DNA from: a virus
Strand: one strand, 5' to 3'
Virus record (IMG/VR): IMGVR_UViG_3300037222_000100
Coordinates: 62,001 to 126,000 of that record
Length of the DNA stretch: 64,000 nucleotides
Positions within the stretch are counted from its first letter, which is position 1, and each line of letters opens with the position of its first letter. Of the stretch, positions 1 through 64,000 are shown piece after piece. The translations under genes and the position numbers were made by a program. Below the pieces are notes generated by a model. That model had not been told where the DNA came from. It ran no database searches and saw nothing but the letters and a program-made list of their open reading frames with translations.

Positions 1-2397
1 CTGCGTGTACCTGTGTTCAACGACCGTACTATCTCCTGCCTCGATGGCTCCATCTCCAAACAGCCACTCGCGTGAGATGATCGACGCAGTACCGTCTGTG
101 GATTCATCAATGAATTCGAAGGTGCTAGGGTTCGTGCCATTGATGGTGAGTTTTGCGGTCGGCCCAATCTTGCCCGTGAGCTTTTCCTCAGGAAACACGA
201 GACGCCCTAGCTGTGCGTATCGAGGGATGATCTTTGGACTTCTGATCGTGGCGTTCTGCCGCAGCGCTCGACCGCGTAGCTGTAGCTCTTTGCCACGCGG
301 CGAGAGAAGAATACCCTTGCGATTGACGTTTACGATCTCCCGGAAGTCGGTCCAGGGAGCATAGTTGCTCTTCCATGGATCGTCCACGACTGATCGTGCG
401 CTCCATTGCACGGCTCGCTCGAAGATCGAGACGCTATCGACCCACCAAGTAGAAGCCACTTTGGTCGGCTGGAGAATCTGAAGGGCATAGCGACCCGTCT
501 GGAGGATCAGGTTATCCGGAATGCGCAAGATGACCTCCTGCCATTGATTCGTTTCGAGTTCGGGGATACCGAGCCTGTAGACAACGCCCTGGTCACTCAC
601 GAGGTTAGCGATGATGTTGCTCTCCATGACCTCATCGATGCTCGTGTACCCTTTGCTTGGGAAGAACGGCGGAAACAGGTGCGGACTAGGCAGCGTCGGC
701 GCATGTACGGTTTCGACTCTTTCGACCTGCCTCGGTTCGCCCGCGAACCAGAGGTTGAAACGAATCTCGAATTGCGAGAAGTCAACGACTTCGAAGAGGT
801 TGGTTTCGAGCCCAACGTTGTTGGTTGTACCGTCTGTGTCTACACGGAAGCTTTCGCCACTGGTTGTACGAGCTTTGTCTCGCGTGAGTCGCAGCGCTTT
901 GGATTCTGCGGGGTACTGCTTGAACCCTTGGTCCCAGAGTTCTTCGTTGCCCGTGAAGCTGGCAAAGAGTTGCGCGCCATCGACGGGTGTGCGGCTCTCC
1001 AGCGGGGCACTCTCGTATTCGGCGAAGCATACGCTCCGGGGCCTGATATTTTGGACATAGGCATCCGCATCCCCTAGGGTGGCCTGCCAACCGACGCGCC
1101 CCTTGCGCCTGCGGAAGATGCCGTCATCATCGATGACCGTTGAATCGAAGATGGGCTCCTGGATAACCGTTTTGTCGTTGTTGAGACGATAGATGCGAAG
1201 GCGTGCGGTTGACCCCGCTAGCGATGCAACCAATAGGTAGTTAGCGTTGCTATCGAGCGGTTCTGGGAGTTTCGGGAACACGTAGCCAGGACTTGTGGAG
1301 TTGGCCATGGTGATACTCGTTTTGACGGCATCCCATTTGAGCGTGAAGAAAACCCAACTCTGCTCGACGGGGTTTTCAACCGCGATACGCTCAAGGTCCT
1401 CCATCGTCTCTAGGTGATCAAACTGTTCCATGGGGCGTTTGTCGAATTCGCCCACTGTACGAGGGAGGAACTCGACAGTACCTAGATCGGGCTGAGGCTT
1501 ACCGTCGAGGTCAGACATAGTGATCCCAATGAGGTCTAGCTGGTTCTGGAAGATCATCGACTCCTCGCGGAAGAAGAGTGTGATGCTGTTGTCGTGCAGC
1601 GCTGACCCCGTATTGAAGGCAACCCCGAACTCCGTGTCGATTGGCGTCGGATCGTTGATCCCTGGCAATGGTGACGCTCGCCAGAGTGTGCTCTGGATGA
1701 AGAGAGGTCCGCTAGAGACGTTGCCATCGAGCGGCGTTGGTTTGCGGAGTCTACCGTTCCAGTTATCGAAGTCCACTGTGCTCACGACCCAACCCGGCTT
1801 GGCGGTCGGGGCAAGAACGAGCTTGAGGCCCATGATGATGAGTGAAGTGGGTTCATTGGCCACGACCCTGAAACGAACGCCGGTGATCTTCGACAGATCG
1901 ATTGCGTTCTGCTGGAATGCAGAACGCAAAACCCGGAATTTGCAACTGCCTTCGATGAGCGCATCGAGGCTAGCTTTGAAGGTAACCGATGCCGTGACAG
2001 AAGCGTTGGAACAATGACCTTCCGGATCGGAGGTAAGTTCGATGCGACTCTGGTTCGTTTCGATCCCCGCGAGCGGGAAGTCAGGCAACGAGAAGGTGAT
2101 GTAGTCGCTATCTGAGAAGTCCGTTTCCAGATCAAGAGGGTGGTCTGGCGTAGCTGACTCCAAGAACGTCAGTTCTTCTGTCGTGTCGAGTTTGAGCGCC
2201 GGATACTGGGCAACGGTTGGCTGGAACCCAAAGATGCCCTCGCTCCAGCGCTCATTCGAATCGGCCATGAAAGTACGAATGTCAACGTGCCTCTGGTAGG
2301 GGAAATGTTGGCGCGTTTCTTCGTCGTAAGCGTCATAGTTGATCCAGGCGTCCAGGTCGAACTCCTCGTGCAGCGGGATGTTAGAGCGTTCGGTCAT
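1..2397 (-). CDS. Large tail fibre/adhesin-like virion protein, C-terminal PKD domain, truncated by window edge
   Basis: The minus-strand frame is open without a stop from an ATG at 2395-2397 to position 1, giving 799 codons and no end in this window. The start abuts the TAA of the next gene. The body is beta-rich with jelly-roll-like segments and no recognisable enzyme motif. The last visible 40 residues match a PKD (polycystic kidney disease) Ig-like fold: a segment ending FEFIDESTDGTAS is followed by WLFGDG and then VEHRYTQ, the usual F-x-D-x-S, FGDG and H-x-Y landmarks. PKD domains bind surfaces and polysaccharides in secreted and viral adhesins. It lies downstream of the J-like baseplate gene, which suits a fibre or receptor-binding protein. 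The family of the main body is unknown. Confidence 0.75.
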   Translation of the reverse strand, partial: MTERSNIPLHEEFDLDAWINYDAYDEETRQHFPYQRHVDIRTFMADSNERWSEGIFGFQPTVAQYPALKLDTTEELTFLESATPDHPLDLETDFSDSDYITFSLPDFPLAGIETNQSRIELTSDPEGHCSNASVTASVTFKASLDALIEGSCKFRVLRSAFQQNAIDLSKITGVRFRVVANEPTSLIIMGLKLVLAPTAKPGWVVSTVDFDNWNGRLRKPTPLDGNVSSGPLFIQSTLWRASPLPGINDPTPIDTEFGVAFNTGSALHDNSITLFFREESMIFQNQLDLIGITMSDLDGKPQPDLGTVEFLPRTVGEFDKRPMEQFDHLETMEDLERIAVENPVEQSWVFFTLKWDAVKTSITMANSTSPGYVFPKLPEPLDSNANYLLVASLAGSTARLRIYRLNNDKTVIQEPIFDSTVIDDDGIFRRRKGRVGWQATLGDADAYVQNIRPRSVCFAEYESAPLESRTPVDGAQLFASFTGNEELWDQGFKQYPAESKALRLTRDKARTTSGESFRVDTDGTTNNVGLETNLFEVVDFSQFEIRFNLWFAGEPRQVERVETVHAPTLPSPHLFPPFFPSKGYTSIDEVMESNIIANLVSDQGVVYRLGIPELETNQWQEVILRIPDNLILQTGRYALQILQPTKVASTWWVDSVSIFERAVQWSARSVVDDPWKSNYAPWTDFREIVNVNRKGILLSPRGKELQLRGRALRQNATIRSPKIIPRYAQLGRLVFPEEKLTGKIGPTAKLTINGTNPSTFEFIDESTDGTASIISREWLFGDGAIEAGDSTVVEHRYTQ

Positions 2398-4734
2398 TTA
2401 GTAGGTGAACCAATCCAGGTCTTCGACCACGAAGTCATTGCGGTCAGTATTTACATCGTCAGCACCCGTCTCGATGTAAAGCGATGTGTCACTTGCCTGC
2501 GTGTAGGTGTTGCGGATGAACGCTAGCTCGTTGAGGCCCGCGAAGTAAGCGCGGTTGTCTTCGAGGAGCGCACTCAGTTCCTTGTATTCGTGACGACAGG
2601 TAACCCAGAAGAACATGACTGGCATTGACTGATCCAGGATGATCGCCTGCCTGTCTAGTCCTGATACGGCGATGCTTGGGTTGCCTTCGAATGTGGGCGT
2701 GCCCTCGACAGGGTAGTTTTCCTGATTGTGAGCGTTGAAAGCAGCTTTCTGTCCAAGCAGCGTAAGCGGGTGTGCCCGTGCAGCGGGAGGCTGGAGGTAA
2801 GTGTTGATCGTGAGGTTGATCCTTTCCAGCGTTTCGGGGTCCACCTTATTGGCAGCGGGTCCGGCGATAGCGGGCGGCGGTTCAGGATGTTCTGGAGACA
2901 GCGGTCCTTGCTGGAGGCCCGCGAGGAGTGGTTTGTACGCGAGATTGAGTGCGTCGTATGCTACGCCTACGCGCTTGGCCACGAAGGCTGGCGTGCTGAT
3001 TTCTGCGAGGAATGGGGTAGCTACCCAGTCAGGGAAGAGCTTGTACTGTGTCGGCTTCTGATAGTCGCCCGGATCATAGGGTCGAGCTTGAAGTTGACTG
3101 AACTCGATCTTGACGAACTTGGCAACGATGGGTTCTGGTAGCACATACGTCGTCTTGACGGCAGTCATAAAGGACTGCGGGACGTGAATCCATAGCTTCT
3201 GCTCCCACTGTTCGTCCGTCATTTCTCCTTCTTCCTCGCTGCCGGTGAGGTCTGTCGTGTAATAGACATTGAAGGCCACGCCTGGCGTGATCGGATCGAG
3301 GAGTACTGAGTCGATGACAACGGTATCGTCTTCAACCTCTGGCTCACGAATTTCGACGGAGCCAGAGCGACCGCGCTGATTTTCCCACTTCGAGCTAGGG
3401 CTGTCGCCATCGATATAGCTCGCGGCGACGAGTCCGCTGTTGACCATGGCTCCGTCGAGATAGAACGTATGCGCTGGCGTTTCTACATCGTGCAGATCGG
3501 ACGGAAGAGGGATCACAACGCCCACAGAGGTCGTTCCTGAAGCCACAGGTGTGAGCGTGACCGAGAATCGCGTCCATTCGCTGGTGATTTCCACTCGTAC
3601 TTCTTCATAACCAACTTCGCCATCGCCGATGACGAGTGCCACTTTGAAACCAGGTCCTATGGTCCGCGCCCAGATCGAGAACGTAATCGGTTTGTTCATG
3701 CCAACCTGGATTTCGTCCTGGTAGGCTCCTTCGGGTTCGAAGTAGCGTTTGACCGGATGCTCGTGTGTATTCACTTCGAGGCAGTGCGTCCCGTGAGGCG
3801 TTTCGAGCGTGTTGATGACGTTGAGAGTGGCCAGAGAATCGTAGTCGGAGAACGCGAGGCGTGCGTGAAGTTTCTGACGGAATTCCCCCGCTTTGATTTC
3901 TTCGACAGTAAAGGGTTCGACGGGTGTGAGGTCAGCTAGCGGTGGTGTGACTGTCCAGAGAGCCGGGGGCTGACCTACGATGTCATACTCGAAGCTTGGG
4001 TTCGTGATGCGATTGATCGTGCCGTACACGGGAACCTCCGGGAACGGGCGTACATCGGAGTAGTGACTAGTGACTGCAAAGCTCGATGGCTGTGGCGCAG
4101 AGAGCCAGTAGCCCGTCTCGACGTTGCCCCCGACTGGAGCTTGTGCTGAGGTATGAACCGCAACAGAGCGGTAAGGGTCCCCCAGGAAGTCCGTGCCGCT
4201 GTCGGCGGTAAGGCCGAGGAGTCGGAAGCAGAACGAGCCGGAGGGGCTGAGAGGGGTCTTCCCGTCGCTCTGGAAGCCTTCTACGAACCCCGGCAGTGGG
4301 TTGGGGTGCGCATAGAAGACATCTTCGATTCCGGACGCCGCCTGAAAGCCGATTCGTAGCTGTGATACGTCTGTGGTCATGCTGGCGTCTACGGGAATCT
4401 CCTTGTCCAGGATGACATCCATCCAGACCTGGCCATCAGCCTGCGCCCCGACGACAGTGCCTTTGGCTAGCGAGGTCCAGCCAGACCCAAAGAAGTACTC
4501 ATCGATAGTCCAATTCAACGTGGCGATTTTCTCCTGGCCTGCCGCTATAGCCACGAGAAGTTGAAACCCAGAAAGGCTAGGAAAGCGCTGCTCGTCGCTG
4601 CGCGTACCGTGTCGATAATCTTCCGGAAGCCGGAAGGTTTGGTAGTGGAAGTCGGGACCAGCAGAGAGCGTCGCCGTCACGACGTTCTGATCGATCACCA
4701 CTCCACTGTATTCGGCGCAAACGTTCAGCATCAC
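2398..4734 (-). CDS. Baseplate/fibre protein with carbohydrate-binding jelly-roll domain
   Basis: About 778 aa. The first codon of the open frame is GTG at 4734 and an in-frame ATG follows at 4731; either could be used. Residues about 240-440 resemble a CenC-like CBM4_9 module: NPSFEYD near the start, FSIWARTIGPG in the core, then TRFSVTL and FYLDGAMV strands. A second segment, about residues 490-590, is discoidin-like, with FVKIEFSQL near its end. These are carbohydrate-recognition folds typical of phage adhesins. The gene sits between two other large adhesin-like genes downstream of the baseplate genes. A role in host-surface binding is inferred. Confidence 0.7.
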   Translation of the reverse strand: MMLNVCAEYSGVVIDQNVVTATLSAGPDFHYQTFRLPEDYRHGTRSDEQRFPSLSGFQLLVAIAAGQEKIATLNWTIDEYFFGSGWTSLAKGTVVGAQADGQVWMDVILDKEIPVDASMTTDVSQLRIGFQAASGIEDVFYAHPNPLPGFVEGFQSDGKTPLSPSGSFCFRLLGLTADSGTDFLGDPYRSVAVHTSAQAPVGGNVETGYWLSAPQPSSFAVTSHYSDVRPFPEVPVYGTINRITNPSFEYDIVGQPPALWTVTPPLADLTPVEPFTVEEIKAGEFRQKLHARLAFSDYDSLATLNVINTLETPHGTHCLEVNTHEHPVKRYFEPEGAYQDEIQVGMNKPITFSIWARTIGPGFKVALVIGDGEVGYEEVRVEITSEWTRFSVTLTPVASGTTSVGVVIPLPSDLHDVETPAHTFYLDGAMVNSGLVAASYIDGDSPSSKWENQRGRSGSVEIREPEVEDDTVVIDSVLLDPITPGVAFNVYYTTDLTGSEEEGEMTDEQWEQKLWIHVPQSFMTAVKTTYVLPEPIVAKFVKIEFSQLQARPYDPGDYQKPTQYKLFPDWVATPFLAEISTPAFVAKRVGVAYDALNLAYKPLLAGLQQGPLSPEHPEPPPAIAGPAANKVDPETLERINLTINTYLQPPAARAHPLTLLGQKAAFNAHNQENYPVEGTPTFEGNPSIAVSGLDRQAIILDQSMPVMFFWVTCRHEYKELSALLEDNRAYFAGLNELAFIRNTYTQASDTSLYIETGADDVNTDRNDFVVEDLDWFTY

Positions 4735-4755
4735 ACATTAGGGGGAAGAAGTGGT

Positions 4756-6753
4756 CTACGGCGATACATTGCGACCGATGCGCAGGTTGCGTACCTCAAC
4801 GCTGTAAGGAGTAAAGCTTCCATCCGCTTCTAGGAACACGCCAGGGCGACGTATGAACTCGATTCGGATGAATCGTGTGAAGATCATGCTGCCGAGGGCG
4901 TTCTCGACGTTGAGAGACACGAGACTCCAGTTGTTCTCGTGGGTCGCATCGTAATGCAAGCTGAGCACTGATGAGGCTTCACGTTCGTTGACGTAGGTGA
5001 CGGGCACAAAGCGACGCGCTGGAGCGCCGTCGAGCAGATCGTAGCTGACCAAGATGTCGTGCGGCTTCTTCGTTGCTTCAAAGACGATGAAGTTGACGCC
5101 CTGTACCTTGCCCAGATCGATCTCTAGGAAGTCTTCCCCTTCTGGACGCTCTAGAGAAGACCAGAAAGGAGCCGTTTCGGATGGGGCTCCCGAGATGGTC
5201 GTAAGCGTTTGATAGTCCACTGGGTAGATACCATTGACGAGGGGTACCGCACCTGCCTGTGTGGTTAGCGGTTCTGGTGGATCGACAGGTCCGTCTACGG
5301 CCTTGAATTCCTCGGTGGTGGTGTTGAAGGTGGCGAGGAATGGGAAGAGCGCACGTTGCGCAGGAGAGTAGATGCCAATATGTTCGTCTTTGTAGTTGTC
5401 TTGAACCGTGGGCCACAAGACAGTCGCATAATCAGGGTCGGTCAACGCAGCCTCGGTGTATGCGACTGCTGTACTGATATTGTGGAAATTGACGTAATGA
5501 GACTGCTGTGCGTTGAGGGATACAGGACCCTCGTGCTCGATTCCGGGTTCGATCCAGTGCGTTGCATCAACCGGTGGCCATGGCAGACCGCGCCTACCTG
5601 TGACGTAGCGCAAGACCTCGATGAATTCGGAATCTGCGAAGGACGCGCTCGGTATCTGACGCTTGGTGATGCCCGGAGCTTTGCCGGGTGTTACGATGGC
5701 CGTCATCGGCTTGATGTTGTCGATAGCAGCCTGCGCGTAGTACCAGTCTTCGACCGGGATAATCGCTGTCTCGCCATCAGCAGAGACACCGACCTGTCCG
5801 ACTTCTACTTCAATCTCAACGAGATGTTCTTCGAAATCCGCAAGAGAGTTTTGCACAACAAGGATTTCCGGAATGGGCCTATCTGCCAGTTCGCCCGTGA
5901 AGCGGACGGTAATGGGGTTACCGGGAAGAGGTCCACCTTCGGTCACGACGTTGTGAGAGCCCACGACAGATAGGGCTTCGAGCGCTTCGCGAACTTCTAT
6001 GAAGTCGGCATTGAATTGAAGCAACCCGGTAATGGTCGTGTTCTGGGGACCACCTTCTCCGTTTGCCCCCATTGGGATAGCAAGCCGGAAGGTACCCTGG
6101 AGCGGATTACCTAGAATCGAGAGCGTCTGCTGTGAACTTTGTGGTCGCTCTTGACGCGGGAGAAGAATGACCTCCTCGGTCGATTTGGTCACCCCGATGA
6201 AATCGATCCCAAGTGGGTCATCAGAGTATTTGTCGTACAGCGCGCGGTAATTCTCTACCACTTCCACGGCATGATCGAGGCCGGACTTGGCCGCAAGCGT
6301 AAGGCCCAGAAGCGTGCCGCCAGCACGAATGGCCTTGAGATAGTTGATGGCGCGATTCTTGTAGGAAGCATCCGATTCCTGAATCTTCTCCCACTTAGCA
6401 TTCGAGAGAAGCCCCTCGGTATCGTCCTCGTACGTCTCGAAGGCAAGGCGAGCAAAGGAAAACGGTTCTGCATAGAGGGCGTCGAGTTCTGTCGTACGCA
6501 GACCATTAGCTTCGACGGCAAGTCGAGCTTCGAGGAAGTTCTTCTTGAGTCCACCCACTCCAGCGGGACCCAGTAGCGTGTACATGATCGCGACGAGGTT
6601 AGAATCAAGCGACTTGTTATAGAGCGATTCCGGGAAGGCATCAAGGTAGTTGATAGGGTGTTTGGGTCCACCCTGCGGCTCGATGAAGAACTGCTGGTTG
6701 ATGACACCCGTAATGTCAGGCGGTTCGACTGTGCTGTTGATCGGTTCTGCCAT
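4756..6753 (-). CDS. Baseplate-associated protein with repeat module and F5/8-like C terminus
   Basis: The start is ATG 6751-6753 (MAEPINSTVEPP), overlapping the TAA of the upstream HNH gene in a TAATG junction; the frame remains open upstream to 6789. The protein is 665 aa. Residues about 30-190 are helical and charged. Residues about 215-300 carry a module beginning GNPLQGTFRL and ending ITVRFTGEL, also seen in the neighbouring J-like protein. The C-terminal 140 residues look discoidin-like (FLEIDLGKVQGVNFIVFE, then FTRFIRIEFIRRPG). It probably links the baseplate rim to fibres. Confidence 0.65.
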   Translation of the reverse strand: MAEPINSTVEPPDITGVINQQFFIEPQGGPKHPINYLDAFPESLYNKSLDSNLVAIMYTLLGPAGVGGLKKNFLEARLAVEANGLRTTELDALYAEPFSFARLAFETYEDDTEGLLSNAKWEKIQESDASYKNRAINYLKAIRAGGTLLGLTLAAKSGLDHAVEVVENYRALYDKYSDDPLGIDFIGVTKSTEEVILLPRQERPQSSQQTLSILGNPLQGTFRLAIPMGANGEGGPQNTTITGLLQFNADFIEVREALEALSVVGSHNVVTEGGPLPGNPITVRFTGELADRPIPEILVVQNSLADFEEHLVEIEVEVGQVGVSADGETAIIPVEDWYYAQAAIDNIKPMTAIVTPGKAPGITKRQIPSASFADSEFIEVLRYVTGRRGLPWPPVDATHWIEPGIEHEGPVSLNAQQSHYVNFHNISTAVAYTEAALTDPDYATVLWPTVQDNYKDEHIGIYSPAQRALFPFLATFNTTTEEFKAVDGPVDPPEPLTTQAGAVPLVNGIYPVDYQTLTTISGAPSETAPFWSSLERPEGEDFLEIDLGKVQGVNFIVFEATKKPHDILVSYDLLDGAPARRFVPVTYVNEREASSVLSLHYDATHENNWSLVSLNVENALGSMIFTRFIRIEFIRRPGVFLEADGSFTPYSVEVRNLRIGRNVSP

Positions 6754-7163
6754 TACAACTCCACAGGTTCGACATGGTGCGACCCACATTCAGAGCATCG
6801 TATGACAATGCCAGGACCATGTTGCCCTTGACGCAGTTGAAGGTTCTCAATGCGATTATCGGCTTTGTCTTCGTTGATGTGATGCACCGTCTCTGATGCG
6901 AGGAGCGCTCTGCCAAGAGCGACTTCTATTACCAATCGATGCTCTCTCTTGAGGCCCTCTTCACAGCGTACTTTGATATACCCTTCGCCGTCCAGTTTGC
7001 GCCAATGACCCGGCTCAGGCCAGTACGGTCGATCATATCTCATCGGAAACTTCGCGCCATTGAGTACTTTGTAAATCTTGGACTTGTACGTGCCCAAGTC
7101 TCTCATGATTTGAGTGATGGTGTCGCCTCGTTGATAGGCGTCTAGGATGGCCTCATCGATCAT
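6753..7163 (-). CDS. HNH homing endonuclease (HNH_3 type), free-standing
   Basis: 136 aa. The N-terminal 35 residues look like a resolvase-type helix-turn-helix (ITQIMRDLGTYKSKIYKVL). The C-terminal half holds the HNH core: EHRLVIEVALGRAL, then VHHINEDKADNRIENLQL, with catalytic His and the Asn of the HNH fold, followed by CSECGSHH, a possible zinc knuckle. It lies between two baseplate genes with a 4-nt gap on one side and a TAATG overlap on the other. That is the expected position of a homing gene that does not interrupt neighbouring reading frames. It is probably dispensable for virion formation. Confidence 0.9.
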   Translation of the reverse strand: MIDEAILDAYQRGDTITQIMRDLGTYKSKIYKVLNGAKFPMRYDRPYWPEPGHWRKLDGEGYIKVRCEEGLKREHRLVIEVALGRALLASETVHHINEDKADNRIENLQLRQGQHGPGIVIRCSECGSHHVEPVEL

Positions 7164-7167
7164 CGAT

Positions 7168-9843
7168 CTAAGCCTTCTGCCATACGTTCTCAGCGCGAGG
7201 ACGAATGATCAGACCCGGAACCGTGTCTCCTTCTTGCAGTCCGGTTGGCAGAGTAGGCAACTCGTCATCGCGTAGGAAGAAGTCGGAATCGTAGACGTAT
7301 TCGCCACCCTCCACAGGGGTTTCGGTGCTGTAGATAGCCTGTGGAATTGGGATACCCGCGACTTCTTCGCCATAGGCGATACGGAAGGAGCGAATGGGGC
7401 TTGCTACGCCCACGAGTGAACGCGAGTCCTCGGTCACGGTCAGTTCTGGCGCTTCCGGATGCGCAATGCGCAGAGCAGCTTCCAGTTCAGCGGCGGTTAC
7501 GGTGGCGATAGGAAGCGCAGTCGTTTCAAGTTCTCCTTCGACCGCGCCATAGCGAAGTCGGAATGTGCCCTCTGTTGGATTACCCGTGATGTAGAGTGTT
7601 TGAATGGCCGTATCACCTGTGCTACCCCACCGGAAGCGGTCGCCGGTAACGCCACGAAGAGGTACGCCGTGGTTGTCCGTCTCGAACACGCGTACGAGAT
7701 TGTGATCGTTCGGGACATCGTTCGACCAACGAACATTCTGGACGCCCGCGACGTTGTGAATCTGCTGAAGTAGATCGGAGAGACGAATGACACTGCCGAA
7801 GTACTGATTGGCGAAGAAGGTTGCTAGCGCTTCGCGGATGTTTGTGTTGACCGTAGCGGGCGTAGCCTGCGGCGAGTAAACGACGGTGATGTCAAGCTTG
7901 AAGAAGCGCAGATGTGCCTTGTGAGCCAGCACATCGGTAGTGATCTGTCGATTGGCCTCCAGTGCAGCTTGCAAATCTTCAATGTTCTGATCGTAGAAAT
8001 ACGGTTCGACTTCGAGCGTCGTGGGACTGTGAATTTCGCTGAATCGAAAACCTCCATATTCGGGTTCTGGTTTTGCGGGAGTCGGAATACCTTCTTCGGG
8101 TCCGCCCCTATCGCCCTTGATCGTGGCGCTCCACTCGATGCCATCGCGAGCGCGGATCGTGCCCTCGTGAAGAGACACATTATGCACAAGCCAGTAATGG
8201 GTGCCGAGGTAGTATTTGCTTTCTCCGATGGTGATCTGTTGCGGCAGATTGAGGATAGGCTGCGAGAAGAGCGGAGTAAGGATGTTGCCTTCCATAGGAC
8301 GCTTTGTCGGTTCCCCATCGCGTCGATAGTTCTCGTAGTAGTACATGCTGATCGGGTCATCCACAAACGCCTGTGTGCTCGTCGCAAGGGGCGCGGTGAA
8401 GATCGTAGATGTGGCCTGTTCGTTGCCACCATCTACGTAGACATCAACCGCATTCGTGACGTTGTGCAGGATGCTGTTGCGCGAGGATGTTGATGTGTAG
8501 GCGTATTCGATCAACACGATATCTTCTGGGGCGACGGCCTTGATTGCTTCCTGAGCACCTAGATAGACGTTGATGAACGTGAGGTTGGGCTGTGTGCGTC
8601 CGGTAGGGTCGGTACGGGGGTCTGGGCTCGTGCTATCGATCATGGCGCGCAGCGTGTCTCCCTGGAGCGCAGGCGGGAAGCTGAAGTTGAAGTCTACGCC
8701 CTCGCGGAAGAAGAATTTGCTAATGCCCGATGTGATGTTCGATACGAAGACGGGGAGCGTACCCCAGATTTCCTTGGCGAACGGATTGCTGGACAGGCCA
8801 GTGGTCCACTGATCCACGAGTAGTTCTTCTGCTGGCGTTTTGTCTCCAACGAAGAGCCATCCGTCATCCACTTTGGGCTCCGACATGCCTTTGCTAAGAA
8901 CCAATTCGGTTCCGTTCAAGACTTCTTTGATCGTACCCGAGAAGATCAAGGCCGGGTTACTGCCGCCTTCGTAGACGAGCGCCGGTTCACCCGCTTTGAC
9001 CCCGATGGTGGACTCGATGATGATTGTGGCTGCTTCACCATTACAGCGCACCATGGTGGGGTATGGCACGCCGCTGTAAGGAGTGCCTCCACCGAATGGA
9101 TAGGCCGTCGTATCATCGCCCTTCGGGACCTGGACATACTCCTGATATTTGGAGATTGGTCCGATGGCGACGGCCTTTGTGCTGAAGGCCGTAGCAACAG
9201 CGAGTGCTAGGAATTGATCCTGCGTACCCGCGAGGTTCCTAAAGACGGTATTCTTGAACCGGACCTTGAAGCTGTTGTCGTCCTCTTGATCGGACCCTCC
9301 AGTCGTAGCAGCCGGATTGGTGACGCCCGTGATGCCCAAGATCGACGCTTGGAAAACGAGGATCGTAATCGCTTCAGCCGGGACGTTTCCTGGCGAACCG
9401 GCGTTACGGGCACGCACTGGACAGAGAGGCGTTTCAGTTTCTCCTGCGGGCAACGTCACCGATGCCGTTGTGACGAATTCCTGCAACAGACCGTCTGTTG
9501 TGGTGGCTACGTGGGACTTGAGGATGACGCCTGCGGGAATGACGATATCGACATTGACTGGCGATGTGCGAGTGAACTTGACGAAGCCGGTTGCCGTAGA
9601 CGCTTGAAGTCGGTCGAACCCAAAGAGGGCCATGAAGTTCGTGAGGTTCGACCCGAACTTGCTATCTACGTTGAGGGCATTCTGGAGCCCGATAAGGTCA
9701 ATCGAGTTCTCTGAAATGGCATTGGCTACTGTGTCGAAGACGAGGCGCTCAGGGGTACCTACTTCAGCCGAGATCGACGGCTTGAGCAAGCGTACCTGCG
9801 CAACCATCTGTTCTGCAATCTGCTGCTGTGTCAAGACGGGCAT
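7168..9843 (-). CDS. Baseplate J-like protein
   Basis: 891 aa. The N-terminal part carries the Baseplate_J pattern: VIPAGVILKS followed by an ASVTLPAGETE strand, ARNAGSPGNVPAEAIT, and then a TNPAATTGGSDQEDDN loop leading into an F-x-x-R-F helix. The family forms the baseplate wedge of contractile tails. The C-terminal region (residues about 750-830) carries a GNPTEGTFRLRYG module shared with the downstream baseplate gene. The gene is longer than simple P2-type J proteins because of insertions around residues 250-600. The start ATG overlaps the TAA of the gp25-like gene (TAATG), indicating translational coupling. Confidence 0.9.
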   Translation of the reverse strand: MPVLTQQQIAEQMVAQVRLLKPSISAEVGTPERLVFDTVANAISENSIDLIGLQNALNVDSKFGSNLTNFMALFGFDRLQASTATGFVKFTRTSPVNVDIVIPAGVILKSHVATTTDGLLQEFVTTASVTLPAGETETPLCPVRARNAGSPGNVPAEAITILVFQASILGITGVTNPAATTGGSDQEDDNSFKVRFKNTVFRNLAGTQDQFLALAVATAFSTKAVAIGPISKYQEYVQVPKGDDTTAYPFGGGTPYSGVPYPTMVRCNGEAATIIIESTIGVKAGEPALVYEGGSNPALIFSGTIKEVLNGTELVLSKGMSEPKVDDGWLFVGDKTPAEELLVDQWTTGLSSNPFAKEIWGTLPVFVSNITSGISKFFFREGVDFNFSFPPALQGDTLRAMIDSTSPDPRTDPTGRTQPNLTFINVYLGAQEAIKAVAPEDIVLIEYAYTSTSSRNSILHNVTNAVDVYVDGGNEQATSTIFTAPLATSTQAFVDDPISMYYYENYRRDGEPTKRPMEGNILTPLFSQPILNLPQQITIGESKYYLGTHYWLVHNVSLHEGTIRARDGIEWSATIKGDRGGPEEGIPTPAKPEPEYGGFRFSEIHSPTTLEVEPYFYDQNIEDLQAALEANRQITTDVLAHKAHLRFFKLDITVVYSPQATPATVNTNIREALATFFANQYFGSVIRLSDLLQQIHNVAGVQNVRWSNDVPNDHNLVRVFETDNHGVPLRGVTGDRFRWGSTGDTAIQTLYITGNPTEGTFRLRYGAVEGELETTALPIATVTAAELEAALRIAHPEAPELTVTEDSRSLVGVASPIRSFRIAYGEEVAGIPIPQAIYSTETPVEGGEYVYDSDFFLRDDELPTLPTGLQEGDTVPGLIIRPRAENVWQKA

Positions 9844-10298
9844 TATGGAGTCACCGGAATGTTGAGTTCGAGCGTGTCATTCCCAATTTCGAGCGTCAAA
9901 GTACAGATCAGGTGATCCTGCGCCTGGACGAAGGATAGGTCCACGATGCGCAACAGAATCTCACCGGGCGTAAGCGTGAAGCGCCCAAAACGCGACGCAT
10001 CAGATTCGTTGCGCGCGATCTGCTGCGCCTGGTAGTTTTGACAGATGCGCACTAGCTCTGCGTTGACAACGGTGGCGATACGACTGAAGTCTTTTTCGCC
10101 GAAGATGCCAGGGATATCGGGGTTGATGAGGTTGTCCTCTAGGGTCGAACCAAATTCCGGGTGCAGTTCATCAAACCCTAGCGGTGTCAGGATGGCACAC
10201 TTGAGGTCTTGCTGGAGCTTGGCAGCGTCCACGACGGTACCCAAGGAGGTACCGCTGAGTGCCAGATCGCCGTTTGTGAGTTGCAATGAGAAGCTCAT
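9843..10298 (-). CDS. gp25-like baseplate wedge protein
   Basis: 151 aa, close to the usual length of the T4 gp25/P2 W family. The central region has ILTPLGFDELHPEFGSTLED, the typical T-x-x-G-x-R/D-x-x-x-P-x-F-G-s motif, and the C-terminal half is a beta sheet. It initiates assembly of the baseplate wedge around the hub. Upstream, AGGTAATAGGCGG precedes the ATG. Gene order gp25-like then J-like is the standard baseplate arrangement. Confidence 0.88.
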   Translation of the reverse strand: MSFSLQLTNGDLALSGTSLGTVVDAAKLQQDLKCAILTPLGFDELHPEFGSTLEDNLINPDIPGIFGEKDFSRIATVVNAELVRICQNYQAQQIARNESDASRFGRFTLTPGEILLRIVDLSFVQAQDHLICTLTLEIGNDTLELNIPVTP

Positions 10299-10329
10299 CC
10301 GCCTATTACCTACCCGAGACGCTCTACGA

Positions 10330-10980
10330 TCATACGCTTTCCCACAAGGCGACGATGCTCACATCGGGAGCGTTGCTGCCTTTGATAATCGCCGGTACTC
10401 CAGGGGGGAGCACAATGGTCAACGTCGTTTTGTAGTTTAGTCCAACGGAACCCGAACGTTCGGTAATCGCGATCACGTCTCCTTCTACTTCGATGGCCCC
10501 AAACTGCTCCACTTCAGTGATGTTGAAAATGACCAGAAGGAATCGGGCCTTCTCTTGTGCTTTGACTTCGTAAGTTCCTAGTCCTTTCCCTTTTGCGGCT
10601 TTGTCTTCTACGTATCCTGATACGCTAAGTTGAGTTTGTAGTAGTGGTTCAAGTTGGCCATCGACGTTCTTCCAGATGGTGCCCGTTGAAGCGGTAATCA
10701 CAGTATCCCCTGGCTGCACATGTATAGGCGCGCCTGGGGTTGGTTCGAACGGCGTCTGTTCCTCCCAGATACCCTCCAAGAACCACGAGCCGTTTTCTTC
10801 GCGCACGATCCACTTCTCGCCTACCTTTGGCCACCGGAAAGTAGGCGATGCAGAATAGGCGTTGATCTGGATGACCTCGCCGCGTTGGGTTTGTGCTTCG
10901 ATGATGCGATTCGCTGGGTCACAAGTGATAATGCGACAGCCACGCTTGACCTGCTGGTTCATGTGGTCACTGAGGCCCAT
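10330..10980 (-). CDS. Baseplate spike/gpV-like OB-fold protein
   Basis: 216 aa. Residues 10-75 read like an OB fold (RGCRIITCDPANRIIEAQTQ, then a W-P-K-V-G-E-K-W strand), as in phage spike or gp45/gpV-type proteins. A short connector follows (VQPGDTVITASTGTIWKN), then a C-terminal beta domain. It sits between hub and gp25-like genes, the expected place for a spike. No iron-binding tip motif is seen. The start overlaps the TAA of nothing upstream; its own stop is 32 nt before the gp25-like start. The exact family is uncertain. Confidence 0.55.
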   Translation of the reverse strand: MGLSDHMNQQVKRGCRIITCDPANRIIEAQTQRGEVIQINAYSASPTFRWPKVGEKWIVREENGSWFLEGIWEEQTPFEPTPGAPIHVQPGDTVITASTGTIWKNVDGQLEPLLQTQLSVSGYVEDKAAKGKGLGTYEVKAQEKARFLLVIFNITEVEQFGAIEVEGDVIAITERSGSVGLNYKTTLTIVLPPGVPAIIKGSNAPDVSIVALWESV

Positions 10981-13862
10981 TATCCACCAAACGAATTCTG
11001 TTGTGTTATTTCATTCAGCGATCCGAAGATTGGCCCGGTGGGTTTGGCGTTTTTGGTTGTCTTGCGAGGCAACGCCTTGCGTGTCGGCGTGACGGGCTGT
11101 GATACTTCTCCGCGCTGTGGCTCTAGAAGAGCATCCACCATGTGCGGTGGCAGTTGACCCTCGACGGCGCTCTGTGCCGTTTCTTGGTACACAGACGGGG
11201 CTGTGAGCTTGGCCATTGTCATGAATCCATCCGTGAGGTCCCATGTGTGGGTGACCTCTTCGATGTACATCTGGATGCCGTGCTCCGGGAAAGCCACTTT
11301 GCCTCCGGGGTATAGCTCCGGCATAAAAGTGAACGTGAACGTTGACGCAAACTGCCGTGACCACGAGACGAGAAAGGACTGGTATGCCAAGAGCGACTCA
11401 TAGAGTGTCGAGTAGACCATCGGGAATTCCGTCTTGAGCGGACGAGCACCATAGCGCTTGATGAAGTCGATAGCTTCGCTTGTATGGACGACCTTCGACT
11501 GACCGGGTTGCTGGCTAGCGATTGCTTCCGCTTCTGGGTTGTGGAGTAGTCCGCCCTCGAAGGCTTCGAAGATGGTCATGACTCCGGCATTGACTTCGTT
11601 GATCAACTCCTGGCTTCCTGGCCATGTGCTGTTGCCGATAGCAAAGACGTGCGTTGCGAGCCCCTCGTCGGTAAGATCGATGCCGCCGTCAAGAATCTCG
11701 ATGTCGTAAATCTTCCAGTATGGATTGCGGTGACCCAACTCGCCAAAGTAGTCGGGGTAGAATCCAAAGAAGTCACCATTGGGTAGGGACTGGAAGCTAC
11801 GTAGCGTTGATTCACAGACCTGCTGCACGAATGGCAGTAGGGGCTGCGCATTCATCAATGCCTTCTCGCCCCCGAAGAGTTGTGCTTTGACACGTTCGTC
11901 CGTAGATGGATATGCGATCTGTGAAATGAAGGACGCTGCTGTGGCTGTGCTGTAGAGACTACCTTCGCCTCCGCCAGCGCCATGTGGCTTTTCGGCTCCT
12001 TCTTCCCCTTCGCCTTCGCTGCTACCAGGCAGTGGGGGTGGCTTCGGCCCCGAATAGGTTTCGGTCAGGTGTTCGAGATGCACGGCAGAGAATGATCCTT
12101 CGTCCTCTCCGCCATTGCCTGGACGAAATCCCGCTCCCCCACCTGGGTTGCTACCCGAGGTCGAGAAGTACCGTTCCTGCCCTCCGCTCTTGATCAGCAT
12201 CCAAGCGTGATCCGAGTTGTAGAAAACGGTAATGCTTGGGTCCCCGCCCTGAGCAGGACCAGCAGCGAATCCCTTTTTGCCAAGCAGCGATCCAAGAGAA
12301 CCTGATCCTCCGACTGGTGCTCCCGATGGATAGTACCCGCCTGCTGCAAGAGCGCCCGCCACAGACCCCGAGCAATCGAAGCCATTGACTCCCGCAGACC
12401 CCGCAGGGCCTCCAGCCTCACCGATGCTAGGTGAGCCAGCCGCAGCATGGCCTCCGCCCCACGAGTAGGGATAGTGCTTGTCGGTAACTTCCTGAGCCCA
12501 CTTTTCGATGGCTGCTACGCGAGTCGTTTCGCCGGAGCTTGCCTTTTCCTTTTCTTCACCATGACCACGTTGGCTTTCTTCGGGTTCTCCTTCTCCTTCG
12601 GCTTTCTTACCAGCGTACTGTGAGATCATGCTCTTGGCCCGAGCAACTTCAGTGCTCCAGCGGTCGTGATAGCTACCAGCTAGCGGATGTTGAACTGCTT
12701 CGGCCCACTTTTCCCAGTTGCCTTCCTGGCTCAGCGTGTTGTCGGATGCGAGAGCCGTCTTTGCTGCTTTGGCGAAGGCGTCAGAGGCGATGGATGTGTC
12801 CTTGGCTTCTGCCTGTGTGTATGCCTTCTGGCCGGGGTATGGAGCGTACGTCGGCTTTCCTTCGAACTGGAACTGAAACCATCCAATGGCTCCGCCGCTT
12901 TCTCTGTTGATGCTGCTCTGACTAAAGCCTGTCTCGCAGAGACAAGTGGCGATGACAAAGGCGGGAGGCACGCCATTCTTTTCTGCGTTGGCGACCATCG
13001 TGTTGGTAGCCTTGCCGATGTCAGCGATGTTACCCGTCTTTCCGACTTCACTGCCATTGCCTTCGCCGCCGCCTTTGCCATGTGAAGAGCCCCCAACAAT
13101 AGCTTCCCAAAAGGCTTCAAGCTGCTGTTGCTCGACTGTATGACCGTCCTTTTCGAAGTTGGTCCAAAGGGCGTTGATGAGCTTAGGCACCGTAGAAGGC
13201 ATGGCCTCCAGGTAAATCTGCTCATCGCGCCAATCGGCGATGAAGTAGAGAAGTCCCCAGAGCATCTTGGAGAAGGAACCGTCATTGCCGACCTTCGCTC
13301 CAGGTGACGAGGCGAAAGGAACGCCGTTTGGCGTTTTCGTGAATCCTTCGTCTCCCGCATTCTTGAGTTCCTGTTCGATTCGATTCTGGACCGCCGCACC
13401 CTCTGCTTCCGGCCCGATGATCTGGCCACCACCGCTTGGCGACTGAATGGTCCAGCCCAACTTCTTGAGGAAGGACATGGTATAGGGCTGTGAGAGTTGG
13501 AAGTAGGTATACTGAAGCTTCTTGAGCGTGCAAGACGCCTTGAGCGTCACTACGCCAGGGAACAACTGCGTGTAGGGCGTCTGGTCGAGATACCCTGTGA
13601 AGACCTGCACAGGGTACCCTGCGCGCCGCTCCAGGTAGATGGTGATCGGGTCCATCGGGTGGAATGCGACCGGCGCTGTGGTGAACCGCATTTCTGGGTT
13701 ACGCAAACGCAGTTCTGCCGAAGAGACGGCGTTGGTGACGCGATCGACCGAGCCCCCTACGACGTACTCTTTGAGATCGAGGATGTCGCCTTCGATGTTC
13801 TTCACATAGGCGTAGCACTTGGGCGAGTAGACGAAGCGGTTGGGGGCGTTAGCGGTGGGCAT
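10980..13862 (-). CDS. Baseplate hub protein with transglycosylase-like and NlpC/P60-like domains
   Basis: 960 aa. Residues 1-210 look like a gpD-type hub domain (tail-tube cap; YPVQVFTGYLDQTPY). Residues about 285-410 form a lysozyme or transglycosylase-like module with CLCETGFSQSS (the Glu is the candidate catalytic residue) and GAIGWFQFQ. Residues about 460-590 resemble NlpC/P60: YPYSWGGGH, NGFDCSGSVAG (candidate Cys near 496) and SDHAWMLIK (His near 550). Residues about 650-900 complete the hub fold. The two lytic domains would cut glycan and peptide during injection. It is coupled by TAATG to genes on both sides. Confidence 0.8.
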   Translation of the reverse strand: MPTANAPNRFVYSPKCYAYVKNIEGDILDLKEYVVGGSVDRVTNAVSSAELRLRNPEMRFTTAPVAFHPMDPITIYLERRAGYPVQVFTGYLDQTPYTQLFPGVVTLKASCTLKKLQYTYFQLSQPYTMSFLKKLGWTIQSPSGGGQIIGPEAEGAAVQNRIEQELKNAGDEGFTKTPNGVPFASSPGAKVGNDGSFSKMLWGLLYFIADWRDEQIYLEAMPSTVPKLINALWTNFEKDGHTVEQQQLEAFWEAIVGGSSHGKGGGEGNGSEVGKTGNIADIGKATNTMVANAEKNGVPPAFVIATCLCETGFSQSSINRESGGAIGWFQFQFEGKPTYAPYPGQKAYTQAEAKDTSIASDAFAKAAKTALASDNTLSQEGNWEKWAEAVQHPLAGSYHDRWSTEVARAKSMISQYAGKKAEGEGEPEESQRGHGEEKEKASSGETTRVAAIEKWAQEVTDKHYPYSWGGGHAAAGSPSIGEAGGPAGSAGVNGFDCSGSVAGALAAGGYYPSGAPVGGSGSLGSLLGKKGFAAGPAQGGDPSITVFYNSDHAWMLIKSGGQERYFSTSGSNPGGGAGFRPGNGGEDEGSFSAVHLEHLTETYSGPKPPPLPGSSEGEGEEGAEKPHGAGGGEGSLYSTATAASFISQIAYPSTDERVKAQLFGGEKALMNAQPLLPFVQQVCESTLRSFQSLPNGDFFGFYPDYFGELGHRNPYWKIYDIEILDGGIDLTDEGLATHVFAIGNSTWPGSQELINEVNAGVMTIFEAFEGGLLHNPEAEAIASQQPGQSKVVHTSEAIDFIKRYGARPLKTEFPMVYSTLYESLLAYQSFLVSWSRQFASTFTFTFMPELYPGGKVAFPEHGIQMYIEEVTHTWDLTDGFMTMAKLTAPSVYQETAQSAVEGQLPPHMVDALLEPQRGEVSQPVTPTRKALPRKTTKNAKPTGPIFGSLNEITQQNSFGG

Positions 13863-14629
13863 TAGAAGCCCGCCTGATGGATTTGTTCGCCCGTAGGCAC
13901 AGGAGTGGCGGCGGGTTCCTGTGTCGTGGACGTGGGCTTGCTGTTCTTCGCGGTTTCAGATTTTTCGACTTGACTCGTGTACGGCTTCATGCCCTGGAGG
14001 ATTTCCCACCAGCTTTCTTGTGTCGGTTCGTAGCCACCGATTTGTCGATAGAGCCCTGTGAACTCAAACGCGACGACCACGTTGAAGGTGAAGGTGGGGG
14101 CATAGGTGCCCGCCTTATACGTGCGTCTGATCTCTTCCACAAACCCCTGTGCGCAGATGGGTTTGCGCACGCCTCGCATGATCGGTCGCCGAGTCTTGAT
14201 GCCGCCCTTGAGCACATCCAACTGCGTGAGGTTGCCTGCCCTAACGTTACCCACGGCTTCCTGTTGCAACTTGTGAACGAACTCGACCAACGTGCCATAG
14301 TCCTGTTGGTCTAGGCAGTGTCCTTCGACCACATATGACGGCATGATGATGTTGTGGGGATAGAAGTCGCGCGTACGACGACCTTGCCCGGTTGATCCTG
14401 AGATACCCAGATCGATTTTGATCTCGTTGACGAAGAAGAGGACCTTTTCACGGCTGTTACTGAGTGCTCCATTTGCGCGGGATAGCGCGGCGGTGCGACG
14501 AGCGTCGCCAAGTCGAGTGGCCCGTATGTCGTAGCCCGTGTCGGTGGCCGGAGACACGACACTGGCCCCTGCGGATGCATCAGGCGTGAAGAAAGGAAGG
14601 GCTTGGCTGTTGTAGGCTACGGGTGGCAT
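13862..14629 (-). CDS. Tail structural protein, hub-proximal
   Basis: 255 aa from ATG 14629 (a TTG lies just before it in frame). GAGGTAATCATTG precedes the start. The core is a beta barrel (KVLFFVNEIKIDLGISG, then IIMPSYVVEGHCLDQQDYG) followed by a helix and a strand-rich half. Its layout resembles that of the next gene upstream (14654-15454). Both lie between tape measure and hub, where distal tail and LysM/gp53-like adaptors are encoded. The exact family is not recognised. The stop overlaps the hub start (TAATG). Confidence 0.6.
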   Translation of the reverse strand: MPPVAYNSQALPFFTPDASAGASVVSPATDTGYDIRATRLGDARRTAALSRANGALSNSREKVLFFVNEIKIDLGISGSTGQGRRTRDFYPHNIIMPSYVVEGHCLDQQDYGTLVEFVHKLQQEAVGNVRAGNLTQLDVLKGGIKTRRPIMRGVRKPICAQGFVEEIRRTYKAGTYAPTFTFNVVVAFEFTGLYRQIGGYEPTQESWWEILQGMKPYTSQVEKSETAKNSKPTSTTQEPAATPVPTGEQIHQAGF

Positions 14630-14653
14630 CAATGATTACCTCGGCGATGTCCT

Positions 14654-15454
14654 CTAGTGAATCTTCGGCTGTGGTTCGCCCGTATTGGGTGTGCCCTGGA
14701 GGAGTTCGTCCGGGGATTCTTCGCCCTTGCCCCCGTGACCGAATTCTGGCTTTGCTCCTGCTACTCCGATGATGTCAGCGAAGTTGCCATTCATGTAGGC
14801 AGGCAACAGGCTGTTGTAGTAGTCTGCGATCTTACCCAGACCCGCAGTGATTTCCTTGGCTTCCTGTTCCTTGAATTCAGTTTTGCCTGTGGCCCTGACC
14901 GGCGCGATGAATGGGTTGAGTGCCGGATCACCGGAATCGGGTGAGATGACGCCAGTGAGCTTGAACTGGTCCGCGTTGGCAGCTTCGTGGACGGTTTCTT
15001 TGACCACCATGGCCTTGAGAGATTCAACGTCCAGTCCTTTGTCTACTACGTGCGCAGTCATGAACCACTTGGGTGCGACCATCTTCTTGGAGTAGGTGAA
15101 TCCAGGTGCGTGCAACGGCTGGATTTCGAAGGTCCAGTCACGGTGCGGGTAGGTCATGATCATCGGGGTCTGTTCAAAGCTCGCCCCAGGCCCACTCGAA
15201 GGTCCCTGTGTGGCGATGATGAAGTACTGCATGAAGAAGGAGTAAATCTCCTCTGCCTTCTCATACGTACCTACCGTACCTGTGATCGTGATGTCATCGA
15301 TGAAAGCGCTTAGGATTTGTACGACTTCACCACCGTACGTTGGATACTTGGCGACGTTGAGTCGGTATGCCCATGCGATTTCATCGACACCTGTCTCAAC
15401 GGTCAACGGTGCTCCGCCATTGACTCGTTCGTGCTGAAAGTGAACGGACGGCAT
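14654..15454 (-). CDS. Tail structural protein, paralogue-like to its neighbour
   Basis: 266 aa. The N-terminal barrel reads EIAWAYRLNVAKYPTYGGE and FIDDITITGTVG, similar in order of strands to the downstream gene. A helix with EEIYSFFMQYF follows, then an aromatic-rich sheet. The C-terminal 60 residues are low in complexity. The ATG is preceded by AAAGGAATAAGCC, an acceptable ribosome site. Its position just after the tape measure gene suggests a distal tail adaptor that binds the tape-measure C terminus. Function is inferred from context only. Confidence 0.6.
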   Translation of the reverse strand: MPSVHFQHERVNGGAPLTVETGVDEIAWAYRLNVAKYPTYGGEVVQILSAFIDDITITGTVGTYEKAEEIYSFFMQYFIIATQGPSSGPGASFEQTPMIMTYPHRDWTFEIQPLHAPGFTYSKKMVAPKWFMTAHVVDKGLDVESLKAMVVKETVHEAANADQFKLTGVISPDSGDPALNPFIAPVRATGKTEFKEQEAKEITAGLGKIADYYNSLLPAYMNGNFADIIGVAGAKPEFGHGGKGEESPDELLQGTPNTGEPQPKIH

Positions 15455-15457
15455 GGC

Positions 15458-17653
15458 TTATTCCTTTACGGGCGTTGCACTTGAGCCTTGAGCTTCAGCG
15501 GCTCTTTCTGCTCCCTGGATCATCGACTGCATGTGTGGTGAAAGGCGCTGGAAGTTCTTGTTGGATTCGGCGTTGCTTGGGGTACCACCCGCCTTTGCTT
15601 CCTTGCTCGCGGCAGCTTTAGGGTCCTGAATCTTGAAGAATCGTGCCGCCTCCGGCGTAAGTCCAATCACACCCTTGAGGCCCTGTTCATCTTCGGGTTT
15701 GGCTTCAGTTTGTTTTTCGATCTGTTTTTCATAGGCGGCAACCTGGGCTTGCATCGGTAGTTTGGAAATCTGATCAATGGCGGGCTTTGGAATCTGAATC
15801 TTTTCGGCTTCTCCCCGCAACTGTGCAATCGCGGGACGGAGCCTCTTTTCGCCTTCTTCCTGCTCCTTGCTCTTCTTGTGATCGCCGCCTCCACCGAAGA
15901 TGCCGTGGAAGATATCTCCTCCGGCTTCTGCGATTTTACCCGTGGGTAGACTAATGCCGCCAATGTCCAAATTCGGTATTTTCTTACCGACATTGGTTGC
16001 CGCATCCACGATAGAAGGACCCGCTGGCTTTTGCCCCTTATGCCAAGCATCCATCTGCTTGTTGATCGCACTGAGTCCTTCTTTCATGTGCGAGCGTTCA
16101 GCGTGATGTTCTTTGATATTGAACATATGCTCAATCTGCTGTCCGCTGATCCCCTGCAATTCACCTACTTCCTTCATCCATGCCAATTCGTTTTCTTTGG
16201 CACCTAGGAGCAATTCGCCCTTGGGTCCATACTTGTTTTCCTTCGCTTCTTGTGGCACCATGGACTGGAGATTCTGAATTGTCGTGAAGGCCAAGTCTTC
16301 CTGCGCTGGTCCCTTGAGGGCCGGTACCTGTCCTGGTCGTACGCCCATCTGTGCCGCCGCAGCGAGAGCAAACGGGCTCTGGTTGAGTTGTGCAACGGTC
16401 GTCGGCGGCAGACCAGTACCCTGTGTCACTTCCTTACCGGCCCTAGCTGCTTCGATGCCGAGCATGCCGTGTTCTTCGGCGTTCTTCGTGTACTCTTGAA
16501 TGGACTGGGCCATCTCGTCTAGTGGGAGTTTCGCCGTACGAGCTACGTCGCCCAAGTGACTGGTTACGTCAGTCAGTTCCTTGAGGCTACCGGAGCCGTA
16601 GCGTGTGAGGTTCGCAAAGTTCTTCGCAACGCCCGGAGATAGACCTTCCTTGACACTGGGCGCGAGGGCTAATGCCAAATTCTCTTGTTGACCTCCAGTG
16701 GTTAGTCCCATGAAGCCACTCTGTTGGTTAGAAAACCCTTCGTCCGCTAATCCGCTCATCAACTGTTGTGACTGCCCCTCGGAAATTCCAGTACCCAATC
16801 GCGCCATGGAGAAGGCATCGACTCGTTGACCCAACGTCTGCTTTCCCGCTTCGCTCGTCATAGCGGCGAGAGGATTAGAAAATCCGGCTATGTAGGCTGG
16901 ACCTGCGCCCGTCTGTGGAGAGAATCCTAGGGCCGTACCGGGTTCGAGTGCTGCCCGAGTATGAGCGCCTAGAAAATCCGCATTGCGTTTGACAAACGCT
17001 GTGCCAGCAGCCGCATAGGTGGCATATCGTGATGCTTCAGTCAATCGTCCTGAGACGTTGCCCGCTGAGAACGGACCGGGTTCTTCTGGCGGCAATGGTG
17101 GTTCTCCGGCTTCACTTCTTGCCGTTTCTGCTTGGCTGCGCTTTTTTGCTTTGGTAAGAGCTTTTTTACCTGCGAATTGAGAACCCAATTTCAAGAAGGC
17201 ATCCATACGCCAATCGCCGAAAGTCGGAATTCTTATGGGTTCGTCCTCCATTTCTTGCGCCTGTTGATTGGTCATGCCATGAATCGGGCTTTGTGCCGTT
17301 GGGTCTACGCCAGGAGGAAGACTTGGGGTTGAGCGACGGCCTTGACTGCCGGGAAGTTCTTCGTCCCAAAGCTGCTTTGGTTGTTGTGGGGGCGTGGACT
17401 CGTTCGTGCCTGATTGCGGTTGTTGTGCCGGGGACCAAGCTTGAGATATGAAACGCGTCATAAGAGAGCTTTGGGAACGCTTACCCAATCCGGCAATGCC
17501 GTCTTCGGTAGATATTTTCTCGCGCATAAGGCTCTGCTCCATCGTCGGGGCTTGCATCGCCCCAACATGTTCATCAAGGCGTTCAATCGCGCCCTGGAGA
17601 CTCGCCATGGCTTTGCGCTGAGTGTCTACAGGATCAATAGGGCTAGTGGGCAT
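15458..17653 (-). CDS. Tail tape measure protein
   Basis: 731 aa, Ala/Gly/Gln-rich and mainly helical. The N terminus is a helix with coiled-coil character (TQRKAMASLQGAIERLDEHV). The middle (residues about 200-420) is a long Ala/Gly-rich helical region with small hydrophobic stretches typical of tape measures. The C-terminal part is charged and has QAQVAAYEKQIEKQTE. If residues scale at about 1.5 angstrom each, the tail would be near 110 nm; this is an estimate only. Position between chaperone and distal tail genes supports the call. Unusually, two plus-strand genes separate it from the chaperone. Confidence 0.8.
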   Translation of the reverse strand: MPTSPIDPVDTQRKAMASLQGAIERLDEHVGAMQAPTMEQSLMREKISTEDGIAGLGKRSQSSLMTRFISQAWSPAQQPQSGTNESTPPQQPKQLWDEELPGSQGRRSTPSLPPGVDPTAQSPIHGMTNQQAQEMEDEPIRIPTFGDWRMDAFLKLGSQFAGKKALTKAKKRSQAETARSEAGEPPLPPEEPGPFSAGNVSGRLTEASRYATYAAAGTAFVKRNADFLGAHTRAALEPGTALGFSPQTGAGPAYIAGFSNPLAAMTSEAGKQTLGQRVDAFSMARLGTGISEGQSQQLMSGLADEGFSNQQSGFMGLTTGGQQENLALALAPSVKEGLSPGVAKNFANLTRYGSGSLKELTDVTSHLGDVARTAKLPLDEMAQSIQEYTKNAEEHGMLGIEAARAGKEVTQGTGLPPTTVAQLNQSPFALAAAAQMGVRPGQVPALKGPAQEDLAFTTIQNLQSMVPQEAKENKYGPKGELLLGAKENELAWMKEVGELQGISGQQIEHMFNIKEHHAERSHMKEGLSAINKQMDAWHKGQKPAGPSIVDAATNVGKKIPNLDIGGISLPTGKIAEAGGDIFHGIFGGGGDHKKSKEQEEGEKRLRPAIAQLRGEAEKIQIPKPAIDQISKLPMQAQVAAYEKQIEKQTEAKPEDEQGLKGVIGLTPEAARFFKIQDPKAAASKEAKAGGTPSNAESNKNFQRLSPHMQSMIQGAERAAEAQGSSATPVKE

Positions 17654-17680
17654 CAGATATTACGGTGCGTTTGGCTCTGC

Positions 17681-17686
17681 TAAGAT
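17681..17686 (+). promoter_or_regulatory. Candidate -10 box TAAGAT for leaderless HNH gene
   Basis: TAAGAT lies 12 nt before the ATG of the HNH gene at 17693, the same spacing as the other leaderless promoters in this window. The expected -35 position holds TATTAC, which is weak. Confidence 0.4.
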
Positions 17687-17692
17687 GATGCT

Positions 17693-18253
17693 ATGGGTTC
17701 TGTTGAGAGTAGGGCGTATCATCGCGCCTGGTATCAACGCAACAAAGAGAAACGCATTCGACAGGTCGCCGAATGGAAGGTCGCCCATCCGGAGGATGCA
17801 AAGCGACATGCAACAACGCCCAAAGCTAAAGAACGCCATCGCCTATCGCAGCAAAAGCGTTTGTCCGATCCACAAAGGCGAGCCGAACGCAACGAGTATA
17901 TGCGCATTCGACAGAGCGCATATGAACCCCAATGGCGAGCGGCAAATCCGGAGAAGGCGAAAGCTAGGGCGCGACGTGCTGAACTCCGCCGTAAGGCGCG
18001 TTCAGCAAATGCTCCCGGCACGGTTACAGAGGAGCAGCTTCAAGCCCGCATCGATTTCTATGGACGACGCTGCTATCTACCATGGTGCGGTCATTGCGAC
18101 TGGGATGCCCTTGATCCGTTTGACCAGACCATCGACCATGTTATTCCGTTGAGTCAAGGTGGGACGGGGTGGCCTGCAAATCTGCGTCCAGCCTGTCGCC
18201 CCTGTAACGCCAAAAAGTATGCAAAGGCCCTTGACATGGCTCTTGCGGCTTGA
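17693..18253 (+). CDS. HNH endonuclease, plus-strand insertion in tail genes
   Basis: 186 aa. The first 110 residues are highly basic and helical, likely a DNA-binding arm. The C-terminal 60 residues carry the HNH nuclease: YGRRCYLPWCGHCDWD, then IDHVIPLSQGG and NLRPACRPCNAKK. The D-H pair, the Asn and the two CxxC-type pairs are all present. It is clearly related to the HNH gene at 25157-25570 (the same YGRRCY, HVIPLS, TxWPANLRPAC motifs). It lies between tape measure and chaperone on the opposite strand, so it is probably mobile. Confidence 0.9.
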   Translation: MGSVESRAYHRAWYQRNKEKRIRQVAEWKVAHPEDAKRHATTPKAKERHRLSQQKRLSDPQRRAERNEYMRIRQSAYEPQWRAANPEKAKARARRAELRRKARSANAPGTVTEEQLQARIDFYGRRCYLPWCGHCDWDALDPFDQTIDHVIPLSQGGTGWPANLRPACRPCNAKKYAKALDMALAA

Positions 18254-18259
18254 TATACT
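18231..18259 (+). promoter_or_regulatory. Sigma70-like promoter, leaderless
   Basis: TTGACA (18231-18236), a 17-nt spacer and TATACT (18254-18259). The next gene's ATG is at 18266, 12 nt from the start of the -10 box, so transcription should begin at or next to the start codon. Confidence 0.85.
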
Positions 18260-18265
18260 AAAGGT

Positions 18266-18586
18266 ATGATCAACTTCTTCCTCACCTTTCTCTTCCTCGT
18301 CTTCCTTTTCGCCGTCGCCGCATACATCATGGGTGCGTTCTACTTCTGTCTCAAGGACGCAGAAACCTGGGGTGATGTAGTAGGGGGTCTAATAGGCGGA
18401 TTCTTTTTCTGCGCCATCTGGCTGCCTATGCTACTTGTCCTACTCCTGTGTTGGATTGGAGACAAGCCCATCGGCACGAAGCCTCTACGGACAAGTCCCG
18501 TGGTCCCGAGTCCTCGCGATTATCAAATGGCGCAGTGGGAGGACAAGCAGAGGCGCAATGACGAAAGGCGAGTTCGGAGCGCTTAG
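18266..18586 (+). CDS. Small two-helix membrane protein
   Basis: 106 aa. Two hydrophobic segments are clear: residues about 3-28 (FFLTFLFLVFLFAVAAYIMG) and about 39-64. A charged cytoplasmic-type tail ends in RRNDERRVRSA. The size and topology would fit a holin or a membrane-modifying early protein; neither can be assigned. It has its own strong promoter and no Shine-Dalgarno. Its stop overlaps the stop of the frameshifted chaperone extension on the other strand by 4 nt. Confidence 0.75.
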   Translation: MINFFLTFLFLVFLFAVAAYIMGAFYFCLKDAETWGDVVGGLIGGFFFCAIWLPMLLVLLLCWIGDKPIGTKPLRTSPVVPSPRDYQMAQWEDKQRRNDERRVRSA

Positions 18587-18990
18587 TCCTCAGGCGGGAC
18601 ATAGCCCTCGCCCTCCCACTCGCGGATCATCTCCTCGAAGTCCTCCTCGGTCGTCGGTTCCCTGATCTGGATGCCCTGACTTCCTTCGGCTACGTCGCTG
18701 GCATAGACGGCCTTCCATAGCTCCGGGTTGTGGGCGAACAACATATGCTCGAAGTTGCGATCCGCTTCCGCGCTCGCGATCTTGTCTTCGTTGAGCCGGT
18801 GGTATGTGAGGAGTTCGGTCTGGAAGTCGTTTAGGGCTGGATATCCGTGAACGTCGGCACGTCCGAAATGCCCGGTGATGTCAAGGAAGCGGGCGAAGGC
18901 TGCGATGGGACCCGATTCCTCTCGGATAAATCCTGTAGCTCTTTGGTCGCCTTGAGCGCTTCTTGCTCTAGGGCAAGATACTGGTCATAG
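18583..18990 (-). CDS. Frameshift extension of the tail assembly chaperone (gpGT-like)
   Basis: In the -1 frame relative to the chaperone gene, an open stretch without its own start runs from about 18988 to a TAA at 18583-18585. It encodes protein-like sequence, including AFARFLDITGHFGRADVHGY, LNDFQTELLTYHRLNEDKI and EEDFEEMIREWEGEG. It overlaps the end of the chaperone frame by about 155 nt. This is the arrangement of G/GT-type tail chaperones, in which a fraction of ribosomes slip back one base. No canonical slippery heptamer is seen. Weak candidates are C-CCA-TCG and G-GGC-ATT in the overlap. The slip site is unassigned. Confidence 0.7.
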
Positions 18991-19379
18991 AGAAACGCAA
19001 GCGTTGGGCTGTGCCAACCATCTTGTGCGTTTGTCACATACCGTAGACGCCCCTTGGCAAACTCGTTGATGTTCGGCCCCATGGGAGGACAGAACTCTGG
19101 ATCGTCATCGACCGCAACGAGTGCCATGCCGACTTGGGCATGAGCCCACACTTCTGGCTCTGAGATAGTGTCCCGCCAAGGCTGTACCGCAAGGGCGATA
19201 GCTGCCTTCTCACTGGGACGCAAGGTCTTGAGCGTGAACGAGTGACCGCAGAAGATCACGTCCTTCTGAATATGTCCGATGAACGCCAGTCCGCGTACCG
19301 GAAGGCGAATCTGCTCCGAGAAAAGCGAGAGTGGGTCGATGCGCTCTTCCTCTGGGGGTGCTGCTACCTCGTCTGACAT
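18831..19379 (-). CDS. Tail assembly chaperone (gpG-like), upstream frame
   Basis: 182 aa. The acidic N terminus (MSDEVAAPPEEERIDPLSLF) and the F-C-G-H-S-F-T-L-K-T-L-R-P-S-E segment are typical of tail chaperones of actinobacterial phages. A helical middle follows and ends in a Pro/Ser-rich tail from about residue 158, which suggests that the zero frame is non-structural there. A strong AGGAGG lies 5 nt before the ATG. It follows the tube gene, as expected. A -1 extension continues to 18583. Confidence 0.8.
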   Translation of the reverse strand: MSDEVAAPPEEERIDPLSLFSEQIRLPVRGLAFIGHIQKDVIFCGHSFTLKTLRPSEKAAIALAVQPWRDTISEPEVWAHAQVGMALVAVDDDPEFCPPMGPNINEFAKGRLRYVTNAQDGWHSPTLAFLYDQYLALEQEALKATKELQDLSERNRVPSQPSPASLTSPGISDVPTFTDIQP

Positions 19380-19414
19380 GTTTACCTCCTGGTGCCCTGT
19401 TCAAGGGCCTTGAC

Positions 19415-20086
19415 TTACAGTGGGTTGTCGCGGACCTTGAACGCAAGCGATTCGTTACCGTTACGGGTTACGTAGCGGAAGTTGACTGTGATCTGCTTGA
19501 GGACAGCCATCGTTCCGACCGCGATCTGCTCGCCATCGGCGACATTGGTAATGACGCAGCCGTGGTACTCCTCTGTGTACGGCTGAATGGGGGACCCGGC
19601 CGGTCCCGATGCTCCAAGGGGACGGATGATCTTGACGATCTGAAGGGCTGACGGGTCCGCCTGTGCCTGACGGATGAAGATATCTACGATGTCAACGGCA
19701 CCCATGAAGATGCCGCCGTTGTTCGCGCCCGTTAGGTTGAAGTTGGTTGTAGCGTTAGCAGGTGATTCTGAACTGAACGGACCGTTCTTGGCTCCGAGGC
19801 TGAGTCCGAGGCGATCCCAGACCTTGGATGCTGTTCCACCTGAACCGAACAACTCGAAGAGGTTGAGGACAAGCTGTCCCGATTTCGCTGCGGCCGGTGT
19901 GATGATCTCAATCGGGTATGGCTCGTCCATCGGCTGGATTTCTTCCATGCCTCCGCCGACTGGAGTAGGGGACGTGAGACTAACCTGCTGACAGAACGTG
20001 ACGGGCTGACCACCGAACGTGAAGATCGTAAAGCCAGAGCCACCTACGCGAGCCCTGCTTGTGAATGTGGGGTCTTTGAATGCCAT
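19415..20086 (-). CDS. Tail tube protein
   Basis: 223 aa. It directly follows the sheath gene with a 13-nt gap and has the beta-barrel character of tube proteins: LTSPTPVGGGMEEIQPMDEP in the N-terminal half and a C-terminal strand pair (GTMAVLKQITVNFRYVTRNG). Tube subunits polymerise into the inner tail channel. AAGGGATAATAGACG precedes the ATG. The position between sheath and chaperone genes is the main support for the call. Confidence 0.8.
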   Translation of the reverse strand: MAFKDPTFTSRARVGGSGFTIFTFGGQPVTFCQQVSLTSPTPVGGGMEEIQPMDEPYPIEIITPAAAKSGQLVLNLFELFGSGGTASKVWDRLGLSLGAKNGPFSSESPANATTNFNLTGANNGGIFMGAVDIVDIFIRQAQADPSALQIVKIIRPLGASGPAGSPIQPYTEEYHGCVITNVADGEQIAVGTMAVLKQITVNFRYVTRNGNESLAFKVRDNPL

Positions 20087-20099
20087 CGTCTATTATCCC

Positions 20100-21641
20100 T
20101 TAGTTAGCTTCTACCAAAGTGACTGTCTGGCTGGACAGGTCGAGGGCGAACACGATGTCGATGTAGTTGAGGGTGAAGGCCGGTCGGTATGAGAAGCTCG
20201 CGGTGATCGTGGTCGGCTCAAGCGATGCGATTGCGACGACGGGAGTCTTGTACCCTACGAGGCTACCTGCCGACTGGAGAGCGGAGAGCACGCCAACGAT
20301 TGCAGAACGAACGATGATCGGTGAGTTGCCATCTGCGATGATCTGACCAATGATCTGGTTTTCGAGCGTCTGACGGATAGACTCGACCATCGTGAACTTG
20401 GCACGGACGACCGATATCTCAGAACGAGAGGCTCCATGGGTGTTGTCCAGCGTGATCGCGTGACGGCAGCGGATCGTTCCTCCGGGAATCTGCTCGACCA
20501 CAAAGAGCCCTTCTCCAGCATCTTCGTTCTTCTGGCTAGGCGTGCGGAGGTCGTTGATTTTCGTAAATCCGTTGAGGCCCTTGCGCGTGAGTGAAGAGGC
20601 GACCGGACGAGAGGCGAGTGCGCCCGCGACGGCTGCGGCTGCGAACTGACCACCGACGTTCTTTTCGCCGCCTTCTGGAAGCGAAACACTGAAGTTGCCA
20701 ACGTTGAGTAGGAGATTCTGCGAGGCAAGATCGCCATTGGCGTACGCACGAAGTTCTGTACCGTGCGCATGGAGGGTCGCATCCAGTCCTTCCTCGCCGG
20801 TTGAATCCTCGCCAAAGCAGCCGAAGATGAACTGCTCTTCGGCATTACGCTGCTGCTCGTAGCCAAGGACCGCTTTGAAGATGGCTGTGATTGAGCCGTC
20901 TTTGACTTTGCCTTCTGCCTCGCCTTGACCGACAACCGGAACGATGATGTCGATACCTTCGACTAGGTTCAATGCCTGCAAAGTGGTTTCCCAGGTGGAT
21001 GCTTCTGAGACTTGTTTCGCGGTTGGGAATTCTGCATTCGTGATGAACCCACCGGAGTTGTACACGATAGTTCCGTCAGACGTATGGAAGAGAGGCTGTG
21101 TGATGACGCTGCTGGCTCCGCTTTCGAATGCCTTCTGCGCCGCGAGACTCAGTGGCGATAGGAATTCGCCATCTTCGTTGGTTGCGAGAGCCTGACCGTA
21201 GCGGTTCTGGACTTCGTTGAAGTTGAAGAGGCGGATCGGGTTGTAGTAGTCAGCCGAAACGTAGGTGTACGTCACGTTGATCAGCGTGTTGGATTTGATG
21301 CCTTTGCCCGCAACGAGGTTGATCGTGCCTTCTTTGGAGTCAACTTCGTAAGCCGTTTCTTTGAAGCCTTTGCCTTCGTTTTCACCTTCGGACGGGTTAG
21401 TGGCGCTGATGACCGATAGCACGCTTTCGAGTTTTGATCCGGGGATCGACGCTAGGAAGGGCAGTTTGACCGGGACGCCGATGCCTTCCGCTTCGGTTAG
21501 ACGCACCTGATCTGTGCGCTTCTGGTGACCAAGAGCCACTCCGACGAGGACGACATCCGAGGCCGAAGCGATAAGCGGGACGACCTGCGGAGCTACGGCC
21601 TCCGTGATGGTGACGCCAGGTGGTACGTACGGTTGAGCCAT
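20100..21641 (-). CDS. Tail sheath protein
   Basis: 513 aa. The N terminus is sheath-like (YVPPGVTITEAVAPQ). The C-terminal 150 residues show the conserved sheath core: GLFVVEQIPGGTIRCRHAI, SEISVVRAKFTMVES, LENQIIGQIIADGNSP and a final beta strand arm ending SQTVTLVEAN. The protein forms the contractile outer tail layer. GAGATAACCTGTAGA precedes the ATG, and a LAGLIDADG gene sits just upstream. This is one of the most secure calls in the window. Confidence 0.95.
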   Translation of the reverse strand: MAQPYVPPGVTITEAVAPQVVPLIASASDVVLVGVALGHQKRTDQVRLTEAEGIGVPVKLPFLASIPGSKLESVLSVISATNPSEGENEGKGFKETAYEVDSKEGTINLVAGKGIKSNTLINVTYTYVSADYYNPIRLFNFNEVQNRYGQALATNEDGEFLSPLSLAAQKAFESGASSVITQPLFHTSDGTIVYNSGGFITNAEFPTAKQVSEASTWETTLQALNLVEGIDIIVPVVGQGEAEGKVKDGSITAIFKAVLGYEQQRNAEEQFIFGCFGEDSTGEEGLDATLHAHGTELRAYANGDLASQNLLLNVGNFSVSLPEGGEKNVGGQFAAAAVAGALASRPVASSLTRKGLNGFTKINDLRTPSQKNEDAGEGLFVVEQIPGGTIRCRHAITLDNTHGASRSEISVVRAKFTMVESIRQTLENQIIGQIIADGNSPIIVRSAIVGVLSALQSAGSLVGYKTPVVAIASLEPTTITASFSYRPAFTLNYIDIVFALDLSSQTVTLVEAN

Positions 21642-21655
21642 TCTACAGGTTATCT

Positions 21656-22063
21656 CTACGCACTAGCGGCTTTGTAAGCCCGTGCTGCTTTCAGCTTCGG
21701 AACTAGAGCATCGATACGCCCCAAGTCTTTTGTCGATTTGGCAAGAACCGCCTGTCTCCAGATGTGATAATCCTCAGTCTTCCGCGCTCGCATCGGGAAG
21801 CGATCTAGGATTTGGACCAGCCGACATTGGTCGGCAACCCGAGCTACTTGCCATGTGATTTGTGGCTTACTATTTCCCCGCCCCCGACTTCGATGTATGG
21901 TTCCAAATCCCAGTCGATCTTGTATCTCGTATATGATGGCGGCATCATCATCGCGTTGAGTCAATGTGAACGAGATTACCCAACACCCATGGTTGCGTGC
22001 GATTGCAAAGCAACCCTCTCCTGCGATGAAACCAGCTAGCCAGTGACCAAACTCTGTATCCAT
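21656..22063 (-). CDS. LAGLIDADG homing endonuclease
   Basis: 135 aa, one LAGLIDADG motif (WLAGFIAGEGCFAI, residues about 8-21), so a homodimer is expected. A FTLTQRDDDAAIIYEIQDRL helix-strand and ITWQVARVADQCRLVQILD follow in the usual order. The gene lies free-standing between sheath and a tail-completion gene. A 20-bp palindrome sits 4 nt upstream of its ATG. Similar single-motif proteins occur at 59331-59681 and 61202-61609. Confidence 0.9.
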   Translation of the reverse strand: MDTEFGHWLAGFIAGEGCFAIARNHGCWVISFTLTQRDDDAAIIYEIQDRLGFGTIHRSRGRGNSKPQITWQVARVADQCRLVQILDRFPMRARKTEDYHIWRQAVLAKSTKDLGRIDALVPKLKAARAYKAASA

Positions 22064-22067
22064 GTTC

Positions 22068-22087
22068 TCTAGTGTTATTACACTAGA
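22068..22087. repeat. Perfect 20-bp palindrome (8-bp stem, 4-nt loop)
   Basis: TCTAGTGT, TATT, ACACTAGA forms a perfect hairpin between a tail-completion gene stop (22106) and the LAGLIDADG start (22063). In the minus-strand mRNA it ends 4 nt before the ATG. It could block the start codon, act as a weak transcription stop, or be a homing-site relic. Confidence 0.6.
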
Positions 22088-22105
22088 ATCGGAGCGATAG
22101 TAAGC

Positions 22106-23203
22106 CTACAGTTTGACCGGCACAAGGCTGGCACCCAATCCAAGCGACCCTAGCTGCGTGCGTACGCGGTACGGTTCCTTCTTGGGGTGGTTGACGATGT
22201 GGTAGTAATCGTCCGTTGGGATGACGCCACCTGGGAAGTCTTCTGGCGCGATCTCTCCGAAGGCACCATCCGGTTCGTCCGAGATGCCCGCAGTGTTCCA
22301 TGGGTATACATCGACCTCCCTGACCAGATCAAGAGTGCCAGCACCCAGTTGCGGCGTGACGCTGTAGAACTCGCCCAGAATCGGTACACGGTACTCGCAG
22401 CGATAGAGCAGTTGATCTTCTGGTCCCCACGGCGGCATTTCCTCACGCTCGCCGAAGCCCGACACAAGGTCTGTGTTGACGGCGATGAAGTGCCAGTCGG
22501 AGTACGGACTAAGCCCGATGGTATCGTAGATACGTTCCTGGAAGGAAACGCCCTCCGGGCCGACTGTGCCCATCTGAACGATTTCAAGGATCGCGTCTGC
22601 GATCTTGTCACGATCCACAGAGCTAAGTCCATAGACCTCCAGTGCCACATCGCCCTGATACATGCTGTGGTGATACTCGATGAATTTGGTGAAGAGATCG
22701 ACAGACCCCCGGAAGGACAGATTTTCCTCGCCCGATTGGGACGCAGGCTTGTTGACGAGAATGCTGTGAGCGTCAATGATCTTGAGCACGAAGGTGCCTT
22801 GCGGCAGGCTGGAGGCTTTCACTTCAGTTTCGCCAGGGAAGAGGTCTTGCACCGTAGGCAATTCCCCAATGACGCCCGACCCCTTGGTTAGCTTGCCTTT
22901 GCCGAACAGACGCAGTTCGTCTTCGACAGGTCCCCACTCTTTGTGGCCGACACCGATGTTCTGGATCGTCTGCTCATAGAACTTGACAACGATGGCCGGA
23001 TAGTCCGCGCGATCAGACGAGTAGTCCACAGCTATCTTGGTTTTGAGCAGGGTCGGATCGACATACAGGTTGAAGGCGTTCTGGAGCGCCTCGACCATCG
23101 TCCTCTTCAAGAACGTCTTGTACTGGAGCGTCTGCTGCGCTACGTATTTAGGCGCGATACGGCCCGGTCCAGTCTTCTCGACTAGCTGGTCTTTCTGAGC
23201 CAT
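22106..23203 (-). CDS. Tail completion/neck-type structural protein
   Basis: 365 aa, unknown family. The N-terminal half has LQYKTFLKRTMVEALQNAF and then YPAIVVKFYEQTIQNIGVGH, as in proteins with a tail-terminator-like alpha/beta fold. The middle holds SVDLFTKFIEYHHSMYQGDV and IADAILEIVQMG. The C terminus is less ordered. It lies between connector genes and sheath, where tail terminators are encoded. GATAGATAAATGG is the start context, adjacent to the stop of the upstream gene. Confidence 0.55.
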   Translation of the reverse strand: MAQKDQLVEKTGPGRIAPKYVAQQTLQYKTFLKRTMVEALQNAFNLYVDPTLLKTKIAVDYSSDRADYPAIVVKFYEQTIQNIGVGHKEWGPVEDELRLFGKGKLTKGSGVIGELPTVQDLFPGETEVKASSLPQGTFVLKIIDAHSILVNKPASQSGEENLSFRGSVDLFTKFIEYHHSMYQGDVALEVYGLSSVDRDKIADAILEIVQMGTVGPEGVSFQERIYDTIGLSPYSDWHFIAVNTDLVSGFGEREEMPPWGPEDQLLYRCEYRVPILGEFYSVTPQLGAGTLDLVREVDVYPWNTAGISDEPDGAFGEIAPEDFPGGVIPTDDYYHIVNHPKKEPYRVRTQLGSLGLGASLVPVKL

Positions 23204-23953
23204 TTATCTATCGACCTCAACCAGGTAGATGGGGTCCGTCTCCGGCACCTTGTTGGCTTCGCATTGGTGCCCGACTACGAAACGGTTTCCGCCATCCGTC
23301 AAGCCCGCAGAGTCAACCTCGCGGCGTCCCTGGCGATCATGTCCGCGCATGGTGATCGGACTGACCTGCTTCAACTGGTAACGCTCGAAGGTCTGAAGAA
23401 TTTCTTCGGACGGACCAATTTCGAGCGTGATGAGTAGATCGTTGTCCCCGACGTGCGGGTACCACGGAAGCTGAAGTCGTGCCTGCTGTACTTTGATCAG
23501 CGCACCTGCTTCGGTGTGCTTGTAGACATCTTCCGGCACATCAGGCAGGATCGCGTACGTCAAGTAGCCAGGGCCATAGCCTCTGTACTTGGGCGCAGGG
23601 ATGTATTCGGGCTCCGGGCTGTCGGTGATGATGAGTTCAGCCGATTCCGTTTCAGTCGCGGGCTTGATCCATTCGCCATGCTGCGTCTCAACAGAGACGT
23701 AGCCGACGCCATAAGAGAGTTGATCGTCGTGGGTCGGTTGCTTGTAGATCGTGTCGTAGCCCGCACTTGGTTCAGCGATCCCTTTCTCCACATCCTCGAT
23801 GGTGAACATGTGCTTGATGAGGACAGGCGTCCCCATGCGGCGCATCGTTTCCAGCGAGAGACGACGGCGGCGTAGCATGTCTTGCGGCACGCCAGGATCG
23901 CCGAGGTACCGGATTACGTTCTTGTAGATGGGTTTGAGTAGCGCGGTAGGCAC
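23204..23953 (-). CDS. Head-tail connector-region structural protein
   Basis: The chosen start is GTG 23951-23953, with TAAGGA 6 nt upstream. The frame is open further upstream to 24310, but that part runs through two other genes and is not protein-like. The resulting 249-aa protein begins with a basic region (LLKPIYKNVIRYLGDPG, MLRRRRLSLETM) and continues with a beta-rich domain (LPWYPHVGDNDLLITLEIG). Position between neck and tail genes suggests a completion or connector role. No family was recognised. Confidence 0.6.
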   Translation of the reverse strand: MPTALLKPIYKNVIRYLGDPGVPQDMLRRRRLSLETMRRMGTPVLIKHMFTIEDVEKGIAEPSAGYDTIYKQPTHDDQLSYGVGYVSVETQHGEWIKPATETESAELIITDSPEPEYIPAPKYRGYGPGYLTYAILPDVPEDVYKHTEAGALIKVQQARLQLPWYPHVGDNDLLITLEIGPSEEILQTFERYQLKQVSPITMRGHDRQGRREVDSAGLTDGGNRFVVGHQCEANKVPETDPIYLVEVDR

Positions 23954-23964
23954 ACTGATTGTCC

Positions 23965-24165
23965 TTAGATCACCGGCAGCCAGCCGTAGCCGTGTCGCCA
24001 ACACCACCAGCGACATAGCCAGTAGCCAAGCTCCCCGTCGATATAGCGGGGGTTCCCATAGCGCCCAATCTGAGGCAAGTAGAGACACGTTTCGTCTTGC
24101 GTTACCTGCCAACGACCATGGTCGCAGTAAAGCGCTGGATCGAGCGTCACGCCGATGTGTCTCAT
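23965..24165 (-). CDS. Small Trp/Tyr-rich protein
   Basis: 66 aa, with seven Trp residues, notably YWLCRWWCWRHGYGW near the C terminus. The start overlaps the TAA of the upstream gene (TAATG), and the stop is 11 nt before the next gene's GTG, so it looks like a translated member of the operon. The aromatic cluster might be a membrane-interface helix or a small structural peptide. The function is unknown. Confidence 0.6.
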   Translation of the reverse strand: MRHIGVTLDPALYCDHGRWQVTQDETCLYLPQIGRYGNPRYIDGELGYWLCRWWCWRHGYGWLPVI

Positions 24166-25157
24166 TAGAAGAACCCTCTGCCAATGTTGCGCGAGCGTAG
24201 GATGTTGCCGCTGAAGAAGAGGCGACCTGCCTTGCTCGAAACCAGCAGGGCCGAGTGGCCAAGGTTGAGTTCTTGACGCTTCCAGAGGCGCACCATCGTG
24301 TACCAGTCATCGTGCTCGATCTGATAGACCTGCTGCCACGCCTGCGCGTACCGCGTGCGGTCCTCGTAAGCGATCTGTGCGCCCTGTGGCACCGGCTGCT
24401 CGACGTAGGAGCGGATCAAGTGCTGGAGGGTCTTGCAGAGCACGCCTTTGGAGAGGAGTGGCATCAGTTCGTTGATTTTGCCCGGACCGATCCATTCCCA
24501 AGTTTCAGGGTGCAGGTTTGGTTTGACATCCGCGTTGTCGCTCAGGGCCTTGAAGTTGACTCCGTTTTCGGACGCCTCCTCGCCCGTAACGTAGCTCTTG
24601 AGTTCTTCCCACGCTGGAGACATGCCTTCTGGATGACTGAAGTCCGAAACCTTATGTTGTGACGGGGGCATCTGTACGTTGATGTCGAGCAACGCGTCTG
24701 GGATGAATCGTTCGATCTTCTTCTGATCGAAGTTGGCTAGCGTGTAATCGCGTAGCACGGGTCCGCCCTCCATGGAATCGAATGAATCCTCGAAGCGGAG
24801 CCACACTTCTTCGGCGACAAGCTGCTCGTCTGTGACGGGAGGGACATAGAAGGGGTCCTCGACCACGAAGTTGACCATGACCGACCGGACCTCGCCATTG
24901 AGCAACGTGAATTGTGCCTGGGCAAGATAGGGTCCTCGTTCGGTGGTCGGTTCGTACTGGAGGTAACCCTGACCGTCGTCTTCAATTTCGCCCGAGACGG
25001 GTGCTTCCACTGCACCGTTTGGGCGCTGGACCGTGAATTCGACACTGGCGATTTCGTTGGCGGGCACGACGCCATCGCGTTCACGCAGAGCCGCTTTCAA
25101 CTCTGCCGTGTCGCCTTTGTTGATCTCACCTATGTAGTATCTCACCCCAAGCGACAT
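24165..25157 (-). CDS. Connector-region protein with Ig-like N terminus
   Basis: 330 aa. The first 100 residues resemble the BppU-type N-terminal Ig-like domain (KGDTAELKAALRERDGVV, VEFTVQRPNG, YLAQAQFTLLNG, VMVNFVVEDPF). The rest is helical: a segment with LLSKGVLCKTLQHLI and a tail with WYTMVRLWKRQELNLGH. The order of genes suggests a head-tail joining role. The start overlaps the TAA of the HNH gene, and the stop overlaps the start of the Trp-rich gene. Confidence 0.6.
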   Translation of the reverse strand: MSLGVRYYIGEINKGDTAELKAALRERDGVVPANEIASVEFTVQRPNGAVEAPVSGEIEDDGQGYLQYEPTTERGPYLAQAQFTLLNGEVRSVMVNFVVEDPFYVPPVTDEQLVAEEVWLRFEDSFDSMEGGPVLRDYTLANFDQKKIERFIPDALLDINVQMPPSQHKVSDFSHPEGMSPAWEELKSYVTGEEASENGVNFKALSDNADVKPNLHPETWEWIGPGKINELMPLLSKGVLCKTLQHLIRSYVEQPVPQGAQIAYEDRTRYAQAWQQVYQIEHDDWYTMVRLWKRQELNLGHSALLVSSKAGRLFFSGNILRSRNIGRGFF

Positions 25158-25570
25158 TAGTGAACGCCCTTGATGCGATTACAACGCCCACATGCGGGAC
25201 GCAAGTTGGCTGGCCAATTCGTTCCGCCACGACTTAGGGGGATAACATGCTCGATGTGTTTTTCCTTGGGCACAAGCGCATCCCAATCGCAGCCGCAGAG
25301 ATAGCAACGCCGTCCATAAAGATCGATTCGCGCTTGTAGCTGCTCAACGGTATACGATCCGGGAGCCGAACGCCGTAGATGTTTACTTCGCCGCGTCAGA
25401 ATACGACCCCTAGGGGATGTTTTCCAGGCATGGGCGTTGCGGCTTTCTCGCTCTCTCGTAGAACGTTTAGCTCGCGTTCTTGCCATTTTGGCTTTGACCT
25501 TTTCAGGATTTTCTCGCTGCCATTTCAGGACACGCGCTCTATTTGCCTCGGCAGTCATCATCTCATCCAT
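25157..25570 (-). CDS. HNH endonuclease
   Basis: 137 aa. A basic N-terminal arm (KVKAKMARTRAKRSTRERES) is followed by YGRRCYLCGCDWDAL, IEHVIPLSRGG and NLRPACGRCNRIKG, a complete HNH with two CxxC pairs. It is the closest relative of the HNH gene at 17693-18253 in this window, but the two lie on opposite strands. It is coupled by TAATG to the following connector gene, consistent with a free-standing homing gene. Confidence 0.9.
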   Translation of the reverse strand: MDEMMTAEANRARVLKWQRENPEKVKAKMARTRAKRSTRERESRNAHAWKTSPRGRILTRRSKHLRRSAPGSYTVEQLQARIDLYGRRCYLCGCDWDALVPKEKHIEHVIPLSRGGTNWPANLRPACGRCNRIKGVH

Positions 25571-25591
25571 TATGGGTCCGGACGACGCTGC

Positions 25592-25597
25592 TATACT
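25592..25597 (+). promoter_or_regulatory. Candidate -10 box TATACT upstream of plus-strand block
   Basis: TATACT lies 48 nt before the ATG at 25640. The expected -35 region (ATTATG) is poor. Here the gene does have a Shine-Dalgarno (AAAGGA), so a short 5-prime leader is likely. Confidence 0.4.
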
Positions 25598-25639
25598 CTA
25601 CGAGTCTGATTCACCGACCCTTGACGAAAGGACTGAAGA

Positions 25640-25855
25640 ATGCCAGTGCTGTTCCCGACGTACAATCAAAAGGAGCGTGAGCAGCTTCAAGCTCTCCGCG
25701 ACCATCAGGCCAAGGTGCGCTCGCACAACGCTGCGAAAACGCGCGTTACCGCTGCGGCGGAGGCACTCTCCAACGCTGAGACGGACCACTCTGTTGCGCA
25801 GACTGAGGGGTCCCTCGCCAAGTCAACGTTGACGAGTGTGATCGATCAGGCGTAG
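25640..25855 (+). CDS. Small helical protein, unknown
   Basis: 71 aa, Ala/Gln-rich and strongly helical (EREQLQALRDHQAKVRSHNA, VTAAAEALSNAE). No known family was recognised. AAAGGA lies 7 nt upstream of the ATG. It is the first gene of the rightward block 25640-29607, with 2 nt before the next gene. It could form a coiled coil. Confidence 0.65.
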   Translation: MPVLFPTYNQKEREQLQALRDHQAKVRSHNAAKTRVTAAAEALSNAETDHSVAQTEGSLAKSTLTSVIDQA

Positions 25856-25857
25856 GC

Positions 25858-26295
25858 ATGTATCGCCATGTCGCGGTCTTCGAGCTTGAGGGTGACTTCC
25901 TGGGGTATGCAATCCGGGATGACAAGGCCCTCAAGCTCCAATCGACCAACCTGTACTCCGAGGATGAGGGACCAGAGCTTGCGGATCGCTTGCGCGAGTT
26001 GAATGAGTCGCAAGCGGTCACGGCCGTGTGGCCCGACGCTCGCGACCCGGAGGTACAGGACCTCGTAAATGACCCAGAGTTCGAGCCCATCGAGTACGTC
26101 GAAGATGACGTGGTAGATGAGGACAATTCCTTCTTGGTCTACCTCAAAGACCCCGATGGCGAAGACACGCTCGACATCGACCGCGAGGCATCGGTGCTCG
26201 TCTACAAGAAGGCTCGCGTTCCAGCGCGACCCTCCGATTACTTCGAGCGCACGAAGAAGGCGTGCGAGGTAGTTGCCCGCAGACGCGCGACCTGA
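25858..26295 (+). CDS. Acidic protein, unknown
   Basis: 145 aa, strongly acidic in the centre (PEFEPIEYVEDDVVDEDNS), with a beta-strand start (YRHVAVFELEGDFLGYAI) and basic end (KKACEVVARRRAT). No family was recognised. It starts 2 nt after the previous gene. Its 3-prime end contains the promoter of the next gene. Net charge suggests a nucleic acid mimic or interaction partner, which is speculation. Confidence 0.65.
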   Translation: MYRHVAVFELEGDFLGYAIRDDKALKLQSTNLYSEDEGPELADRLRELNESQAVTAVWPDARDPEVQDLVNDPEFEPIEYVEDDVVDEDNSFLVYLKDPDGEDTLDIDREASVLVYKKARVPARPSDYFERTKKACEVVARRRAT

Positions 26296-26301
26296 TACAC
26301 T
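26273..26301 (+). promoter_or_regulatory. Sigma70-like promoter, leaderless
   Basis: TTGCCC (26273-26278), 17-nt spacer, TACACT (26296-26301). It lies inside the end of the upstream gene. The metallophosphatase ATG is at 26309, 13 nt from the start of the -10 box. Confidence 0.7.
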
Positions 26302-26308
26302 GCGCCCC

Positions 26309-27352
26309 ATGAGCACACAGCTAGCTGAGAAGCCCAAGGTGGCCTACGCCCATCCCGCCACTCTGGAGGATGTTCCTTGGAACGAGGACACGCTAGAGGA
26401 GATGGCCCGCACCTACAAGGAGATACGACAGGTGAAGCCGACTCTCGTCATCGGCGACTGCCATGGTCACCTAGATCGCCTTGAGGCCCTTCTGACACAA
26501 GAGGGGATCATCGGGGCCTGCCCGGCGTGTGGAGGCACCGGAGACGATCTGAGCCCGCCCGAGTCAGAGTTCTGCGCCCCCTGTAACGGGACTGGCATCG
26601 CCCGCATCAATCGCGATGTCGAGGTCGTACAACTAGGGGACCTCGGTCACTACGGAGCCGACACGATGGGCAAGGATCGACTCATCTGGGAGTACGCGCC
26701 TCGATGGGTTGATGTGATCCTGTGGGGTAACCATGACCGGGCCATCATTGACGGGCGGCATTTCTTCATGGGCTACCAGAAGCCGTTGCCCGAGACGACT
26801 CGTGCTATCGACCAGGCGATTCTCAAGGGGCAGATACGGATCGCTTATACTGCCCACGGCTTCCTATTCACGCACGCCGGTCTACACGCATGCTTCAAGC
26901 ACCAGAAAATCCCAGTGGAGTTGAAGCGTGACATAGGACAATTGGTGGACTGGCTCAACGAATGTGATGGTTGGTCCGCCAACGAGCCCGCTCCTGACGA
27001 AGACGAGTTCCTTGCCATCGTCAATGCCATCAGTCGTATGCGCGGAGGTCCTTGCGACGCCGGAGGCATCCTCTGGCGCGACGCTCGCGAGAGCTACTAC
27101 CCCGACTTCCGACAGGTCTTCGGCCACACGGCGAGGGACACGACCTGTCGCACATACGAATCTCCCGTAGGCAACTCGTACTGCATCGACGTAGGCGACA
27201 AGCACAACGGTCGTCTCATGGGTATGTGGCTACCTGACGAGCGTGTCGTGGAGGTCCATGTGCCGGAGAAGATGCGCGACCTGCATGAACTGACCCAGGA
27301 TGATCCTGTGCTGGACGAGGTTGTTGAGAAGTACAGCCAGTTCTTGCGCTGA
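26309..27352 (+). CDS. Calcineurin-like metallophosphatase with zinc-knuckle insertion
   Basis: 347 aa from ATG 26309; the open frame extends upstream but the promoter fixes this start. Metallophosphatase motifs are complete: IGDCHGH (Asp50, His52), VVQLGDLGHYG (Asp111), WGNHD (Asn141, His142), FTHAGLH and FGHT. Between motifs 1 and 2, residues 71-92 hold CPACGGTG and CAPCNGTG, a DnaJ-like zinc knuckle. Phage PPP-type phosphatases hydrolyse phosphoproteins or nucleotides; the substrate is unknown. It overlaps the FmdB-like gene by one base. Confidence 0.88.
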   Translation: MSTQLAEKPKVAYAHPATLEDVPWNEDTLEEMARTYKEIRQVKPTLVIGDCHGHLDRLEALLTQEGIIGACPACGGTGDDLSPPESEFCAPCNGTGIARINRDVEVVQLGDLGHYGADTMGKDRLIWEYAPRWVDVILWGNHDRAIIDGRHFFMGYQKPLPETTRAIDQAILKGQIRIAYTAHGFLFTHAGLHACFKHQKIPVELKRDIGQLVDWLNECDGWSANEPAPDEDEFLAIVNAISRMRGGPCDAGGILWRDARESYYPDFRQVFGHTARDTTCRTYESPVGNSYCIDVGDKHNGRLMGMWLPDERVVEVHVPEKMRDLHELTQDDPVLDEVVEKYSQFLR

Positions 27353-27624
27353 TGCCCATCTACGAGTACCGCTGCGATAAGTGCGGTCATGAGGATGAGA
27401 GCATCTTCCCGATAGCTCGTGCGCGGAAATCCATCCGCTGTCGAGGTTGCGGCGGAAGGGCAATTCGTGTATACTCTACCCCTGCGATCCACTTCAAGGG
27501 CAACGGCTTCTACAACACCGACTACAAGAACAAGAGCGCCAAGGACAAACCGAAGGATGAGAAGCCGCCTCAAGAGGTCAAGAAGGACGCCGATAAGAAA
27601 GGGAGCAAAGATGGTAGTCCGTAG
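27352..27624 (+). CDS. FmdB-family zinc ribbon protein
   Basis: 90 aa. MPIYEYRCDKCGHEDE followed by IRCRGCGGRAIRVYSTPAIH is the FmdB/zinc ribbon signature (two CxxC pairs), and FKGNGFYNTDYKN is the usual continuation. The C-terminal 30 residues are Lys-rich. These small proteins are common in bacteria and actinophages, and their role is unclear. The start overlaps the TGA of the phosphatase gene. Confidence 0.9.
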   Translation: MPIYEYRCDKCGHEDESIFPIARARKSIRCRGCGGRAIRVYSTPAIHFKGNGFYNTDYKNKSAKDKPKDEKPPQEVKKDADKKGSKDGSP

Positions 27625-27841
27625 ACCAATCTCTATCGAGATGAGTCAGAGGGCCGCAAAGGCACTCTGGGATCAGCATCGCGAGCTTGAGGGTCGCGTA
27701 GTCTGGGAGGATGCCGCATCTTGGGCTCGTGAGCCCTACGAACAAAAGGCGCGATTGGTTCTCGAAACAGCCCTCCCCCAGGAGGCATATTTCTTGCGGC
27801 TCTTCGCTGAGGAATGCAAGAAGGTGGCTGACATCCTATGA
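27611..27841 (+). CDS. Small helical protein, unknown
   Basis: 76 aa from ATG 27611, with AAGGGAG 5 nt upstream inside the previous gene. The protein is helical (MSQRAAKALWDQHRELEGRV), with a hydrophobic C-terminal helix (AYFLRLFAEECKKVADIL). A longer frame is open upstream, but the N-terminal extension is a shadow of the FmdB-like gene. The stop overlaps the next start (ATGA). Confidence 0.6.
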   Translation: MVVRRPISIEMSQRAAKALWDQHRELEGRVVWEDAASWAREPYEQKARLVLETALPQEAYFLRLFAEECKKVADIL

Positions 27842-28170
27842 CCCTCCACGTTCTAAGAGCGACAGCAAATCCGAGAGTCCTTGATGGACACTGGGTAGTT
27901 TTCGGACGACGTTTTCCGCGAAAGCTAGTCTTCCCTGTCGGGATGGTTCTTTTCGCTGCCGCCGGTATCTTCTCGCCGCTGTTTGATCTCAATGCCGTTC
28001 ATGGTCCACCAAGCTTCCTGCTCTACGCGCAGCATCTCTTCTTCGATGGTATTGCTGACGCTGGAGGATTCTGGGCAGCGACGTTCTGCAAGCACAAATG
28101 GCATCAGGTCGCTATCGCTACGGCATTTGCTCTGGCAAGCACTTTCGCCTTGATCACTATAGTCGGATGA
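27838..28170 (+). CDS. Small membrane protein
   Basis: 110 aa. Hydrophobic segments at about 30-50 (LVFPVGMVLFAAAGIFSPLF) and 90-109 (VAIATAFALASTFALITIVG). Between them lies a polar loop with HLFFDGIADAGGFWAATFC. It starts with ATGA coupling to the upstream gene. No family was recognised. It could be a host-membrane early protein or a holin-like protein. Confidence 0.6.
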   Translation: MTLHVLRATANPRVLDGHWVVFGRRFPRKLVFPVGMVLFAAAGIFSPLFDLNAVHGPPSFLLYAQHLFFDGIADAGGFWAATFCKHKWHQVAIATAFALASTFALITIVG

Positions 28171-28179
28171 CCAAAGCTG

Positions 28180-28410
28180 ATGTATAGCCAGTACGGATAC
28201 GTCCCGCCGTCGAACGACATCGTGCATCTGACGCCAAGGATGCTCAGGGCGCTGGCCGACATCCCGAACCCACGCAAACGGCACATCTCGCTCGAAGAAT
28301 ACCGAGGGCGTCACCGCATCGTGTTCGCGAGCGTCAACGAGGGTAAAGGCGGAGACAACCCATGCTGGCAGGTCTGTCAGAACGGCAAGCTGAAACTGAT
28401 GAAGACATGA
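28180..28410 (+). CDS. Small protein, unknown
   Basis: 76 aa, with a basic central part (NPRKRHISLEEYRGRHRIVF). A beta-hairpin-like C terminus contains one Cys pair separated by three residues (CWQVC). It has no convincing family match. The stop overlaps the next ATG (ATGA), which places it in the rightward operon. Confidence 0.55.
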   Translation: MYSQYGYVPPSNDIVHLTPRMLRALADIPNPRKRHISLEEYRGRHRIVFASVNEGKGGDNPCWQVCQNGKLKLMKT

Positions 28411-28664
28411 GCTACAAGCCATGGGATAGTTGGGACAGCGAGTACCTTACCTTCGAAGAGGACGATCACTACGAGGGTAAGACCAAGCTCCTCCATGTGC
28501 AGAGCAAGCGCAAGATTGAGATTCTCGCGGTGATCAAGTGGTACGGTCCATGGCGGCAGTACTGCTTCTATCCGATGCCTGAGACGATTTGGAACAAGGG
28601 CTGCATGGAGGACGTGCAGACGGTGATCAAGGCGCTGATGGATGAACGCAAGGTCAAGCGATGA
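28407..28664 (+). CDS. Small conserved-type phage protein
   Basis: 85 aa from the ATG in the ATGA overlap. The central part WYGPWRQYCFYPMPETIWN followed by DVQTVIKALMDERK is a pattern I recognise from small uncharacterised actinophage and proteobacterial proteins. It has a compact alpha/beta layout with no catalytic motif. It is coupled to both neighbours. Confidence 0.7.
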   Translation: MSYKPWDSWDSEYLTFEEDDHYEGKTKLLHVQSKRKIEILAVIKWYGPWRQYCFYPMPETIWNKGCMEDVQTVIKALMDERKVKR

Positions 28665-28891
28665 TCTCTAAGATCGCCATCCACGTCTGTCCTGTTGATG
28701 GGTGTCCTGCGCTAGGGTCCAAACCGGTGCAGTGTCCCACACACGACAAGACACTCGTGCGGGAGGTCTATACCCGTGTGATCGAAACGCGGACGACGCG
28801 CGAGACTCGCGTCGATGAGGTCGTCAAGAACATCACGGACCCGAAGTTGCGCCGGACGTTGCAAGACATGGGCAAGAGATTTGGACTATGA
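28661..28891 (+). CDS. Small protein with Cys pairs
   Basis: 76 aa. The N terminus CPVDGCPALGSKPVQCPTHD could bind zinc (C-x4-C-x8-C-x2-H). A basic, strand-rich middle with many Thr/Arg follows, then a helix (LRRTLQDMGKRFGL). It has ATGA overlaps on both sides. The function is unknown. Confidence 0.6.
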   Translation: MISKIAIHVCPVDGCPALGSKPVQCPTHDKTLVREVYTRVIETRTTRETRVDEVVKNITDPKLRRTLQDMGKRFGL

Positions 28892-29073
28892 TCCTCGTGG
28901 AGATCGGTATTGGCCTGGGCACATCCTTCGTCGGGAGCTTCCTGGCCGTACTTGTGGTGATACACTGGGACATCGAGGGCTTCTGGCAACAGCGGCGACT
29001 GGAGCACGGCAAGAGGCTCGATCAACGTGCAGAAGAGGCGGCGAGGAAGCATGGCGCAAAAAGGTCTAGATGA
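28888..29073 (+). CDS. Single-pass small membrane protein
   Basis: 61 aa. Residues 3-26 (LVEIGIGLGTSFVGSFLAVL) form a glycine-rich transmembrane helix, followed by a basic amphipathic tail ending AARKHGAKRSR. ATGA overlap with both neighbours. It is a typical small phage membrane protein with no assigned function. Confidence 0.6.
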   Translation: MILVEIGIGLGTSFVGSFLAVLVVIHWDIEGFWQQRRLEHGKRLDQRAEEAARKHGAKRSR

Positions 29074-29426
29074 ACTGTCCTCTCTGTCACAGGCCGCTCG
29101 AAGATGACGAAGGCGATGAGAAGTTCATCTATCGCTGCACGCACACCAACCTCAAGACCGGCGTGACCGAGACGATTTGCGTAGACTGCGCTTCGGGGCA
29201 GATCGCAGAGGTAATAGGTGATGCAGGCCAAGTACCATGTGACGATCCCGACGACGGACGAGCTAAGACAGCCGCTTCACCGGATGCTCCCGGCAGCGGC
29301 CCATCAGTGGCTATACGAATCCCAACCGCGACTCTTTCATCAGACGTGGGTGGAGGGTCCGCACTCCCATTCGTTTGGACCAGCACACCATCTCGTGACA
29401 GTGGCGGAGGACAGTCCGGAGACTGA
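29070..29426 (+). CDS. Zinc ribbon protein, C terminus uncertain
   Basis: 118 aa open frame. The first 52 residues look coding: CPLCHRPLEDDE, then YRCTH and CVDCASGQIAEVIGD, a zinc ribbon with two C-x2-C pairs. From about residue 53 the sequence becomes Pro/Gly/Ser-rich and overlaps another well-formed gene (29221-29607) in a different frame for 200 nt. Either the overlap is real or there is an indel or frameshift near 29215. Confidence 0.5.
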   Translation: MNCPLCHRPLEDDEGDEKFIYRCTHTNLKTGVTETICVDCASGQIAEVIGDAGQVPCDDPDDGRAKTAASPDAPGSGPSVAIRIPTATLSSDVGGGSALPFVWTSTPSRDSGGGQSGD

Positions 29427-29607
29427 CGCCTACGTCAAGCAGCTAGCTGCGCACGTAGGACAGATAGCCAACCATCCCGTCATCGCCGTGGGTAAGGACG
29501 GCGAGAACGGGATGGAGTCATGGCCGGTAGCGAATAGAGGCTACCAGAGAGGCACAGGGGCCTCTCCTGAGCTACTCGACCCATTACCCGTGGATAACGT
29601 CCTCTAG
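29221..29607 (+). CDS. Hypothetical protein, last gene of the block
   Basis: 128 aa from ATG 29221, with a GTG directly before it. The sequence looks globular: YHVTIPTTDELRQPLHRML, WLYESQPRLFHQTWVEG, then HHLVTVAEDSPETDAYV. No family was recognised. The 5-prime half overlaps the zinc ribbon frame. The 3-prime end overlaps the minus-strand gene 29584-29838 by 24 nt. Confidence 0.6.
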   Translation: MQAKYHVTIPTTDELRQPLHRMLPAAAHQWLYESQPRLFHQTWVEGPHSHSFGPAHHLVTVAEDSPETDAYVKQLAAHVGQIANHPVIAVGKDGENGMESWPVANRGYQRGTGASPELLDPLPVDNVL

Positions 29608-29838
29608 CGTGACTTGTCTGATAGGCTCGTCTCTCTCGTTGCGCAAGAGATACGCCGGACCTCGCTTTGCCTTCTCGATCTCGCTCTGTGGCCAAAAGGC
29701 ACGTCTATCGAGCATACCGAACGTGAGACTGTCCGTGATCAACCGCGCGCGAGTACGCTTATTGCGCCAACCCGCTATCCGTTTCACAAGGAGTTTGCGC
29801 TTGATCTTGAGCCACCGCCTGGGGGATGGGCGTTTCAT
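29584..29838 (-). CDS. Small basic protein, unknown
   Basis: 84 aa, very basic (RRWLKIKRKLLVKRIAGWRN). Its ATG overlaps the TGA of the upstream gene (ATGA), indicating co-translation with the 295-aa protein. It might be a small DNA-binding or head-associated protein. It is convergent with 29221-29607. Confidence 0.6.
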   Translation of the reverse strand: MKRPSPRRWLKIKRKLLVKRIAGWRNKRTRARLITDSLTFGMLDRRAFWPQSEIEKAKRGPAYLLRNERDEPIRQVTLEDVIHG

Positions 29839-30722
29839 GTCTTGACTGTGGGATCAACCGATACCTGGAGGCTCAGAACCTCCTCTGGCCTACCCTGGAC
29901 GCCCTTGAGACGAGCGAGCTTGTCCGCGACCGCCAGCCTAGCTGTATCGGTCAACTGGGGTCCGGTCTGGAATCCTGAGGACACGATGGCCGGGTTGCCG
30001 CCTGTCGGGACGAACTGTCGAATCTGCTCAACCTGATCTGGACGCACGATGCCGCCTAGAGGAGCTTTCGGCTTCGCGTTGGGATCGACGTAACCGACGA
30101 CTACGCCCTGTCGGTTGTACTCTGTCTCAACCGTCAGTTTGTTGATCGGCTGACCCGTCTCGTTGACGATCATGGCCAGAGTCGTGTTTGTCTTCTGGAT
30201 GTTCACGGTCTGGTTTTCTGCGATCCTCTTCGCCTCACCATCGCCGATCAACTGGATGAGTCCGGTCTGTAGGTTGGCAATCAGGATGTGATCGCTTTCA
30301 TCCTCTGGCCGAAGTGGGAACATGTCTCCACGCTGGCCACGGGGCGCGAGATCGATGCGCTCCTTTTTGTCCTGACGCTGAAGCCTAAGTGAGAACGGCG
30401 CGTTGTAACCGTTGCGTACCCATTTGGGTCCAGTCGCGTCTCGCTCTGCCTGTAGGGCGTCGGCCTCCTCGGTAGCCTCTACGACTGCCTCCTCCGTGGC
30501 CTGCTCTGCGGCAAGCCATGCCTCAACGGGCTCTGCGATCTCAGCGGGAACAGGAAGACCTGCGCCCTTGAGGTTGCTGTAGGTTTCTAGCAGCGCTGCC
30601 CATTGGGCCTCGGTCAACTCGACCGTGCGAGTCTCGATCTTCGGCGTTGCTTTCGGTGCTGCTTTGCGAGCGCGCGTTTTCGTTGCTTTGCGCTTCACGG
30701 GTGCTTTCTTCGTAGCTGGCAT
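29835..30722 (-). CDS. Virion or DNA-associated protein with histone-like N-terminal tail
   Basis: 295 aa. The first 30 residues are a Lys/Ala/Pro/Arg tail (KKAPVKRKATKTRARKAAPK), like histone H1 tails. An acidic helix with repeated EATEE follows at about residues 75-90. The rest is a beta-rich domain with WVRNGYNAPFSLRLQRQDKK and DHILIANLQTGLIQLIG. AAGGAG lies 7 nt before the ATG. It is downstream of the capsid module on the late strand, so it may be a minor head protein that contacts DNA. Unassigned. Confidence 0.6.
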   Translation of the reverse strand: MPATKKAPVKRKATKTRARKAAPKATPKIETRTVELTEAQWAALLETYSNLKGAGLPVPAEIAEPVEAWLAAEQATEEAVVEATEEADALQAERDATGPKWVRNGYNAPFSLRLQRQDKKERIDLAPRGQRGDMFPLRPEDESDHILIANLQTGLIQLIGDGEAKRIAENQTVNIQKTNTTLAMIVNETGQPINKLTVETEYNRQGVVVGYVDPNAKPKAPLGGIVRPDQVEQIRQFVPTGGNPAIVSSGFQTGPQLTDTARLAVADKLARLKGVQGRPEEVLSLQVSVDPTVKT

Positions 30723-30830
30723 GAGCCAATCTCCTTGTCGATATGTGAACCTAGCTGGTGCTGCGTACTACAACTCACCTATTCTTGCGACAGGGAGGGT
30801 TAGAAATCAGGCATATCGGCGAGCTAGTCT
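30723..30830. promoter_or_regulatory. Divergent intergenic region
   Basis: 108 nt between divergently oriented genes. It must contain signals for both. On the plus strand I see TAGTCT just before the ATG at 30831 and an isolated GGGAGG at 30793; neither is a convincing promoter or ribosome site. Confidence 0.4.
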
Positions 30831-31592
30831 ATGATGGCCATTATCACTCCGCAGGGGCATGCTCTAGGTTGGAATCGACCGCTTCCTGGGCTCACATATC
30901 CGACAGCCGATCTTTCCGGCGTGACGATCCTGTCAGAGGTTGATCCTAGACCACACATGCCGCCCGCCTTGAATCAGCTAAAACTCGGTTCGTGTACGGC
31001 GAATGCCACCAACCGCTGTTTCCGTTATGACTCGATCAAGGACGGCAAAGACTGCGGAGAGCTTTCACGACTGTGGACATACTTCTTCGAGCGCCAGATC
31101 GAGGGCACTCTCAATCAGGGCGACTGCGGAGCCATGGGCCACGACGCCTTCACCGTCGCGAAACATGGAATCCCAGATGAGACGCTTTGGCAGTACGACA
31201 TCAGCAAGTTCGAAATCAAACCGCCTAACAAGCCTCGTGCTTACACCCTGACCAAGCAGGTCAAGGCCGTACCGCAATCGCTTACTGCAATTCAGCAAGC
31301 TCTATCGGCGGGGCAGACGATTCCGTTCGGCTTCACGGTCTACTCCAGCTTTGAGTCAGAACAGGTGGCCAACACGGGTATCATGCCGATGCCGAAGCCC
31401 AACGAGGAAGTCCTTGGAGGGCATGAGGTTCTCGCTTGCGGCTATCTCAAGAAGTACCCGCACTACCTACTCGTCCTCAACAGTTGGGACGTATCGTGGG
31501 GACTCAACGGCTACTTCTTGATGCCGGTGTCGTTCATCCTGGACTCGCACTACGCCAGCGATCTGCGCACTATCGCGCGCCCCATCGCCTAA
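30831..31592 (+). CDS. Papain-like (C1A) cysteine peptidase
   Basis: 253 aa. The papain triad is visible: NQLKLGSCTANA with Cys55 (and Gln49 as the oxyanion residue), GGHEVLACGY with His198, and NSWDVSWGLNGYFLMP with Asn217. The N-terminal 45 residues resemble a short pro- or linker region with the D-x-R-x-x-x-P-P segment common in microbial C1A proteins. No signal peptide is seen, so it likely acts inside the cell or in the virion. It sits alone on the plus strand between capsid-associated genes. Two ATGs (30831, 30834) are in frame. Confidence 0.92.
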   Translation: MMAIITPQGHALGWNRPLPGLTYPTADLSGVTILSEVDPRPHMPPALNQLKLGSCTANATNRCFRYDSIKDGKDCGELSRLWTYFFERQIEGTLNQGDCGAMGHDAFTVAKHGIPDETLWQYDISKFEIKPPNKPRAYTLTKQVKAVPQSLTAIQQALSAGQTIPFGFTVYSSFESEQVANTGIMPMPKPNEEVLGGHEVLACGYLKKYPHYLLVLNSWDVSWGLNGYFLMPVSFILDSHYASDLRTIARPIA

Positions 31593-31597
31593 AGCGC

Positions 31598-31603
31598 TAT
31601 ACT
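31598..31603 (+). promoter_or_regulatory. Candidate -10 box TATACT, leaderless
   Basis: TATACT starts 13 nt before the ATG at 31611, the same spacing as the strong leaderless promoters. No -35 box is evident 17 nt upstream (GCGCGC). Confidence 0.5.
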
Positions 31604-31610
31604 CCCCGGC

Positions 31611-32252
31611 ATGGGATATGATGTCCTCGGATCAGGACTATTGAAGGGCGGCGGCGTACGCGGAGCCAAGGTACGCCAGCATGTCATTCGGGGCGGCAAG
31701 CTCAGGCACTTCCCCGACGTGCATATCACCGATTCAGGTCGGATCAAGGAGCTTGTGCCGGACTTCGAGCCAGCCTTTGAATTCGAGTACACGCGGCGCG
31801 AGCTACTGCTGCTCGCGGAGAAGATGCTGCTGAACGATTCTAAGCCCGGTGGCGAGCACCCTGCGTATCTCAATGCTCATGCGTTGCGGGCGCGACAGAA
31901 ACGAGAGATATACTGCGCCAATGGAACGCCCGAACCACACATCATTCAGGGCATGTTCTGGCGCACCCATCCTCAAGGCCGTCCATGGGCGACAGAGGAG
32001 ATGCGTCGCGCCACGGGCTGTAGCTTCTACTCCGGCGTCAAACAGACCAGCCGAGAGATTCTACCTCCGCCGCCTGAGCCTCAGGAGCTAGACTGCCTAT
32101 TTGAGGGATGCATCTATCCCGTTGTCTCGTGTGGCCTCTGCGCAGCCCACACGAGACAGAAGAGGGCTGGGAAGCCGCTTGGTCCAATCAGGAGGAACCA
32201 GGGTCTATCCAAGCTCGCTAAGCGCCTGATGGCTGTCGAGGAACATCGATGA
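31611..32252 (+). CDS. Hypothetical protein with C-terminal Cys/His cluster
   Basis: 213 aa. The Gly-rich N terminus is followed by an acidic-to-basic helical region (LLLLAEKMLLNDSKPGGEHP). The C-terminal 60 residues contain CLFEGCIYP, CGLCAAHTRQKRAGKPLG, similar in spacing to the C-x4-C-x(n)-C-x2-H clusters found at the start of some HNH proteins. There is no nuclease core. The start is set by the TATACT box. It may be a DNA-binding regulator. Confidence 0.6.
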   Translation: MGYDVLGSGLLKGGGVRGAKVRQHVIRGGKLRHFPDVHITDSGRIKELVPDFEPAFEFEYTRRELLLLAEKMLLNDSKPGGEHPAYLNAHALRARQKREIYCANGTPEPHIIQGMFWRTHPQGRPWATEEMRRATGCSFYSGVKQTSREILPPPPEPQELDCLFEGCIYPVVSCGLCAAHTRQKRAGKPLGPIRRNQGLSKLAKRLMAVEEHR

Positions 32253-32264
32253 AATCCTAGACAG

Positions 32265-32393
32265 ATGTCGGATCGTATTCTCGCGCGAGTCGTCAACCTA
32301 GTAGATATGACGACACGAGACAAACGTGCGATTGAGGCTGTCATCGCAGCCTGGGTCCGAGTACAAGAGAACAAGAAAAAGCCCCGCATGTAG
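32265..32393 (+). CDS. Small ORF ending in the terminator
   Basis: 42 aa (MSDRILARVV, then IEAVIAAWVRVQENKKKP). The sequence is helix-like with a conserved-looking hydrophobic face. Its TAG stop lies inside the loop and stem of the downstream hairpin. There is no clear Shine-Dalgarno. It may be translated by coupling from the upstream gene, which ends 12 nt earlier. Uncertain. Confidence 0.4.
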   Translation: MSDRILARVVNLVDMTTRDKRAIEAVIAAWVRVQENKKKPRM

Positions 32394-32404
32394 CGGGGCT
32401 TTTT
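32376..32404. terminator. Bidirectional rho-independent terminator
   Basis: AAAAAGCCCCGC, a 5-nt loop (ATGTA) and GCGGGGCTTTTT form a perfect 12-bp stem with A and T tracts on either side, so it can work on both strands. It separates the convergent plus block (ends 32393) and the capsid gene (ends 32425). Confidence 0.92.
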
Positions 32405-32424
32405 CGTTGCGTCTTGGTTGGACC

Positions 32425-33516
32425 TTACAGCGTCCAGGTGCCAGGTGCGCCGGTTCCGAGGCCCGTGATGTCGAGCTTCGAAGGTGCAGCGTTGCTTGAC
32501 GCCTTGAGGATGCGAGACAGTCCACGCGGGTTGAGGATAAGCATTCCGACAAGCTCGTCCATGACCCATCCCTTGTAGAACTGCTCGACCTGATGGTTCT
32601 CCTCGACATCGAGAGAGTACATGACAGGGAAGACCCCGATGAACTCCGGCTCGGCTGCGAGGAAGACCTCACCCTGAGGGATGATGATCGAACGCTGGAT
32701 TTGGAACTCGCCGAAGGACGTAATACGTCCGCCTGCGAAGACCTCATCCTTGAAGCGGAACCCTGTGGCGTTGAGGTCCCAGTTGTAGAGGTCGCGAATG
32801 TCTGCCGGGTGGGCAAGCACGCGACGTGCCTCTAGCTGGTTGATCTCGATCTGAGTTACCGCGTTGTAGAAGTCAGCGGGCTCCAACGGGTTACCGGCTC
32901 CGAGGAGAACGGTGTGCTCGTTAGGCTCTGCTTCCGGTCCTGCTGCGATCCCAACTGCGCGACCACCAGTAGGTGCGAGGCCAACGACGTTGTTGGTAAG
33001 CGCTTCGCCGAGTCCTTTGATGGCCTGCTCAAGAAGTAGGACTAGACGTGCGTCCTCCTGCTTCTGGATGGCCTGACGGGACTCGTCCTGCGCGTATTCA
33101 ACCGCGTTGACTCGCAAGTAGTAGAGGTCCTCCTTGCGGATGCGTGGGAACGTCGCCAAACGGAACAGAGCAGGGAATGCCTGCTTGCCCTCGAACGGCG
33201 TGATCTTGACCTCGGCGTCAGTGCTGTTCAGCACGTACGCACGTCCAAGGTCGTCCAGGATGTCGTAAGGCATGAGGGGTCCGCGCTCTAGCGTATCCTC
33301 CACGAGGACGTTACGAACGATACCCTCGTACCTTAGACGAATCTGAATCGGGCCGATCATGCCCTGGCCGATACGACGCATCGCGTTACCCTTGTCGGCA
33401 AGGATAGCTTCGAGGCGTCCGACCTTCTGCTTCTTGGAGAGCTTCGGAAGGTCCTTTAGCTTCTCCTCGTAGTCACCAGAAGCGACTACCTGACGTTGGA
33501 AATTCTCATATCCCAT
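32425..33516 (-). CDS. Major capsid protein, HK97-type
   Basis: 363 aa. Features of HK97-fold capsid proteins of myoviruses: an N-terminal helix (YEEKLKDLPKLSKKQKVGRL), a strand pair with IQIRLRYEGIVRNVLVEDTL, the spine-helix region with EYAQDESRQAIQKQEDARLV, an A-domain with PLEPADFYNAVTQIEINQLE and AHPADIRDLYNW, and a C-terminal GWVMDELVGMLILNPRG. It assembles the icosahedral shell. GAGGCGAGACAGAC precedes the ATG. It lies downstream of decoration and protease genes, as expected, and just before the bidirectional terminator. Confidence 0.85.
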   Translation of the reverse strand: MGYENFQRQVVASGDYEEKLKDLPKLSKKQKVGRLEAILADKGNAMRRIGQGMIGPIQIRLRYEGIVRNVLVEDTLERGPLMPYDILDDLGRAYVLNSTDAEVKITPFEGKQAFPALFRLATFPRIRKEDLYYLRVNAVEYAQDESRQAIQKQEDARLVLLLEQAIKGLGEALTNNVVGLAPTGGRAVGIAAGPEAEPNEHTVLLGAGNPLEPADFYNAVTQIEINQLEARRVLAHPADIRDLYNWDLNATGFRFKDEVFAGGRITSFGEFQIQRSIIIPQGEVFLAAEPEFIGVFPVMYSLDVEENHQVEQFYKGWVMDELVGMLILNPRGLSRILKASSNAAPSKLDITGLGTGAPGTWTL

Positions 33517-33531
33517 GTCTGTCTCGCCTCC

Positions 33532-34140
33532 TTAGACTAGTAGCTTGAATCGCAGAACGCTTGGGTTGCTGTAGTCAACAACTTCCGCGATCTTGGTTTC
33601 GTTGGTACCTTTAGTTACGCCCAGGCGTCCATCTTTGCCGACGTACAGGTACACAGGCTTTCCTTCTTTGTTTTCCGCAACCTTCGTAGAAAGTTCCGTT
33701 GAGTCGAAGCCCGGTGCGATCAGATCGTACACGGAGTCCGGTCCCTGCCATGCAGAGATTTGGTTGGACTGTTTGATGTTGTCAAACGTTCCACCGACCC
33801 ACTGCCCAAGGAGTCCGTAGACACCCGTTGCAGTCCCGGCGTCGCCGATGGCGAAAGCTTCGCCTACCGTCTTGACGAGGACTAGTCCAGGTACGAGTGA
33901 ACCTTCAAATGTGAAGGCATCTCCCGAACGCGAGAACGGGGCTGCTGCTGCTCCACCGACCGGTGTGACTCCCGCTTCGTCCGTTTTCAACGGAACGCGA
34001 ATGCCACCCGTGGTGTTACGCAGCGAAGGATCGATGATCCCGGCGAACGGTGTCGCCTGGGTCTGTCCCTCTACAACCCTGAGAAGGCGCTTCTGGGCCG
34101 TCAGGTTGATGTTGCTTGCGTCACCGTAAATTACTTGCAT
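33532..34140 (-). CDS. Head decoration/capsid-stabilising protein
   Basis: 202 aa, beta-rich and Gly/Ala-rich (GGIRVPLKTDEAGVTPVGG, PGLVLVKTVGEAFAIGDAG). Two barrel-like halves are suggested. It sits between the protease-scaffold gene and the capsid gene, the usual place of decoration proteins. AAGGA lies 11 nt before the ATG. The call rests on composition and gene order; a direct family match was not recognised. Confidence 0.6.
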   Translation of the reverse strand: MQVIYGDASNINLTAQKRLLRVVEGQTQATPFAGIIDPSLRNTTGGIRVPLKTDEAGVTPVGGAAAAPFSRSGDAFTFEGSLVPGLVLVKTVGEAFAIGDAGTATGVYGLLGQWVGGTFDNIKQSNQISAWQGPDSVYDLIAPGFDSTELSTKVAENKEGKPVYLYVGKDGRLGVTKGTNETKIAEVVDYSNPSVLRFKLLV

Positions 34141-34234
34141 TGGTGAGTGATTCCTTTTGGTTGTAGCGCCAGAAGCGCTAAGTCATCACTCATTGTCATG
34201 ACGGGGCACTACCGAAAGTAAGTAGCTTTACGGA
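34141..34234. other. Intergenic region with small hairpin
   Basis: 94 nt between protease-scaffold and decoration genes. It contains a short hairpin, TAGCGC, CAGAA, GCGCTA, without a T tract on either strand, so it is not a classic terminator. It could be an mRNA processing or regulatory element. Confidence 0.35.
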
Positions 34235-36568
34235 TTAGCGTGTGAACAGACCGGAGTCGAGCGTCTCGTCTGTGACCGAAACCGACTCGGACTCATCGCT
34301 CGAAACACGTTCGAATGCGTGACCATCCTGGTCTACCATCCGACGATCTCCTGCCGTATGCTGGCCAAAGCCGCTTGGCATACGAGCCACGCCTGCCGTG
34401 CGCTGCTTGGCAAGCTTCTGCGTAGCCGCAGTCTTGACACGCGAGAGCATGTCTAGCTGTGCCGTGATCTGCTCGTCGTCCTGAGCGTCAAGGTCCGCGA
34501 TGCGGTTGTACTTCTCGTCCGGGCCGATCATGCCTAGCTCTGTTTCCAGATCAGTGAGCTTGATCGCCGCGATGATATGCGAAGTGAATCCCTCGGTCGC
34601 GATGGACTCCGGCGTAACCGGGTCCTGCTGACGTAGAACCTTGTTGCCCTCTGTGCCAGTCCACTGACTCGTCGGTCCAGAGTTGTTCTCCGGAGTTGCC
34701 GCTGGCTGGAGCACGTCAACGCGCTCGCCAAATGACTCGGCAACGGGCTGAACGCCCTTGACGGTCGAACCTCCGCTGAGGCCAGGCTGGTCGTAGAACG
34801 GCTTTGCGTCATACGCCTGACGGACAGACGAGTCCTTGTTCTGGTTGCCTTCGAGGCTATCAGTGGTTACTCCATCCGTGAAGCCCTTCTCGGTGCCATC
34901 GGAATCGCCATAGGTCGCGGTCGGGCCGCTGTCCTCGGTCGTTTTCGTAGCGTCGAAACCAGCGTCATCTGATCCCTCAGATGCCGTAGGCAGACTCTCA
35001 GTCTTGTCGGCGTCAACATCTGTGACGCCTGTCGTGCCTACGCTGGTAACGTCTACCTGTGCGTCGGCCTTGGATGCTGCATCGTTGCTAGGCTCGATGA
35101 CCCCACCAACGCCAGTAGCGTCAACCCGCGCGTCAGGCGAAGCCTCCGGGCCAGTAGGACCATCAGCGATCTTCGTGCTCATGGTATCTCCTTGATGGTT
35201 GTTATTGGCTGCCTCGATGAGGTCCTGCGCTGTGCGCATTGTTGCCGTGACAGGCTTAGCCGGGTTCTTCACCACAGTGGTCGTGACTGGCTCGTTCGTA
35301 GCAGGCTTTGTGGTCGTTTTGATCGGCCTTTCCTGCTGGTTGATTCGAGCAGCCACCTTTGGGTTCAGCTTTGGTTGCCAACGCATGTCACCCATTACAC
35401 TCGCGGATGCAGCGCTATTTCTAGCAGTCAAGAAGCTACCCTCCTGCTTGGGCGGTGCGTGACCTGCGGGCTCTGCGGACGGTGCTGCCGGTGTCTCTGC
35501 GCCCTGTGCCAGCGCATTATCCTGCTGAACCTCTTGCTCGCTGCCCTGCGCCATGTCGCCTTGAAGCTCTTGGGCCTTGGTCAGGTCGGGGTTATCCATA
35601 CCCTTGGGCGGCTCGACATATCCACACACATCACACGTCTCGCCCTCCATCGTCTCGCCGCAGATTGGGCAAGCGTGCTCTTCACGCATGGTGTCTACAT
35701 CTTCGGGTGCCGATGGCAGGAAGGACTGAGGTAGTGCATTCTCAGCCGTCTTGCCCAAGCCCTCGTCGTTGACGCTCGCACGGATTTCACGGGCGAGCGC
35801 TGTCTCGTCAGCGGGATCGAACACGCCGCTGATCTCGAAGAAGTGAATGCCGTAGCAGTTCTCGTAGCTCTTACGCGAGATGCGTTTGCCATCCGCCGTC
35901 TTGTAGTCGTGATGCGCACCCTTCATGACGATGTGCGAGCAGTACTCGTCGGGGTTGGTCGCCACATGACCGCAGTGCGAACACTTCGAGCGCTCGACAT
36001 CGCAGCCCATGGAGAATCCGTCGAGGTCGCCACTACGAACGGCCTTGGCGTACGTCGGAAAGGTCTTGGCGTCGATCTCCAGGAGTAGCTCGACCTCAGT
36101 CGGCGGAGCGTGCTCAGGGTCCATGCTCTCGCTGCCCCAGTAGGTGTCACCACTCGCTGCGGTGTGCTCTATCGGAAGGACTTTGAGCTTGCTGTCTACT
36201 ACGACGCCGCGAGCGCGAGACGGATCGGAGTTGTTGTGATCGATGAAGTTTGGCTTGCCGATGAAGGTCGCGAATCCAAACTGCTTGTCGCCATCCGCCG
36301 CCTCGACCGTAAAGCCGGTCGCAGACTGCTTAGCGTGACGGTCGAAGACCTCAGAGCCTCCAGCAAGCTCGACAGACGGCCAGCCATCGTGGTTCTTGTT
36401 GACGCGGCTAGAGATCGCACGCAGGCGTACGTACATGTAGCCATCGTCGGTGCGGTAGTCGTGGAAGTCACTCAGCTTGTCGAGCGTGGCTGTGCGACGC
36501 CGCGAAGGCGAGCCCTTGACCTCAAGGACCTCCGCATCTTCGAAGCTCGCGAACTTGGTGAAGCTCAT
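34235..36568 (-). CDS. Prohead protease fused to scaffold-like region, with zinc ribbons
   Basis: 777 aa from ATG 36566-36568; the frame is open to 36625 but ATAACTACTGAG precedes this ATG. Residues 40-260 form a herpesvirus/T4-type prohead protease: FIDHNNSDPSRARG (candidate His111) and DGFSMGCDVE (candidate Ser186). A C-C-C-H zinc site is inserted at 196-212 (CSHCGH, YCSH). A second ribbon, CPICGETMEGETCDVCGY, sits at about residues 300-320. From 330 onward it is acidic, low-complexity and helical, as expected for a scaffold or delta domain. It should cleave itself and the head proteins during maturation. Confidence 0.8.
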   Translation of the reverse strand: MSFTKFASFEDAEVLEVKGSPSRRRTATLDKLSDFHDYRTDDGYMYVRLRAISSRVNKNHDGWPSVELAGGSEVFDRHAKQSATGFTVEAADGDKQFGFATFIGKPNFIDHNNSDPSRARGVVVDSKLKVLPIEHTAASGDTYWGSESMDPEHAPPTEVELLLEIDAKTFPTYAKAVRSGDLDGFSMGCDVERSKCSHCGHVATNPDEYCSHIVMKGAHHDYKTADGKRISRKSYENCYGIHFFEISGVFDPADETALAREIRASVNDEGLGKTAENALPQSFLPSAPEDVDTMREEHACPICGETMEGETCDVCGYVEPPKGMDNPDLTKAQELQGDMAQGSEQEVQQDNALAQGAETPAAPSAEPAGHAPPKQEGSFLTARNSAASASVMGDMRWQPKLNPKVAARINQQERPIKTTTKPATNEPVTTTVVKNPAKPVTATMRTAQDLIEAANNNHQGDTMSTKIADGPTGPEASPDARVDATGVGGVIEPSNDAASKADAQVDVTSVGTTGVTDVDADKTESLPTASEGSDDAGFDATKTTEDSGPTATYGDSDGTEKGFTDGVTTDSLEGNQNKDSSVRQAYDAKPFYDQPGLSGGSTVKGVQPVAESFGERVDVLQPAATPENNSGPTSQWTGTEGNKVLRQQDPVTPESIATEGFTSHIIAAIKLTDLETELGMIGPDEKYNRIADLDAQDDEQITAQLDMLSRVKTAATQKLAKQRTAGVARMPSGFGQHTAGDRRMVDQDGHAFERVSSDESESVSVTDETLDSGLFTR

Positions 36569-36618
36569 CTCAGTAGTTATGCGGTAGCAAGGCCGCAAAC
36601 CTATGGTGCCTGAAGCTC

Positions 36619-36647
36619 TTGACACGGAGTAGCTTATCCTGTAGACT
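36619..36647 (+). promoter_or_regulatory. Sigma70-like promoter, leaderless
   Basis: TTGACA (36619-36624), 17-nt spacer, TAGACT (36642-36647). The ATG is at 36655, 13 nt from the start of the -10 box. Confidence 0.85.
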
Positions 36648-36654
36648 ATCGATC

Positions 36655-37233
36655 ATGAAAATCAAGAGCCTCATCTCCGCTGCCGTTTTGTCCTTGGTCT
36701 TCGCTGCCCCCGCGATTGCGAGTGCCAACCCCGAATTGTCTGTGACGCCGCAATCGGTCCTCAAAGGGGAAGCCGTTACGTATCACGCCCAGGGCGTCTC
36801 TGGCCTCTTTGTCGTCAATCTCAAACCCAGCGCATGTAAGCTTCATCGTGCCGAAAACGGTGACCTCGGCAAATGGGGACGACTGACGACCGAAACCGAA
36901 GGCACCATCCCACCTGAACAATACGAATCCTTGGGTGTCTATCATGTATGTCTCTACCCCGGAGAAGCCAATAGCGCTGAACTTGGGGCAGAAGCGACAT
37001 TCGAAACGGTCACGCTTCTTCCGTCCCCTGCCCCAACGCCAAGTCCCATAGTGACCTCTGTAGCCACACCTACTGTGGCTTCCGAACCCACAACGGGACC
37101 TGTGGCTGCGCGGGTAACTCACGCTGCTGTGCCATCGAAGCGCGCAAAGGCCGTAGCCAAGTGCAAGCGCCTCAATCGACACAAGCGGAAGAAGCTAGCT
37201 CGCTGTCTGCGTAAAGCTAAGCGTCTTCACTGA
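36655..37233 (+). CDS. Secreted protein with Cys/Lys/Arg-rich tail
   Basis: 192 aa from ATG 36655, fixed by the promoter. A Sec signal peptide is clear: basic MKIK, hydrophobic core (AAVLSLVFAAPAIA), cleavage after ASA near residue 24. An Ig-like beta domain with one Cys pair follows to residue 110, then a Pro/Ser/Thr linker. The C-terminal 30 residues contain KCKRLNRHKRKKLARCLRKA. This kind of tail is frequent in secreted proteins of Thermoleophilia-like actinobacteria, so the gene may have been captured from the host. It is embedded on the plus strand in the head cassette. Confidence 0.75.
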   Translation: MKIKSLISAAVLSLVFAAPAIASANPELSVTPQSVLKGEAVTYHAQGVSGLFVVNLKPSACKLHRAENGDLGKWGRLTTETEGTIPPEQYESLGVYHVCLYPGEANSAELGAEATFETVTLLPSPAPTPSPIVTSVATPTVASEPTTGPVAARVTHAAVPSKRAKAVAKCKRLNRHKRKKLARCLRKAKRLH

Positions 37234-37417
37234 GCAGGTCTACGATCAGGTTCTCACTGTCGTAGCTAAGCGTCTTGAACGTGGCGATTGCTCCGCGCTC
37301 TTGCTTCTCAGGTAGGCCGCATGCCTCGATGAATCCGCAGATGCGCCCGCGCATACGATTGAACTCCTCGCGAACCGTCTTCTCTAGGTCGGCGGAGGGC
37401 ACTGCATCCCTCGACAT
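37217..37417 (-). CDS. Small protein, unknown
   Basis: 66 aa, helical and acidic (DLEKTVREEFNRMRGRICGF, then DSENLIVDLLSEDA). AAAGAGGAG lies upstream of the ATG. It overlaps the end of the secreted-protein gene by 17 nt on the other strand. It is part of the head gene string. The function is unknown. Confidence 0.65.
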   Translation of the reverse strand: MSRDAVPSADLEKTVREEFNRMRGRICGFIEACGLPEKQERGAIATFKTLSYDSENLIVDLLSEDA

Positions 37418-37429
37418 GTGAACTCCTCT

Positions 37430-38209
37430 TTAGTAGGCGCTGATTAGAGCCTTGGCGACCTTGTGGCCATGCTCATTGACGTGCGTCTGAACCTGCTTGA
37501 CTTTGAATCCCGTGCCGCGAGCAAGTTCGTTGAGTTCACTATCCACGTCTGCGGAAGTGTAGTGATCGGGAACTCGTTCCTCGACCTCGAACGTTGCTGC
37601 TACTCCGATGAGTCCCTCCCACGGGTGAGGGGTGATGTGCGCAAATGCAGGAGCACCGACCGGCGTCTGTCCCGGTGGGACCTCGCCAGGCTTGAGAGGA
37701 CCGCCAGGACCCTTCTCCTTCTCGTCCGGTGCGGGCGGGCCACCCTGCGGCGGTCCAGGAGGACCGGCCGGTGGCTCTTCGCCAGGGATGGCGTTTTCAC
37801 CAGGAGCTTCGCCATCGGGAATGCCGAGTGCAACGAGAATCTTCTGGACAGCATCCATGAGGGCGTGAATCTCGTGCTTCTCGCCGCCCTTCTCCTTGCC
37901 GTCCTCCTTGTTCTCATCGTCCTTCGGAGGCTCGTCTCCGCCAGTTTCGCCATCATCAGCGCCACCCTCTTCAGGAGCGGTGTCTCCGGGACCCTCGCTC
38001 TTAGGACCAGGGGCCTCCTCAGTCTCGTCGGCAGGTCCACCGAATGGTGAATCCGCGACATGCACTGCGGCTACCCAGTGACCGTCAAGCTCTTCGAGAA
38101 CGTACTCGTCGGCGTGCTTGGGGAAGTCTGGGTTGCGACGAAATGCCGCCTCAGCCTCCTCCTTGCTCACCTTACTGACCTGAGGTCCGGTTGCTAGTTT
38201 GATTGCCAT
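37430..38209 (-). CDS. Head-region protein with Pro/Gly/acidic linkers
   Basis: 259 aa. A folded N terminus (residues 1-60; FRRNPDFPKHADEYVLEEL) and C terminus (residues 190-259; LIGVAATFEVEERVPDHYTS) flank a long disordered segment rich in Pro, Gly, Glu and Lys. A short helix (HALMDAVQKILVALGIPDG) lies in the middle. AGGAGATAACAAGCG precedes the ATG. It could be an internal scaffold or linker protein. Unassigned. Confidence 0.6.
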   Translation of the reverse strand: MAIKLATGPQVSKVSKEEAEAAFRRNPDFPKHADEYVLEELDGHWVAAVHVADSPFGGPADETEEAPGPKSEGPGDTAPEEGGADDGETGGDEPPKDDENKEDGKEKGGEKHEIHALMDAVQKILVALGIPDGEAPGENAIPGEEPPAGPPGPPQGGPPAPDEKEKGPGGPLKPGEVPPGQTPVGAPAFAHITPHPWEGLIGVAATFEVEERVPDHYTSADVDSELNELARGTGFKVKQVQTHVNEHGHKVAKALISAY

Positions 38210-38249
38210 CGCTTGTTATCTCCTAGAAGTCGCAGGTTTGAAAGGGTTC

Positions 38250-38540
38250 TTACACGGACCCTGGAATGTGAACGATTCGCGGTGCCGCGCCACTAGGCCG
38301 GTCCTCGCGCATGATCTTCTCGCGCTGCTCCTGAGGCATGGCGCGAAGCTCACTCAACGTGTACTGGCGCTTCTGGTCCAGAGGACGATTGCAGCTAGGG
38401 CAAGTGCCTCCGGGATAACCGTTGAAGCCACAGATGGCGCACTCGACGGTCGGGGGTCCCTGACGCGCTTCCTGCTCCTCTCTGATGATCTGTGCCCGAA
38501 CCTCGGCCGGGACTTGTGATGTGTCTGGTGTATCTGACAT
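38250..38540 (-). CDS. Zinc ribbon protein of the head module
   Basis: 96 aa. CAICGFNGYPGGTCPSCNRP is a compact zinc ribbon (two C-x2-C pairs, residues about 34-52). Flanking helices are charged (EVRAQIIREEQEARQG; PQEQREKIMREDRP). It lies between two head-region genes and may bind the giant zinc-ribbon protein or prohead DNA. The function is unknown. Confidence 0.7.
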   Translation of the reverse strand: MSDTPDTSQVPAEVRAQIIREEQEARQGPPTVECAICGFNGYPGGTCPSCNRPLDQKRQYTLSELRAMPQEQREKIMREDRPSGAAPRIVHIPGSV

Positions 38541-38551
38541 GACTTCCTTTC

Positions 38552-41500
38552 TTAGACTCCTAGGAACAAGTCTGCGTCGCGGACTCGTTCTGGATCGGTC
38601 TTACTGTCGTAACTGTCTCGGGTCTTGTAATGCGTACCCTCAAGATCAAGCATGTCGCTGTTGCGCGCCATACCATCCTCATCTATTAGCTCACGTTGCT
38701 CGCGAGGAGTAAAGTGCTTGCCACCCTCTCGTTGCATGCGCTCTTGCTTGTTGTGAGCTAGACGTGCGCGAATCTCTTCGCGTCGAGAGTCCTGGATCGA
38801 GCCTATGTCGCGGGACTGAGCGGCAGCCATGCTCTGGCGTCGAGCGCCCAAGAAATCCTCTGCGTCATCGTCTTCCATGACCCAACCAATATCAACGCCA
38901 GCCTCAGCGCGACCACCCTTTTCCTCGGTGACCCAGTTGTGCCCACAACGGAAGCAGTCGTGTTCAGTCGCGTCCGGATTGATCATGGACGACGTGTGTT
39001 CGTTGTGACCGCAGCGCGGGCATGAATCATCATCGACGCTGGCCTGTGAAGGCTGGAGTTCGCTGTTGGCGCGCTCGTCTGTCGTCTGTCCTGATGGGGG
39101 TACTTGCTCCTCGCCGGGCGTCTGTGAGCCTGGCGGAGGTTCGTTGTTGCGGTCGTCGGCATTCTGTGCGAGCGGTTCGAACGTGAGTTCCTGCATTTCC
39201 ATGTCCTCCTTGGAAATCGGGACGCTGCTCTTCAGCGTGTTCGAGTCGTTGCCGTACATACCGAGCAATGTCACGTCCAAGCCGTCTGGCTTGACGCGCT
39301 CAACACGAATCACATCCGGCACGGAGAAGGACGGATTCTTCATCGTGTACTCCTGCTTTGCCTGGATCGGATTTCCTTCGGTGTCCTTCCATGTCAGCGA
39401 TGAATCTTCGTCGCCGCCTTGATTGAGCGCAGCATCCTGTTCTGCGGCAGGTACATTGACCGGCTGGGCATCCTGCTCTGGCCCAGGTCCAGCTACGCGA
39501 GCGATGGCGCTGTTTCCAGCCGCGCTTGTGTCATCGAGTATGCTAGGACCTTTCCAGACGTTGCCACACGCATGGCAACGAGAGTGGTTGTCTGGATCAC
39601 CAACCATGCCGGTCGTCGCAGAGTTGCACACGGGGCAACGCGGTGCGATGTTGTCGGCTGCTGTATGACCGGGCATGAGCTTGCTGCCCATCTCCTCTTC
39701 AAACTCGCGGTAGGGCTCTGCCTTTTCCTTTTGCGCACAAATAGGACAATCTGGGTGAAGCCCATGCACATGCTGACCTTTTTGATGCTGTGTTTCTAGA
39801 TCGTCGGCTGCGGTGAAGTCGGGCAAGAACGATGACATAGGCTGCATCGGCTGTCCGCCTGGTTCTCCACCCATCCCCGGAACAGGCATGCCTCCGGGGG
39901 CGGGTTGCTGCGGTGCTGGCGGCTGTGTCTGCTCTTCCGGCGTGACTGTTGGGGGTACTGTAGGATTCTGCTGAATTTCAGCGAGAATCTTGGCGTACTC
40001 GGGGTTGCCGGGGTCGAGAGGTACGTTCGGTACCTCATTGACACGACCGTTCTCGATAAGCCACTGCTGGACTGCGGCGATCTGCTCAGGCGTTACTGGA
40101 CCCTGATGATTGGCCGAATCGACCAGCGAGGCAATCAAGTCTAGATGAGTAAAGCTCTGCATCGGTGCTGGCATACTTGGTCCTCCTATTTGCTGTCCTT
40201 GTGGTGTTGCTCCGCCCATGGCGTTTTCCTTGGCTCCGCACTGCGGGCATGTGCCATCTGCTGTCGTGACTCCGCCGCAGTTCTTGCAATGACCCTGCTG
40301 CGCTCCCCCGCCTGGAGGAGCTTGAGGGGTTGGTTGCAAACTTGGATTGAGTGCGGTCGGATCGAGCATCTGCTGCTGTTGCTGAAGTCCGCCCATCTGC
40401 AAAGGGGGCACGATGGACTCCTTGGTCTGACCTTCGCGACTTGTCGGGGCCGAAAGGATATCCTCGACCGTGGTGCCGCACTGGTTACATGCTGGACCGA
40501 TGATCTGGCCACTCTTGCATGCGGGGCACATGACAGGCTCGGGCTCTTGGCGACGATCCGGACCGATGCGGCGCTCGCCGTACTGTTTCGCGCCCCATTC
40601 GTCCAATCCCTGATCGTAACGACGGCGCTCATCGGGAGATCGCACCGCGTCACCATCGGCGTAAAGGCCCGCATGAACGTGCTCTGGCTTCTTTTTCTGC
40701 TGGATGAAAATCTCAGCGACAGTAGGGTCGCCCTTGCCGAGGTAACCAGGGTTCTCTGCTTCTAGCATCTCGTGCAGACCCTTGAGCATAGGATCGTTTG
40801 CTCCCGACTCATCTGAGTGATAGAAGTGTTCGATGAGTGGCATGAGAAGCTTCATGCGCTCGATGGCAGGGCTGCTCTCGGAGAAGCCGTGGCTTTCCTC
40901 GTCGCGTTTGTCTTTGTGCGGGTCCTCACCCGACTTACCGGAGTCTTCAAGGTTCGGGTTCAACGGGTTTTCTGGGCTCTTGTCCTGGTCGTTGAACTCT
41001 TTTTGATCTACGTCCTCTGGGTCGTCGTGCTTGACGCCCACGTCGGGATTGGAGGTCGGCGTTTCGTATTCTCCACCCTTGGCAATGAGCGCAATGAGTG
41101 GATCGGTGCTCGATAGCGGATTGAGAATGGTCGAATCGGGACCCGCTTGCCCCGGCGCTTCGCCTCCTCCGCCCGGCATGTGACGACCAAGGTCGCCGCC
41201 CATGAAGTTGCTTGCTGGACCAAGCGCTTTGCCCATCAGTCCACTTGCTGCGCCTCCTGCGGATGCCTCGCCGCCTACCGCACCGGCTGCTCCCACGCCC
41301 TCGGCTAGCTCAGGGAGCGCCAACAGTGCGGGACCTGCCGTCTTGATACCGCCCGCGTGCTCCTCGTATCCCTGATCACGATCTCTCAAAGACTGGTCCT
41401 GTTCGCTCTGTGACGGCGCGATATCCAACGGCCTGATGCCAGGAGGAGCCGGAGCTTCTTCGTTGCGAATCTTCTGTGCAAGTTCGACCATGAGGGGGCT

Positions 41501-43231
41501 ACGTGCGTTGGGGTCCTGCACAACCTGCGCAGCGGCCGGTAGGTGAGACGGATCATGGACCGAGACGACAACCGGCTTGCCGAACTCCGGGCTTTCGCGC
41601 AAGCCGTAGCGCTTGATCAACTCCGAGCCGTTACCTCTGACCGGGATGCCGTTGATGTGTGCATCAAGAAACGCAAGCGGCCCTTTGTGGTTGCCATGTG
41701 CGTTGTGGAGCCCCACGTCACTGGGCTGCACCATGAGAGAATGAGCCGGGGCGACGTTCTCGTCGGGACCCTTATCGAAATCGACATCCGCCTCGTGTGT
41801 CCACGGGAGATATGGGTCCATGTTGTTGGTGCGCTCTAGCTTTGGCATCGTCTTACTGAAGGAGAACGATTTGTCCTCTAACTCTTTCAGGCGCGGATCA
41901 GCGGCAATAAACGGTGAAGCATCTCGACCTGTCACCGTCTCGACCTCTCCAGTCGGGCGAATCTCCACTCCGGATTTCCAATCGACCAGGTGATGCGGGA
42001 TGCCTGCGCTTTCTACATACTGCGAGTGTGATGTGCCATGATTGAAACTTTCGTTGGGATCGACATTAGCGTCGCGAGGGTGATATGCCTTCCACGTATG
42101 GGGCTCACCGGCAATCATCAGACCTCGCCCCTGCCATCCGGGCTCCCACTGCATAGTGCTTGGCTGCGACTCAGGGGTGAGGCCCACGATGTCATCCATC
42201 TCGCTAGCAAACATCCGTTGCAATAGACCAGGCTCCTTGGGCGACTCGAAGGCCGGAGGAGTACGCCATGTCTCCTGATTCTGAAAGACGTTGGTTGGCT
42301 CAGGACGACTTGCCGGGGGTGTCGCTTGTTTGCACTGCGGGCAATACATCGTCCCATCAGAGAGCACGAGTGCATCGGACTCACAGGTCGCGCACGGGGC
42401 CTGCTGTGCGGCCTCGTGAGTGCTGCCCTGGCGCACAGGACCAAGCGCGCCAGGTGTCTCTATAAGACCCGGTGAAAAGCCATGCTCCATGGCGTGAGGG
42501 ACACGCTGCCATCCCTTCATGACGGCAGGGTCTTCCTCGCCGCGCACCGGCCAACTGTGATCACAGTGAACGCAGAAGATGTCTCCCTGATCTGGGTCTT
42601 GCATTACTTCGCCGCCGCAATTGGGGCAACGAAGATTGAGCATTGGATCGACAAGGGCCGCAAGTGCGCCTTGATGAGCCGGGCCTAGCGCAGGAAGGGT
42701 GGAAGGATTCTTCCAAGGACCCCGACCTTTTTCAAGGTGCCGAGGGTCAAGTAGCTCATCTGCTCCAGGCATGTCCTCCCACTCACCGCCATCGTATGGA
42801 ATGGTATAGCCACAATTGAGGCACTCACCATACCCGTTCATGGACGAGGGAACACGACACGATGGACAGGTGTGATTGGGGATCGATCCGCTCTCTGGGA
42901 TCGAAGTTCCATCTGGGAGTCTAAGATCGCTCTCGACCAAAGCTGCGAGGGTAGGCAAGTCTGTGACCTTGCCATGCATGAAGTTGTCGCGACGCCAGGC
43001 AGGCTGTTCTGGGTGCCCGCCCATGATGGTGCCCTCGCCTAGCGGGTTGCCTCCCTGGTCCTTCTGTGTGTCGCTATCAACCATGTCCCGGAGCGTGCCA
43101 TCGCTTTGAGTAGGGGACGGCTGATCGCGGAAAAAGCGCTTCCCACCACAATCCGGACAAGCAGTCGCGCCAGAGATATCGCCTGGCGAGAGGACGAAAT
43201 GGTGCGAGCAATCTTCACAGCTAACCAGCAT
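38552..43231 (-). CDS. Giant multi-zinc-ribbon head-region protein
   Basis: 1559 aa, the largest gene in the window. Eight zinc ribbons with paired CxxC motifs are visible near residues 5-28, 120-141, 198-222, 277-299, 900-917, 980-1000, 1205-1228 and 1403-1432, plus a half motif near 1160 (CPIC). Examples are CPNCGGEVMQ, CPACKSGQIIGPACNQCG and CKNCGGVTTADGTCPQCG. Between them are Pro/Gly/Gln-rich linkers, an Ala/Gly-rich helix near 640-690, and an alpha/beta part at about 350-600. The C terminus is charged and helical. No known family was recognised. It is encoded upstream of the protease-scaffold, which itself has zinc sites, so a prohead-internal role is plausible. Confidence 0.7.
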   Translation of the reverse strand: MLVSCEDCSHHFVLSPGDISGATACPDCGGKRFFRDQPSPTQSDGTLRDMVDSDTQKDQGGNPLGEGTIMGGHPEQPAWRRDNFMHGKVTDLPTLAALVESDLRLPDGTSIPESGSIPNHTCPSCRVPSSMNGYGECLNCGYTIPYDGGEWEDMPGADELLDPRHLEKGRGPWKNPSTLPALGPAHQGALAALVDPMLNLRCPNCGGEVMQDPDQGDIFCVHCDHSWPVRGEEDPAVMKGWQRVPHAMEHGFSPGLIETPGALGPVRQGSTHEAAQQAPCATCESDALVLSDGTMYCPQCKQATPPASRPEPTNVFQNQETWRTPPAFESPKEPGLLQRMFASEMDDIVGLTPESQPSTMQWEPGWQGRGLMIAGEPHTWKAYHPRDANVDPNESFNHGTSHSQYVESAGIPHHLVDWKSGVEIRPTGEVETVTGRDASPFIAADPRLKELEDKSFSFSKTMPKLERTNNMDPYLPWTHEADVDFDKGPDENVAPAHSLMVQPSDVGLHNAHGNHKGPLAFLDAHINGIPVRGNGSELIKRYGLRESPEFGKPVVVSVHDPSHLPAAAQVVQDPNARSPLMVELAQKIRNEEAPAPPGIRPLDIAPSQSEQDQSLRDRDQGYEEHAGGIKTAGPALLALPELAEGVGAAGAVGGEASAGGAASGLMGKALGPASNFMGGDLGRHMPGGGGEAPGQAGPDSTILNPLSSTDPLIALIAKGGEYETPTSNPDVGVKHDDPEDVDQKEFNDQDKSPENPLNPNLEDSGKSGEDPHKDKRDEESHGFSESSPAIERMKLLMPLIEHFYHSDESGANDPMLKGLHEMLEAENPGYLGKGDPTVAEIFIQQKKKPEHVHAGLYADGDAVRSPDERRRYDQGLDEWGAKQYGERRIGPDRRQEPEPVMCPACKSGQIIGPACNQCGTTVEDILSAPTSREGQTKESIVPPLQMGGLQQQQQMLDPTALNPSLQPTPQAPPGGGAQQGHCKNCGGVTTADGTCPQCGAKENAMGGATPQGQQIGGPSMPAPMQSFTHLDLIASLVDSANHQGPVTPEQIAAVQQWLIENGRVNEVPNVPLDPGNPEYAKILAEIQQNPTVPPTVTPEEQTQPPAPQQPAPGGMPVPGMGGEPGGQPMQPMSSFLPDFTAADDLETQHQKGQHVHGLHPDCPICAQKEKAEPYREFEEEMGSKLMPGHTAADNIAPRCPVCNSATTGMVGDPDNHSRCHACGNVWKGPSILDDTSAAGNSAIARVAGPGPEQDAQPVNVPAAEQDAALNQGGDEDSSLTWKDTEGNPIQAKQEYTMKNPSFSVPDVIRVERVKPDGLDVTLLGMYGNDSNTLKSSVPISKEDMEMQELTFEPLAQNADDRNNEPPPGSQTPGEEQVPPSGQTTDERANSELQPSQASVDDDSCPRCGHNEHTSSMINPDATEHDCFRCGHNWVTEEKGGRAEAGVDIGWVMEDDDAEDFLGARRQSMAAAQSRDIGSIQDSRREEIRARLAHNKQERMQREGGKHFTPREQRELIDEDGMARNSDMLDLEGTHYKTRDSYDSKTDPERVRDADLFLGV

Positions 43232-43262
43232 CAGTCATTATGACACAGATGCGACGCAGTTG

Positions 43263-44126
43263 CTAGCCAGGGCGAACGCCCCACCCGGCAGGTGCGACCC
43301 AAGTGGAAGCGGTGTTTTTTGCCTCTTCGGCTGTCTCGTCTTCTGCGCCCTGCTGGATGACCCATTCGAATGAGACTTCGAGACTCACGCCCCCTGCATT
43401 TTCGGCGGCGAGCACGACCGTTGATGTTCCTTTGGTCGTCGGGGTACCCGTGATCACTCCGGTCGCTGCATTGATCGACAGTCCGGCTGGCAAACTGGAT
43501 GCCGTATAGACGGTAGGTGTGCCTGTAGCAGCAACATGGAGCGCGGTGATCGGTGTGCCGTGATAGCTTAGCTGTTTCGCCGGTTTGCTAACGACAGGAA
43601 CGGCTATTAGGATTTCCCATTCGAATTCAACTTCAACAGCCGACCCCGTTCCGTTTTTGGCGGACAGTTTGACTTTAGCTGTTTCGGCAGTCGTCGGCGT
43701 ACCTGTGATTTCGCCGATTTTCGCTCCCGATTTTACGATTGACAAACCAGCGGGTAGTCCAGCAGCCGAGATTTCAGTAGGCGTTTCGGTAGCCACGATG
43801 GTCAGCGGCGTGATTACTGTTCCGATATGACCGGTCTGTTTAGCTGGTTTGGTAATGACCGGAACTTTGGGTTCGACTTCCCATTCGAATTCTACTTCAG
43901 GACTTGTGCCTTCAATGTTTTTGGCACTCAATTTGACTTTGGCTGTTTCAGCCGTGGTCGGCGTGCCTTCGATTATGCCCGTGAGCGGTTTGATCGTCAA
44001 GCCTGCGGGCAAGCCGGTCGCTTTGTATTCGAGAGGCATTTCAGTAGCTTCAACCTGGAATGGCGCGATTGCTACGCTCTTTGTGGAGGTCTGTTTCGCT
44101 GGTTTTGTTACGACGGGGGCTGCCAT
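43263..44126 (-). CDS. Triple Ig-like (He_PIG-type) virion protein
   Basis: 287 aa with three tandem repeats of about 85 residues. Each has a V-x-x-K-P-A-K-Q start, a GLPAGLTI or SLPAGLSI turn, a G-x-I-x-GTPTT strand and an F-E-W-x-I end. This is the putative Ig domain family (He_PIG) often found on virion surfaces. A short C-terminal tail (WVAPAGWGVRPG) follows. The start overlaps the stop of the upstream gene (TAATG). A surface-decoration or adhesion role is likely. Confidence 0.85.
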   Translation of the reverse strand: MAAPVVTKPAKQTSTKSVAIAPFQVEATEMPLEYKATGLPAGLTIKPLTGIIEGTPTTAETAKVKLSAKNIEGTSPEVEFEWEVEPKVPVITKPAKQTGHIGTVITPLTIVATETPTEISAAGLPAGLSIVKSGAKIGEITGTPTTAETAKVKLSAKNGTGSAVEVEFEWEILIAVPVVSKPAKQLSYHGTPITALHVAATGTPTVYTASSLPAGLSINAATGVITGTPTTKGTSTVVLAAENAGGVSLEVSFEWVIQQGAEDETAEEAKNTASTWVAPAGWGVRPG

Positions 44127-44551
44127 TAGACCCTACCGCGCTCGAAGGCTCGTGCGGCGAGACGGAATTCTTCCTGATCCGTTCCGCCGTTGGTGTAAAC
44201 GACGCGCCAATATGGAGCCCCGGCGAAGGCGGAGAAGCTGACGGTGGCTTTAGCCGCAACCACAAAGGTCGCCGGACGTTTCGCCAGTTCCAACTCTTCC
44301 GGCCACGAACACGGAGCCCAATGACCTTCTTCGGCCCATTTCTGCATCAGGTCTTTCGTGTTTTCTGCTTTGGCGTAGTTTTCCGCGCTGGGTACTACCG
44401 GCAGATCAAAGCTCTCCTGGACTTCCAGTGTGCCCCCTTGATCGGAGGTCACGGTACCCGAAATCCATTCGGCGAAGTCCGCCTGTGCAGGCAGCGACGT
44501 GAAGACTTTTCCTTTTTTGAGCAGTGCGGTGGTGCCGACGAAATGTGCCAT
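44126..44551 (-). CDS. Virion-associated protein, unknown
   Basis: 141 aa from ATG 44549-44551, with GTG directly upstream as an alternative. It is beta-rich (AKATVSFSAFAGAPYWRVVY). It is coupled by TAATG to the Ig-domain gene, so the two probably assemble together, for example as base and Ig head of a capsid fibre. CATAACGGGTG precedes the start. Confidence 0.6.
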   Translation of the reverse strand: MAHFVGTTALLKKGKVFTSLPAQADFAEWISGTVTSDQGGTLEVQESFDLPVVPSAENYAKAENTKDLMQKWAEEGHWAPCSWPEELELAKRPATFVVAAKATVSFSAFAGAPYWRVVYTNGGTDQEEFRLAARAFERGRV

Positions 44552-44575
44552 CACCCGTTATGCCCTTGAACGAGG

Positions 44576-44604
44576 TTGATTTGAAGCTGATCGACTGGTA
44601 GACT
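44576..44604 (+). promoter_or_regulatory. Sigma70-like promoter, leaderless
   Basis: TTGATT (44576-44581), 17-nt spacer, TAGACT (44599-44604), then the ATG at 44612. It starts the long rightward block 44612-56842. Confidence 0.8.
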
Positions 44605-44611
44605 GCCGCGC

Positions 44612-44824
44612 ATGAGCTTCAACGCCAAGGGAGCCATGGATCGCTTCCATCCTCTGGCCGTGACCTACGAAGGTGTTTCGGGCTGGTGGGTCTGTGACGG
44701 CCATGCCGATACCGAGCACACCCTAGCTGTGCCATGCATCGAGGAGCCCTGCGAGGATCGCGATGAGGCAGTGGCGCTCTGTGCTATTCTGAACGAAGAT
44801 CATGAGTCCTCCGTCAATGGGTAA
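44612..44824 (+). CDS. Small protein, unknown
   Basis: 70 aa (WWVCDGHADTEHTLAVPCIE, then CEDRDEAVALCAILNE). Four Cys and two His residues might bind metal, though the spacing is not a known finger. The leaderless promoter sets the start. The end overlaps the nicotinamidase-like gene. Confidence 0.65.
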   Translation: MSFNAKGAMDRFHPLAVTYEGVSGWWVCDGHADTEHTLAVPCIEEPCEDRDEAVALCAILNEDHESSVNG

Positions 44825-45374
44825 GACCGCTCTCATCGTCGTTGATGCACAGAACGACTATCAGCCGGACGGCATCCTCGGCTTCCCTGGCAGTGACTCC
44901 ATCATCGGACCCCTGGTCGAGTTCGGCACGCTCGCTGCCGATGTCGTGATAGCATCGCGCAATCAGCGTCCGTCCAACCACGAGTCGTTCGCTTCTGAGT
45001 CTCATGGCGGTCACTGGCCCGCCAATTGCATCAAGGGTACGAAGGGGGCTGCGCTCGTTTCGGACATTGCAGCCATAGCCGACTACGTTGTGACCAAGGG
45101 CTTGCGCAAAGATCAAGGAGGCTACACGGCGTTCGAAGCCGGGACGCTGCGACCACTCAAGAGCCTAGAGGACATCCTGGCCGACGAGAAGGTCACGCAC
45201 ATCGCCATAGGCGGATATTGGTTGGAGTGGTGCGTCGCGCAGACAGCCTTCGATGCCAACGCCTTGGGCTACCCGACCGCCGTTGAGTTGACCGCCACAC
45301 AGTCGCTTGCGACCCGACCCGATCAAGCAGATCAGATACAGCGATTGCAGAAGGCGGGCATCGTTTGTGTCTGA
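44802..45374 (+). CDS. Isochorismatase/nicotinamidase-like cysteine hydrolase
   Basis: 190 aa from ATG 44802, or 185 from ATG 44817. The catalytic triad of the family is present: VVDAQNDY (Asp15), VTKG (Lys99) and WLEWCVAQTAFDAN (Cys144). The HWPANCIKGTKGA and YTAFEAGTL segments place it near nicotinamidases, which convert nicotinamide to nicotinate for NAD salvage. However, the usual metal ligands are altered. The D-x-H pair is N54-Q-R56 and the second His is N75, leaving only His60. Substrate specificity is therefore open. It may support NAD metabolism or counter NAD-depleting defence. Confidence 0.85.
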   Translation: MSPPSMGKTALIVVDAQNDYQPDGILGFPGSDSIIGPLVEFGTLAADVVIASRNQRPSNHESFASESHGGHWPANCIKGTKGAALVSDIAAIADYVVTKGLRKDQGGYTAFEAGTLRPLKSLEDILADEKVTHIAIGGYWLEWCVAQTAFDANALGYPTAVELTATQSLATRPDQADQIQRLQKAGIVCV

Positions 45375-45377
45375 TGC

Positions 45378-45383
45378 TATAGT
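45378..45383 (+). promoter_or_regulatory. Candidate -10 box TATAGT, leaderless
   Basis: TATAGT starts 11 nt before GTG 45389 and 14 nt before ATG 45392. No good -35 is seen. Confidence 0.45.
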
Positions 45384-45388
45384 GGCGC

Positions 45389-45703
45389 GTGATGTCTGAC
45401 AAACCAACTCCCTACGCCATCTCGCTCGTGCTGCATCGCGGCGTGAATCCAGGATGGCGTGTCCATACTGCACCTGTTAGCGCCCCAGAGGGCGTACCTG
45501 TCTCGATCAAAGAGGCCGAGGCGTTTGCTCGCACGGCAGGAGACATCGCGGGCTACGGCGAGGAGACACCGACTCCGTTTGAAGTTGTTCGCGATGGCAC
45601 CACGGAGTATCGTGCAGAGGTCGAGGCGCAGCTATCAGAGGCCGAGACGCGCGCAGCCACCATCCCCGCCTTGCGTCGTGCGCTAAAGGACTTCGAGTCA
45701 TGA
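45389..45703 (+). CDS. Hypothetical protein
   Basis: 104 aa from GTG 45389, or 103 from ATG 45392. Beta strands at the N terminus (YAISLVLHRGVNPGWRVHT) are followed by a C-terminal helix (EAQLSEAETRAATIPALRRA). No family was recognised. The stop overlaps the next ATG. Confidence 0.6.
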   Translation: MMSDKPTPYAISLVLHRGVNPGWRVHTAPVSAPEGVPVSIKEAEAFARTAGDIAGYGEETPTPFEVVRDGTTEYRAEVEAQLSEAETRAATIPALRRALKDFES

Positions 45704-45951
45704 TGCATCCCGAAGATTGGGTGCGTGAACGCGCTAACGAACCGCTATCTCGGCACGAGCAATACTCACGCGACGTGACTTGCATACCTGAGGGCGTAGA
45801 CCTTTTCTATCCGACAGGATCGCCTCGCGATCTTGCCATTAGCCAAGCCATCCGACAGGCGGTCGATCAATGGATCGCCGATGATATGGACGGTGCGCTA
45901 ACATGTCTTCAAGCGGCGGAGGAATTCGTCCACACCCACATACCCTTCTGA
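45700..45951 (+). CDS. Hypothetical small protein
   Basis: 83 aa, with a helical C terminus (SQAIRQAVDQWIADDMDGAL). ATGA overlap with the upstream gene. No catalytic residues or family could be assigned. Confidence 0.6.
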   Translation: MMHPEDWVRERANEPLSRHEQYSRDVTCIPEGVDLFYPTGSPRDLAISQAIRQAVDQWIADDMDGALTCLQAAEEFVHTHIPF

Positions 45952-45962
45952 AAGGAGAATCG

Positions 45963-46316
45963 ATGTTCTTTGACACAACCTTGCAGGTCTTCTCGCTCGA
46001 TCTGGCCACCGTACTGCCGGAGGTAGACGAGAGCGGTCAGACACAGGGCACTCCGCACCTAGTCCTGGCCATGGTGACGGGCATTGCTATCCCTACCCCA
46101 GAGGGGCGACAGGTCCTTCCTGTTGGTGTCATCCGCGTTCCTCTCGGCCGTGAGCTAGCCATTGCCAAAGCGCAAGAGTTGCTAGAGGCAGCCGAAGCGC
46201 TTCCTGAGCCGAAGCCGGAGAGCGACCTGGCCATCGTCCACAGCATGGAGGAGGCTCGCCAGGCGGCTGAGTTCGACCAGCAGGTTCGTAGCGGCGCTGT
46301 TGCTGAGTCTGCATGA
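45963..46316 (+). CDS. Hypothetical protein
   Basis: 117 aa from ATG 45963 with a strong GAAAGGAG. The N-terminal half is beta-rich (LVLAMVTGIAIPTPEGRQVL), and the C-terminal half is helical (AKAQELLEAAEALPEPKPE). An upstream in-frame extension is a shadow of the previous gene. ATGA overlap with the deaminase gene. The function is unknown. Confidence 0.65.
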   Translation: MFFDTTLQVFSLDLATVLPEVDESGQTQGTPHLVLAMVTGIAIPTPEGRQVLPVGVIRVPLGRELAIAKAQELLEAAEALPEPKPESDLAIVHSMEEARQAAEFDQQVRSGAVAESA

Positions 46317-46888
46317 CCGTGCTCAGCGATCAGGACGTACGCGCCCGTCTCAAGGCGCGTAGCAAAGGCATCGGCATCAAGCCCTGCAAGGACAGCCAGG
46401 TGCAACCAGCAAGCGTCGATTTGACGCTCGCAAATGAATTCTCGGTCTTCCCACAGCCGCACTTCGACTCGCGCTTCGAGTCGGAGTTCGTCATCGACAT
46501 GGAGGACGCAAAGAAAGTCCCGGTCAAACGCTTCGTCTCTAACGAGTGGCACCTGGAGCCGGGAGAACTGGTGCTGTGTTCGACAGCAGAGTACGTTGAA
46601 ATCCCGTCCGACATCCAGGCGCAGGTCCACGGCGAGTCCTCTCTCGGTCGTCTCGGTCTGCTCGTTCACGCGACGGCGGGCTTCATCGACCCCGGCTTCA
46701 AAGGGAACATCACTTTGGAGATGTACAACCTGAACAAGAGGTCCATTGTCCTACGCGCAGGCAAGTCCATCTGCCAGCTATCGTTCGCGCTGCTCTCATC
46801 TCCCGCAGAGTTCCCGTATGGGCATCCGAAGCTCAAGTCGAAGTACCAGAACCAGAAAGGCGTTCAAGGGTCGCTCTATGCTGGCTGA
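46313..46888 (+). CDS. dcd: dCTP deaminase / dUTPase family protein
   Basis: 191 aa. The family core is clear: QPASVDLTL, GESSLGRLGLLVHATAGFID and GFKGNITLEMYN, where Glu136 is the predicted catalytic general base. The form resembles the bifunctional dCTP deaminase-dUTPases of archaea and actinobacteria, which make dUMP for dTMP synthesis. One oddity is Glu108 in GESS, where Arg or Lys is usual and contacts the triphosphate. The end (KYQNQKGVQGS) matches the C-terminal lid that closes on the substrate. It overlaps the MazG-like gene. Confidence 0.9.
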   Translation: MTVLSDQDVRARLKARSKGIGIKPCKDSQVQPASVDLTLANEFSVFPQPHFDSRFESEFVIDMEDAKKVPVKRFVSNEWHLEPGELVLCSTAEYVEIPSDIQAQVHGESSLGRLGLLVHATAGFIDPGFKGNITLEMYNLNKRSIVLRAGKSICQLSFALLSSPAEFPYGHPKLKSKYQNQKGVQGSLYAG

Positions 46889-47159
46889 GATTCAGTACGA
46901 GCAGGCCCTTCATGGCATCGATCCGACTCTCGCTGCCGTCAAACGAAAGCGCGAAGAGCAGCTTGAGAAGTGGGGGACCCAGGACCACGATCCTGAGATG
47001 TGGTACGCCATCCTTGGCGAGGAGTTCGGAGAGGTCGGCAAGGAGATCGCAGAGGGGCGCATCAAACCCTTCGACAAGGCCAAGTACCGCAAAGAGTGCC
47101 TCCACACCGCTGCCGTTGCTCTGGCCATGGTCCAGTGCGTAGATGACGGAATCGCTTGA
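46878..47159 (+). CDS. MazG-like nucleotide pyrophosphohydrolase
   Basis: 93 aa from ATG 46878. The pattern R-x-E-Q-x-x-K-W-G-x-Q-D-H, then LGEEFGEVGKEIAEG and CLHTAAVALAMVQ, fits all-alpha NTP pyrophosphatases (MazG/DUF550-like), with the E-E-x-x-E metal-binding helix. Phage versions adjust nucleotide or alarmone pools. Its overlap with the deaminase gene suggests shared nucleotide metabolism. Confidence 0.8.
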   Translation: MLAEIQYEQALHGIDPTLAAVKRKREEQLEKWGTQDHDPEMWYAILGEEFGEVGKEIAEGRIKPFDKAKYRKECLHTAAVALAMVQCVDDGIA

Positions 47160-47184
47160 AATCCGTAGCCTAAGCTGGTATACT
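47156..47184 (+). promoter_or_regulatory. Sigma70-like promoter, leaderless
   Basis: TTGAAA (47156-47161), 17-nt spacer, TATACT (47179-47184), and ATG of a 16-codon ORF at 47192. Confidence 0.85.
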
Positions 47185-47191
47185 ATGGCGT

Positions 47192-47242
47192 ATGACCAAT
47201 ACCGAAGAGTTCCCTCCCACCGCTGAGCAGCAGGCCGCTTGA
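47192..47242 (+). CDS. 16-aa micro-ORF between tandem promoters
   Basis: MTNTEEFPPTAEQQAA, followed by TGA. Its position at the exact spacing of a strong leaderless promoter suggests it is translated. Its stop codon lies inside the -35 box of the next promoter. It could be a leader peptide, a micro-protein, or the remnant of a deleted gene. Confidence 0.5.
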   Translation: MTNTEEFPPTAEQQAA

Positions 47243-47267
47243 CAATCGCGAGCAAAGAGAGGATAAT
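47239..47267 (+). promoter_or_regulatory. Sigma70-like promoter, leaderless
   Basis: TTGACA (47239-47244), 17-nt spacer, GATAAT (47262-47267), ATG at 47276. Confidence 0.85.
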
Positions 47268-47275
47268 CTCAAGCT

Positions 47276-48052
47276 ATGACCGCTGAGAGCAAACCCTTCC
47301 TAGGCCGCTGCAAGCAGTGCGACTACGCGGTCTTCACGACCGAGGAGGACATCGGCAAGGTGAACGATCTGGCTGGAGTGCAAGCAGGGCGCACAGCCAT
47401 GAGAGTCTCAGGCCGGGGCGGAGTCGTGGCACGCTGCACAAACAACCACCGGGTCTTCTCACTCAGGCGGATCGAGGGCACCTACAGCGAGGACTTCAAA
47501 TGCGACTCGCGGTGCATGAACGCCAAGGGGCACAAGTGCAAGTGCTCATGTGGCGGGCTCAATCACGGTCGCGGGCACGCGGTCCAGCTTCAGTCCCTCG
47601 GTACGGCCGTCGCCAACATCAACGAGGGCTACGGCATCACTGGCGTCCGGGTCGGTGGCCAGAGCATCTCCAACGACGAGCTTCGCGGGCGTCGGGAGGA
47701 CGAGGAGGACACGGCCGCTGAGCGCCGCCTGATTGCAGCACAGGCCAAGGACATGCGCTACCCCAAACAGCACATCGGGGAGATCGGTGAGAAAGTCTAC
47801 TTCACGGGCGAGCTTCGCCAGAAGCGTGAGATCAACGACTCCATCCTGCATGTGTTCTATACCGAGGTCCACTCGGCTCCTCATAACGAGTTTGTCGGCG
47901 AGGCCAAGGTCGAGTGGTGGATGCCCGCCTCCGTGCCGGACCCCGGCTTCGAGATGGGCGAGGTCTACGACCTCAAGGCTAAGGTCAAGCGCCACGACCA
48001 CCATCCCAAATGGGGCAACGCTACTGTTGTCACCTACCTAGAGGAGGTCTGA
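47276..48052 (+). CDS. Cys-rich phage protein with single-stranded-binding-like C terminus, unknown
   Basis: 258 aa. The N terminus has CKQCDYAVF and CTNNHRVFSL. The motif CDSRCMNAKGHKCKCSCGG at about residues 78-96 is a Cys-dense zinc cluster that I recognise from uncharacterised actinophage proteins. The C-terminal 90 residues are beta-rich (ILHVFYTEVHSAPHNEFVG). No function is known. It is driven by its own leaderless promoter and coupled to the next gene. Confidence 0.75.
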   Translation: MTAESKPFLGRCKQCDYAVFTTEEDIGKVNDLAGVQAGRTAMRVSGRGGVVARCTNNHRVFSLRRIEGTYSEDFKCDSRCMNAKGHKCKCSCGGLNHGRGHAVQLQSLGTAVANINEGYGITGVRVGGQSISNDELRGRREDEEDTAAERRLIAAQAKDMRYPKQHIGEIGEKVYFTGELRQKREINDSILHVFYTEVHSAPHNEFVGEAKVEWWMPASVPDPGFEMGEVYDLKAKVKRHDHHPKWGNATVVTYLEEV

Positions 48053-48513
48053 TGGTAGTCCGCGAGAAGAACCAAGCCGCCAAATACCTCCGCGAGCAGA
48101 TCGCCGAGGCGGAGGCCCTTCTCGCAGGGCTGCGCGCGGACGAGGAGGTACTGAAGGATTATCCTCCCGAGACGCCGACGTGGCACTGTGCTGTCATCTC
48201 TGCGTGGTCCTCGGAGGGCGAGCCTAGCTGGTCAGGCGACCTCCAGGCAGCAGACCTACGTGAGGCCGTCTACGAGGCCATGCTTGCCTTCTGCAAGAAG
48301 GCGCAGCGTGTCTTTCCCGGCCACAAGGGCAGCACCGGTAAGGTCTACGACTACTTCGATGTGCAGGGAGATGTGCTTGTCGCGCTACGGCTGCCAAATG
48401 GATCGCTCATTCCGGCTGATAGCGAGAGCGTCGAAAAGCTCAAGCGCGAGTTCAAGCGCAAAGCTTCTACGCCGAAGCCCGTACGCAAACGACCGAAAGG
48501 GATCACGTCATGA
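48052..48513 (+). CDS. Hypothetical protein
   Basis: 153 aa from the ATG overlapping the previous TGA. The N-terminal coiled-coil-like helix (KYLREQIAEAEALLAGLRAD) is followed by an alpha/beta part (WHCAVISAWSSEGEPSWSGD) and a basic tail (KPVRKRPKGITS). No family was recognised. ATGA overlap with the next gene. Confidence 0.65.
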   Translation: MVVREKNQAAKYLREQIAEAEALLAGLRADEEVLKDYPPETPTWHCAVISAWSSEGEPSWSGDLQAADLREAVYEAMLAFCKKAQRVFPGHKGSTGKVYDYFDVQGDVLVALRLPNGSLIPADSESVEKLKREFKRKASTPKPVRKRPKGITS

Positions 48514-48788
48514 GTCTGTTGATTTGGATCGGAGTCGTCTGGGGCGGAGCTACTCTGGCGATGATGCTGCTGCTCTGGAACAAGCCCTTCTACTGGAACT
48601 TCAAAGGGAACCGCACGCAGCTTCATACGCCTCTGTTCAAGGTCGGAATCTGCGCGTTCTTCGCGGCATTCCTGCTCCTCTCGGCTGTCCCGCACGTCCT
48701 CTTGCGTTTCGTGGGCCTCCGGGGCTTCTGGGACGCGAAGGACAAAAGCTACACGCTGATGAACCCCTTCCGGCGGAGAGGACGGTAG
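48510..48788 (+). CDS. Two-helix membrane protein
   Basis: 92 aa. Transmembrane segments at about 3-23 (LLIWIGVVWGGATLAMMLLL) and 43-66 (LFKVGICAFFAAFLLLSAVP), and a basic C terminus. Size and topology resemble holins or small host-takeover proteins; no assignment is possible. Confidence 0.65.
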   Translation: MSLLIWIGVVWGGATLAMMLLLWNKPFYWNFKGNRTQLHTPLFKVGICAFFAAFLLLSAVPHVLLRFVGLRGFWDAKDKSYTLMNPFRRRGR

Positions 48789-48799
48789 ACGGCCTCTGC

Positions 48800-48805
48800 T
48801 ACAAT
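48800..48805 (+). promoter_or_regulatory. Candidate -10 box TACAAT, leaderless
   Basis: TACAAT starts 13 nt before the ATG at 48813. The -35 position is weak. Confidence 0.5.
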
Positions 48806-48812
48806 GGGGACC

Positions 48813-49106
48813 ATGGATAACCCCTCAACCGACGCCCCCGTCATCTTCATCGAGGACGACGAGCCCACCGACGAGCAGCTACAAATCGCCTTCCATCGCG
48901 CCAAGAAGGAGTTCGGCGACTGCGTAGCAGATTACGAGAGCGAGGCATTCGAGACAGAGTTCGCAGACCAACTCAATCTCATCCTGAATGAGGAGGCCAT
49001 AGGCAACCTCGTTGAGAAGGGCCTCATGGAGGTTCGTGTCCGCGATGATGGTCATCTAGGCTATGCCGTGACCTCGACCGGAGAGGCCGTCCTGGGGGCT
49101 CTGTGA
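48813..49106 (+). CDS. Acidic hypothetical protein
   Basis: 97 aa from ATG 48813; an earlier ATG at 48804 overlaps the -10 box and is less likely. The sequence has an acidic N terminus, a helix (QIAFHRAKKEFGDCVADYES) and a C-terminal GHLGYAVTSTGEAVL segment typical of winged-helix wings. It may be a small winged-helix-like regulator; weak. Confidence 0.65.
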   Translation: MDNPSTDAPVIFIEDDEPTDEQLQIAFHRAKKEFGDCVADYESEAFETEFADQLNLILNEEAIGNLVEKGLMEVRVRDDGHLGYAVTSTGEAVLGAL

Positions 49107-49297
49107 TTCTACGGGACTGTCCTACATGTGGAAAGCCGCAGCATCTAGAATCGTATGGATCGAGGGGAGCTTGGTACATACACACGATGAGCGGACAAAT
49201 GCCGTGTCAACTTGAAAGGGATCATGACCACAAGAGCCACCACCAGCAAACCCCGCAAACGCCGGAAGGACGCGGGCCGACCCAAGGAACTGTCTGA
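49103..49297 (+). CDS. Small Cys/His protein, possible
   Basis: 64 aa from GTG 49103, overlapping the previous stop (GTGA). CPTCGKPQHLESY followed by MPCQLERDHDHKSHH is finger-like. The last third overlaps the next gene in a different frame. It is plausible but uncertain. Confidence 0.45.
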   Translation: MILRDCPTCGKPQHLESYGSRGAWYIHTMSGQMPCQLERDHDHKSHHQQTPQTPEGRGPTQGTV

Positions 49298-49568
49298 GGC
49301 GCACAAGGAGAAGATGCGCGTCGCTCGTGAGCGTAAGCGAAAGGAGCGAGAAAAAGCGGAGGTCAAAGACGAGCAGAAGGCGCTCCGCGAAAGCATCAAG
49401 CGACTCCAAGCTCATCTCGCCAAATCCGTACGCGAGGACGACAAAGCGTACGCGCGATACCGTCGCTCTTCGGGCGAAAAGAACTTCAATCTCTGGCTCC
49501 GGGCGAACACCAATCTGCTCAACGCGACCACCGCGCTCAGCGCGCACGAACAGAGGCTCACGGCATGA
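49224..49568 (+). CDS. Basic coiled-coil protein with AT-hook-like segment
   Basis: 114 aa from ATG 49224, with GAAAGGG 4 nt upstream. The N terminus holds KPRKRRKDAGRPKELSEAHK, in which GRPK resembles an AT hook. A long charged helix follows (RKEREKAEVKDEQKALRESI). It is likely nucleic-acid-binding. ATGA overlap with the next gene. Confidence 0.65.
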   Translation: MTTRATTSKPRKRRKDAGRPKELSEAHKEKMRVARERKRKEREKAEVKDEQKALRESIKRLQAHLAKSVREDDKAYARYRRSSGEKNFNLWLRANTNLLNATTALSAHEQRLTA

Positions 49569-49798
49569 AGAAGACCAAGCCAGAACTCCGTGAGGAGAAC
49601 AAGCGTCTGCTCACGGAGGTCGCTCGACTGAAAACGGACATCTGGGTCCTGGAAGCCGACAAGGGCGTGCTTGAACAGCGTCTTGGTCTGCGTCCCAAGT
49701 CCAAACTCATCCCAGAGAGCGCTCATGATCAACAGCCCCTCTCTTCTGTGCTCGTCGGCACCGTTGCTGATAGACTTAGACGAGTCCGCGAAAGGTAA
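49565..49798 (+). CDS. Coiled-coil small protein
   Basis: 77 aa. Heptad pattern in residues 5-45 (ENKRLLTEVARLKTDIWVLE) suggests a leucine-zipper dimer. The C terminus is basic. It is translationally coupled to the AT-hook-like gene. Confidence 0.6.
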   Translation: MKKTKPELREENKRLLTEVARLKTDIWVLEADKGVLEQRLGLRPKSKLIPESAHDQQPLSSVLVGTVADRLRRVRER

Positions 49799-49836
49799 TA
49801 GACGATGCTCGATGCCCAACGATCAATTGGAGGAAA

Positions 49837-50025
49837 ATGATGCGACGAGTTGTAGTCAGTAGCGACACGGGACGCCTCTACACCTACGAAACCGATCTTG
49901 ACGTTTCGGAGGGTGATGTGGTGCTTTTGCCACCGGGCGGGTCAGACGAGCCTTGGGAGGGCACCGTGACATCGTTCGCGTCCAAATACAAGGGACCATG
50001 CAAGAAGATCATTGAAGTGGTATGA
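49837..50025 (+). CDS. Small beta protein
   Basis: 62 aa. VVVSSDTGRLYTYETDLDVS then GDVVLLPP is a pattern of small OB- or SH3-like phage proteins. A strong GGAGG lies 4 nt before the ATG. The ATGA overlap leads into the lipoprotein gene. Confidence 0.7.
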   Translation: MMRRVVVSSDTGRLYTYETDLDVSEGDVVLLPPGGSDEPWEGTVTSFASKYKGPCKKIIEVV

Positions 50026-50393
50026 CCGGCATTCCAACAAAGCGCCTACTTCCATTCCTAGCTATTCTGTCTATCGGTCTTGTTGGTTGCGGCTCTACCA
50101 CTATCCAAACCGTAACAGTTCACAAGCCCGCGCCTGTTGTGCCAGTCCAACCAACGTGCGGTTATGTCTGCAAATTGGCTCAAGAATCGGTATCCAAAGA
50201 AGCCGCAGAATACGAAGCCAAGAAGAGAAGTAAAGCATACGCAGAAAGAAATCGTGAAGAATCCCACCGCAATACAGAAGCGGTTGAACTGTTCAACCGG
50301 CAAAGTAGGAACCAGTACCAGGCAGCCAAAGAACGCGAATGGCGTAATGAACATACTCACCAATGCAGTCCGTCCGCAATGTCTAATTGCTAA
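50022..50393 (+). CDS. Phage lipoprotein
   Basis: 123 aa. A lipoprotein signal peptide is clear: basic KR, hydrophobic core LLPFLAILSIGLVG and lipobox Cys23 in IGLVGCGS. The mature part is helical, charged and Cys-containing (CGYVCKLAQESVSKEAAEYE). Base composition is more AT-rich than most neighbours. Superinfection exclusion or a lysis (spanin-like) role is possible; neither is shown. Confidence 0.75.
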   Translation: MTGIPTKRLLPFLAILSIGLVGCGSTTIQTVTVHKPAPVVPVQPTCGYVCKLAQESVSKEAAEYEAKKRSKAYAERNREESHRNTEAVELFNRQSRNQYQAAKEREWRNEHTHQCSPSAMSNC

Positions 50394-50411
50394 TCAGGTC
50401 TTGATCCAGAC

Positions 50412-50909
50412 GTGAGCTACGACCAGAAAGCATACAAGAAACAATATGACCTCGATCACAAAGAGGAAAAGAACGAAAAGGGTAAATCTTACTATATCGC
50501 GAACCGCGAGACTATCAAAAAGAAATCTCGTAAACACTACGAAAAGAATAAAGAGGCAATTCAGGCCCAACGTCGCGCAAAAGTTCTATCTAGCCTAACC
50601 TCCCAAGCCGTTAGATGCGCAGCCGTAAAGCGATGGCAAAAGAGAAATCCCGAGAAGGCTCGGATAATCAACACTAACGCGGGTAAAGATCGTAAAGCGC
50701 GAAAGCTCAAACAGTTCGTTGAGCACATCGACCGTGCCGTAGTCTATGAACAGCACGACGGAATCTGCGGCATCTGCGAAAAGCCCATCGTGGGAAAGTT
50801 CCATGTAGATCACATCATGCCGCTTGCCAAAGGTGGTTTGCACTGCTATACTAATGTGCAAGTTGCTCATCCGAAGTGTAATTTGTCCAAGAAGGACAAA
50901 ATCCTATGA
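50412..50909 (+). CDS. HNH endonuclease
   Basis: 165 aa from GTG 50412. The very basic N-terminal helical arm resembles those of the other HNH genes here. The C-terminal core has YEQHDGICGICEKPI, FHVDHIMPLAKGG, YTNVQVAHPKCNLSK, with the D-H pair, Asn and CxxC. Codon use is AT-rich, like the lipoprotein. It is probably a recent arrival. Confidence 0.88.
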   Translation: MSYDQKAYKKQYDLDHKEEKNEKGKSYYIANRETIKKKSRKHYEKNKEAIQAQRRAKVLSSLTSQAVRCAAVKRWQKRNPEKARIINTNAGKDRKARKLKQFVEHIDRAVVYEQHDGICGICEKPIVGKFHVDHIMPLAKGGLHCYTNVQVAHPKCNLSKKDKIL

Positions 50910-51268
50910 CCGATATTCCCCCCGATCTCAAGCGCTTGCTCGATCCCGGTCAATCGCCTGATCCCGATCCTGGTCCCATACAATTTTTGTGGGTCTATGA
51001 CCCCGTAGAGAATGAGGTCCACGTCGATCACAACGAAGATCGGCACCCGACTGAGCGCATCACGCACAAAGACTTCAAGACCGATGTGACGCACGAGAGC
51101 GCTGTGCGTGGTTTCGCCTACCGCATCAAGGGCGGTTGGAGGATCACTGATCGAGACAGCCAGGAGGTCAAGGACCCATACATCGTGAAGCTTGTGATCG
51201 CCGCTCTCAAGGGCGAGCCCGCTGCACAGCCGGGACCACATCCGCGTCCCCATGGCATGCCATCATGA
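50906..51268 (+). CDS. Hypothetical protein
   Basis: 120 aa. A Pro/Asp-rich N terminus is followed by a beta domain (IQFLWVYDPVENEVHVDHN, then GFAYRIKGGWRITD). No family was recognised. ATGA overlaps at both ends. Confidence 0.65.
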   Translation: MTDIPPDLKRLLDPGQSPDPDPGPIQFLWVYDPVENEVHVDHNEDRHPTERITHKDFKTDVTHESAVRGFAYRIKGGWRITDRDSQEVKDPYIVKLVIAALKGEPAAQPGPHPRPHGMPS

Positions 51269-51561
51269 GCGAGCTAAGCACGTTCCCGAGCATAGAGCAC
51301 TCGATCAAGGAGATCGTTGAGCGACGCCAGAACCATGTCGTATCTGGTGCGCCCCATGACTCGTTGACGGATTACATTGGCGAGCTACAGGCAAAGCTCA
51401 ATCGCATCTACACGCTCGCCGATGAAGCTCGCGGATGCGTCGGACAGATCGATCACACGTTCGGTCAGGCGCAGCAGACGAACGAGGACTGCGAACTGTG
51501 CCAGGCTAAGGTTGCCCTGGACGAGATTCGTCGTGAGGCGAATCTGTCGCTGCGGCCGTAG
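51265..51561 (+). CDS. Helical hypothetical protein
   Basis: 98 aa, helical throughout (YIGELQAKLNRIYTLADEAR), with a CELCQAK motif near the end. The 3-prime end overlaps the minus-strand membrane gene by 56 nt. Confidence 0.6.
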   Translation: MSELSTFPSIEHSIKEIVERRQNHVVSGAPHDSLTDYIGELQAKLNRIYTLADEARGCVGQIDHTFGQAQQTNEDCELCQAKVALDEIRREANLSLRP

Positions 51562-51826
51562 CCTCTTTGCGTCGCGTCATCTCATTGATATGTTCGCGAT
51601 TGATCTTCCCGTCACTGGGCACATGGGGATGATGTACGTGGCAGAGTTTCAGATGGCCGTGCGTGAAGCGCCCCAGTCGATGACATCCTTCCTGGTTGCA
51701 TTCGAAATGATGCCAAGCCCCAAAGAATAGAGCTAGTCCCCCAAGCCCCTCGACACAGGCGATGACTTCGGTCCAGGAGGACGTAAATGGGATGTGGCTG
51801 AGGATGCTAGCGAGTAGAACGATCAT
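51506..51826 (-). CDS. Small membrane protein with Cys/His cluster
   Basis: 106 aa. A hydrophobic N-terminal half (VIACVEGLGGLALFFGAWHH) precedes CNQEGCHRLGRFTHGHLKLC and HVHHPH, a C-x4-C-H-x-G ... C-x2-H cluster that I recognise from small actinophage membrane proteins near lysis genes. CTAATAGACG precedes the ATG, the same context as the tail tube gene, so it belongs to the late class despite sitting in an early block. Holin-like function is possible. Confidence 0.65.
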   Translation of the reverse strand: MIVLLASILSHIPFTSSWTEVIACVEGLGGLALFFGAWHHFECNQEGCHRLGRFTHGHLKLCHVHHPHVPSDGKINREHINEMTRRKEATAAATDSPHDESRPGQP

Positions 51827-51870
51827 CGTCTATTAGCTTGCAGAAGGAGGTTCGATCTTGCAAGACGCGC

Positions 51871-51899
51871 TTGAGATACGCTATGGACTTTGGTATACT
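51871..51899 (+). promoter_or_regulatory. Sigma70-like promoter, leaderless
   Basis: TTGAGA (51871-51876), 17-nt spacer, TATACT (51894-51899), ATG at 51907. Confidence 0.85.
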
Positions 51900-51906
51900 A
51901 TGGGAT

Positions 51907-52680
51907 ATGACCAAGGCACAGATTGACCCCCGCCAGCACGACGAAGCCACCGCCGCCCTGTACTTCGAGCTTGACGAGGCGCAGCGCCATCTCGCCCGCG
52001 CCATCGCCCGCGTGATCAGGTCCGCTGGCGTCAAGGAGCACCGCTTCGGCAAGGACACGAAGCGCGGGTGGGGCTCCGAAGACGAGTACTACCCCTACGA
52101 CGAGGCTGTCGAGCGCGTCGAGGACAAGAGCCTCCTGGACGAGGTTGATCACGCCGAGGCCGAGATCGCTAGCCTCGACAACGCGATCTTCGCCGCCGAA
52201 GCCAAGTACACCGGCTGGAGTCGCTTCTTCCTCGTGACGAGCAGTATGGGCCACATCCATTCCTCGATGCACTGCGACACCTGCTACGACAGCACGACCT
52301 ACGGCTGGCTCCCTGAGCTTTCCGGTCTGCTTGAAGCTCACGCGGTTATGGCCCACGGTGAAGTTCTCTGCACGCGCTGTTTCCCGAGCGCCCCGGCTGG
52401 CGACACGATCAGCGTCGCCAAGGCCGCGACACTCGCATGGTCACCTGACCGCGACGAGAAAAGAGCTAAGGCCGAGGCTGCTCGCGAGGCCAAAGCTGCC
52501 GCCAAGATCAAGAAAGCTGCGAGCAAACTCAAGTACGACGAAAGCCTCGCACACAAGGTCAACGCCCTCTTCGACCTGGATGTGCCGGATGTCTACCACT
52601 GGACCTGGGACCACAAGGGCTACGACAACGCCTACTTCGTCTACAGCGACATGGGTCGGAGGGCAGCATGCGCTTCCTAA
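51907..52680 (+). CDS. Actinophage-type Cys/His protein, unknown
   Basis: 257 aa from ATG 51907, fixed by the promoter. The middle has VTSSMGHIHSSMHCDTCYDS, YGWLPELSGLLEAHAVMAHG and EVLCTRCFPSAP, a pattern found in uncharacterised proteins of actinobacterial phages. Two CxxC pairs probably bind zinc. An Ala/Lys-rich helix follows, then a short folded C terminus. It overlaps the metzincin gene. Confidence 0.75.
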   Translation: MTKAQIDPRQHDEATAALYFELDEAQRHLARAIARVIRSAGVKEHRFGKDTKRGWGSEDEYYPYDEAVERVEDKSLLDEVDHAEAEIASLDNAIFAAEAKYTGWSRFFLVTSSMGHIHSSMHCDTCYDSTTYGWLPELSGLLEAHAVMAHGEVLCTRCFPSAPAGDTISVAKAATLAWSPDRDEKRAKAEAAREAKAAAKIKKAASKLKYDESLAHKVNALFDLDVPDVYHWTWDHKGYDNAYFVYSDMGRRAACAS

Positions 52681-53204
52681 TCATCCTCCTCACGCTCTGC
52701 TCTCTCACTCTTCCTACAATCGCTTCCGCTACCGACGTAACCGATATTCCGGTCGTGCAACAAGACCTCGCCATCGCCACTCAATACTGGGGCGTCACGA
52801 TATCGCCCTACGCGGTCGAAGTCAGACCCCTCGTACTGACGGGTGCCGTAGCCGAATCGGAACAGCCGGGTCATTCGCAGCGCCTTTCGGCTGAAACGGC
52901 GCGCGCTCTCTTGCCAAAGACGAGCGAATACAGATGGGCTTGTGTCATCATCGTTCACGAGTACGGACACTCGACCGGCCACGGACATGTTACTGACCCG
53001 AACAATGTCATGTATCCGGCTCCGTCTGCTGACTCGGTTCCCGGATGCAACGCAGCTTTCCCATCGCTGGAAGAAGAGGCGCACGCTGAAGTCAGAATTG
53101 AACAGGCCGAAATCAAGAACGAAAACAGGGCAGCCGCTAAGCGTCATCGCAGCGCAGCCCAAAAGCACCACCGCCATCACCATCACGCTAAAAGGAAACG
53201 CTGA
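52668..53204 (+). CDS. Secreted metzincin-like metalloprotease
   Basis: 178 aa. A Sec signal peptide (MRFLIILLTLCSLTLPTIAS) is cleaved near Ala21. The zinc-binding motif HEYGHSTGHGH (His97, Glu98, His101, His107) fits H-E-x-x-H-x-x-G-x-x-H, and NNVMYP provides the Met-turn (Met115). That combination defines metzincins such as matrixins. The catalytic part is compact. The C terminus is rich in Lys, Arg and His, including a run of histidines, and may bind polyanions or metal. The protein would act outside the host membrane. Confidence 0.88.
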   Translation: MRFLIILLTLCSLTLPTIASATDVTDIPVVQQDLAIATQYWGVTISPYAVEVRPLVLTGAVAESEQPGHSQRLSAETARALLPKTSEYRWACVIIVHEYGHSTGHGHVTDPNNVMYPAPSADSVPGCNAAFPSLEEEAHAEVRIEQAEIKNENRAAAKRHRSAAQKHHRHHHHAKRKR

Positions 53205-53205
53205 G

Positions 53206-53700
53206 ATGTCTAACCTGCTCGAATGGGAGGGACCTGACGACGCACCGCTGTCGGACGTGTCTGCTTGGGTCGATGCGAATATCAAGGAGGGCGTCGTCTG
53301 TCCGATCACCGGGCGTACGATCAAGATGTGGGTGCAGAAGCTCGACACGAACATGGCGCAGAGCCTCATTCGCCTGTACAAAGTTGCTCCATCGAGAGCC
53401 TTCGTCCACTATCCCACGGCGCTCGCGCACCTGACCCCCAAAGGCCAAGACAACCACAAGATCAGCCAACTCAAGTGGTGGTACTTTGTCGAGGAGGAGT
53501 TGACGCTGCGCCCGGATGGAGGACGCGCTGGCTATTGGCGCATCACCGAGCCAGGAATCAAATTCGTCCTGGATGAGATCAAGGTGCCCGCCAAAGCTTT
53601 GACCTGGAGAGGCGAAGTCGAAGACTGGTCGGGCGAGGAAATCGGAATCACCGACGCCCTCGGTGAGAGCTTCATCTACAGGGAGCTAATGGACGCATGA
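53206..53700 (+). CDS. Hypothetical protein, possibly winged-helix
   Basis: 164 aa. The region HKISQLKWWYFVEEELTLRP, GYWRITEPGIKFVLDEIKVP resembles a winged-helix: helix pair then R-x-G-Y-W-R-I-T-x-x-G wing. AAAAGGAAACGCTGAG lies upstream of the ATG. It is likely a DNA-binding protein of unknown role. Confidence 0.7.
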   Translation: MSNLLEWEGPDDAPLSDVSAWVDANIKEGVVCPITGRTIKMWVQKLDTNMAQSLIRLYKVAPSRAFVHYPTALAHLTPKGQDNHKISQLKWWYFVEEELTLRPDGGRAGYWRITEPGIKFVLDEIKVPAKALTWRGEVEDWSGEEIGITDALGESFIYRELMDA

Positions 53701-54239
53701 GTGGACATTGGTGGACATACGATGATGGCGGTCGTGCCGCTGCGGGCTACAAGGGCACCACAGGAGACTGCGTGACGCGCTCTATAGCCATCGCCACGGG
53801 TCTGCCCTACCAGGAGGTCTACGATGCCCTGAACATCGCTCGTGCGCACCCTGTCGCGGCTAGTCCGGCAACGAGACGCAAGCTCATCAACTCCTCTGCG
53901 CGTACGGGACTCCATCGACGCACCTATCAGCAGTTCTTGGAGGACATCGGTTGGGTCTGGACCCCCACCATGAGCATCGGCTCAGGATGTCGCATGCATC
54001 TCTTGCGCGATGAGCTTCCTTCTGGTAGACTCATCTGCAAAGTGAGCAAGCATTTGGTCGCCGTCATCGATGGCGTCATTCGAGAGTCTCTAATGGAGAA
54101 GCGCCCACCGCAACCCCCTCCGACCTCAGAAGCCGTGTCTTCTGGCGTTGGCTGCTCTCGCTGTGGCTGTCGCCCCCGAGCACCCCAAGACATCGTATGC
54201 GACCCCTGTCGCAAGAAGCTTGACAAGGAGAAATCATGA
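53697..54239 (+). CDS. Possible papain/C39-fold cysteine protein with zinc ribbon
   Basis: 180 aa. Residues 20-40 contain GTTGDCVTRSIAIATGLPYQ, in which Cys starts a helix as in C39/papain-fold peptidases, and later KHLVAVIDGVI offers a His on a strand. This family is widespread and uncharacterised in phages; activity is inferred. The C-terminal CSRCGCRPRAPQDIVCDPC is a zinc ribbon. ATGA overlaps at both ends. Confidence 0.65.
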   Translation: MSGHWWTYDDGGRAAAGYKGTTGDCVTRSIAIATGLPYQEVYDALNIARAHPVAASPATRRKLINSSARTGLHRRTYQQFLEDIGWVWTPTMSIGSGCRMHLLRDELPSGRLICKVSKHLVAVIDGVIRESLMEKRPPQPPPTSEAVSSGVGCSRCGCRPRAPQDIVCDPCRKKLDKEKS

Positions 54240-54607
54240 AGCGCAGAATCTTCAATTACGAACTCCAGGCCGAGGGACGCCAGATGATCCAGATTCCCAA
54301 GGGCTCCGATGTGATTGGCGTGGTCGAGAAGTACGGACTGCCATTCCTCCTCGCTGTCGTTGATGAGGACCAGCCTGTCGAGCCGCGCATCTTCCGCATC
54401 GTGACCACGGGCGAGGTCTTCAACTACGAACGCCTCTGGTTCGTCGGGACCATGCGCCTGGGCGGCAACGGCAAGGAACCGTGGTATACTGCCCACGTCT
54501 TCGAGGTCGAGACAGCCTTGCCGCAACTCAACCCCGATCCCATCGAGGATCGCTTTCAAGACGATCTAAAGGAGCTACAGCGTGAGTACGCAGAGCCAGT
54601 ATCCTGA
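54236..54607 (+). CDS. Conserved-type small phage protein
   Basis: 123 aa. YELQAEGRQMIQIPKGSDVI, followed by a beta sheet with RIFRIVTTGEVF and WYTAHVFEV, matches a small barrel family common in phages (DUF7352-like by memory). The function is unknown. It overlaps the next gene by 26 nt. Confidence 0.75.
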   Translation: MKRRIFNYELQAEGRQMIQIPKGSDVIGVVEKYGLPFLLAVVDEDQPVEPRIFRIVTTGEVFNYERLWFVGTMRLGGNGKEPWYTAHVFEVETALPQLNPDPIEDRFQDDLKELQREYAEPVS

Positions 54608-54842
54608 GCACGACAAGCTGAAGGCCGTCCAGGAGGAATCACAGTGCATCGGGGAGTTCCTCGATACCTGTGGCTACACGCTCGCCAAGTGGAGCAAGGA
54701 GCCCCATCTGGTTGACTACGCGGAGCTTGTCCCGGTGGGCAACATCCCAGACATCCTTGCCGAGTACTTCGACATCGACCAGAACAAGCTGGAGGAAGAG
54801 AAGCGCGCCATGCTGGAGAAGATGAGGACGGCCAACGCATGA
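54582..54842 (+). CDS. Conserved-type small phage protein
   Basis: 86 aa from GTG 54582. Pattern HDKLKAVQEESQCIGEFLDT then LAEYFDIDQNKLEEEKRAML is one I recognise from small uncharacterised phage proteins. It is helical. ATGA overlap with the next gene. Confidence 0.75.
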   Translation: MSTQSQYPEHDKLKAVQEESQCIGEFLDTCGYTLAKWSKEPHLVDYAELVPVGNIPDILAEYFDIDQNKLEEEKRAMLEKMRTANA

Positions 54843-55123
54843 ACGCTGCCGTCGAGTCCGCCTTGATGCGCACGCTCCTCGCAGAGCAGCGTCGGAACAT
54901 GATCCGCGAGGTACGCCGCTCTTGGCCTCATCTCAAGGAGCACCAAGCGGAAGAGGCTGTGGATAATGCCACGGTCGCAGAGGGCGCTTTCGGGTCCTCC
55001 GCTATCGTGGCATCGATCCTCGACAGGAAGGGTAGGGAGCAAGGAAATGTCTCCTGGGGCTTCGATGGCGAATGTCCCACCTGCGAGCAGTCCGTACGAT
55101 TCAAAAAAGACGCCCAGCAATGA
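54839..55123 (+). CDS. Hypothetical protein with CxxC
   Basis: 94 aa. The N terminus is helical and basic (LLAEQRRNMIREVRRSWPHL), and the C terminus has GECPTCEQSV. ATGA coupling on both sides. The function is unknown. Confidence 0.6.
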   Translation: MNAAVESALMRTLLAEQRRNMIREVRRSWPHLKEHQAEEAVDNATVAEGAFGSSAIVASILDRKGREQGNVSWGFDGECPTCEQSVRFKKDAQQ

Positions 55124-55458
55124 AGCTACAACTCAATACGCTCGGTCATCCGCAAGAGCCCGTCATAGGCGAAGTCGAGATCGCGCTTTCTCGACGCAAC
55201 CTGCTCGCGCTCCTGCACAAGCTCGACTGGGAGGGTTCCGCGCGAACCATCCAGAAGATGGTCGGAGGAGTAGTCCTCACGGTCGTGGCCGAGGATGACG
55301 ACGAGCATTACGGCGACGATGGTGCTGGAGTCATGCACGACGAAACGGAGCGTTTCATTGAGACGCACGAGGAGACGCGACGTGAGGCCCGTGAGAGGAT
55401 CAGACACGAACGCATCGAGGACGAGAATGATATTGCGCGATTCGAGGGCGGTGAGTGA
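55120..55458 (+). CDS. Hypothetical acidic protein
   Basis: 112 aa from ATG 55120 (an upstream in-frame start is a shadow). It has an N-terminal beta-alpha region (LSRRNLLALLHKLDWEGSAR) and an acidic, helical C terminus (EETRREARERIRHERIEDEN). No family was recognised. Confidence 0.6.
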   Translation: MKLQLNTLGHPQEPVIGEVEIALSRRNLLALLHKLDWEGSARTIQKMVGGVVLTVVAEDDDEHYGDDGAGVMHDETERFIETHEETRREARERIRHERIEDENDIARFEGGE

Positions 55459-56072
55459 TGGGCCTCCTTGCATGCACCCCCAGTCTCACTGACGAAATCC
55501 GTAACGCGCGCAATGCCGGTCGCACTCCGCGTGTGCATCCGAATGGCTTCCTTCAGCTAGACCTGGAGCCCGACCGTATGTCCACGGGTAGGCCCATCGC
55601 AAAGCGTCGGCTGCACATCTTTGATGACCGGCTGCCGCGTCAGAGCGTGCGTACATCGGTCCACGATCACATCTTCGACATGTCCTCCTTCGTCCTGAAG
55701 GGGACCATTCTGAACGATACCTACATCACGGTGCCCGATGAGGAGGGCGACCTGGAAATCCACCAGGCGCAGGCGACGAAGGGTATGGAGACGAACCTAG
55801 TCTCAACTGGTCATCGCTGCACGCTCAGGCTCAAGCACACCGAGCACGTCTACATGGGCGAATCGTACAGGTTCCCTGCCCTTACCTTCCATGACTCTCG
55901 CCACGAAGGCGTGGCTGCCACGATCATGACCAAGGGAGACACGTTCCCTCTCAAGACTCCGCGAGTGCTCGTGCCGGTGGACGCAGAGCCCGACAACAGC
56001 TTCAGCCGGGAAGAGCAGGACATCCCGGCGCTGTGGACTCTGATCGAGGACACCTTTAGCTTCCAGCTATGA
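55458..56072 (+). CDS. Cupin-like phage protein
   Basis: 204 aa from ATG 55458 (GTG 55455 also in frame). NGFLQLDLEPD, RLHIFDDRLP, then VHDHIFDMSSFVLKGTI and later FHDSRHEGVAATIM fit a cupin beta barrel, in which HDH could bind metal. Similar uncharacterised proteins occur in phages of diverse hosts. The enzymatic role is unknown. Confidence 0.7.
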   Translation: MGLLACTPSLTDEIRNARNAGRTPRVHPNGFLQLDLEPDRMSTGRPIAKRRLHIFDDRLPRQSVRTSVHDHIFDMSSFVLKGTILNDTYITVPDEEGDLEIHQAQATKGMETNLVSTGHRCTLRLKHTEHVYMGESYRFPALTFHDSRHEGVAATIMTKGDTFPLKTPRVLVPVDAEPDNSFSREEQDIPALWTLIEDTFSFQL

Positions 56073-56842
56073 TCTTTACCATCATCCTCGCCGTCCTCTG
56101 TGGATGCTCGATTCTCACGGTGACGCTCGGCACACATCAGTTCGTTACGTCCATTCAGCCGACCAACGAGCAGCAGCGTATACGTCCGACAAAGTTCGAC
56201 AGGCTCATCGAGGCGTACATGAAGAGTGACCCTGCTGACGTATCCGCCACGATTGAGTTCTTGCTGAAGGCGGAGACGCTAACTGACCCCTTTGCCGAGG
56301 CTCCTGCGCCAGCATTCAATCCTCCCCCAAAGCCTTCTGACGCCGCCACAAGTGCGCGCCCGGCGAAGTTCCGTCGAGGGGCCTACGATGTCATAGATGA
56401 TCTTGAGCGGTCCTATGCCATGACCTATGGCGTCCCGACATTTGCGCTCCAGTGCCAGCTATGCGGAGAAATCGGGTCCTTCAGCAGCGGCACATGTCAT
56501 GCCTGTGGCGGGAGGGCAACACATCCATCATGGGTGATCTGGCACGAGGGTCATGGCGTGGATTACTACGACAAACAGAAGATGGAAGTGGACGCTTACC
56601 GGATGCAGAAGGCAGGCAAGAAGATCACCGTCTTCGATTCGAACGGCAAGCAACTATTCGTGGCTCCGTCACCGCGCTTGATCCAAGAGCGTCATCGCAC
56701 ACGCGACAAACGAGGACGCTTCGTAAAGCAGAGCAAGCATGATTGTGAGTGCGGCTTGTGCTCTGGAACGGGGATGATCTACCCGATGGATGAGCCCTAC
56801 CCCATTCGTCCGCCTCTCCCAGGTAGACTGATTCGGGCCTAA
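56069..56842 (+). CDS. Membrane-anchored zinc ribbon protein
   Basis: 257 aa. The N-terminal helix (FTIILAVLCGCSILTVTLG) could be a transmembrane anchor. A Pro-rich linker leads to CQLCGEIGSFSSGTCHACGG (zinc ribbon, residues about 128-148), and a basic stretch to CECGLCSGTG near the C terminus. It ends the rightward block, overlapping the next minus-strand stop by 4 nt. The function is unknown. Confidence 0.65.
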   Translation: MIFTIILAVLCGCSILTVTLGTHQFVTSIQPTNEQQRIRPTKFDRLIEAYMKSDPADVSATIEFLLKAETLTDPFAEAPAPAFNPPPKPSDAATSARPAKFRRGAYDVIDDLERSYAMTYGVPTFALQCQLCGEIGSFSSGTCHACGGRATHPSWVIWHEGHGVDYYDKQKMEVDAYRMQKAGKKITVFDSNGKQLFVAPSPRLIQERHRTRDKRGRFVKQSKHDCECGLCSGTGMIYPMDEPYPIRPPLPGRLIRA

Positions 56843-59331
56843 CCCTTGCCTGCCTCATTGACCTGAGCCCAAATCTCAGGCGTCGAGAGATGCGTCTGTT
56901 CGGTGATGTGCTGCATGAGCGTTTGACCCGGCTGCCCCGTGAGTCTCTCTCCGGTCTGAGGATGCGTGAACCACGGCGAGCGTAGGACGGCACTCGTCTT
57001 GCGCGCAAGCACCTGGTAGGGGACCTTGGTCTGTGGCGAGTGGACCTGTTCGTCCCATTCTTCGCCCACCTGGGTACGGACGGGCTGCGTGTTGCGCCAC
57101 CAATCGGGAGCCTGTTTCGCCCACGCATCGCCCTTGAGGTTCTGTTCCTTTTCCTGCCAGTCGATGGAGTCGTGTGGCACCGGGTCCAGGACGCGAATGC
57201 CGGAGTGATCCTGGTGCGTGCCTTCGCCCGTGCGCTTGTTGTCCCACATGCCCCACTGGAAGGCTCCTAGCGGGACGTGGCCGTAGCCTGCCGCGTCTCG
57301 ACCGGCTCCCAGTTCGCGCTCGAACTTGAAGTAGTCACGGTTGTTCATCTCCTTCTCGTAGCTCTTGCCGAGCACGTCCATCATGTGCGTATCGATGGTG
57401 GCTAGCTGCGAGGTCATCGGCTGAAGCAAGAGCCATGCGAACGATGCGCACTTCGGACCTGCGCCAGGAATGCCTAGCTGCATGACGACAGAGCGGAAGT
57501 GATGCCCCGTACCGTCATGCTCGTGAACATCTTCGAGCGCTGCCTTGAGTAGCTCGTCAATATGCTGGCTGATCTGAGCAATGGCCTTGAGATGGGTCCC
57601 CATGAACGCGCCATAGCGATCAAGTGTCGGCGGCTTCACCTGCGGTTCGAGCGGGAAGAGACTGTCCTCTTGCGTGGGCTCCTTCTTGGCTGCCGTAACG
57701 TAGTCGGAGTGGTCGAGCTTGGGCTGATGCTCCTTGAGGAAGACTTCAATCTTCTTGGCGATAGCCTTGTTGGCCAAGTTCTCGATCTCGTAGTGGTTCA
57801 ACTGCTTCTCCTCAGGCACGCCCTGCTGCGACTCGGTGATCTTGTCCTGCTCTTCCTGTTCCCAATCGTACATCTCGCGCTGCGCTCGCTCCTGGGCAGC
57901 TTTCCATCCAGCCTGTGGATCGCGCTGGTAGATGAGCGACTCGAACTTCGGCAGGAGCTTGAAGTACGGCCTGTGTGAGAAGCGAGCATCCTCTCCGAAG
58001 TTCTTGACGTTGTGAGCCTGACGCTTGTTCTCCAGCGTGTTCCAGTAGACGACCGGATCGGTGACACTCGATGGGACCGTCGAGATGTCCTGGTAGTGGA
58101 CCGTGTTCCAACGCAGGTCCTTCTGCGGACTCAGGAGCACGACGCGGAAGGCATTGACGATGGCCTGCTTCATGCGCTCGTAGTCGGGCTCGTTCTCGCC
58201 CGTCCTCAGGCTGGCCCACTCGGTATCGATGAGCTTCGCTGTGTCCATGACCTGCTGAGACTCCAGCGGGTCGCCGTGATGGAGGTAGGCGTTGGGTTCC
58301 TGTGCCTGCACGCCCGACTCCCATCCCTCGTTCGGATCGGCGAAGGTTGGATCGACCGTCCCTGCCGCGACGTGACTGAAGCTGGTGCCCGGAACATAGT
58401 TGTAGGTCGGTTGAAGTCCTAGCGCCTCTTGCTGATGCGGAGCCACATTGTCCTGGGGCAGACCGACCGGTTTCGAGGGCTTGATGGCGGGCATGGCCAC
58501 CGGAGCGACCGACTGGGAGGGATGCACCCCTGAGAAGCCCGGAGAGACACCCTCAGCGCGCTGTGCGGGCTCGTAGAACTCAGGGAACAGCGCCACCTTC
58601 TGCGGGCCAAAGTGACGGTAGTGGGCCGCATATGCGGTCTGACCGATGCACTCGCTGAAGAGGGCCTTCTGAGCCTCTGCGGAGAGCAGCGGGAAGTGAG
58701 CCTGACACGCCTTGTTCTCTCCCTCCCATCCGAAGTCGCCGCCTGATACGCCGTGGCCCAGAACGTCGTGGACGATGCGAAAGGCGACGTTCTGCTCTGG
58801 GGTCCAAAGAGGATGCTCGCTGTTGGCGCGCGAGACTTGGAAATGCTGGCGTTTGTGGATGTCGTCAGTCATCGCCTGCGCGTGCGGGTAGGGCTCTGGG
58901 TCGTTGACCTCCTCGATATGAAGCTGATTGCGCAGGACATCGGCTCGACGCATGGAATCGTCGGCTAGCTCTTTGTACGCTGCTGCTGCCTTCGGATCGT
59001 AGACAGGGGCCTTGGCGTAGGCTTCTGCGATGGGCTGAAGCTGATCGGTCCAGTCGGTCCTCCACATGCCGATCCTCTCCATCGCTGCGCTGCGCATATG
59101 GTTCTTGCGCTCGACCGCGAGCAGGAGATTGCGAACGGCCATCTCCTCGTCTGGGCCGGTCTTCTCGATGTCCTCCCCGTGAGCGTTTGTTGCCGAGGCG
59201 ACGTACTCGTCATCCTTCTTGTCGAACTTGACCTTCTTCATCGACCAGCCAGCATTACCGATCTGTGTGTAGAGGTCTACGAGGCTACTGGTGTAGCCCT
59301 GGAAGACGCCAGTGACGTTGATGCGAGACAT
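56839..59331 (-). CDS. Large virion-module protein, unknown
   Basis: 830 aa from ATG 59331 (TGATG overlap with the LAGLIDADG gene). The N-terminal 250 residues are folded. Helices include MAVRNLLLAVERKNHMRSAA, and a striking FRIVHDVLGHGVSGGDFGWE segment is followed by CIGQTAYAAHYRHFG. The His-rich segment could bind a metal. A disordered linker (about 260-320) leads to a helical middle with KQAIVNAFRVVLLSPQKDLR and a C-terminal third with WKAAQERAQREMYDWEQEEQ. It is in the late strand upstream of the head genes. No portal, terminase or MuF motif was recognised. Confidence 0.6.
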   Translation of the reverse strand: MSRINVTGVFQGYTSSLVDLYTQIGNAGWSMKKVKFDKKDDEYVASATNAHGEDIEKTGPDEEMAVRNLLLAVERKNHMRSAAMERIGMWRTDWTDQLQPIAEAYAKAPVYDPKAAAAYKELADDSMRRADVLRNQLHIEEVNDPEPYPHAQAMTDDIHKRQHFQVSRANSEHPLWTPEQNVAFRIVHDVLGHGVSGGDFGWEGENKACQAHFPLLSAEAQKALFSECIGQTAYAAHYRHFGPQKVALFPEFYEPAQRAEGVSPGFSGVHPSQSVAPVAMPAIKPSKPVGLPQDNVAPHQQEALGLQPTYNYVPGTSFSHVAAGTVDPTFADPNEGWESGVQAQEPNAYLHHGDPLESQQVMDTAKLIDTEWASLRTGENEPDYERMKQAIVNAFRVVLLSPQKDLRWNTVHYQDISTVPSSVTDPVVYWNTLENKRQAHNVKNFGEDARFSHRPYFKLLPKFESLIYQRDPQAGWKAAQERAQREMYDWEQEEQDKITESQQGVPEEKQLNHYEIENLANKAIAKKIEVFLKEHQPKLDHSDYVTAAKKEPTQEDSLFPLEPQVKPPTLDRYGAFMGTHLKAIAQISQHIDELLKAALEDVHEHDGTGHHFRSVVMQLGIPGAGPKCASFAWLLLQPMTSQLATIDTHMMDVLGKSYEKEMNNRDYFKFERELGAGRDAAGYGHVPLGAFQWGMWDNKRTGEGTHQDHSGIRVLDPVPHDSIDWQEKEQNLKGDAWAKQAPDWWRNTQPVRTQVGEEWDEQVHSPQTKVPYQVLARKTSAVLRSPWFTHPQTGERLTGQPGQTLMQHITEQTHLSTPEIWAQVNEAGKG

Positions 59332-59681
59332 CAAGCCCGTCCTCTACGACCTCGGCAATTGACAAGACGCGCCTGTGCTTCTTCAAGTCGTTCTAGCCTT
59401 CGTTGACCCAGATGAGGCTTGAGCCGCTGTAGCGCGACGGCAACGGAGGTAGCTTGATGCAGTGTCCACCGCCATGTGGGCTTCTTTCCGATCTTGGACT
59501 CGAAAGCATACGGCCCATTGAGTGTGCCACCCGCGATGCTTTGAACGCGAGCTAGAATATCCTGGTCCGTAGACTCGATAGCTAAGCCAACAGAATTGAC
59601 GTTCGTGAAGAGGAAGCAGCCCTCGCCCTCAAACAGGCCAGCGAGCCAAGCCCAATCTATGCTTGATGACATTTGATCCAT
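59331..59681 (-). CDS. LAGLIDADG homing endonuclease
   Basis: 116 aa from ATG 59681 (TTG just upstream). WLAGLFEGEGCFLF is the single LAGLIDADG motif. It is followed by ESTDQDILARVQSIAGGTLN, WRWTLHQATSVAVALQRL and a basic tail. It is free-standing, with a TGATG overlap to the 831-aa gene. It is related to 21656-22063 and 61202-61609. Confidence 0.9.
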   Translation of the reverse strand: MDQMSSSIDWAWLAGLFEGEGCFLFTNVNSVGLAIESTDQDILARVQSIAGGTLNGPYAFESKIGKKPTWRWTLHQATSVAVALQRLKPHLGQRRLERLEEAQARLVNCRGRRGRA

Positions 59682-59684
59682 CAA

Positions 59685-59756
59685 CCATTATGGTAGCGCA
59701 CGCGCGTAGATAGAACCCCATCGTATAGATGAGAGCCCCGTAGCCAGCGCGCAGAT
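59685..59756. other. Intergenic region
   Basis: 72 nt between the small gene at 59757-59891 and the LAGLIDADG gene. The minus strand reads ATAATGG before the LAGLIDADG start. No terminator was seen. Confidence 0.3.
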
Positions 59757-59891
59757 TCATTCCCTAACGGGATTGAATGCAACCTGGAAATCTTCCGTAG
59801 ACACACTTGAGAAGCCGTGCTTACCTTTTCCAGACCATAAAAAGTAGTGTACCGTCGTCCCAAATGCCCATTCCCAACCGACTGTCTTCAT
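59757..59891 (-). CDS. Small aromatic protein next to the lysin
   Basis: 44 aa from ATG 59891 (GWEWAFGTTVHYFLWSGKGK). The start directly follows the lysin stop (GGAAATAAGATG), so the two are probably co-translated. The frame extends upstream over the lysin end but this is the better start. The function is unknown. Confidence 0.5.
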   Translation of the reverse strand: MKTVGWEWAFGTTVHYFLWSGKGKHGFSSVSTEDFQVAFNPVRE

Positions 59892-59892
59892 C

Positions 59893-60360
59893 TTATTTCC
59901 TTGGTAGGGTAGCGCGAAGACGAATGATCTGTACGCGATCAAAGCTATGCGACTTCGGACGGCTACGGAAGTTCAGGTGGTGAAACTCTACGCCCGACTT
60001 ATAGGGCTGGAAAAGGTCCCATCCGTGACGTTTGGCATGCAAGATCATCCTAGCGACATCACCATCGTTGACATCGATGCCCTGTTGCCACCATTCGAGC
60101 TTGCGGCCGATGGGTCCAGCGTAAGGTACGCCGTCGCTACGAAGCTCGTGAGTCGAGCGACCAGGGGGGTTAGCGGTACCAGCCGGAAGCGTTTCGAATA
60201 GCTCGCGCTGTGTATGCTTACCATGCGCGTGCAGAATCGCCTTGGCATCATCGCCGCGATAGATGCTGTTGACGGTGGCGTTAGACCATTTGGCCAAGAG
60301 AGCGAAGTAAGGACCGATGGCCGGATTGGACGGGCATCCTTGGATGACTACGAAGCTCAT
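59893..60360 (-). CDS. M15-like peptidoglycan peptidase (candidate endolysin)
   Basis: 155 aa. The zinc motif of M15/VanY-type peptidases is visible: RSTHELRSDGVPY (S-x-H with Asp six residues later) and YKSGVEFHHLNF (E-x-H). The N-terminal part (IQGCPSNPAIGPYFALLAKW) and HGKHTQRELFE are familiar from actinobacterial phage and metagenomic homologues. It would cut peptide stems in the cell wall. No wall-binding domain or signal peptide is present, so a holin would be needed. It is coupled by TAATG to the upstream virion protein. Confidence 0.75.
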   Translation of the reverse strand: MSFVVIQGCPSNPAIGPYFALLAKWSNATVNSIYRGDDAKAILHAHGKHTQRELFETLPAGTANPPGRSTHELRSDGVPYAGPIGRKLEWWQQGIDVNDGDVARMILHAKRHGWDLFQPYKSGVEFHHLNFRSRPKSHSFDRVQIIRLRATLPRK

Positions 60361-60986
60361 TAGGTGCCCGTCACGATGTCGGTGATGGTGACGGCATCAG
60401 TCGATTCGTGGATTTCCGCAGTCGATGACAGGAGGGATTCGAAGAGCATGATGCCACCGTTCTGTGCGTTGAAGATTCCGATCTTGGCAAGGATTACCGG
60501 AGTCACATCTTCGGCGTTAGCCGTGAAGGTCGCTTCGACCTTGTATTTGTTCGCCCCGAGATACGTGAAGGTCGCGAGTGCGCGAAGGAGTCCGCCTCCT
60601 GCTTTTTTGATCTCGCCTTTGAGCGTTTCGTTTTCGGCTTTCGGTTCTACTGCGTCCGCTGAGACAGCCAGCCAGGCAGCCGGGGTAGCACCAGAGGCGA
60701 TGGAGAAAGCGAGCCCTTCAGCAGGCGTTTCCGCCGCAGCGCCTCCTCGTGTTGCTCCCGGCGTCTCCCATCGAGCGACAGTCAGCACCGTGGCCGTGTT
60801 CGACAGTATCGTGCCGACGACAGCGCCCGTGTAGACATCCTGGCCAGCGAACTGATTGACGCCCCAGCCGGGAGCACCAGAGACTTTGAGGGTCGTCCCT
60901 GTTGTCGTTGTGGACGTGCCCGTGAAGCCGTTGGTGGCGTCTCCGAGTGCGTTCGCCCAGAGTCCTTTGCCCTTGGTCGTGATCAT
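60360..60986 (-). CDS. Virion-associated protein, unknown
   Basis: 208 aa, Thr/Ala/Gly-rich and beta-rich (TGTSTTTTGTTLKVSGAPGW; GANKYKVEATFTANAEDVTP). Composition resembles other appended fibre proteins of this phage (61610-62524). AGGAGATAACAAGTGAG precedes the ATG. Its stop overlaps the lysin start. A tail or head fibre component is likely. Confidence 0.6.
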   Translation of the reverse strand: MITTKGKGLWANALGDATNGFTGTSTTTTGTTLKVSGAPGWGVNQFAGQDVYTGAVVGTILSNTATVLTVARWETPGATRGGAAAETPAEGLAFSIASGATPAAWLAVSADAVEPKAENETLKGEIKKAGGGLLRALATFTYLGANKYKVEATFTANAEDVTPVILAKIGIFNAQNGGIMLFESLLSSTAEIHESTDAVTITDIVTGT

Positions 60987-61010
60987 CTCACTTGTTATCT
61001 CCTCGAAGGG

Positions 61011-61166
61011 CTAGCATTTACCGTGATGGTTGCCGTTGGTGGCGGCACGACGTAGCTCATCAAGAATGCGGCGGTCTTGCTCAGAGGCAGTAAGGTCCGC
61101 TACGGCGATGAGACGACGCCAGTCCTCGACGGTCAGTTCAGCAGCGTGCAGATCGGCGGACAGCAT
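61011..61166 (-). CDS. Small helical protein
   Basis: 51 aa from ATG 61164-61166, or 52 from the adjacent GTG. MLSADLHAAELTVEDWRRLI, SEQDRRILDELRRA form two helices. The frame ends 25 nt before the next gene's start. The start context TAATGTGTGATGCTG is shared with the gene at 4734. It is probably a real small gene. Confidence 0.55.
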   Translation of the reverse strand: MLSADLHAAELTVEDWRRLIAVADLTASEQDRRILDELRRAATNGNHHGKC

Positions 61167-61189
61167 CACACATTAGCCACCGTTTCCTG

Positions 61190-61195
61190 TACAAT
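61190..61195 (+). promoter_or_regulatory. Candidate -10 box TACAAT, leaderless
   Basis: TACAAT starts 12 nt before the ATG at 61202; no clear -35. Confidence 0.5.
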
Positions 61196-61201
61196 GTAGG
61201 T

Positions 61202-61609
61202 ATGAAGCTAGCCTCCACAGATGCGGCCTACATCGCTGGATTCCTCGATGGTGAGGGATCGATCATGCTCTATCGCCGAAAGGATCGAGGCAAGGTTGAA
61301 CTCCGAATCACCGCGACCAATACACATCGCGAGATTCTAGAGTGGATCATGTCCACAACAGGATGTGGTTCTATCATCGCGCAAGGGCAGCCTAACCCCG
61401 ATAAGCACTATCCAGCTTGGCATTGGCGCATCAAGCCATCTGATTGCGTAGCCCTTCTTGAGGTCGTTCGACCCTACCTGCGACTCAAGGCATCGCAAGC
61501 TGATCTTGCCATGGAGTTCCAACAACGATCAGATACCGAGGGCAACGGGCTCTGGCAAGAAGACTATCGTGAGAGGATGGCTGCACTCAATCGCAGCAAG
61601 TGGCGGTGA
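61202..61609 (+). CDS. LAGLIDADG homing endonuclease
   Basis: 135 aa. YIAGFLDGEGSIML is the LAGLIDADG motif. ITATNTHREILEWIMSTTGC and WHWRIKPSDCVALLEVVRPY follow in the standard order, as in the minus-strand gene at 59331. It has its own -10 box and is inserted between two virion genes. Its stop abuts the stop of 61610-62524. Confidence 0.92.
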   Translation: MKLASTDAAYIAGFLDGEGSIMLYRRKDRGKVELRITATNTHREILEWIMSTTGCGSIIAQGQPNPDKHYPAWHWRIKPSDCVALLEVVRPYLRLKASQADLAMEFQQRSDTEGNGLWQEDYRERMAALNRSKWR

Positions 61610-62524
61610 TCAACCGCCGGATTTTATTTCAAGTTCCCAAGGAAATTCTATGACGTTGCCGCTTTCCACGTTGATCACGGAGAAGACGCGGTGATCGAAC
61701 ATGACCGGCTTGAGCGAGAACGGCGATGTGCCGACAGGGGCCTGAACGGCACCAGTAGACTGTTTGTAGAAGGCCGGGACGGTGACGACCGAAGTCGTGT
61801 TGCTCGTGATGAGGCCCCAGATTTCTGTCGCTTCTGTCGGGACGATGATCTTGAGACGTTCGCCTTTGGTTTTTTTGTCTGAGGCAGTAAGCGGAGTGGC
61901 AGTGACTTTACCTTCTGTGGCAGTTACAGAGACAAGCGGTGAACCTGTAGCGGCCGAAAGGAGTTTCTGAGTGTGGATGCCCCACTCGGTAATCGCCAGC
62001 GAAGATTCTGCTTTGATTTTGCCGGTCGAGACGAGCTTTGGTTTACCTTCGCCGTTAGGTGTCGTGGTGTTGGTAGCTTCGACGGCTTCTGTCGCGTTCG
62101 GAGCCGCGAGAGTCTGAAGCTTGATGTCCTTTTCGCTGGCTGCTGTTGCGCCGGTTCCCCATGCTTGCCACTTGAGGTTAGGGAAGAGATTGAAAGACGC
62201 TTCTGATGCTGCGTCAACTACCCAGTCCTCAGCGAGCGCAAGTACACCGACGTTGGTGACGAGGCCAGAGCCGAGATTGTGCTGCTCTACGATCTCGCCG
62301 AATGGGTTGCGCACGATGGCGCTGAGGCGGGTCTGAAGGAAGTACCGGCTAAAGAGATTGGCCTCGCCCTGGTCTTTCGAGAAAGCGACGCGACCGAGGC
62401 CGGGAATGCCGAACTGACGAACGCGACGAGCCTTGGTCTTCTTCTGCGCCGATCCGTAGTGCTTGACCACTCGCGGCTGCATGTCAGCGGAGAGGCCGAC
62501 TCCTGGGGTCTGTGTCTTTGCCAT
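61610..62524 (-). CDS. Virion-associated protein, unknown
   Basis: 304 aa. The basic N terminus (SAQKKTKARRVRQFG) leads to a beta-rich body with VRNPFGEIVEQHNLGSGLVT and LAITEWGIHTQKLLSAATG. The pattern resembles appended tail or capsid fibre subunits. AAGGTAATAGGCG precedes the ATG. It is the most upstream gene seen of the leftward late cassette. Confidence 0.6.
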   Translation of the reverse strand: MAKTQTPGVGLSADMQPRVVKHYGSAQKKTKARRVRQFGIPGLGRVAFSKDQGEANLFSRYFLQTRLSAIVRNPFGEIVEQHNLGSGLVTNVGVLALAEDWVVDAASEASFNLFPNLKWQAWGTGATAASEKDIKLQTLAAPNATEAVEATNTTTPNGEGKPKLVSTGKIKAESSLAITEWGIHTQKLLSAATGSPLVSVTATEGKVTATPLTASDKKTKGERLKIIVPTEATEIWGLITSNTTSVVTVPAFYKQSTGAVQAPVGTSPFSLKPVMFDHRVFSVINVESGNVIEFPWELEIKSGG

Positions 62525-62599
62525 CGCCTATTACCTTGCGTCGCTCCTTCTTTTGAAGGTATGCGGCATAGCAGCATGCTCCGGAGAGTAATAGATGCG
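62525..62599. promoter_or_regulatory. Divergent late-gene region
   Basis: 75 nt between divergent structural genes. It contains a hairpin, CCTTC, TTTT, GAAGG (62546-62559), and copies of TAATAG near both start codons (62528-62533 on minus, 62589-62594 on plus). It is a good candidate for divergent late promoters, though no standard -35/-10 pair was seen. Confidence 0.45.
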
Positions 62600-62983
62600 A
62601 TGGCCTCATCCTTTCTCCCGGCAAAGAAGAATCTGCCCATATGGCAGGAAAGCACGTTCAGGTACCAGTTCGAATGGAAAGACGACGACGGCAAATCCGT
62701 CAAACCGCATGACCTCACTGGCTACACGGGTCGGGCCATTCTCAAAGGAGACGACGGGTCCGAACTCGAACTGACGACCGAAAACGGAGGCATCCACTTT
62801 GGCGGCATCTCGGACGAACCAACCAACGGTCTAGTCGAAATCTATCTGACCAAGGCTCAGACCGAAGCGCTCACTTGGAAAAAGCGAGCTAGCTTCACAC
62901 TCAAAGTGGTCGAACCGAATCCGCCAAACGACGACTTCCCGCTGCTCACTGGCAGATTTTTCTTGGCCGGACCTCCGCGCTAG
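62600..62983 (+). CDS. BppU-N-like structural protein
   Basis: 127 aa from ATG 62600, with GGAGAGTAATAG upstream. IWQESTFRYQFEWKDDDGK, DLTGYTGRAILKGDDG, VEIYLTKAQTEALTWKK, ASFTLKVVEP is the pattern of small Ig-like baseplate or fibre adaptor domains (BppU N-terminal type). It would dock receptor-binding proteins to the virion. Its end overlaps the HNH gene by 4 nt. Confidence 0.7.
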   Translation: MASSFLPAKKNLPIWQESTFRYQFEWKDDDGKSVKPHDLTGYTGRAILKGDDGSELELTTENGGIHFGGISDEPTNGLVEIYLTKAQTEALTWKKRASFTLKVVEPNPPNDDFPLLTGRFFLAGPPR

Positions 62984-63519
62984 GGTCGATAACGCGCGAG
63001 GATTTCATCCGCGAAAGCGATGAGGTCTTTTACTCTCGCCCCCGCCGGATGCTTGCCGGACCATAACTCAAGGTTCGTGGGACGGTTGTCGTGACGAATG
63101 AGATTCTTGTGATGAACCGTCTCATCTGGGAAGAGGGCTCGACCAAGGTGCTTTTCCATGACGAGACGATGCTTGGGCGTTTTCTTCGTCCCAACGATCA
63201 CATATCCTTCATCATTGATGAATCCTGATCCGTTGGATTTGCGCTTGCGAAGTCGTCGTTTGAGAGGCTTGCCTTGGAATTGTTGCAGATAATGCCCATT
63301 GCAGAGGCCCTTTGCCTTGACGGGTTCTGAGCAACCGCGCACAGAACAGATTGCGCCCGTACAAGCGTGTGGCGGTGCATGTATTTGGAGGGGTTTCAAA
63401 GGCTTCCCGTGCAGTTGTTGCCGATAGTGCGGCTCACAAAGACCCTTAGTGCAAGCAGGACGTTCGCATCCCAAAAACGCACAAATCACCATGCCATCAA
63501 GTTTAGCAGCGCCAGACAT
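62980..63519 (-). CDS. HNH endonuclease with N-terminal Cys clusters
   Basis: 179 aa. Two repeats of C-x4-C-x4-G-L-C-x2-H-Y (CERPACTKGLCEPHYRQQLH; CSEPVKAKGLCNGHYLQQFQ) form tandem zinc-binding DNA-recognition modules. The C-terminal HNH_3 core has KHRLVMEKHLGRALFPDE, VHHKNLIRHDNRPTNLELWS. It lies between two plus-strand structural genes, opposite to them, as a homing insertion. Confidence 0.92.
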   Translation of the reverse strand: MSGAAKLDGMVICAFLGCERPACTKGLCEPHYRQQLHGKPLKPLQIHAPPHACTGAICSVRGCSEPVKAKGLCNGHYLQQFQGKPLKRRLRKRKSNGSGFINDEGYVIVGTKKTPKHRLVMEKHLGRALFPDETVHHKNLIRHDNRPTNLELWSGKHPAGARVKDLIAFADEILARYRP

Positions 63520-63581
63520 TACAGGATCACTGTAAGGACCCGTACGCCGAGAAAGAGGCGGCTCCGCGCGAGTAATGAGTA

Positions 63582-64000
63582 ATGGCCCTCCCTGAGCTTA
63601 TAGCCAACTCGCCCAACCCTGGCGTACGTGAACCGTTGACAACGCTCGCCGAAGCACTCAGCGAAGCGGGTCTTAGTCTCAAACTCACTGCCAAACTTCC
63701 TACGGCGCTTCAAGGGCCAGGACAGACACGATTGCTCATAGACAACGAGATCATTCTGATCGAAGCAACGAGCGAAACGACAGTGACCATCCTCGAACGG
63801 GGAGCGGAGGGATCGACCAAAAAAGCACACGTCAGCGGTTCGCAGGTCTACCATATCCTCACTACCGAAGGAGCGAAGCGTGCATTGACACTGGGCGCAA
63901 GCACTGCGGGCTCGGCATATCGCTCATCTCTTCAGAAAATCCCTACCGCCAGTGGCACACGCGTCAAACTTGACAAAGTGCTATTTGATCTTGGAGCAAA
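63582..64000 (+). CDS. Tail fibre/virion protein, truncated by window edge
   Basis: 139 codons visible from ATG 63582-63584, with no stop before the edge. TRLLIDNEIILIEATSETTV, TILERGAEGSTKKAH followed by YHILTTEGAKRAL is the widespread phage module of the type 'I-D-x-E-x-x-L-x-T...RG-x-E-G-T-x-x-x-x-H'. It introduces a C-terminal receptor-binding part; SLQKIPTASGTRVKLDKVLF begins a C1q-like or similar domain. AGTAATGAGTA precedes the ATG. Confidence 0.75.
   Translation, partial: MALPELIANSPNPGVREPLTTLAEALSEAGLSLKLTAKLPTALQGPGQTRLLIDNEIILIEATSETTVTILERGAEGSTKKAHVSGSQVYHILTTEGAKRALTLGASTAGSAYRSSLQKIPTASGTRVKLDKVLFDLGA

What the first reader, a model, noticed from the sequence alone, without database searches (positions are those of the whole stretch)
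30831..31592. Papain-like cysteine peptidase within the capsid neighbourhood
Cys55, His198, Asn217 and Gln49 are all present with normal context. It lies alone on the plus strand between the basic-tailed protein and the capsid genes. A C1A peptidase in addition to the prohead protease is unusual. It may process host proteins or virion components.
Basis: partly seen in the sequence, partly recalled or inferred. Interest (0 to 1): 0.6.

Follow-up and report, generated by a model that had tools for sequence, protein, structure and literature searches.

The report
Phage papain-like protease beside capsid genes
An uncultured tailed phage carries an intact, evolutionarily maintained papain-type protein-cutting enzyme next to its capsid genes; enzymes of this type were already known in phages, but close relatives keep refilling the same spot with other papain-like or cell-wall enzymes, which hints at a job in breaking the host cell open or disabling host proteins.

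Summary
ORF 30831-31592(+) is a 253-aa xylellain-type C1A peptidase: Pfam Peptidase_C1 5.5e-12, PDB 3ois 6.6e-24, AlphaFold pLDDT 94.6, Foldseek to xylellain TM 0.83. Q49/C55/H198/N217 are real; C55, H198 and N217 are invariant in 78 viral and 80 cellular relatives, and dN/dS is 0.13-0.29, so it is not a dead passenger. It is not alone on the plus strand: a second plus-strand gene starts 18 nt downstream. It is not rare: at least 437 viral-contig relatives, and xylellain-type C1A in Caudoviricetes is published (PMC10380794). The phage is an uncultured relative of Bxz1/Myrna-type myoviruses. What is interesting is the slot between MCP and the basic-tailed gene: relatives with ~90% identical MCPs lack the gene or carry a different papain-fold protein there (phrog_19005; hhalign 95.5%, AlphaFold plus Foldseek to xylellain). 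More distant relatives carry an NlpC/P60-like or transglycosylase-like protein. The two same-slot C1A copies are not sisters (p-AU 0.0035), so the gene moves between phages. Best reading: an active accessory peptidase, most likely lysis- or envelope-related; host-protein cleavage is a close rival, capsid maturation unlikely. Substrate unknown. New member of a known kind; modest interest.

The parts
30831..31592 (+). xylellain-type C1A cysteine peptidase, 253 aa; Gln49 oxyanion hole, Cys55 nucleophile, His198, Asn217; no signal peptide or membrane segment seen by eye
30993..30995 (+). codon of catalytic Cys55 (in relative L099 an intein sits immediately before the equivalent codon)
   Evidence: sequence; alignment; intein
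31611..32252 (+). second gene of the plus-strand unit, 213 aa, DUF7236-like (Pfam 3.1e-5, below gathering score) with HNH-endonuclease-like C-terminal matches; conserved next to the peptidase in L024
32375..32405 (.). 13-bp-stem hairpin with T tract between the convergent plus-strand unit and the MCP gene (terminator-like, nearly palindromic)
30779..31595 (.). segment with no counterpart in relative L089, which has flanking sequence on both sides: about one gene long, the presence/absence unit
29835..30722 (-). flanking gene with a basic N-terminus; conserved left boundary of the slot in relatives
32425..33516 (-). major capsid protein (phrog_2522 3.4e-92; NF042927 6.8e-105); right boundary of the slot
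34235..36625 (-). protein with head maturation protease match (phrog_18299, 5.5e-22): the resident prohead protease

Best explanation
SHOWN by sequence and structure prediction: the gene encodes a complete xylellain-type C1A (papain family, clan CA) cysteine peptidase with an intact Gln-Cys-His-Asn site, under purifying selection, in a separate plus-strand two-gene unit inserted between the capsid gene and a basic-tailed structural-block gene of an uncultured myovirus related to Bxz1/Myrna. It is an accessory gene that moves between phage lineages, not part of the conserved capsid machinery. INFERRED: the enzyme is made as a soluble cytoplasmic protein and cuts L-peptide bonds by the ordinary thiol mechanism (Cys55 attacks the carbonyl, His198 is general base, Asn217 orients His198, Gln49 forms the oxyanion hole). 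Its N-terminal ~36 residues, which align with the xylellain N-terminus, may gate the cleft. MOST LIKELY ROLE (about 40%): an accessory lysis or envelope peptidase, released when the holin/endolysin system opens the membrane, that cleaves envelope or wall-associated proteins or peptides and eases release. The slot is filled in relatives by other papain-fold or wall-active enzymes, so the phages seem to select for this general kind of activity there.
For: Identity. Invariant active site in 78 viral and 80 cellular homologues, dN/dS 0.13-0.29 where dS is not saturated. Presence/absence: L089 (MCP 92% identical) lacks it cleanly. Same-slot substitutes: phrog_19005 in 16 of 48 intact intervals (about 11 distinct lineages); C1A in 3 (2 lineages); an NlpC/P60-like protein, in several cases with a signal-peptide-like N-terminus, in 9; a transglycosylase-like protein in L053. 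phrog_19005 is papain-fold: hhalign prob 95.5, E 1.4e-8 against the C1A profile, while 26 decoy comparisons and a reversed profile stay at or below prob 1; AlphaFold pTM 0.81, Foldseek best hit xylellain 3ois, prob 1.00, TM 0.58. C1A and phrog_19005 never co-occur in 31 whole records. Lysis links elsewhere: Alicyclobacillus phage MMB025 fuses a C1A domain to a Rv2525c-like glycoside-hydrolase domain and PG_binding_1, annotated endolysin; a phrog_19005-like gene overlaps an amidase gene in MW202816; papain-family 'N5' domains occur in mycobacteriophage LysA (PMC3314691).
Against: No signal peptide, wall-binding domain or transmembrane segment in the window protein. It lies on the strand opposite to the structural genes. 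Direct neighbours of viral C1A genes in general show no lysis enrichment: among 142 flanking proteins, 1 Amidase_2, 1 phage lysozyme and 2 Rz-like. C1A enzymes are not known to cut the D-amino-acid bonds of peptidoglycan (own knowledge). The phage has its own candidate lysis pair elsewhere (record 25459-26175 and 25179-25394), though this assignment is by eye only. The NlpC/P60 occupant is a different papain-fold superfamily, so equivalence of function is inference.
Confidence: 0.4

Rival explanations
1. Host-takeover or counter-defence peptidase: the enzyme acts in the cytoplasm during infection and cleaves one or a few host proteins (defence sensor, transcription factor or similar).
For: Cytoplasmic sequence; plus-strand, patchy, mobile accessory gene; rapid replacement at one slot by other papain-fold proteins fits an arms race; viral C1A homologues sit in highly varied contexts, including Burkholderia jumbo phage FLC9, where it is a lone gene against the strand of its neighbours.
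Against: No target, no defence-linked neighbour; the same slot holds exported-looking wall enzymes in other relatives; lysin fusion or adjacency in MMB025 and MW202816.
Confidence: 0.33
2. Virion maturation peptidase: it cleaves capsid or tail proteins during assembly or travels in the virion.
For: It sits next to the MCP; in the unrelated phage L099 the homologue lies just upstream of a Mu-I-like protease/cement/MCP module.
Against: Absent or substituted in relatives with 88-92% identical MCP; a dedicated head maturation protease is present; opposite strand to the structural genes; other homologues are far from capsid genes.
Confidence: 0.1
3. Inactive or selfish passenger brought in with the neighbouring HNH-like gene and kept without benefit.
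For: The slot also collects HNH-type genes; presence/absence is patchy.
Against: Catalytic residues invariant across 158 homologues, low dN/dS, intact in two diverged same-slot lineages, and an intein at the active-site Cys in L099 that would need splicing to leave a functional enzyme.
Confidence: 0.05

Closest known systems
Xylellain (Xylella fastidiosa cysteine protease, PDB 3ois), short bacterial C1A peptidases
   Same: Best hit by sequence (6.6e-24; profile 5.6e-85) and by fold (TM 0.83, 28% identity); N-terminal segment and all catalytic residues align
   Different: Encoded by a phage, shorter (253 against 291 aa chain), degenerate GWxPDxPDxRD N-terminal motif, no export signal seen
Xylellain-type C1A peptidases of Myoviridae/Siphoviridae and Mimiviridae noted in PMC10380794
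   Same: Same kind of enzyme in tailed phages, acquired horizontally
   Different: The passage read there gives no capsid-slot location, displacement by another papain-fold family, or function
phrog_19005 (unknown function) papain-fold proteins of the same phage group
   Same: Same genomic slot and strand, same predicted fold, Cys and His conserved
   Different: About 15% identity in the profile alignment; Asn at the Gln position and Thr where C1A has Asn; no Pfam family at gathering score
Papain-family N5 domain of mycobacteriophage LysA (PMC3314691)
   Same: Papain-family domain in actinobacteriophage lysis enzymes
   Different: C39-like, fused to amidase/glycosidase and wall-binding domains; the window protein is a stand-alone C1A

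Membership tests
Peptidase family C1A (papain), xylellain-type | Profile match to Pfam Peptidase_C1 above gathering score | tested here: met
   46.7 bits against cut-off 20.7
Peptidase family C1A (papain), xylellain-type | Gln-Cys-His-Asn catalytic residues in order, with GSC and NSW contexts | tested here: met
   Q49, C55, H198, N217-S218-W219; C55, H198 and N217 invariant in 158 homologues, Q49 in all but one (a gap)
Peptidase family C1A (papain), xylellain-type | Papain fold, nearest solved structure xylellain | tested here: met
   AlphaFold pLDDT 94.6, Foldseek 3ois TM 0.83
Peptidase family C1A (papain), xylellain-type | Thiol peptidase activity, inhibition by E-64 | not testable with these tools
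   needs biochemistry
Caudoviricetes prohead/maturation proteases (U9, S14, S78 and others) | Serine-type protease fold or match to a known maturation protease family | tested here: not met
   only a C1 / phrog_16701 'peptidase' match; the resident maturation protease is 34235-36625
Endolysin (LysA) of actinobacteriophages | Fusion to a glycosidase/amidase or wall-binding domain | tested here: not met
   single C1A domain over the whole length
Endolysin (LysA) of actinobacteriophages | Location in a holin/lysin cassette | tested here: not met
   neighbours are capsid-block genes and a DUF7236/HNH-like gene; candidate lysis pair lies at record 25179-26175, far away
phrog_19005 as a papain-fold family | Homology to C1A beyond decoys and papain fold | tested here: met
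   hhalign 95.5% against decoys at or below 1%; Foldseek prob 1.00 to 3ois and cathepsins from a moderate-confidence model

The most novel reading that the evidence does not exclude
The slot beside the capsid gene in this phage group is a dedicated niche for papain-fold hydrolases: C1A, phrog_19005 and NlpC/P60-like enzymes replace one another there repeatedly because they do one shared job, such as an accessory lysis step or cleavage of a shared host target. phrog_19005 would then be an undescribed papain-fold peptidase family with a Cys-His-Thr variant active site.
Probability: 0.3. Interest if true: 0.6.

Novelty: new member of a known kind. Interest (0 to 1): 0.42.

Why it matters
Phage-encoded C1A peptidases turn out to be widespread in viral contigs, with intact active sites, and no function for them was found in the papers searched. 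The slot comparison here gives a natural experiment (C1A, phrog_19005, NlpC/P60-like or nothing beside nearly the same capsid gene) from which the function could be worked out, and it assigns a fold and a likely catalytic pair to phrog_19005, a family listed as unknown function.

Tried and rejected
A single-occurrence oddity: rejected, at least 437 viral and 296 cellular loci. General lysis-cassette membership by neighbour tally: no enrichment among 142 flanking proteins. Search for another wall hydrolase in the own genome: no Amidase_2, PG_binding_1, M23, CHAP or Rpf-like transglycosylase match at E 0.1; a sub-cut-off NlpC/P60 match only in the tail-hub-like protein; a by-eye glycoside-hydrolase-like plus small membrane pair gave no informative Pfam, PHROG, phage-record or PDB match. 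Genome-contig search with the 8-row alignment failed for lack of conserved columns and was repeated with 5 rows. Profile of phrog_19005 against PDB sequences: no match; only the fold comparison reached it. Profile comparison of phrog_19005 with the NlpC/P60-like occupant: no similarity found, so those two are linked only by slot and broad fold class. Isolated Bxz1/Myrna/Finch-type phages: no C1A annotated beside the MCP, and the phage-record search found C1A in only three other records.

Full report
1. The observation. The ORF at 30831-31592(+) is real, 253 aa. It matches Pfam Peptidase_C1 (5.5e-12, above the gathering score), phrog_16701 'peptidase' (1.9e-10) and xylellain 3ois (6.6e-24). Gln49, Cys55, His198 and Asn217 align with the catalytic residues of xylellain. 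With a 38-sequence alignment AlphaFold gives mean pLDDT 94.6 and pTM 0.92, and Foldseek's best PDB hit is xylellain (E 2.4e-20, TM 0.83). Two details of the finding need correction. The gene is not alone: 31611-32252(+) starts 18 nt downstream (DUF7236/HNH-like), and the pair ends at a strong hairpin terminator facing the MCP gene. The most likely start is ATG 30831 or 30834.

2. The phage. The window is 62001-126000 of a 167,869-base virus record. The MCP (phrog_2522) is 54-58% identical to those of Myrna, Phabba, Bxz1-type mycobacteriophages and Rhodococcus phage Finch, so this is an uncultured relative of those myoviruses. The host is unknown; the nearest cellular homologue of the peptidase is a Solirubrobacterales gene (51%, L180) in a stretch with no phage genes recognised by eye, which makes an actinobacterial host plausible.

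3. Active and maintained. Across 78 viral and 80 cellular homologues Cys55, His198 and Asn217 are invariant, Gln49 too but for one gap. Pairwise dN/dS between the window gene and its nearest relatives is 0.13-0.29 where synonymous sites are not saturated. In phage contig L099 the homologue carries a ~361-residue intein (Pfam Intein_splicing 1.9e-9, LAGLIDADG_3 2.6e-6) placed exactly before the catalytic Cys, so that the nucleophile is also the +1 splice residue. This speaks strongly against the 'inactive passenger' reading for the family as a whole; activity itself is not shown.

4. Frequency. PMC10380794 states that xylellain-type C1A peptidases were acquired by Mimiviridae, Myoviridae and Siphoviridae. 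The claim that a C1A peptidase in a phage is unusual therefore fails.

5. The slot. Seventy-eight loci with related MCPs were fetched. In L089 (MCP 92% identical) the peptidase segment (window 30779-31595) is absent while sequence on both sides is present. In L024 (MCP 90%) a C1A gene 68% identical sits at the same place with the same downstream neighbour, and a truncated third copy (47%) lies at the end of L048. In 16 of 48 loci with both slot borders found (about 11 distinct lineages; several loci are near-copies) the place is taken by an unrelated-looking ~250-aa protein of phrog_19005. Nine more distant relatives have a protein of one cluster, three of which were tested and gave weak NlpC/P60 matches (5e-4 to 5e-3, below the gathering score), and L053 has a transglycosylase-like protein. 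The rest have nothing recognisable or other genes (HNH, NAMPT/NadM-like and others).

6. phrog_19005 is papain-fold. The profile of 12 slot-type proteins aligns with the C1A profile over 200 columns (hhalign prob 95.5, E 1.4e-8); Cys and His fall on the C1A Cys and His. Twenty-six comparisons with 13 unrelated families of these phages, and a reversed profile, give prob 1 or less. AlphaFold (pLDDT 77, pTM 0.81) followed by Foldseek gives xylellain first, then cathepsins, prob 1.00. The oxyanion Gln is replaced by Asn and the third residue by Thr, so the active site is a variant and activity is inferred. In 31 whole records C1A and phrog_19005 never co-occur; three records carry phrog_19005 outside the slot.

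7. History. The window gene belongs to a nine-member all-viral group with genes from unrelated phages (L097-L100, L102, L103, L108), nearest to the Solirubrobacterales gene. The same-slot copy in L024 groups with L097/L099/L100 (99/98), and a tree joining it with the window gene is rejected (p-AU 0.0035; the pair was chosen for its shared slot, but after a first tree was seen, so the p-value is somewhat optimistic). The gene therefore moved between phage lineages, and the slot received C1A twice or had one copy replaced by another.

8. Function. Shown: an intact, selected, mobile C1A enzyme gene. Inferred: its role. Lysis or envelope work is favoured (about 40%) because sister lineages fill the slot with wall-active enzyme types and because a phage C1A domain is fused to a glycoside-hydrolase-like and a peptidoglycan-binding domain in MMB025, while a phrog_19005-like gene overlaps an amidase gene in MW202816. 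Against it, neighbours of viral C1A genes in general show no lysis enrichment, the protein has no export or wall-binding part, and it is encoded opposite to the structural block. Cleavage of host proteins is a close rival (33%). Virion maturation is unlikely (10%).

9. Verdict. A sound observation of an ordinary kind of phage accessory enzyme in an interesting place. The slot replacement and the fold assignment of phrog_19005 are the parts worth following.

Noticed in passing
L099:378-2585 (IMGVR_UViG_3300036831_000048): A ~361-residue intein with LAGLIDADG-like domain lies exactly before the catalytic Cys of a phage C1A peptidase (GS|CFPAGT...VHN|CTANAT), so the peptidase nucleophile is also the splicing +1 Cys.
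   Followed up: partly
L041:16761-17552 (-): Next to a phrog_19005 gene, a 263-aa protein with an MDCSWAV...HAVMVL pattern that looks like another papain-fold/NlpC-like enzyme; no Pfam match.
   Followed up: partly
own record 144805-145392 (-) (L011:18805-19392): A second possible papain-fold enzyme in the same phage: weak match to permuted papain-like amidase Peptidase_C92 (E 0.0019, below cut-off).
   Followed up: partly
window 53697-54239 (+): 180-aa protein with TGDCVTRSIAIATG...KHLVAVIDGVI motif, by eye papain/C39-like; no Pfam match.
   Followed up: partly
own record 25179-26175 (-) (L012:3179-4175): By eye a glycoside-hydrolase-like lysin followed by a 71-aa membrane protein, candidate lysis cassette; no informative Pfam, PHROG, phage-record or PDB match.
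   Followed up: partly
own record 152817-155734 (-) (L013): Series of small proteins with an N-terminal membrane segment, three of them with collagen-like repeats.
   Followed up: no
L008:9929-12190 (Alicyclobacillus phage MMB025): A 753-aa protein fuses a C1A domain, Ig-like domain, Rv2525c-like glycoside-hydrolase domain and PG_binding_1, annotated endolysin.
   Followed up: yes
L051, L057, L060, L063, L066, L067, L068, L072, L092 (MCP to basic-tailed gene interval): Conserved NlpC/P60-like proteins, in several cases with a signal-like N-terminus, on the strand opposite to the MCP in the slot that holds the C1A gene in the window.
   Followed up: partly

Follow-up and report, generated by a model that had tools for sequence, protein, structure and literature searches.

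The T4 prohead protease cleaves after Glu, while herpesvirus assemblin cuts after Ala, often at A↓S (arrows mark known or candidate cuts); the C-terminal tail of the herpesvirus scaffold binds the capsid protein and is removed at maturation. T4 has processed core proteins, of which IPI is injected into the host (PMC9958956), and the core proteins of phage SPN3US are processed by the prohead protease gp245 (PMC10052503), so that fates of this kind for processed core proteins do exist in large phages.

For Bxz1-type phages, we found neither virion proteomics nor a cleavage motif in the open-access literature, where absence is not proof. HyRo, Skog, Phrappuccino, Phabba, and Rhodococcus phage E3 carry a 'LysM-like' gene directly before the protease, cement, and capsid genes, encoding a protein of 603-1337 aa (HyRo gp88, Skog gp157, Phrappuccino gp52, Phabba gp234, and E3 gp76; phrog_2940 and phrog_30974). 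This family occurs in 210 phage records, compared to 214 for the capsid protein family.

The head module of an uncultured phage

We analyzed a stretch of 64,000 nucleotides, hereafter the window (positions 62,001 to 126,000 of the IMG/VR record IMGVR_UViG_3300037222_000100, 167,869 bases in total). On its minus strand, an Ig-repeat protein (He_PIG) is followed by the zinc-ribbon protein P0001, a 96-aa protein, a 259-aa protein, the prohead protease P0005, the cement protein, and the major capsid protein:

38552..43231, minus: zinc-ribbon head polyprotein P0001, 1559 aa, one open frame, with relatives
38250..38540, minus: 96-aa protein with one ribbon; present in L004, L005, and L007, none seen in L006 and L026
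37430..38209, minus: Pro/Gly-rich 259-aa protein, position conserved
34235..36625, minus: prohead protease polyprotein P0005, 796 aa (phrog_18299, 5.5e-22; phrog_2774, 3.3e-47)
35933..35983, minus: C-x2-C-x10-C-x-H knuckle of P0005 (aa 215-231), inside the protease domain; motif recurs in other sequences
35624..35671, minus: paired ribbon of P0005 (aa 319-334), behind the protease domain
33532..34140, minus: cement protein (PF23968, 2.6e-9)
32425..33516, minus: major capsid protein (phrog_2522, 3.4e-92)

An internal ATG, at MSFTKFASFED, probably marks the conserved start of P0005. The capsid protein shows up to 58% identity to those of the Ceeclamvirinae (Bxz1-type mycobacteriophages), Gordonia phage Skog, and relatives, which by sequence identity places it in the Bxz1 type. 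The portal gene (phrog_2833, 1.6e-154) and a probable terminase gene, the latter recognized by eye only, are found at a distance of some 85 kb in the same record.

Several further features of this genome were observed. An opposite-strand ORF in the head module (36619-37233, plus) begins with a signal-peptide-like sequence and is rich in Lys, Arg, and Cys at its end, and similar ORFs occupy the same place in L004, L005, and L007. A papain-family cysteine protease gene (30831-31592, plus; Peptidase_C1, 5.5e-12) adjoins the capsid gene on the opposite strand, and a similar ORF occurs in L007. At the C-terminus of both P0005 and a 332-aa near-portal protein (L016:18035-19033, minus), [DE]x[AG]LF follows an acidic stretch, an ending shared by the protease relatives, which is possibly a common C-terminal targeting signal. 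Finally, the first 60 bases of record G000 recur at 164963, near its other end, the next 2.9 kb not being identical in register; this is either an imperfect terminal repeat or an assembly artefact.

Cysteine ribbons of P0001

P0001 is encoded in one open frame on the minus strand, and the plus strand across 38552-43231 contains many stops. It contains 34 cysteines and 17 CxxC motifs; when the residues were shuffled 5000 times, such motifs averaged 0.74 and never exceeded 5. The 17 motifs form eight paired ribbons (Cys 5/25, 122/137, 202/220, 280/297, 902/915, 982/995, 1199/1219, and 1404/1426) and one orphan CPIC at aa 1162; the automatic pairing had coupled 1162 with 1199 and was corrected by eye, as the relatives pair the equivalent of 1199 with that of 1219. 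The features of the protein, from the N-terminus, are:

43148..43219, minus: ribbon 1 (aa 5-28), conserved in every relative having the N-terminus
42812..42868, minus: ribbon 2 (aa 122-140), within a cassette located elsewhere in L005
42563..42628, minus: ribbon 3 (aa 202-223); related ribbon in L007, degenerate in L006, absent in L026
42332..42394, minus: ribbon 4 (aa 280-300), lineage-specific
41423..42202, minus: conserved middle domain (aa 344-603), no fold assigned
41132..41338, minus: Ala/Gly-rich hydrophobic segment (about aa 632-700); by eye, LysM-like proteins have one too
40478..40528, minus: ribbon 5 (aa 902-918), in an insert found only in P0001
40238..40288, minus: ribbon 6 (aa 982-998), conserved core
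39737..39748, minus: orphan CPIC (aa 1162-1165), inside an insert bordered by FTAA and HTAA
39566..39637, minus: ribbon 7 (aa 1199-1222), conserved core
39173..39394, minus: small SH3/Tudor-like barrel (aa 1280-1353), from a model only
38945..39022, minus: ribbon 8 (aa 1404-1429), conserved core, RPB9/TFIIS-like
38555..38722, minus: conserved C-terminal tail (aa 1504-1559), homologous to the LysM-like protein tail

The Pfam zinc-ribbon models match weakly (Auto_anti-p27, 2.4e-5, in P0001; DZR, 1e-4, in one relative), and we infer that the ribbons bind zinc. The initial annotation, made from the window alone, had described eight paired ribbons in a single frame and one more in the 96-aa neighbor, and both descriptions hold. 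It had also given the protease two ribbons; two zinc-type sites are indeed present, but only one is a paired ribbon, the other being the knuckle inside the protease domain. The linkers of P0001 are rich in Pro, Gly, and Gln, and the disorder proposed for them agrees with the AlphaFold model of the last third of the protein, in which linkers have pLDDT values below 45, and the ribbons and the small β-barrel about 60-80.

Fold and family searches

Fold comparison of the last third gave weak Tudor/KOW-like matches for the barrel, none significant. The middle domain was modeled with a pLDDT of 58 and had no fold match, and we therefore make no claim about it. In the PDB sequence search P0001 matched generic ribbons only, among them a weak RPB9-type match of ribbon 8 (1qyp, E 0.005). 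No catalytic domain was detected in Pfam, PHROGs, PDB, or fold searches. The possibility that P0001 is a primase, polymerase, or other known non-structural enzyme was rejected, since Pfam and PHROGs return only zinc ribbons and the tail; a match to a primase or polymerase family, named beforehand as evidence against a head protein, was absent from all four kinds of search. No RNA element was found in the P0001 region.

These matches bear on the suggestion of the initial annotation that P0001 is ejected and inhibits host transcription, and on the idea that its ribbons would do so by binding RNA polymerase. The weak likeness of the last ribbon to RPB9/TFIIS-type ribbons and of the barrel to KOW/Tudor folds points in that direction. 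Nevertheless, the zinc ribbon is a generic module, a weak resemblance to polymerase subunits of eukaryotes and archaea tells little about a target in bacteria, and no finding ties P0001 to RNA polymerase, so that we consider this function very improbable.

Relatives in uncultured viral contigs

Close relatives of P0001 were found only in uncultured viral contigs of IMG/VR, namely L004, L005, L006, L007, and L026, with 43-61% identity in the best segments; L002 and L003 are copies of the window's own phage and are kept apart from these five. Among 50,697 phage records, no match was obtained with P0001 by tblastn or with the region by megablast, no relatives were found in GTDB genome contigs, and a second case of this ribbon architecture beside capsid genes was not found in the searched phage records and family libraries.

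In all five relatives the ribbon gene lies just upstream of the head genes, and the gene order is the same through to the capsid protein. Three core ribbons are present in all aligned proteins and the N-terminal ribbon in all those having their N-terminus, giving a conserved set of three to four. The number of paired ribbons is four in L026, five in L006, seven in L007, and eight in P0001 (the last corrected by eye), and the alignment indicates that the non-core ribbons are lineage-specific cassettes on a conserved frame. P0001 (about aa 96-190) and L005 (aa 425-522) share one 98-aa ribbon cassette at 76.5% identity, which occupies a different site in the two proteins; duplication and relocation of this cassette are indistinguishable, as L005 lacks its N-terminus.

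This pattern helps to weigh the idea of a pure scaffold for assembly: P0001 would be a long, flexible component of the core, its ribbons would only contact protein or DNA, and it would be degraded and lost at maturation, with nothing ejected. The low-complexity linkers, the capsid-side position of the gene, and the many candidate protease sites of the module (see below) are consistent with it, as is the digestion of T4 gp22, gp67, and gp68 to small peptides (PMC9958956). However, three to four folded ribbons and the middle domain are strongly conserved, and the cassettes differ between lineages, which fits cargo better. A pure scaffold is thus possible but rather doubtful.

A counterpart in cultured phages

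The slot of P0001 matches that of the LysM-like gene upstream of the protease, with two small genes lying between in the window. The C-terminal tails are homologous: the HyRo tail reads RTAGRHYSPSEQAELI...LDLRGTHY and that of the ribbon family KHFTPREQRELIDEDG...LDLEGTHY, and the two align with an hhalign probability of 98.5% (E 4e-15, 55% identity over 42 columns). In addition, phrog_30974 matches the C-terminus of P0001 (E 0.001). Beyond the tail, no alignment of the ribbon family to LysM-like proteins is detectable.

Where P0001 has ribbons, the LysM-like proteins have a SWIM-like CxC...CxH motif, which is not found in P0001. Likewise, Pfam finds no LysM domain in P0001 or its relatives. 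The HyRo protein has a Pfam LysM match and the 603-aa E3 gp76 has no Pfam match, indicating that this domain does not define the family. Given the unaligned body and the missing SWIM-like motif, P0001 is a tail-sharing counterpart rather than a full member of the LysM-like family.

Position and tail together indicate that P0001 is the counterpart of an already known, uncharacterized head-module protein and not an isolated oddity. The statement that no described phage head protein has this architecture must therefore be restricted: in the phage records and family libraries searched it holds for the ribbons, but the protein as a whole has a divergent counterpart in the Bxz1-type LysM-like protein. 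The proposed clustering with head genes is supported by the order kept in the relatives and by the counterpart that about 210 cultured phages have at the equivalent position, with a homologous tail. Beside their capsid genes, some 210 sequenced actinobacteriophages have a counterpart annotated merely as hypothetical or 'LysM-like', and the comparison gives the LysM-like gene a position-based identity and a conserved tail.

A giant protein upstream of the portal, HyRo gp80 (L008:68-3409) and L009:1706-4594, also contains TA sites of the kind described below (four strict ones in HyRo), and HyRo gp80 has paired Cys motifs (CSCG...CHCG). Zinc-type modules may thus be widespread in these head polyproteins.

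A candidate cleavage motif

A recurrent tetrapeptide (RTAG, KTAG, HTAA) was first spotted when reading the proteins and was then counted strictly as [RKH]TA[AG] against shuffles. It is 10-20-fold enriched in the head polyproteins of both the ribbon and LysM-like groups, a figure to be read with the motif having been identified after the fact and with sites shared by descent not being independent. The strict counts, found versus shuffled, are 14 versus 0.76 in HyRo, 5 versus 0.52 in Skog, 6 versus 0.46 in Phrappuccino, 5 versus 0.54 in Phabba, and 6 versus 0.30 in the window. Other proteins are at background (2 versus 3.7 in HyRo, 8 versus 5.2 in the window's genome). The strict motif is weak in L006 (2) and L007 (1, with 0.28 expected), where the looser [RKH]TA is clear (9 versus 1.3 and 8 versus 1.5, respectively). 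An unguided k-mer count also raises RTA, KTA, and TAG. Codons vary at the TA sites, which rules out a DNA-level origin and indicates a protein-level signal. P0001 has two strict sites plus FTAA and most of the window's signal sits in P0005, the enrichment being clear for both counted together:

41333..41344, minus: candidate site KTA↓G (aa 630-633) of P0001
39806..39817, minus: candidate site FTA↓A (aa 1139-1142) of P0001, left edge of the insert
39656..39667, minus: candidate site HTA↓A (aa 1189-1192) of P0001, right edge of the insert
36485..36496, minus: candidate site RTA↓T (aa 44-47) of P0005, right before the protease domain
35741..35752, minus: candidate site KTA↓E (aa 292-295) of P0005, right after the protease domain
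34349..34435, minus: three candidate sites, KTA↓A, RTA↓G, and HTA↓G, near the C-terminus of P0005

The placement of the motif suits a protease site. Both sites flanking the protease domain are kept in L004 and L006, and phage G gp19 has KTA↓A ahead of its protease domain. Ahead of the conserved tail stands RTAG in each of the five LysM-like proteins, KTAG in L006, LAG in L005, VAG in L007, IAG in L026, LSG in L004, and EGG in P0001. The inserts of P0001 and L004 start at FTA and finish in [HR]TAAD; the relatives show just one FTAAD at this place. Independent support comes from phage G, whose capsid protein is listed as nearest to the ones from Bxz1, Myrna, and E3: it has 282 aa and a mature length of 255 by N-terminal sequencing (PMC5646251), which puts Ala27 at P1 (RVALA↓QAMA). 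Taken together, the [RKH]TA[AG]-like tetrapeptide probably marks the cut site of the head protease.

The same observations bear on the alternative of a permanent, unprocessed part of the structure, located inside the head or at the portal vertex, in which the TA motifs would be linker motifs such as binding sites. P0001 itself has few strict sites and no Ala ahead of its tail, and its cleavage is a prediction. Against these points stand the motif on either side of the protease domain, its presence before the tail in five of five LysM-like proteins, and the Ala at P1 of the phage G capsid protein, and we regard permanence as unlikely.

Two other multidomain proteins contain similar sites. A 934-aa protein (L021:17187-19991, minus; G000 162887-165691) starts like a nucleotidyltransferase and has a 2'-5' RNA ligase-like domain beginning directly after IAKTA↓A and, by eye, an ADP-ribosyltransferase-like stretch; the TA sites seem to part its domains, as would be expected of a further head polyprotein. 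A 1149-aa fusion of YunG-like, GNAT acetyltransferase, and CCA-adding/HD domains (L016:1868-5317, minus; G000 1868-5317) has two xTA[AG]-type sites between domains.

Proposed role

We consider it slightly better than an even chance that P0001 is a tail-targeted internal core or cargo polyprotein of a Bxz1-type myovirus lineage, cut after Ala by the prohead protease, with its ribbon fragments retained and ejected, or else discarded. P0001 would be made together with the protease, cement, and capsid proteins from the LysM-like slot, as folded beads (the ribbons, the SH3-like barrel, the middle domain, and the Ala/Gly-rich hydrophobic segment) on disordered linkers. The conserved C-terminal tail would bring it into the prohead, and we hypothesize that the tail does so by binding the capsid. 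During maturation, the protease would cut P0001 and itself after Ala at sites resembling [RKH]-T-A↓[A/G/S/T/E]. The freed ribbon fragments would then stay with the DNA in the virion and be ejected, or be discarded as scaffold; the ribbons may bind DNA or host factors, and fragments may enter the host. Of the roles put forward in the initial annotation, an internal or scaffold protein is plausible and remains the best reading, whereas tethering of capsid, protease, and DNA and transcription inhibition after ejection are conjecture. The initial annotation mentioned neither the candidate protease sites nor the shared tail.

More broadly, and tentatively enough that we would not put it near an even chance, the giant head proteins found in Bxz1-type phages and in the window's lineage may be polyproteins whose exchangeable cassettes (ribbons in the latter; elsewhere LysM, SWIM, and perhaps enzyme modules) are separated by xTA↓ sites for a prohead protease specific for Ala. 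A few giant genes would then supply the head with a set of small cargo proteins to be packed and ejected into the host. If the candidate motif is right, giant low-complexity head genes would encode protease substrates, and an unexplored set of internal head proteins would become visible. The concrete candidate motif offered here for the prohead protease of Bxz1-type phages, specific for Ala, is the more general result and the part most worth testing.

Comparison with known systems

The proposed P0001 resembles T4 IPI-III and Alt, core proteins that are brought in through a short targeting sequence and cleaved by the T4 prohead protease (PMC9958956), but the T4 targeting sequence is N-terminal, the T4 proteins are small and separate, and no homology to P0001 was found. 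The proposed scheme also works like that of the ejection proteins of SPN3US and phiKZ, numerous internal proteins of large myovirus heads whose propeptides are cut at one short motif by the prohead protease (PMC10052503); they differ in cleavage after AXE, in mostly N-terminal propeptides, and in belonging to another lineage of capsid and protease. The assemblin and scaffold of herpesviruses resemble the proposal in cleavage after Ala and in the C-terminal tail, capsid binding by the phage tail being hypothetical. The nearest likeness by position and tail, the LysM-like proteins, shares with P0001 a large size, low-complexity linkers, TA motifs, and, by eye, an Ala/Gly-rich hydrophobic segment, and departs from it in having a SWIM-like motif, sometimes a LysM domain, and no ribbons.
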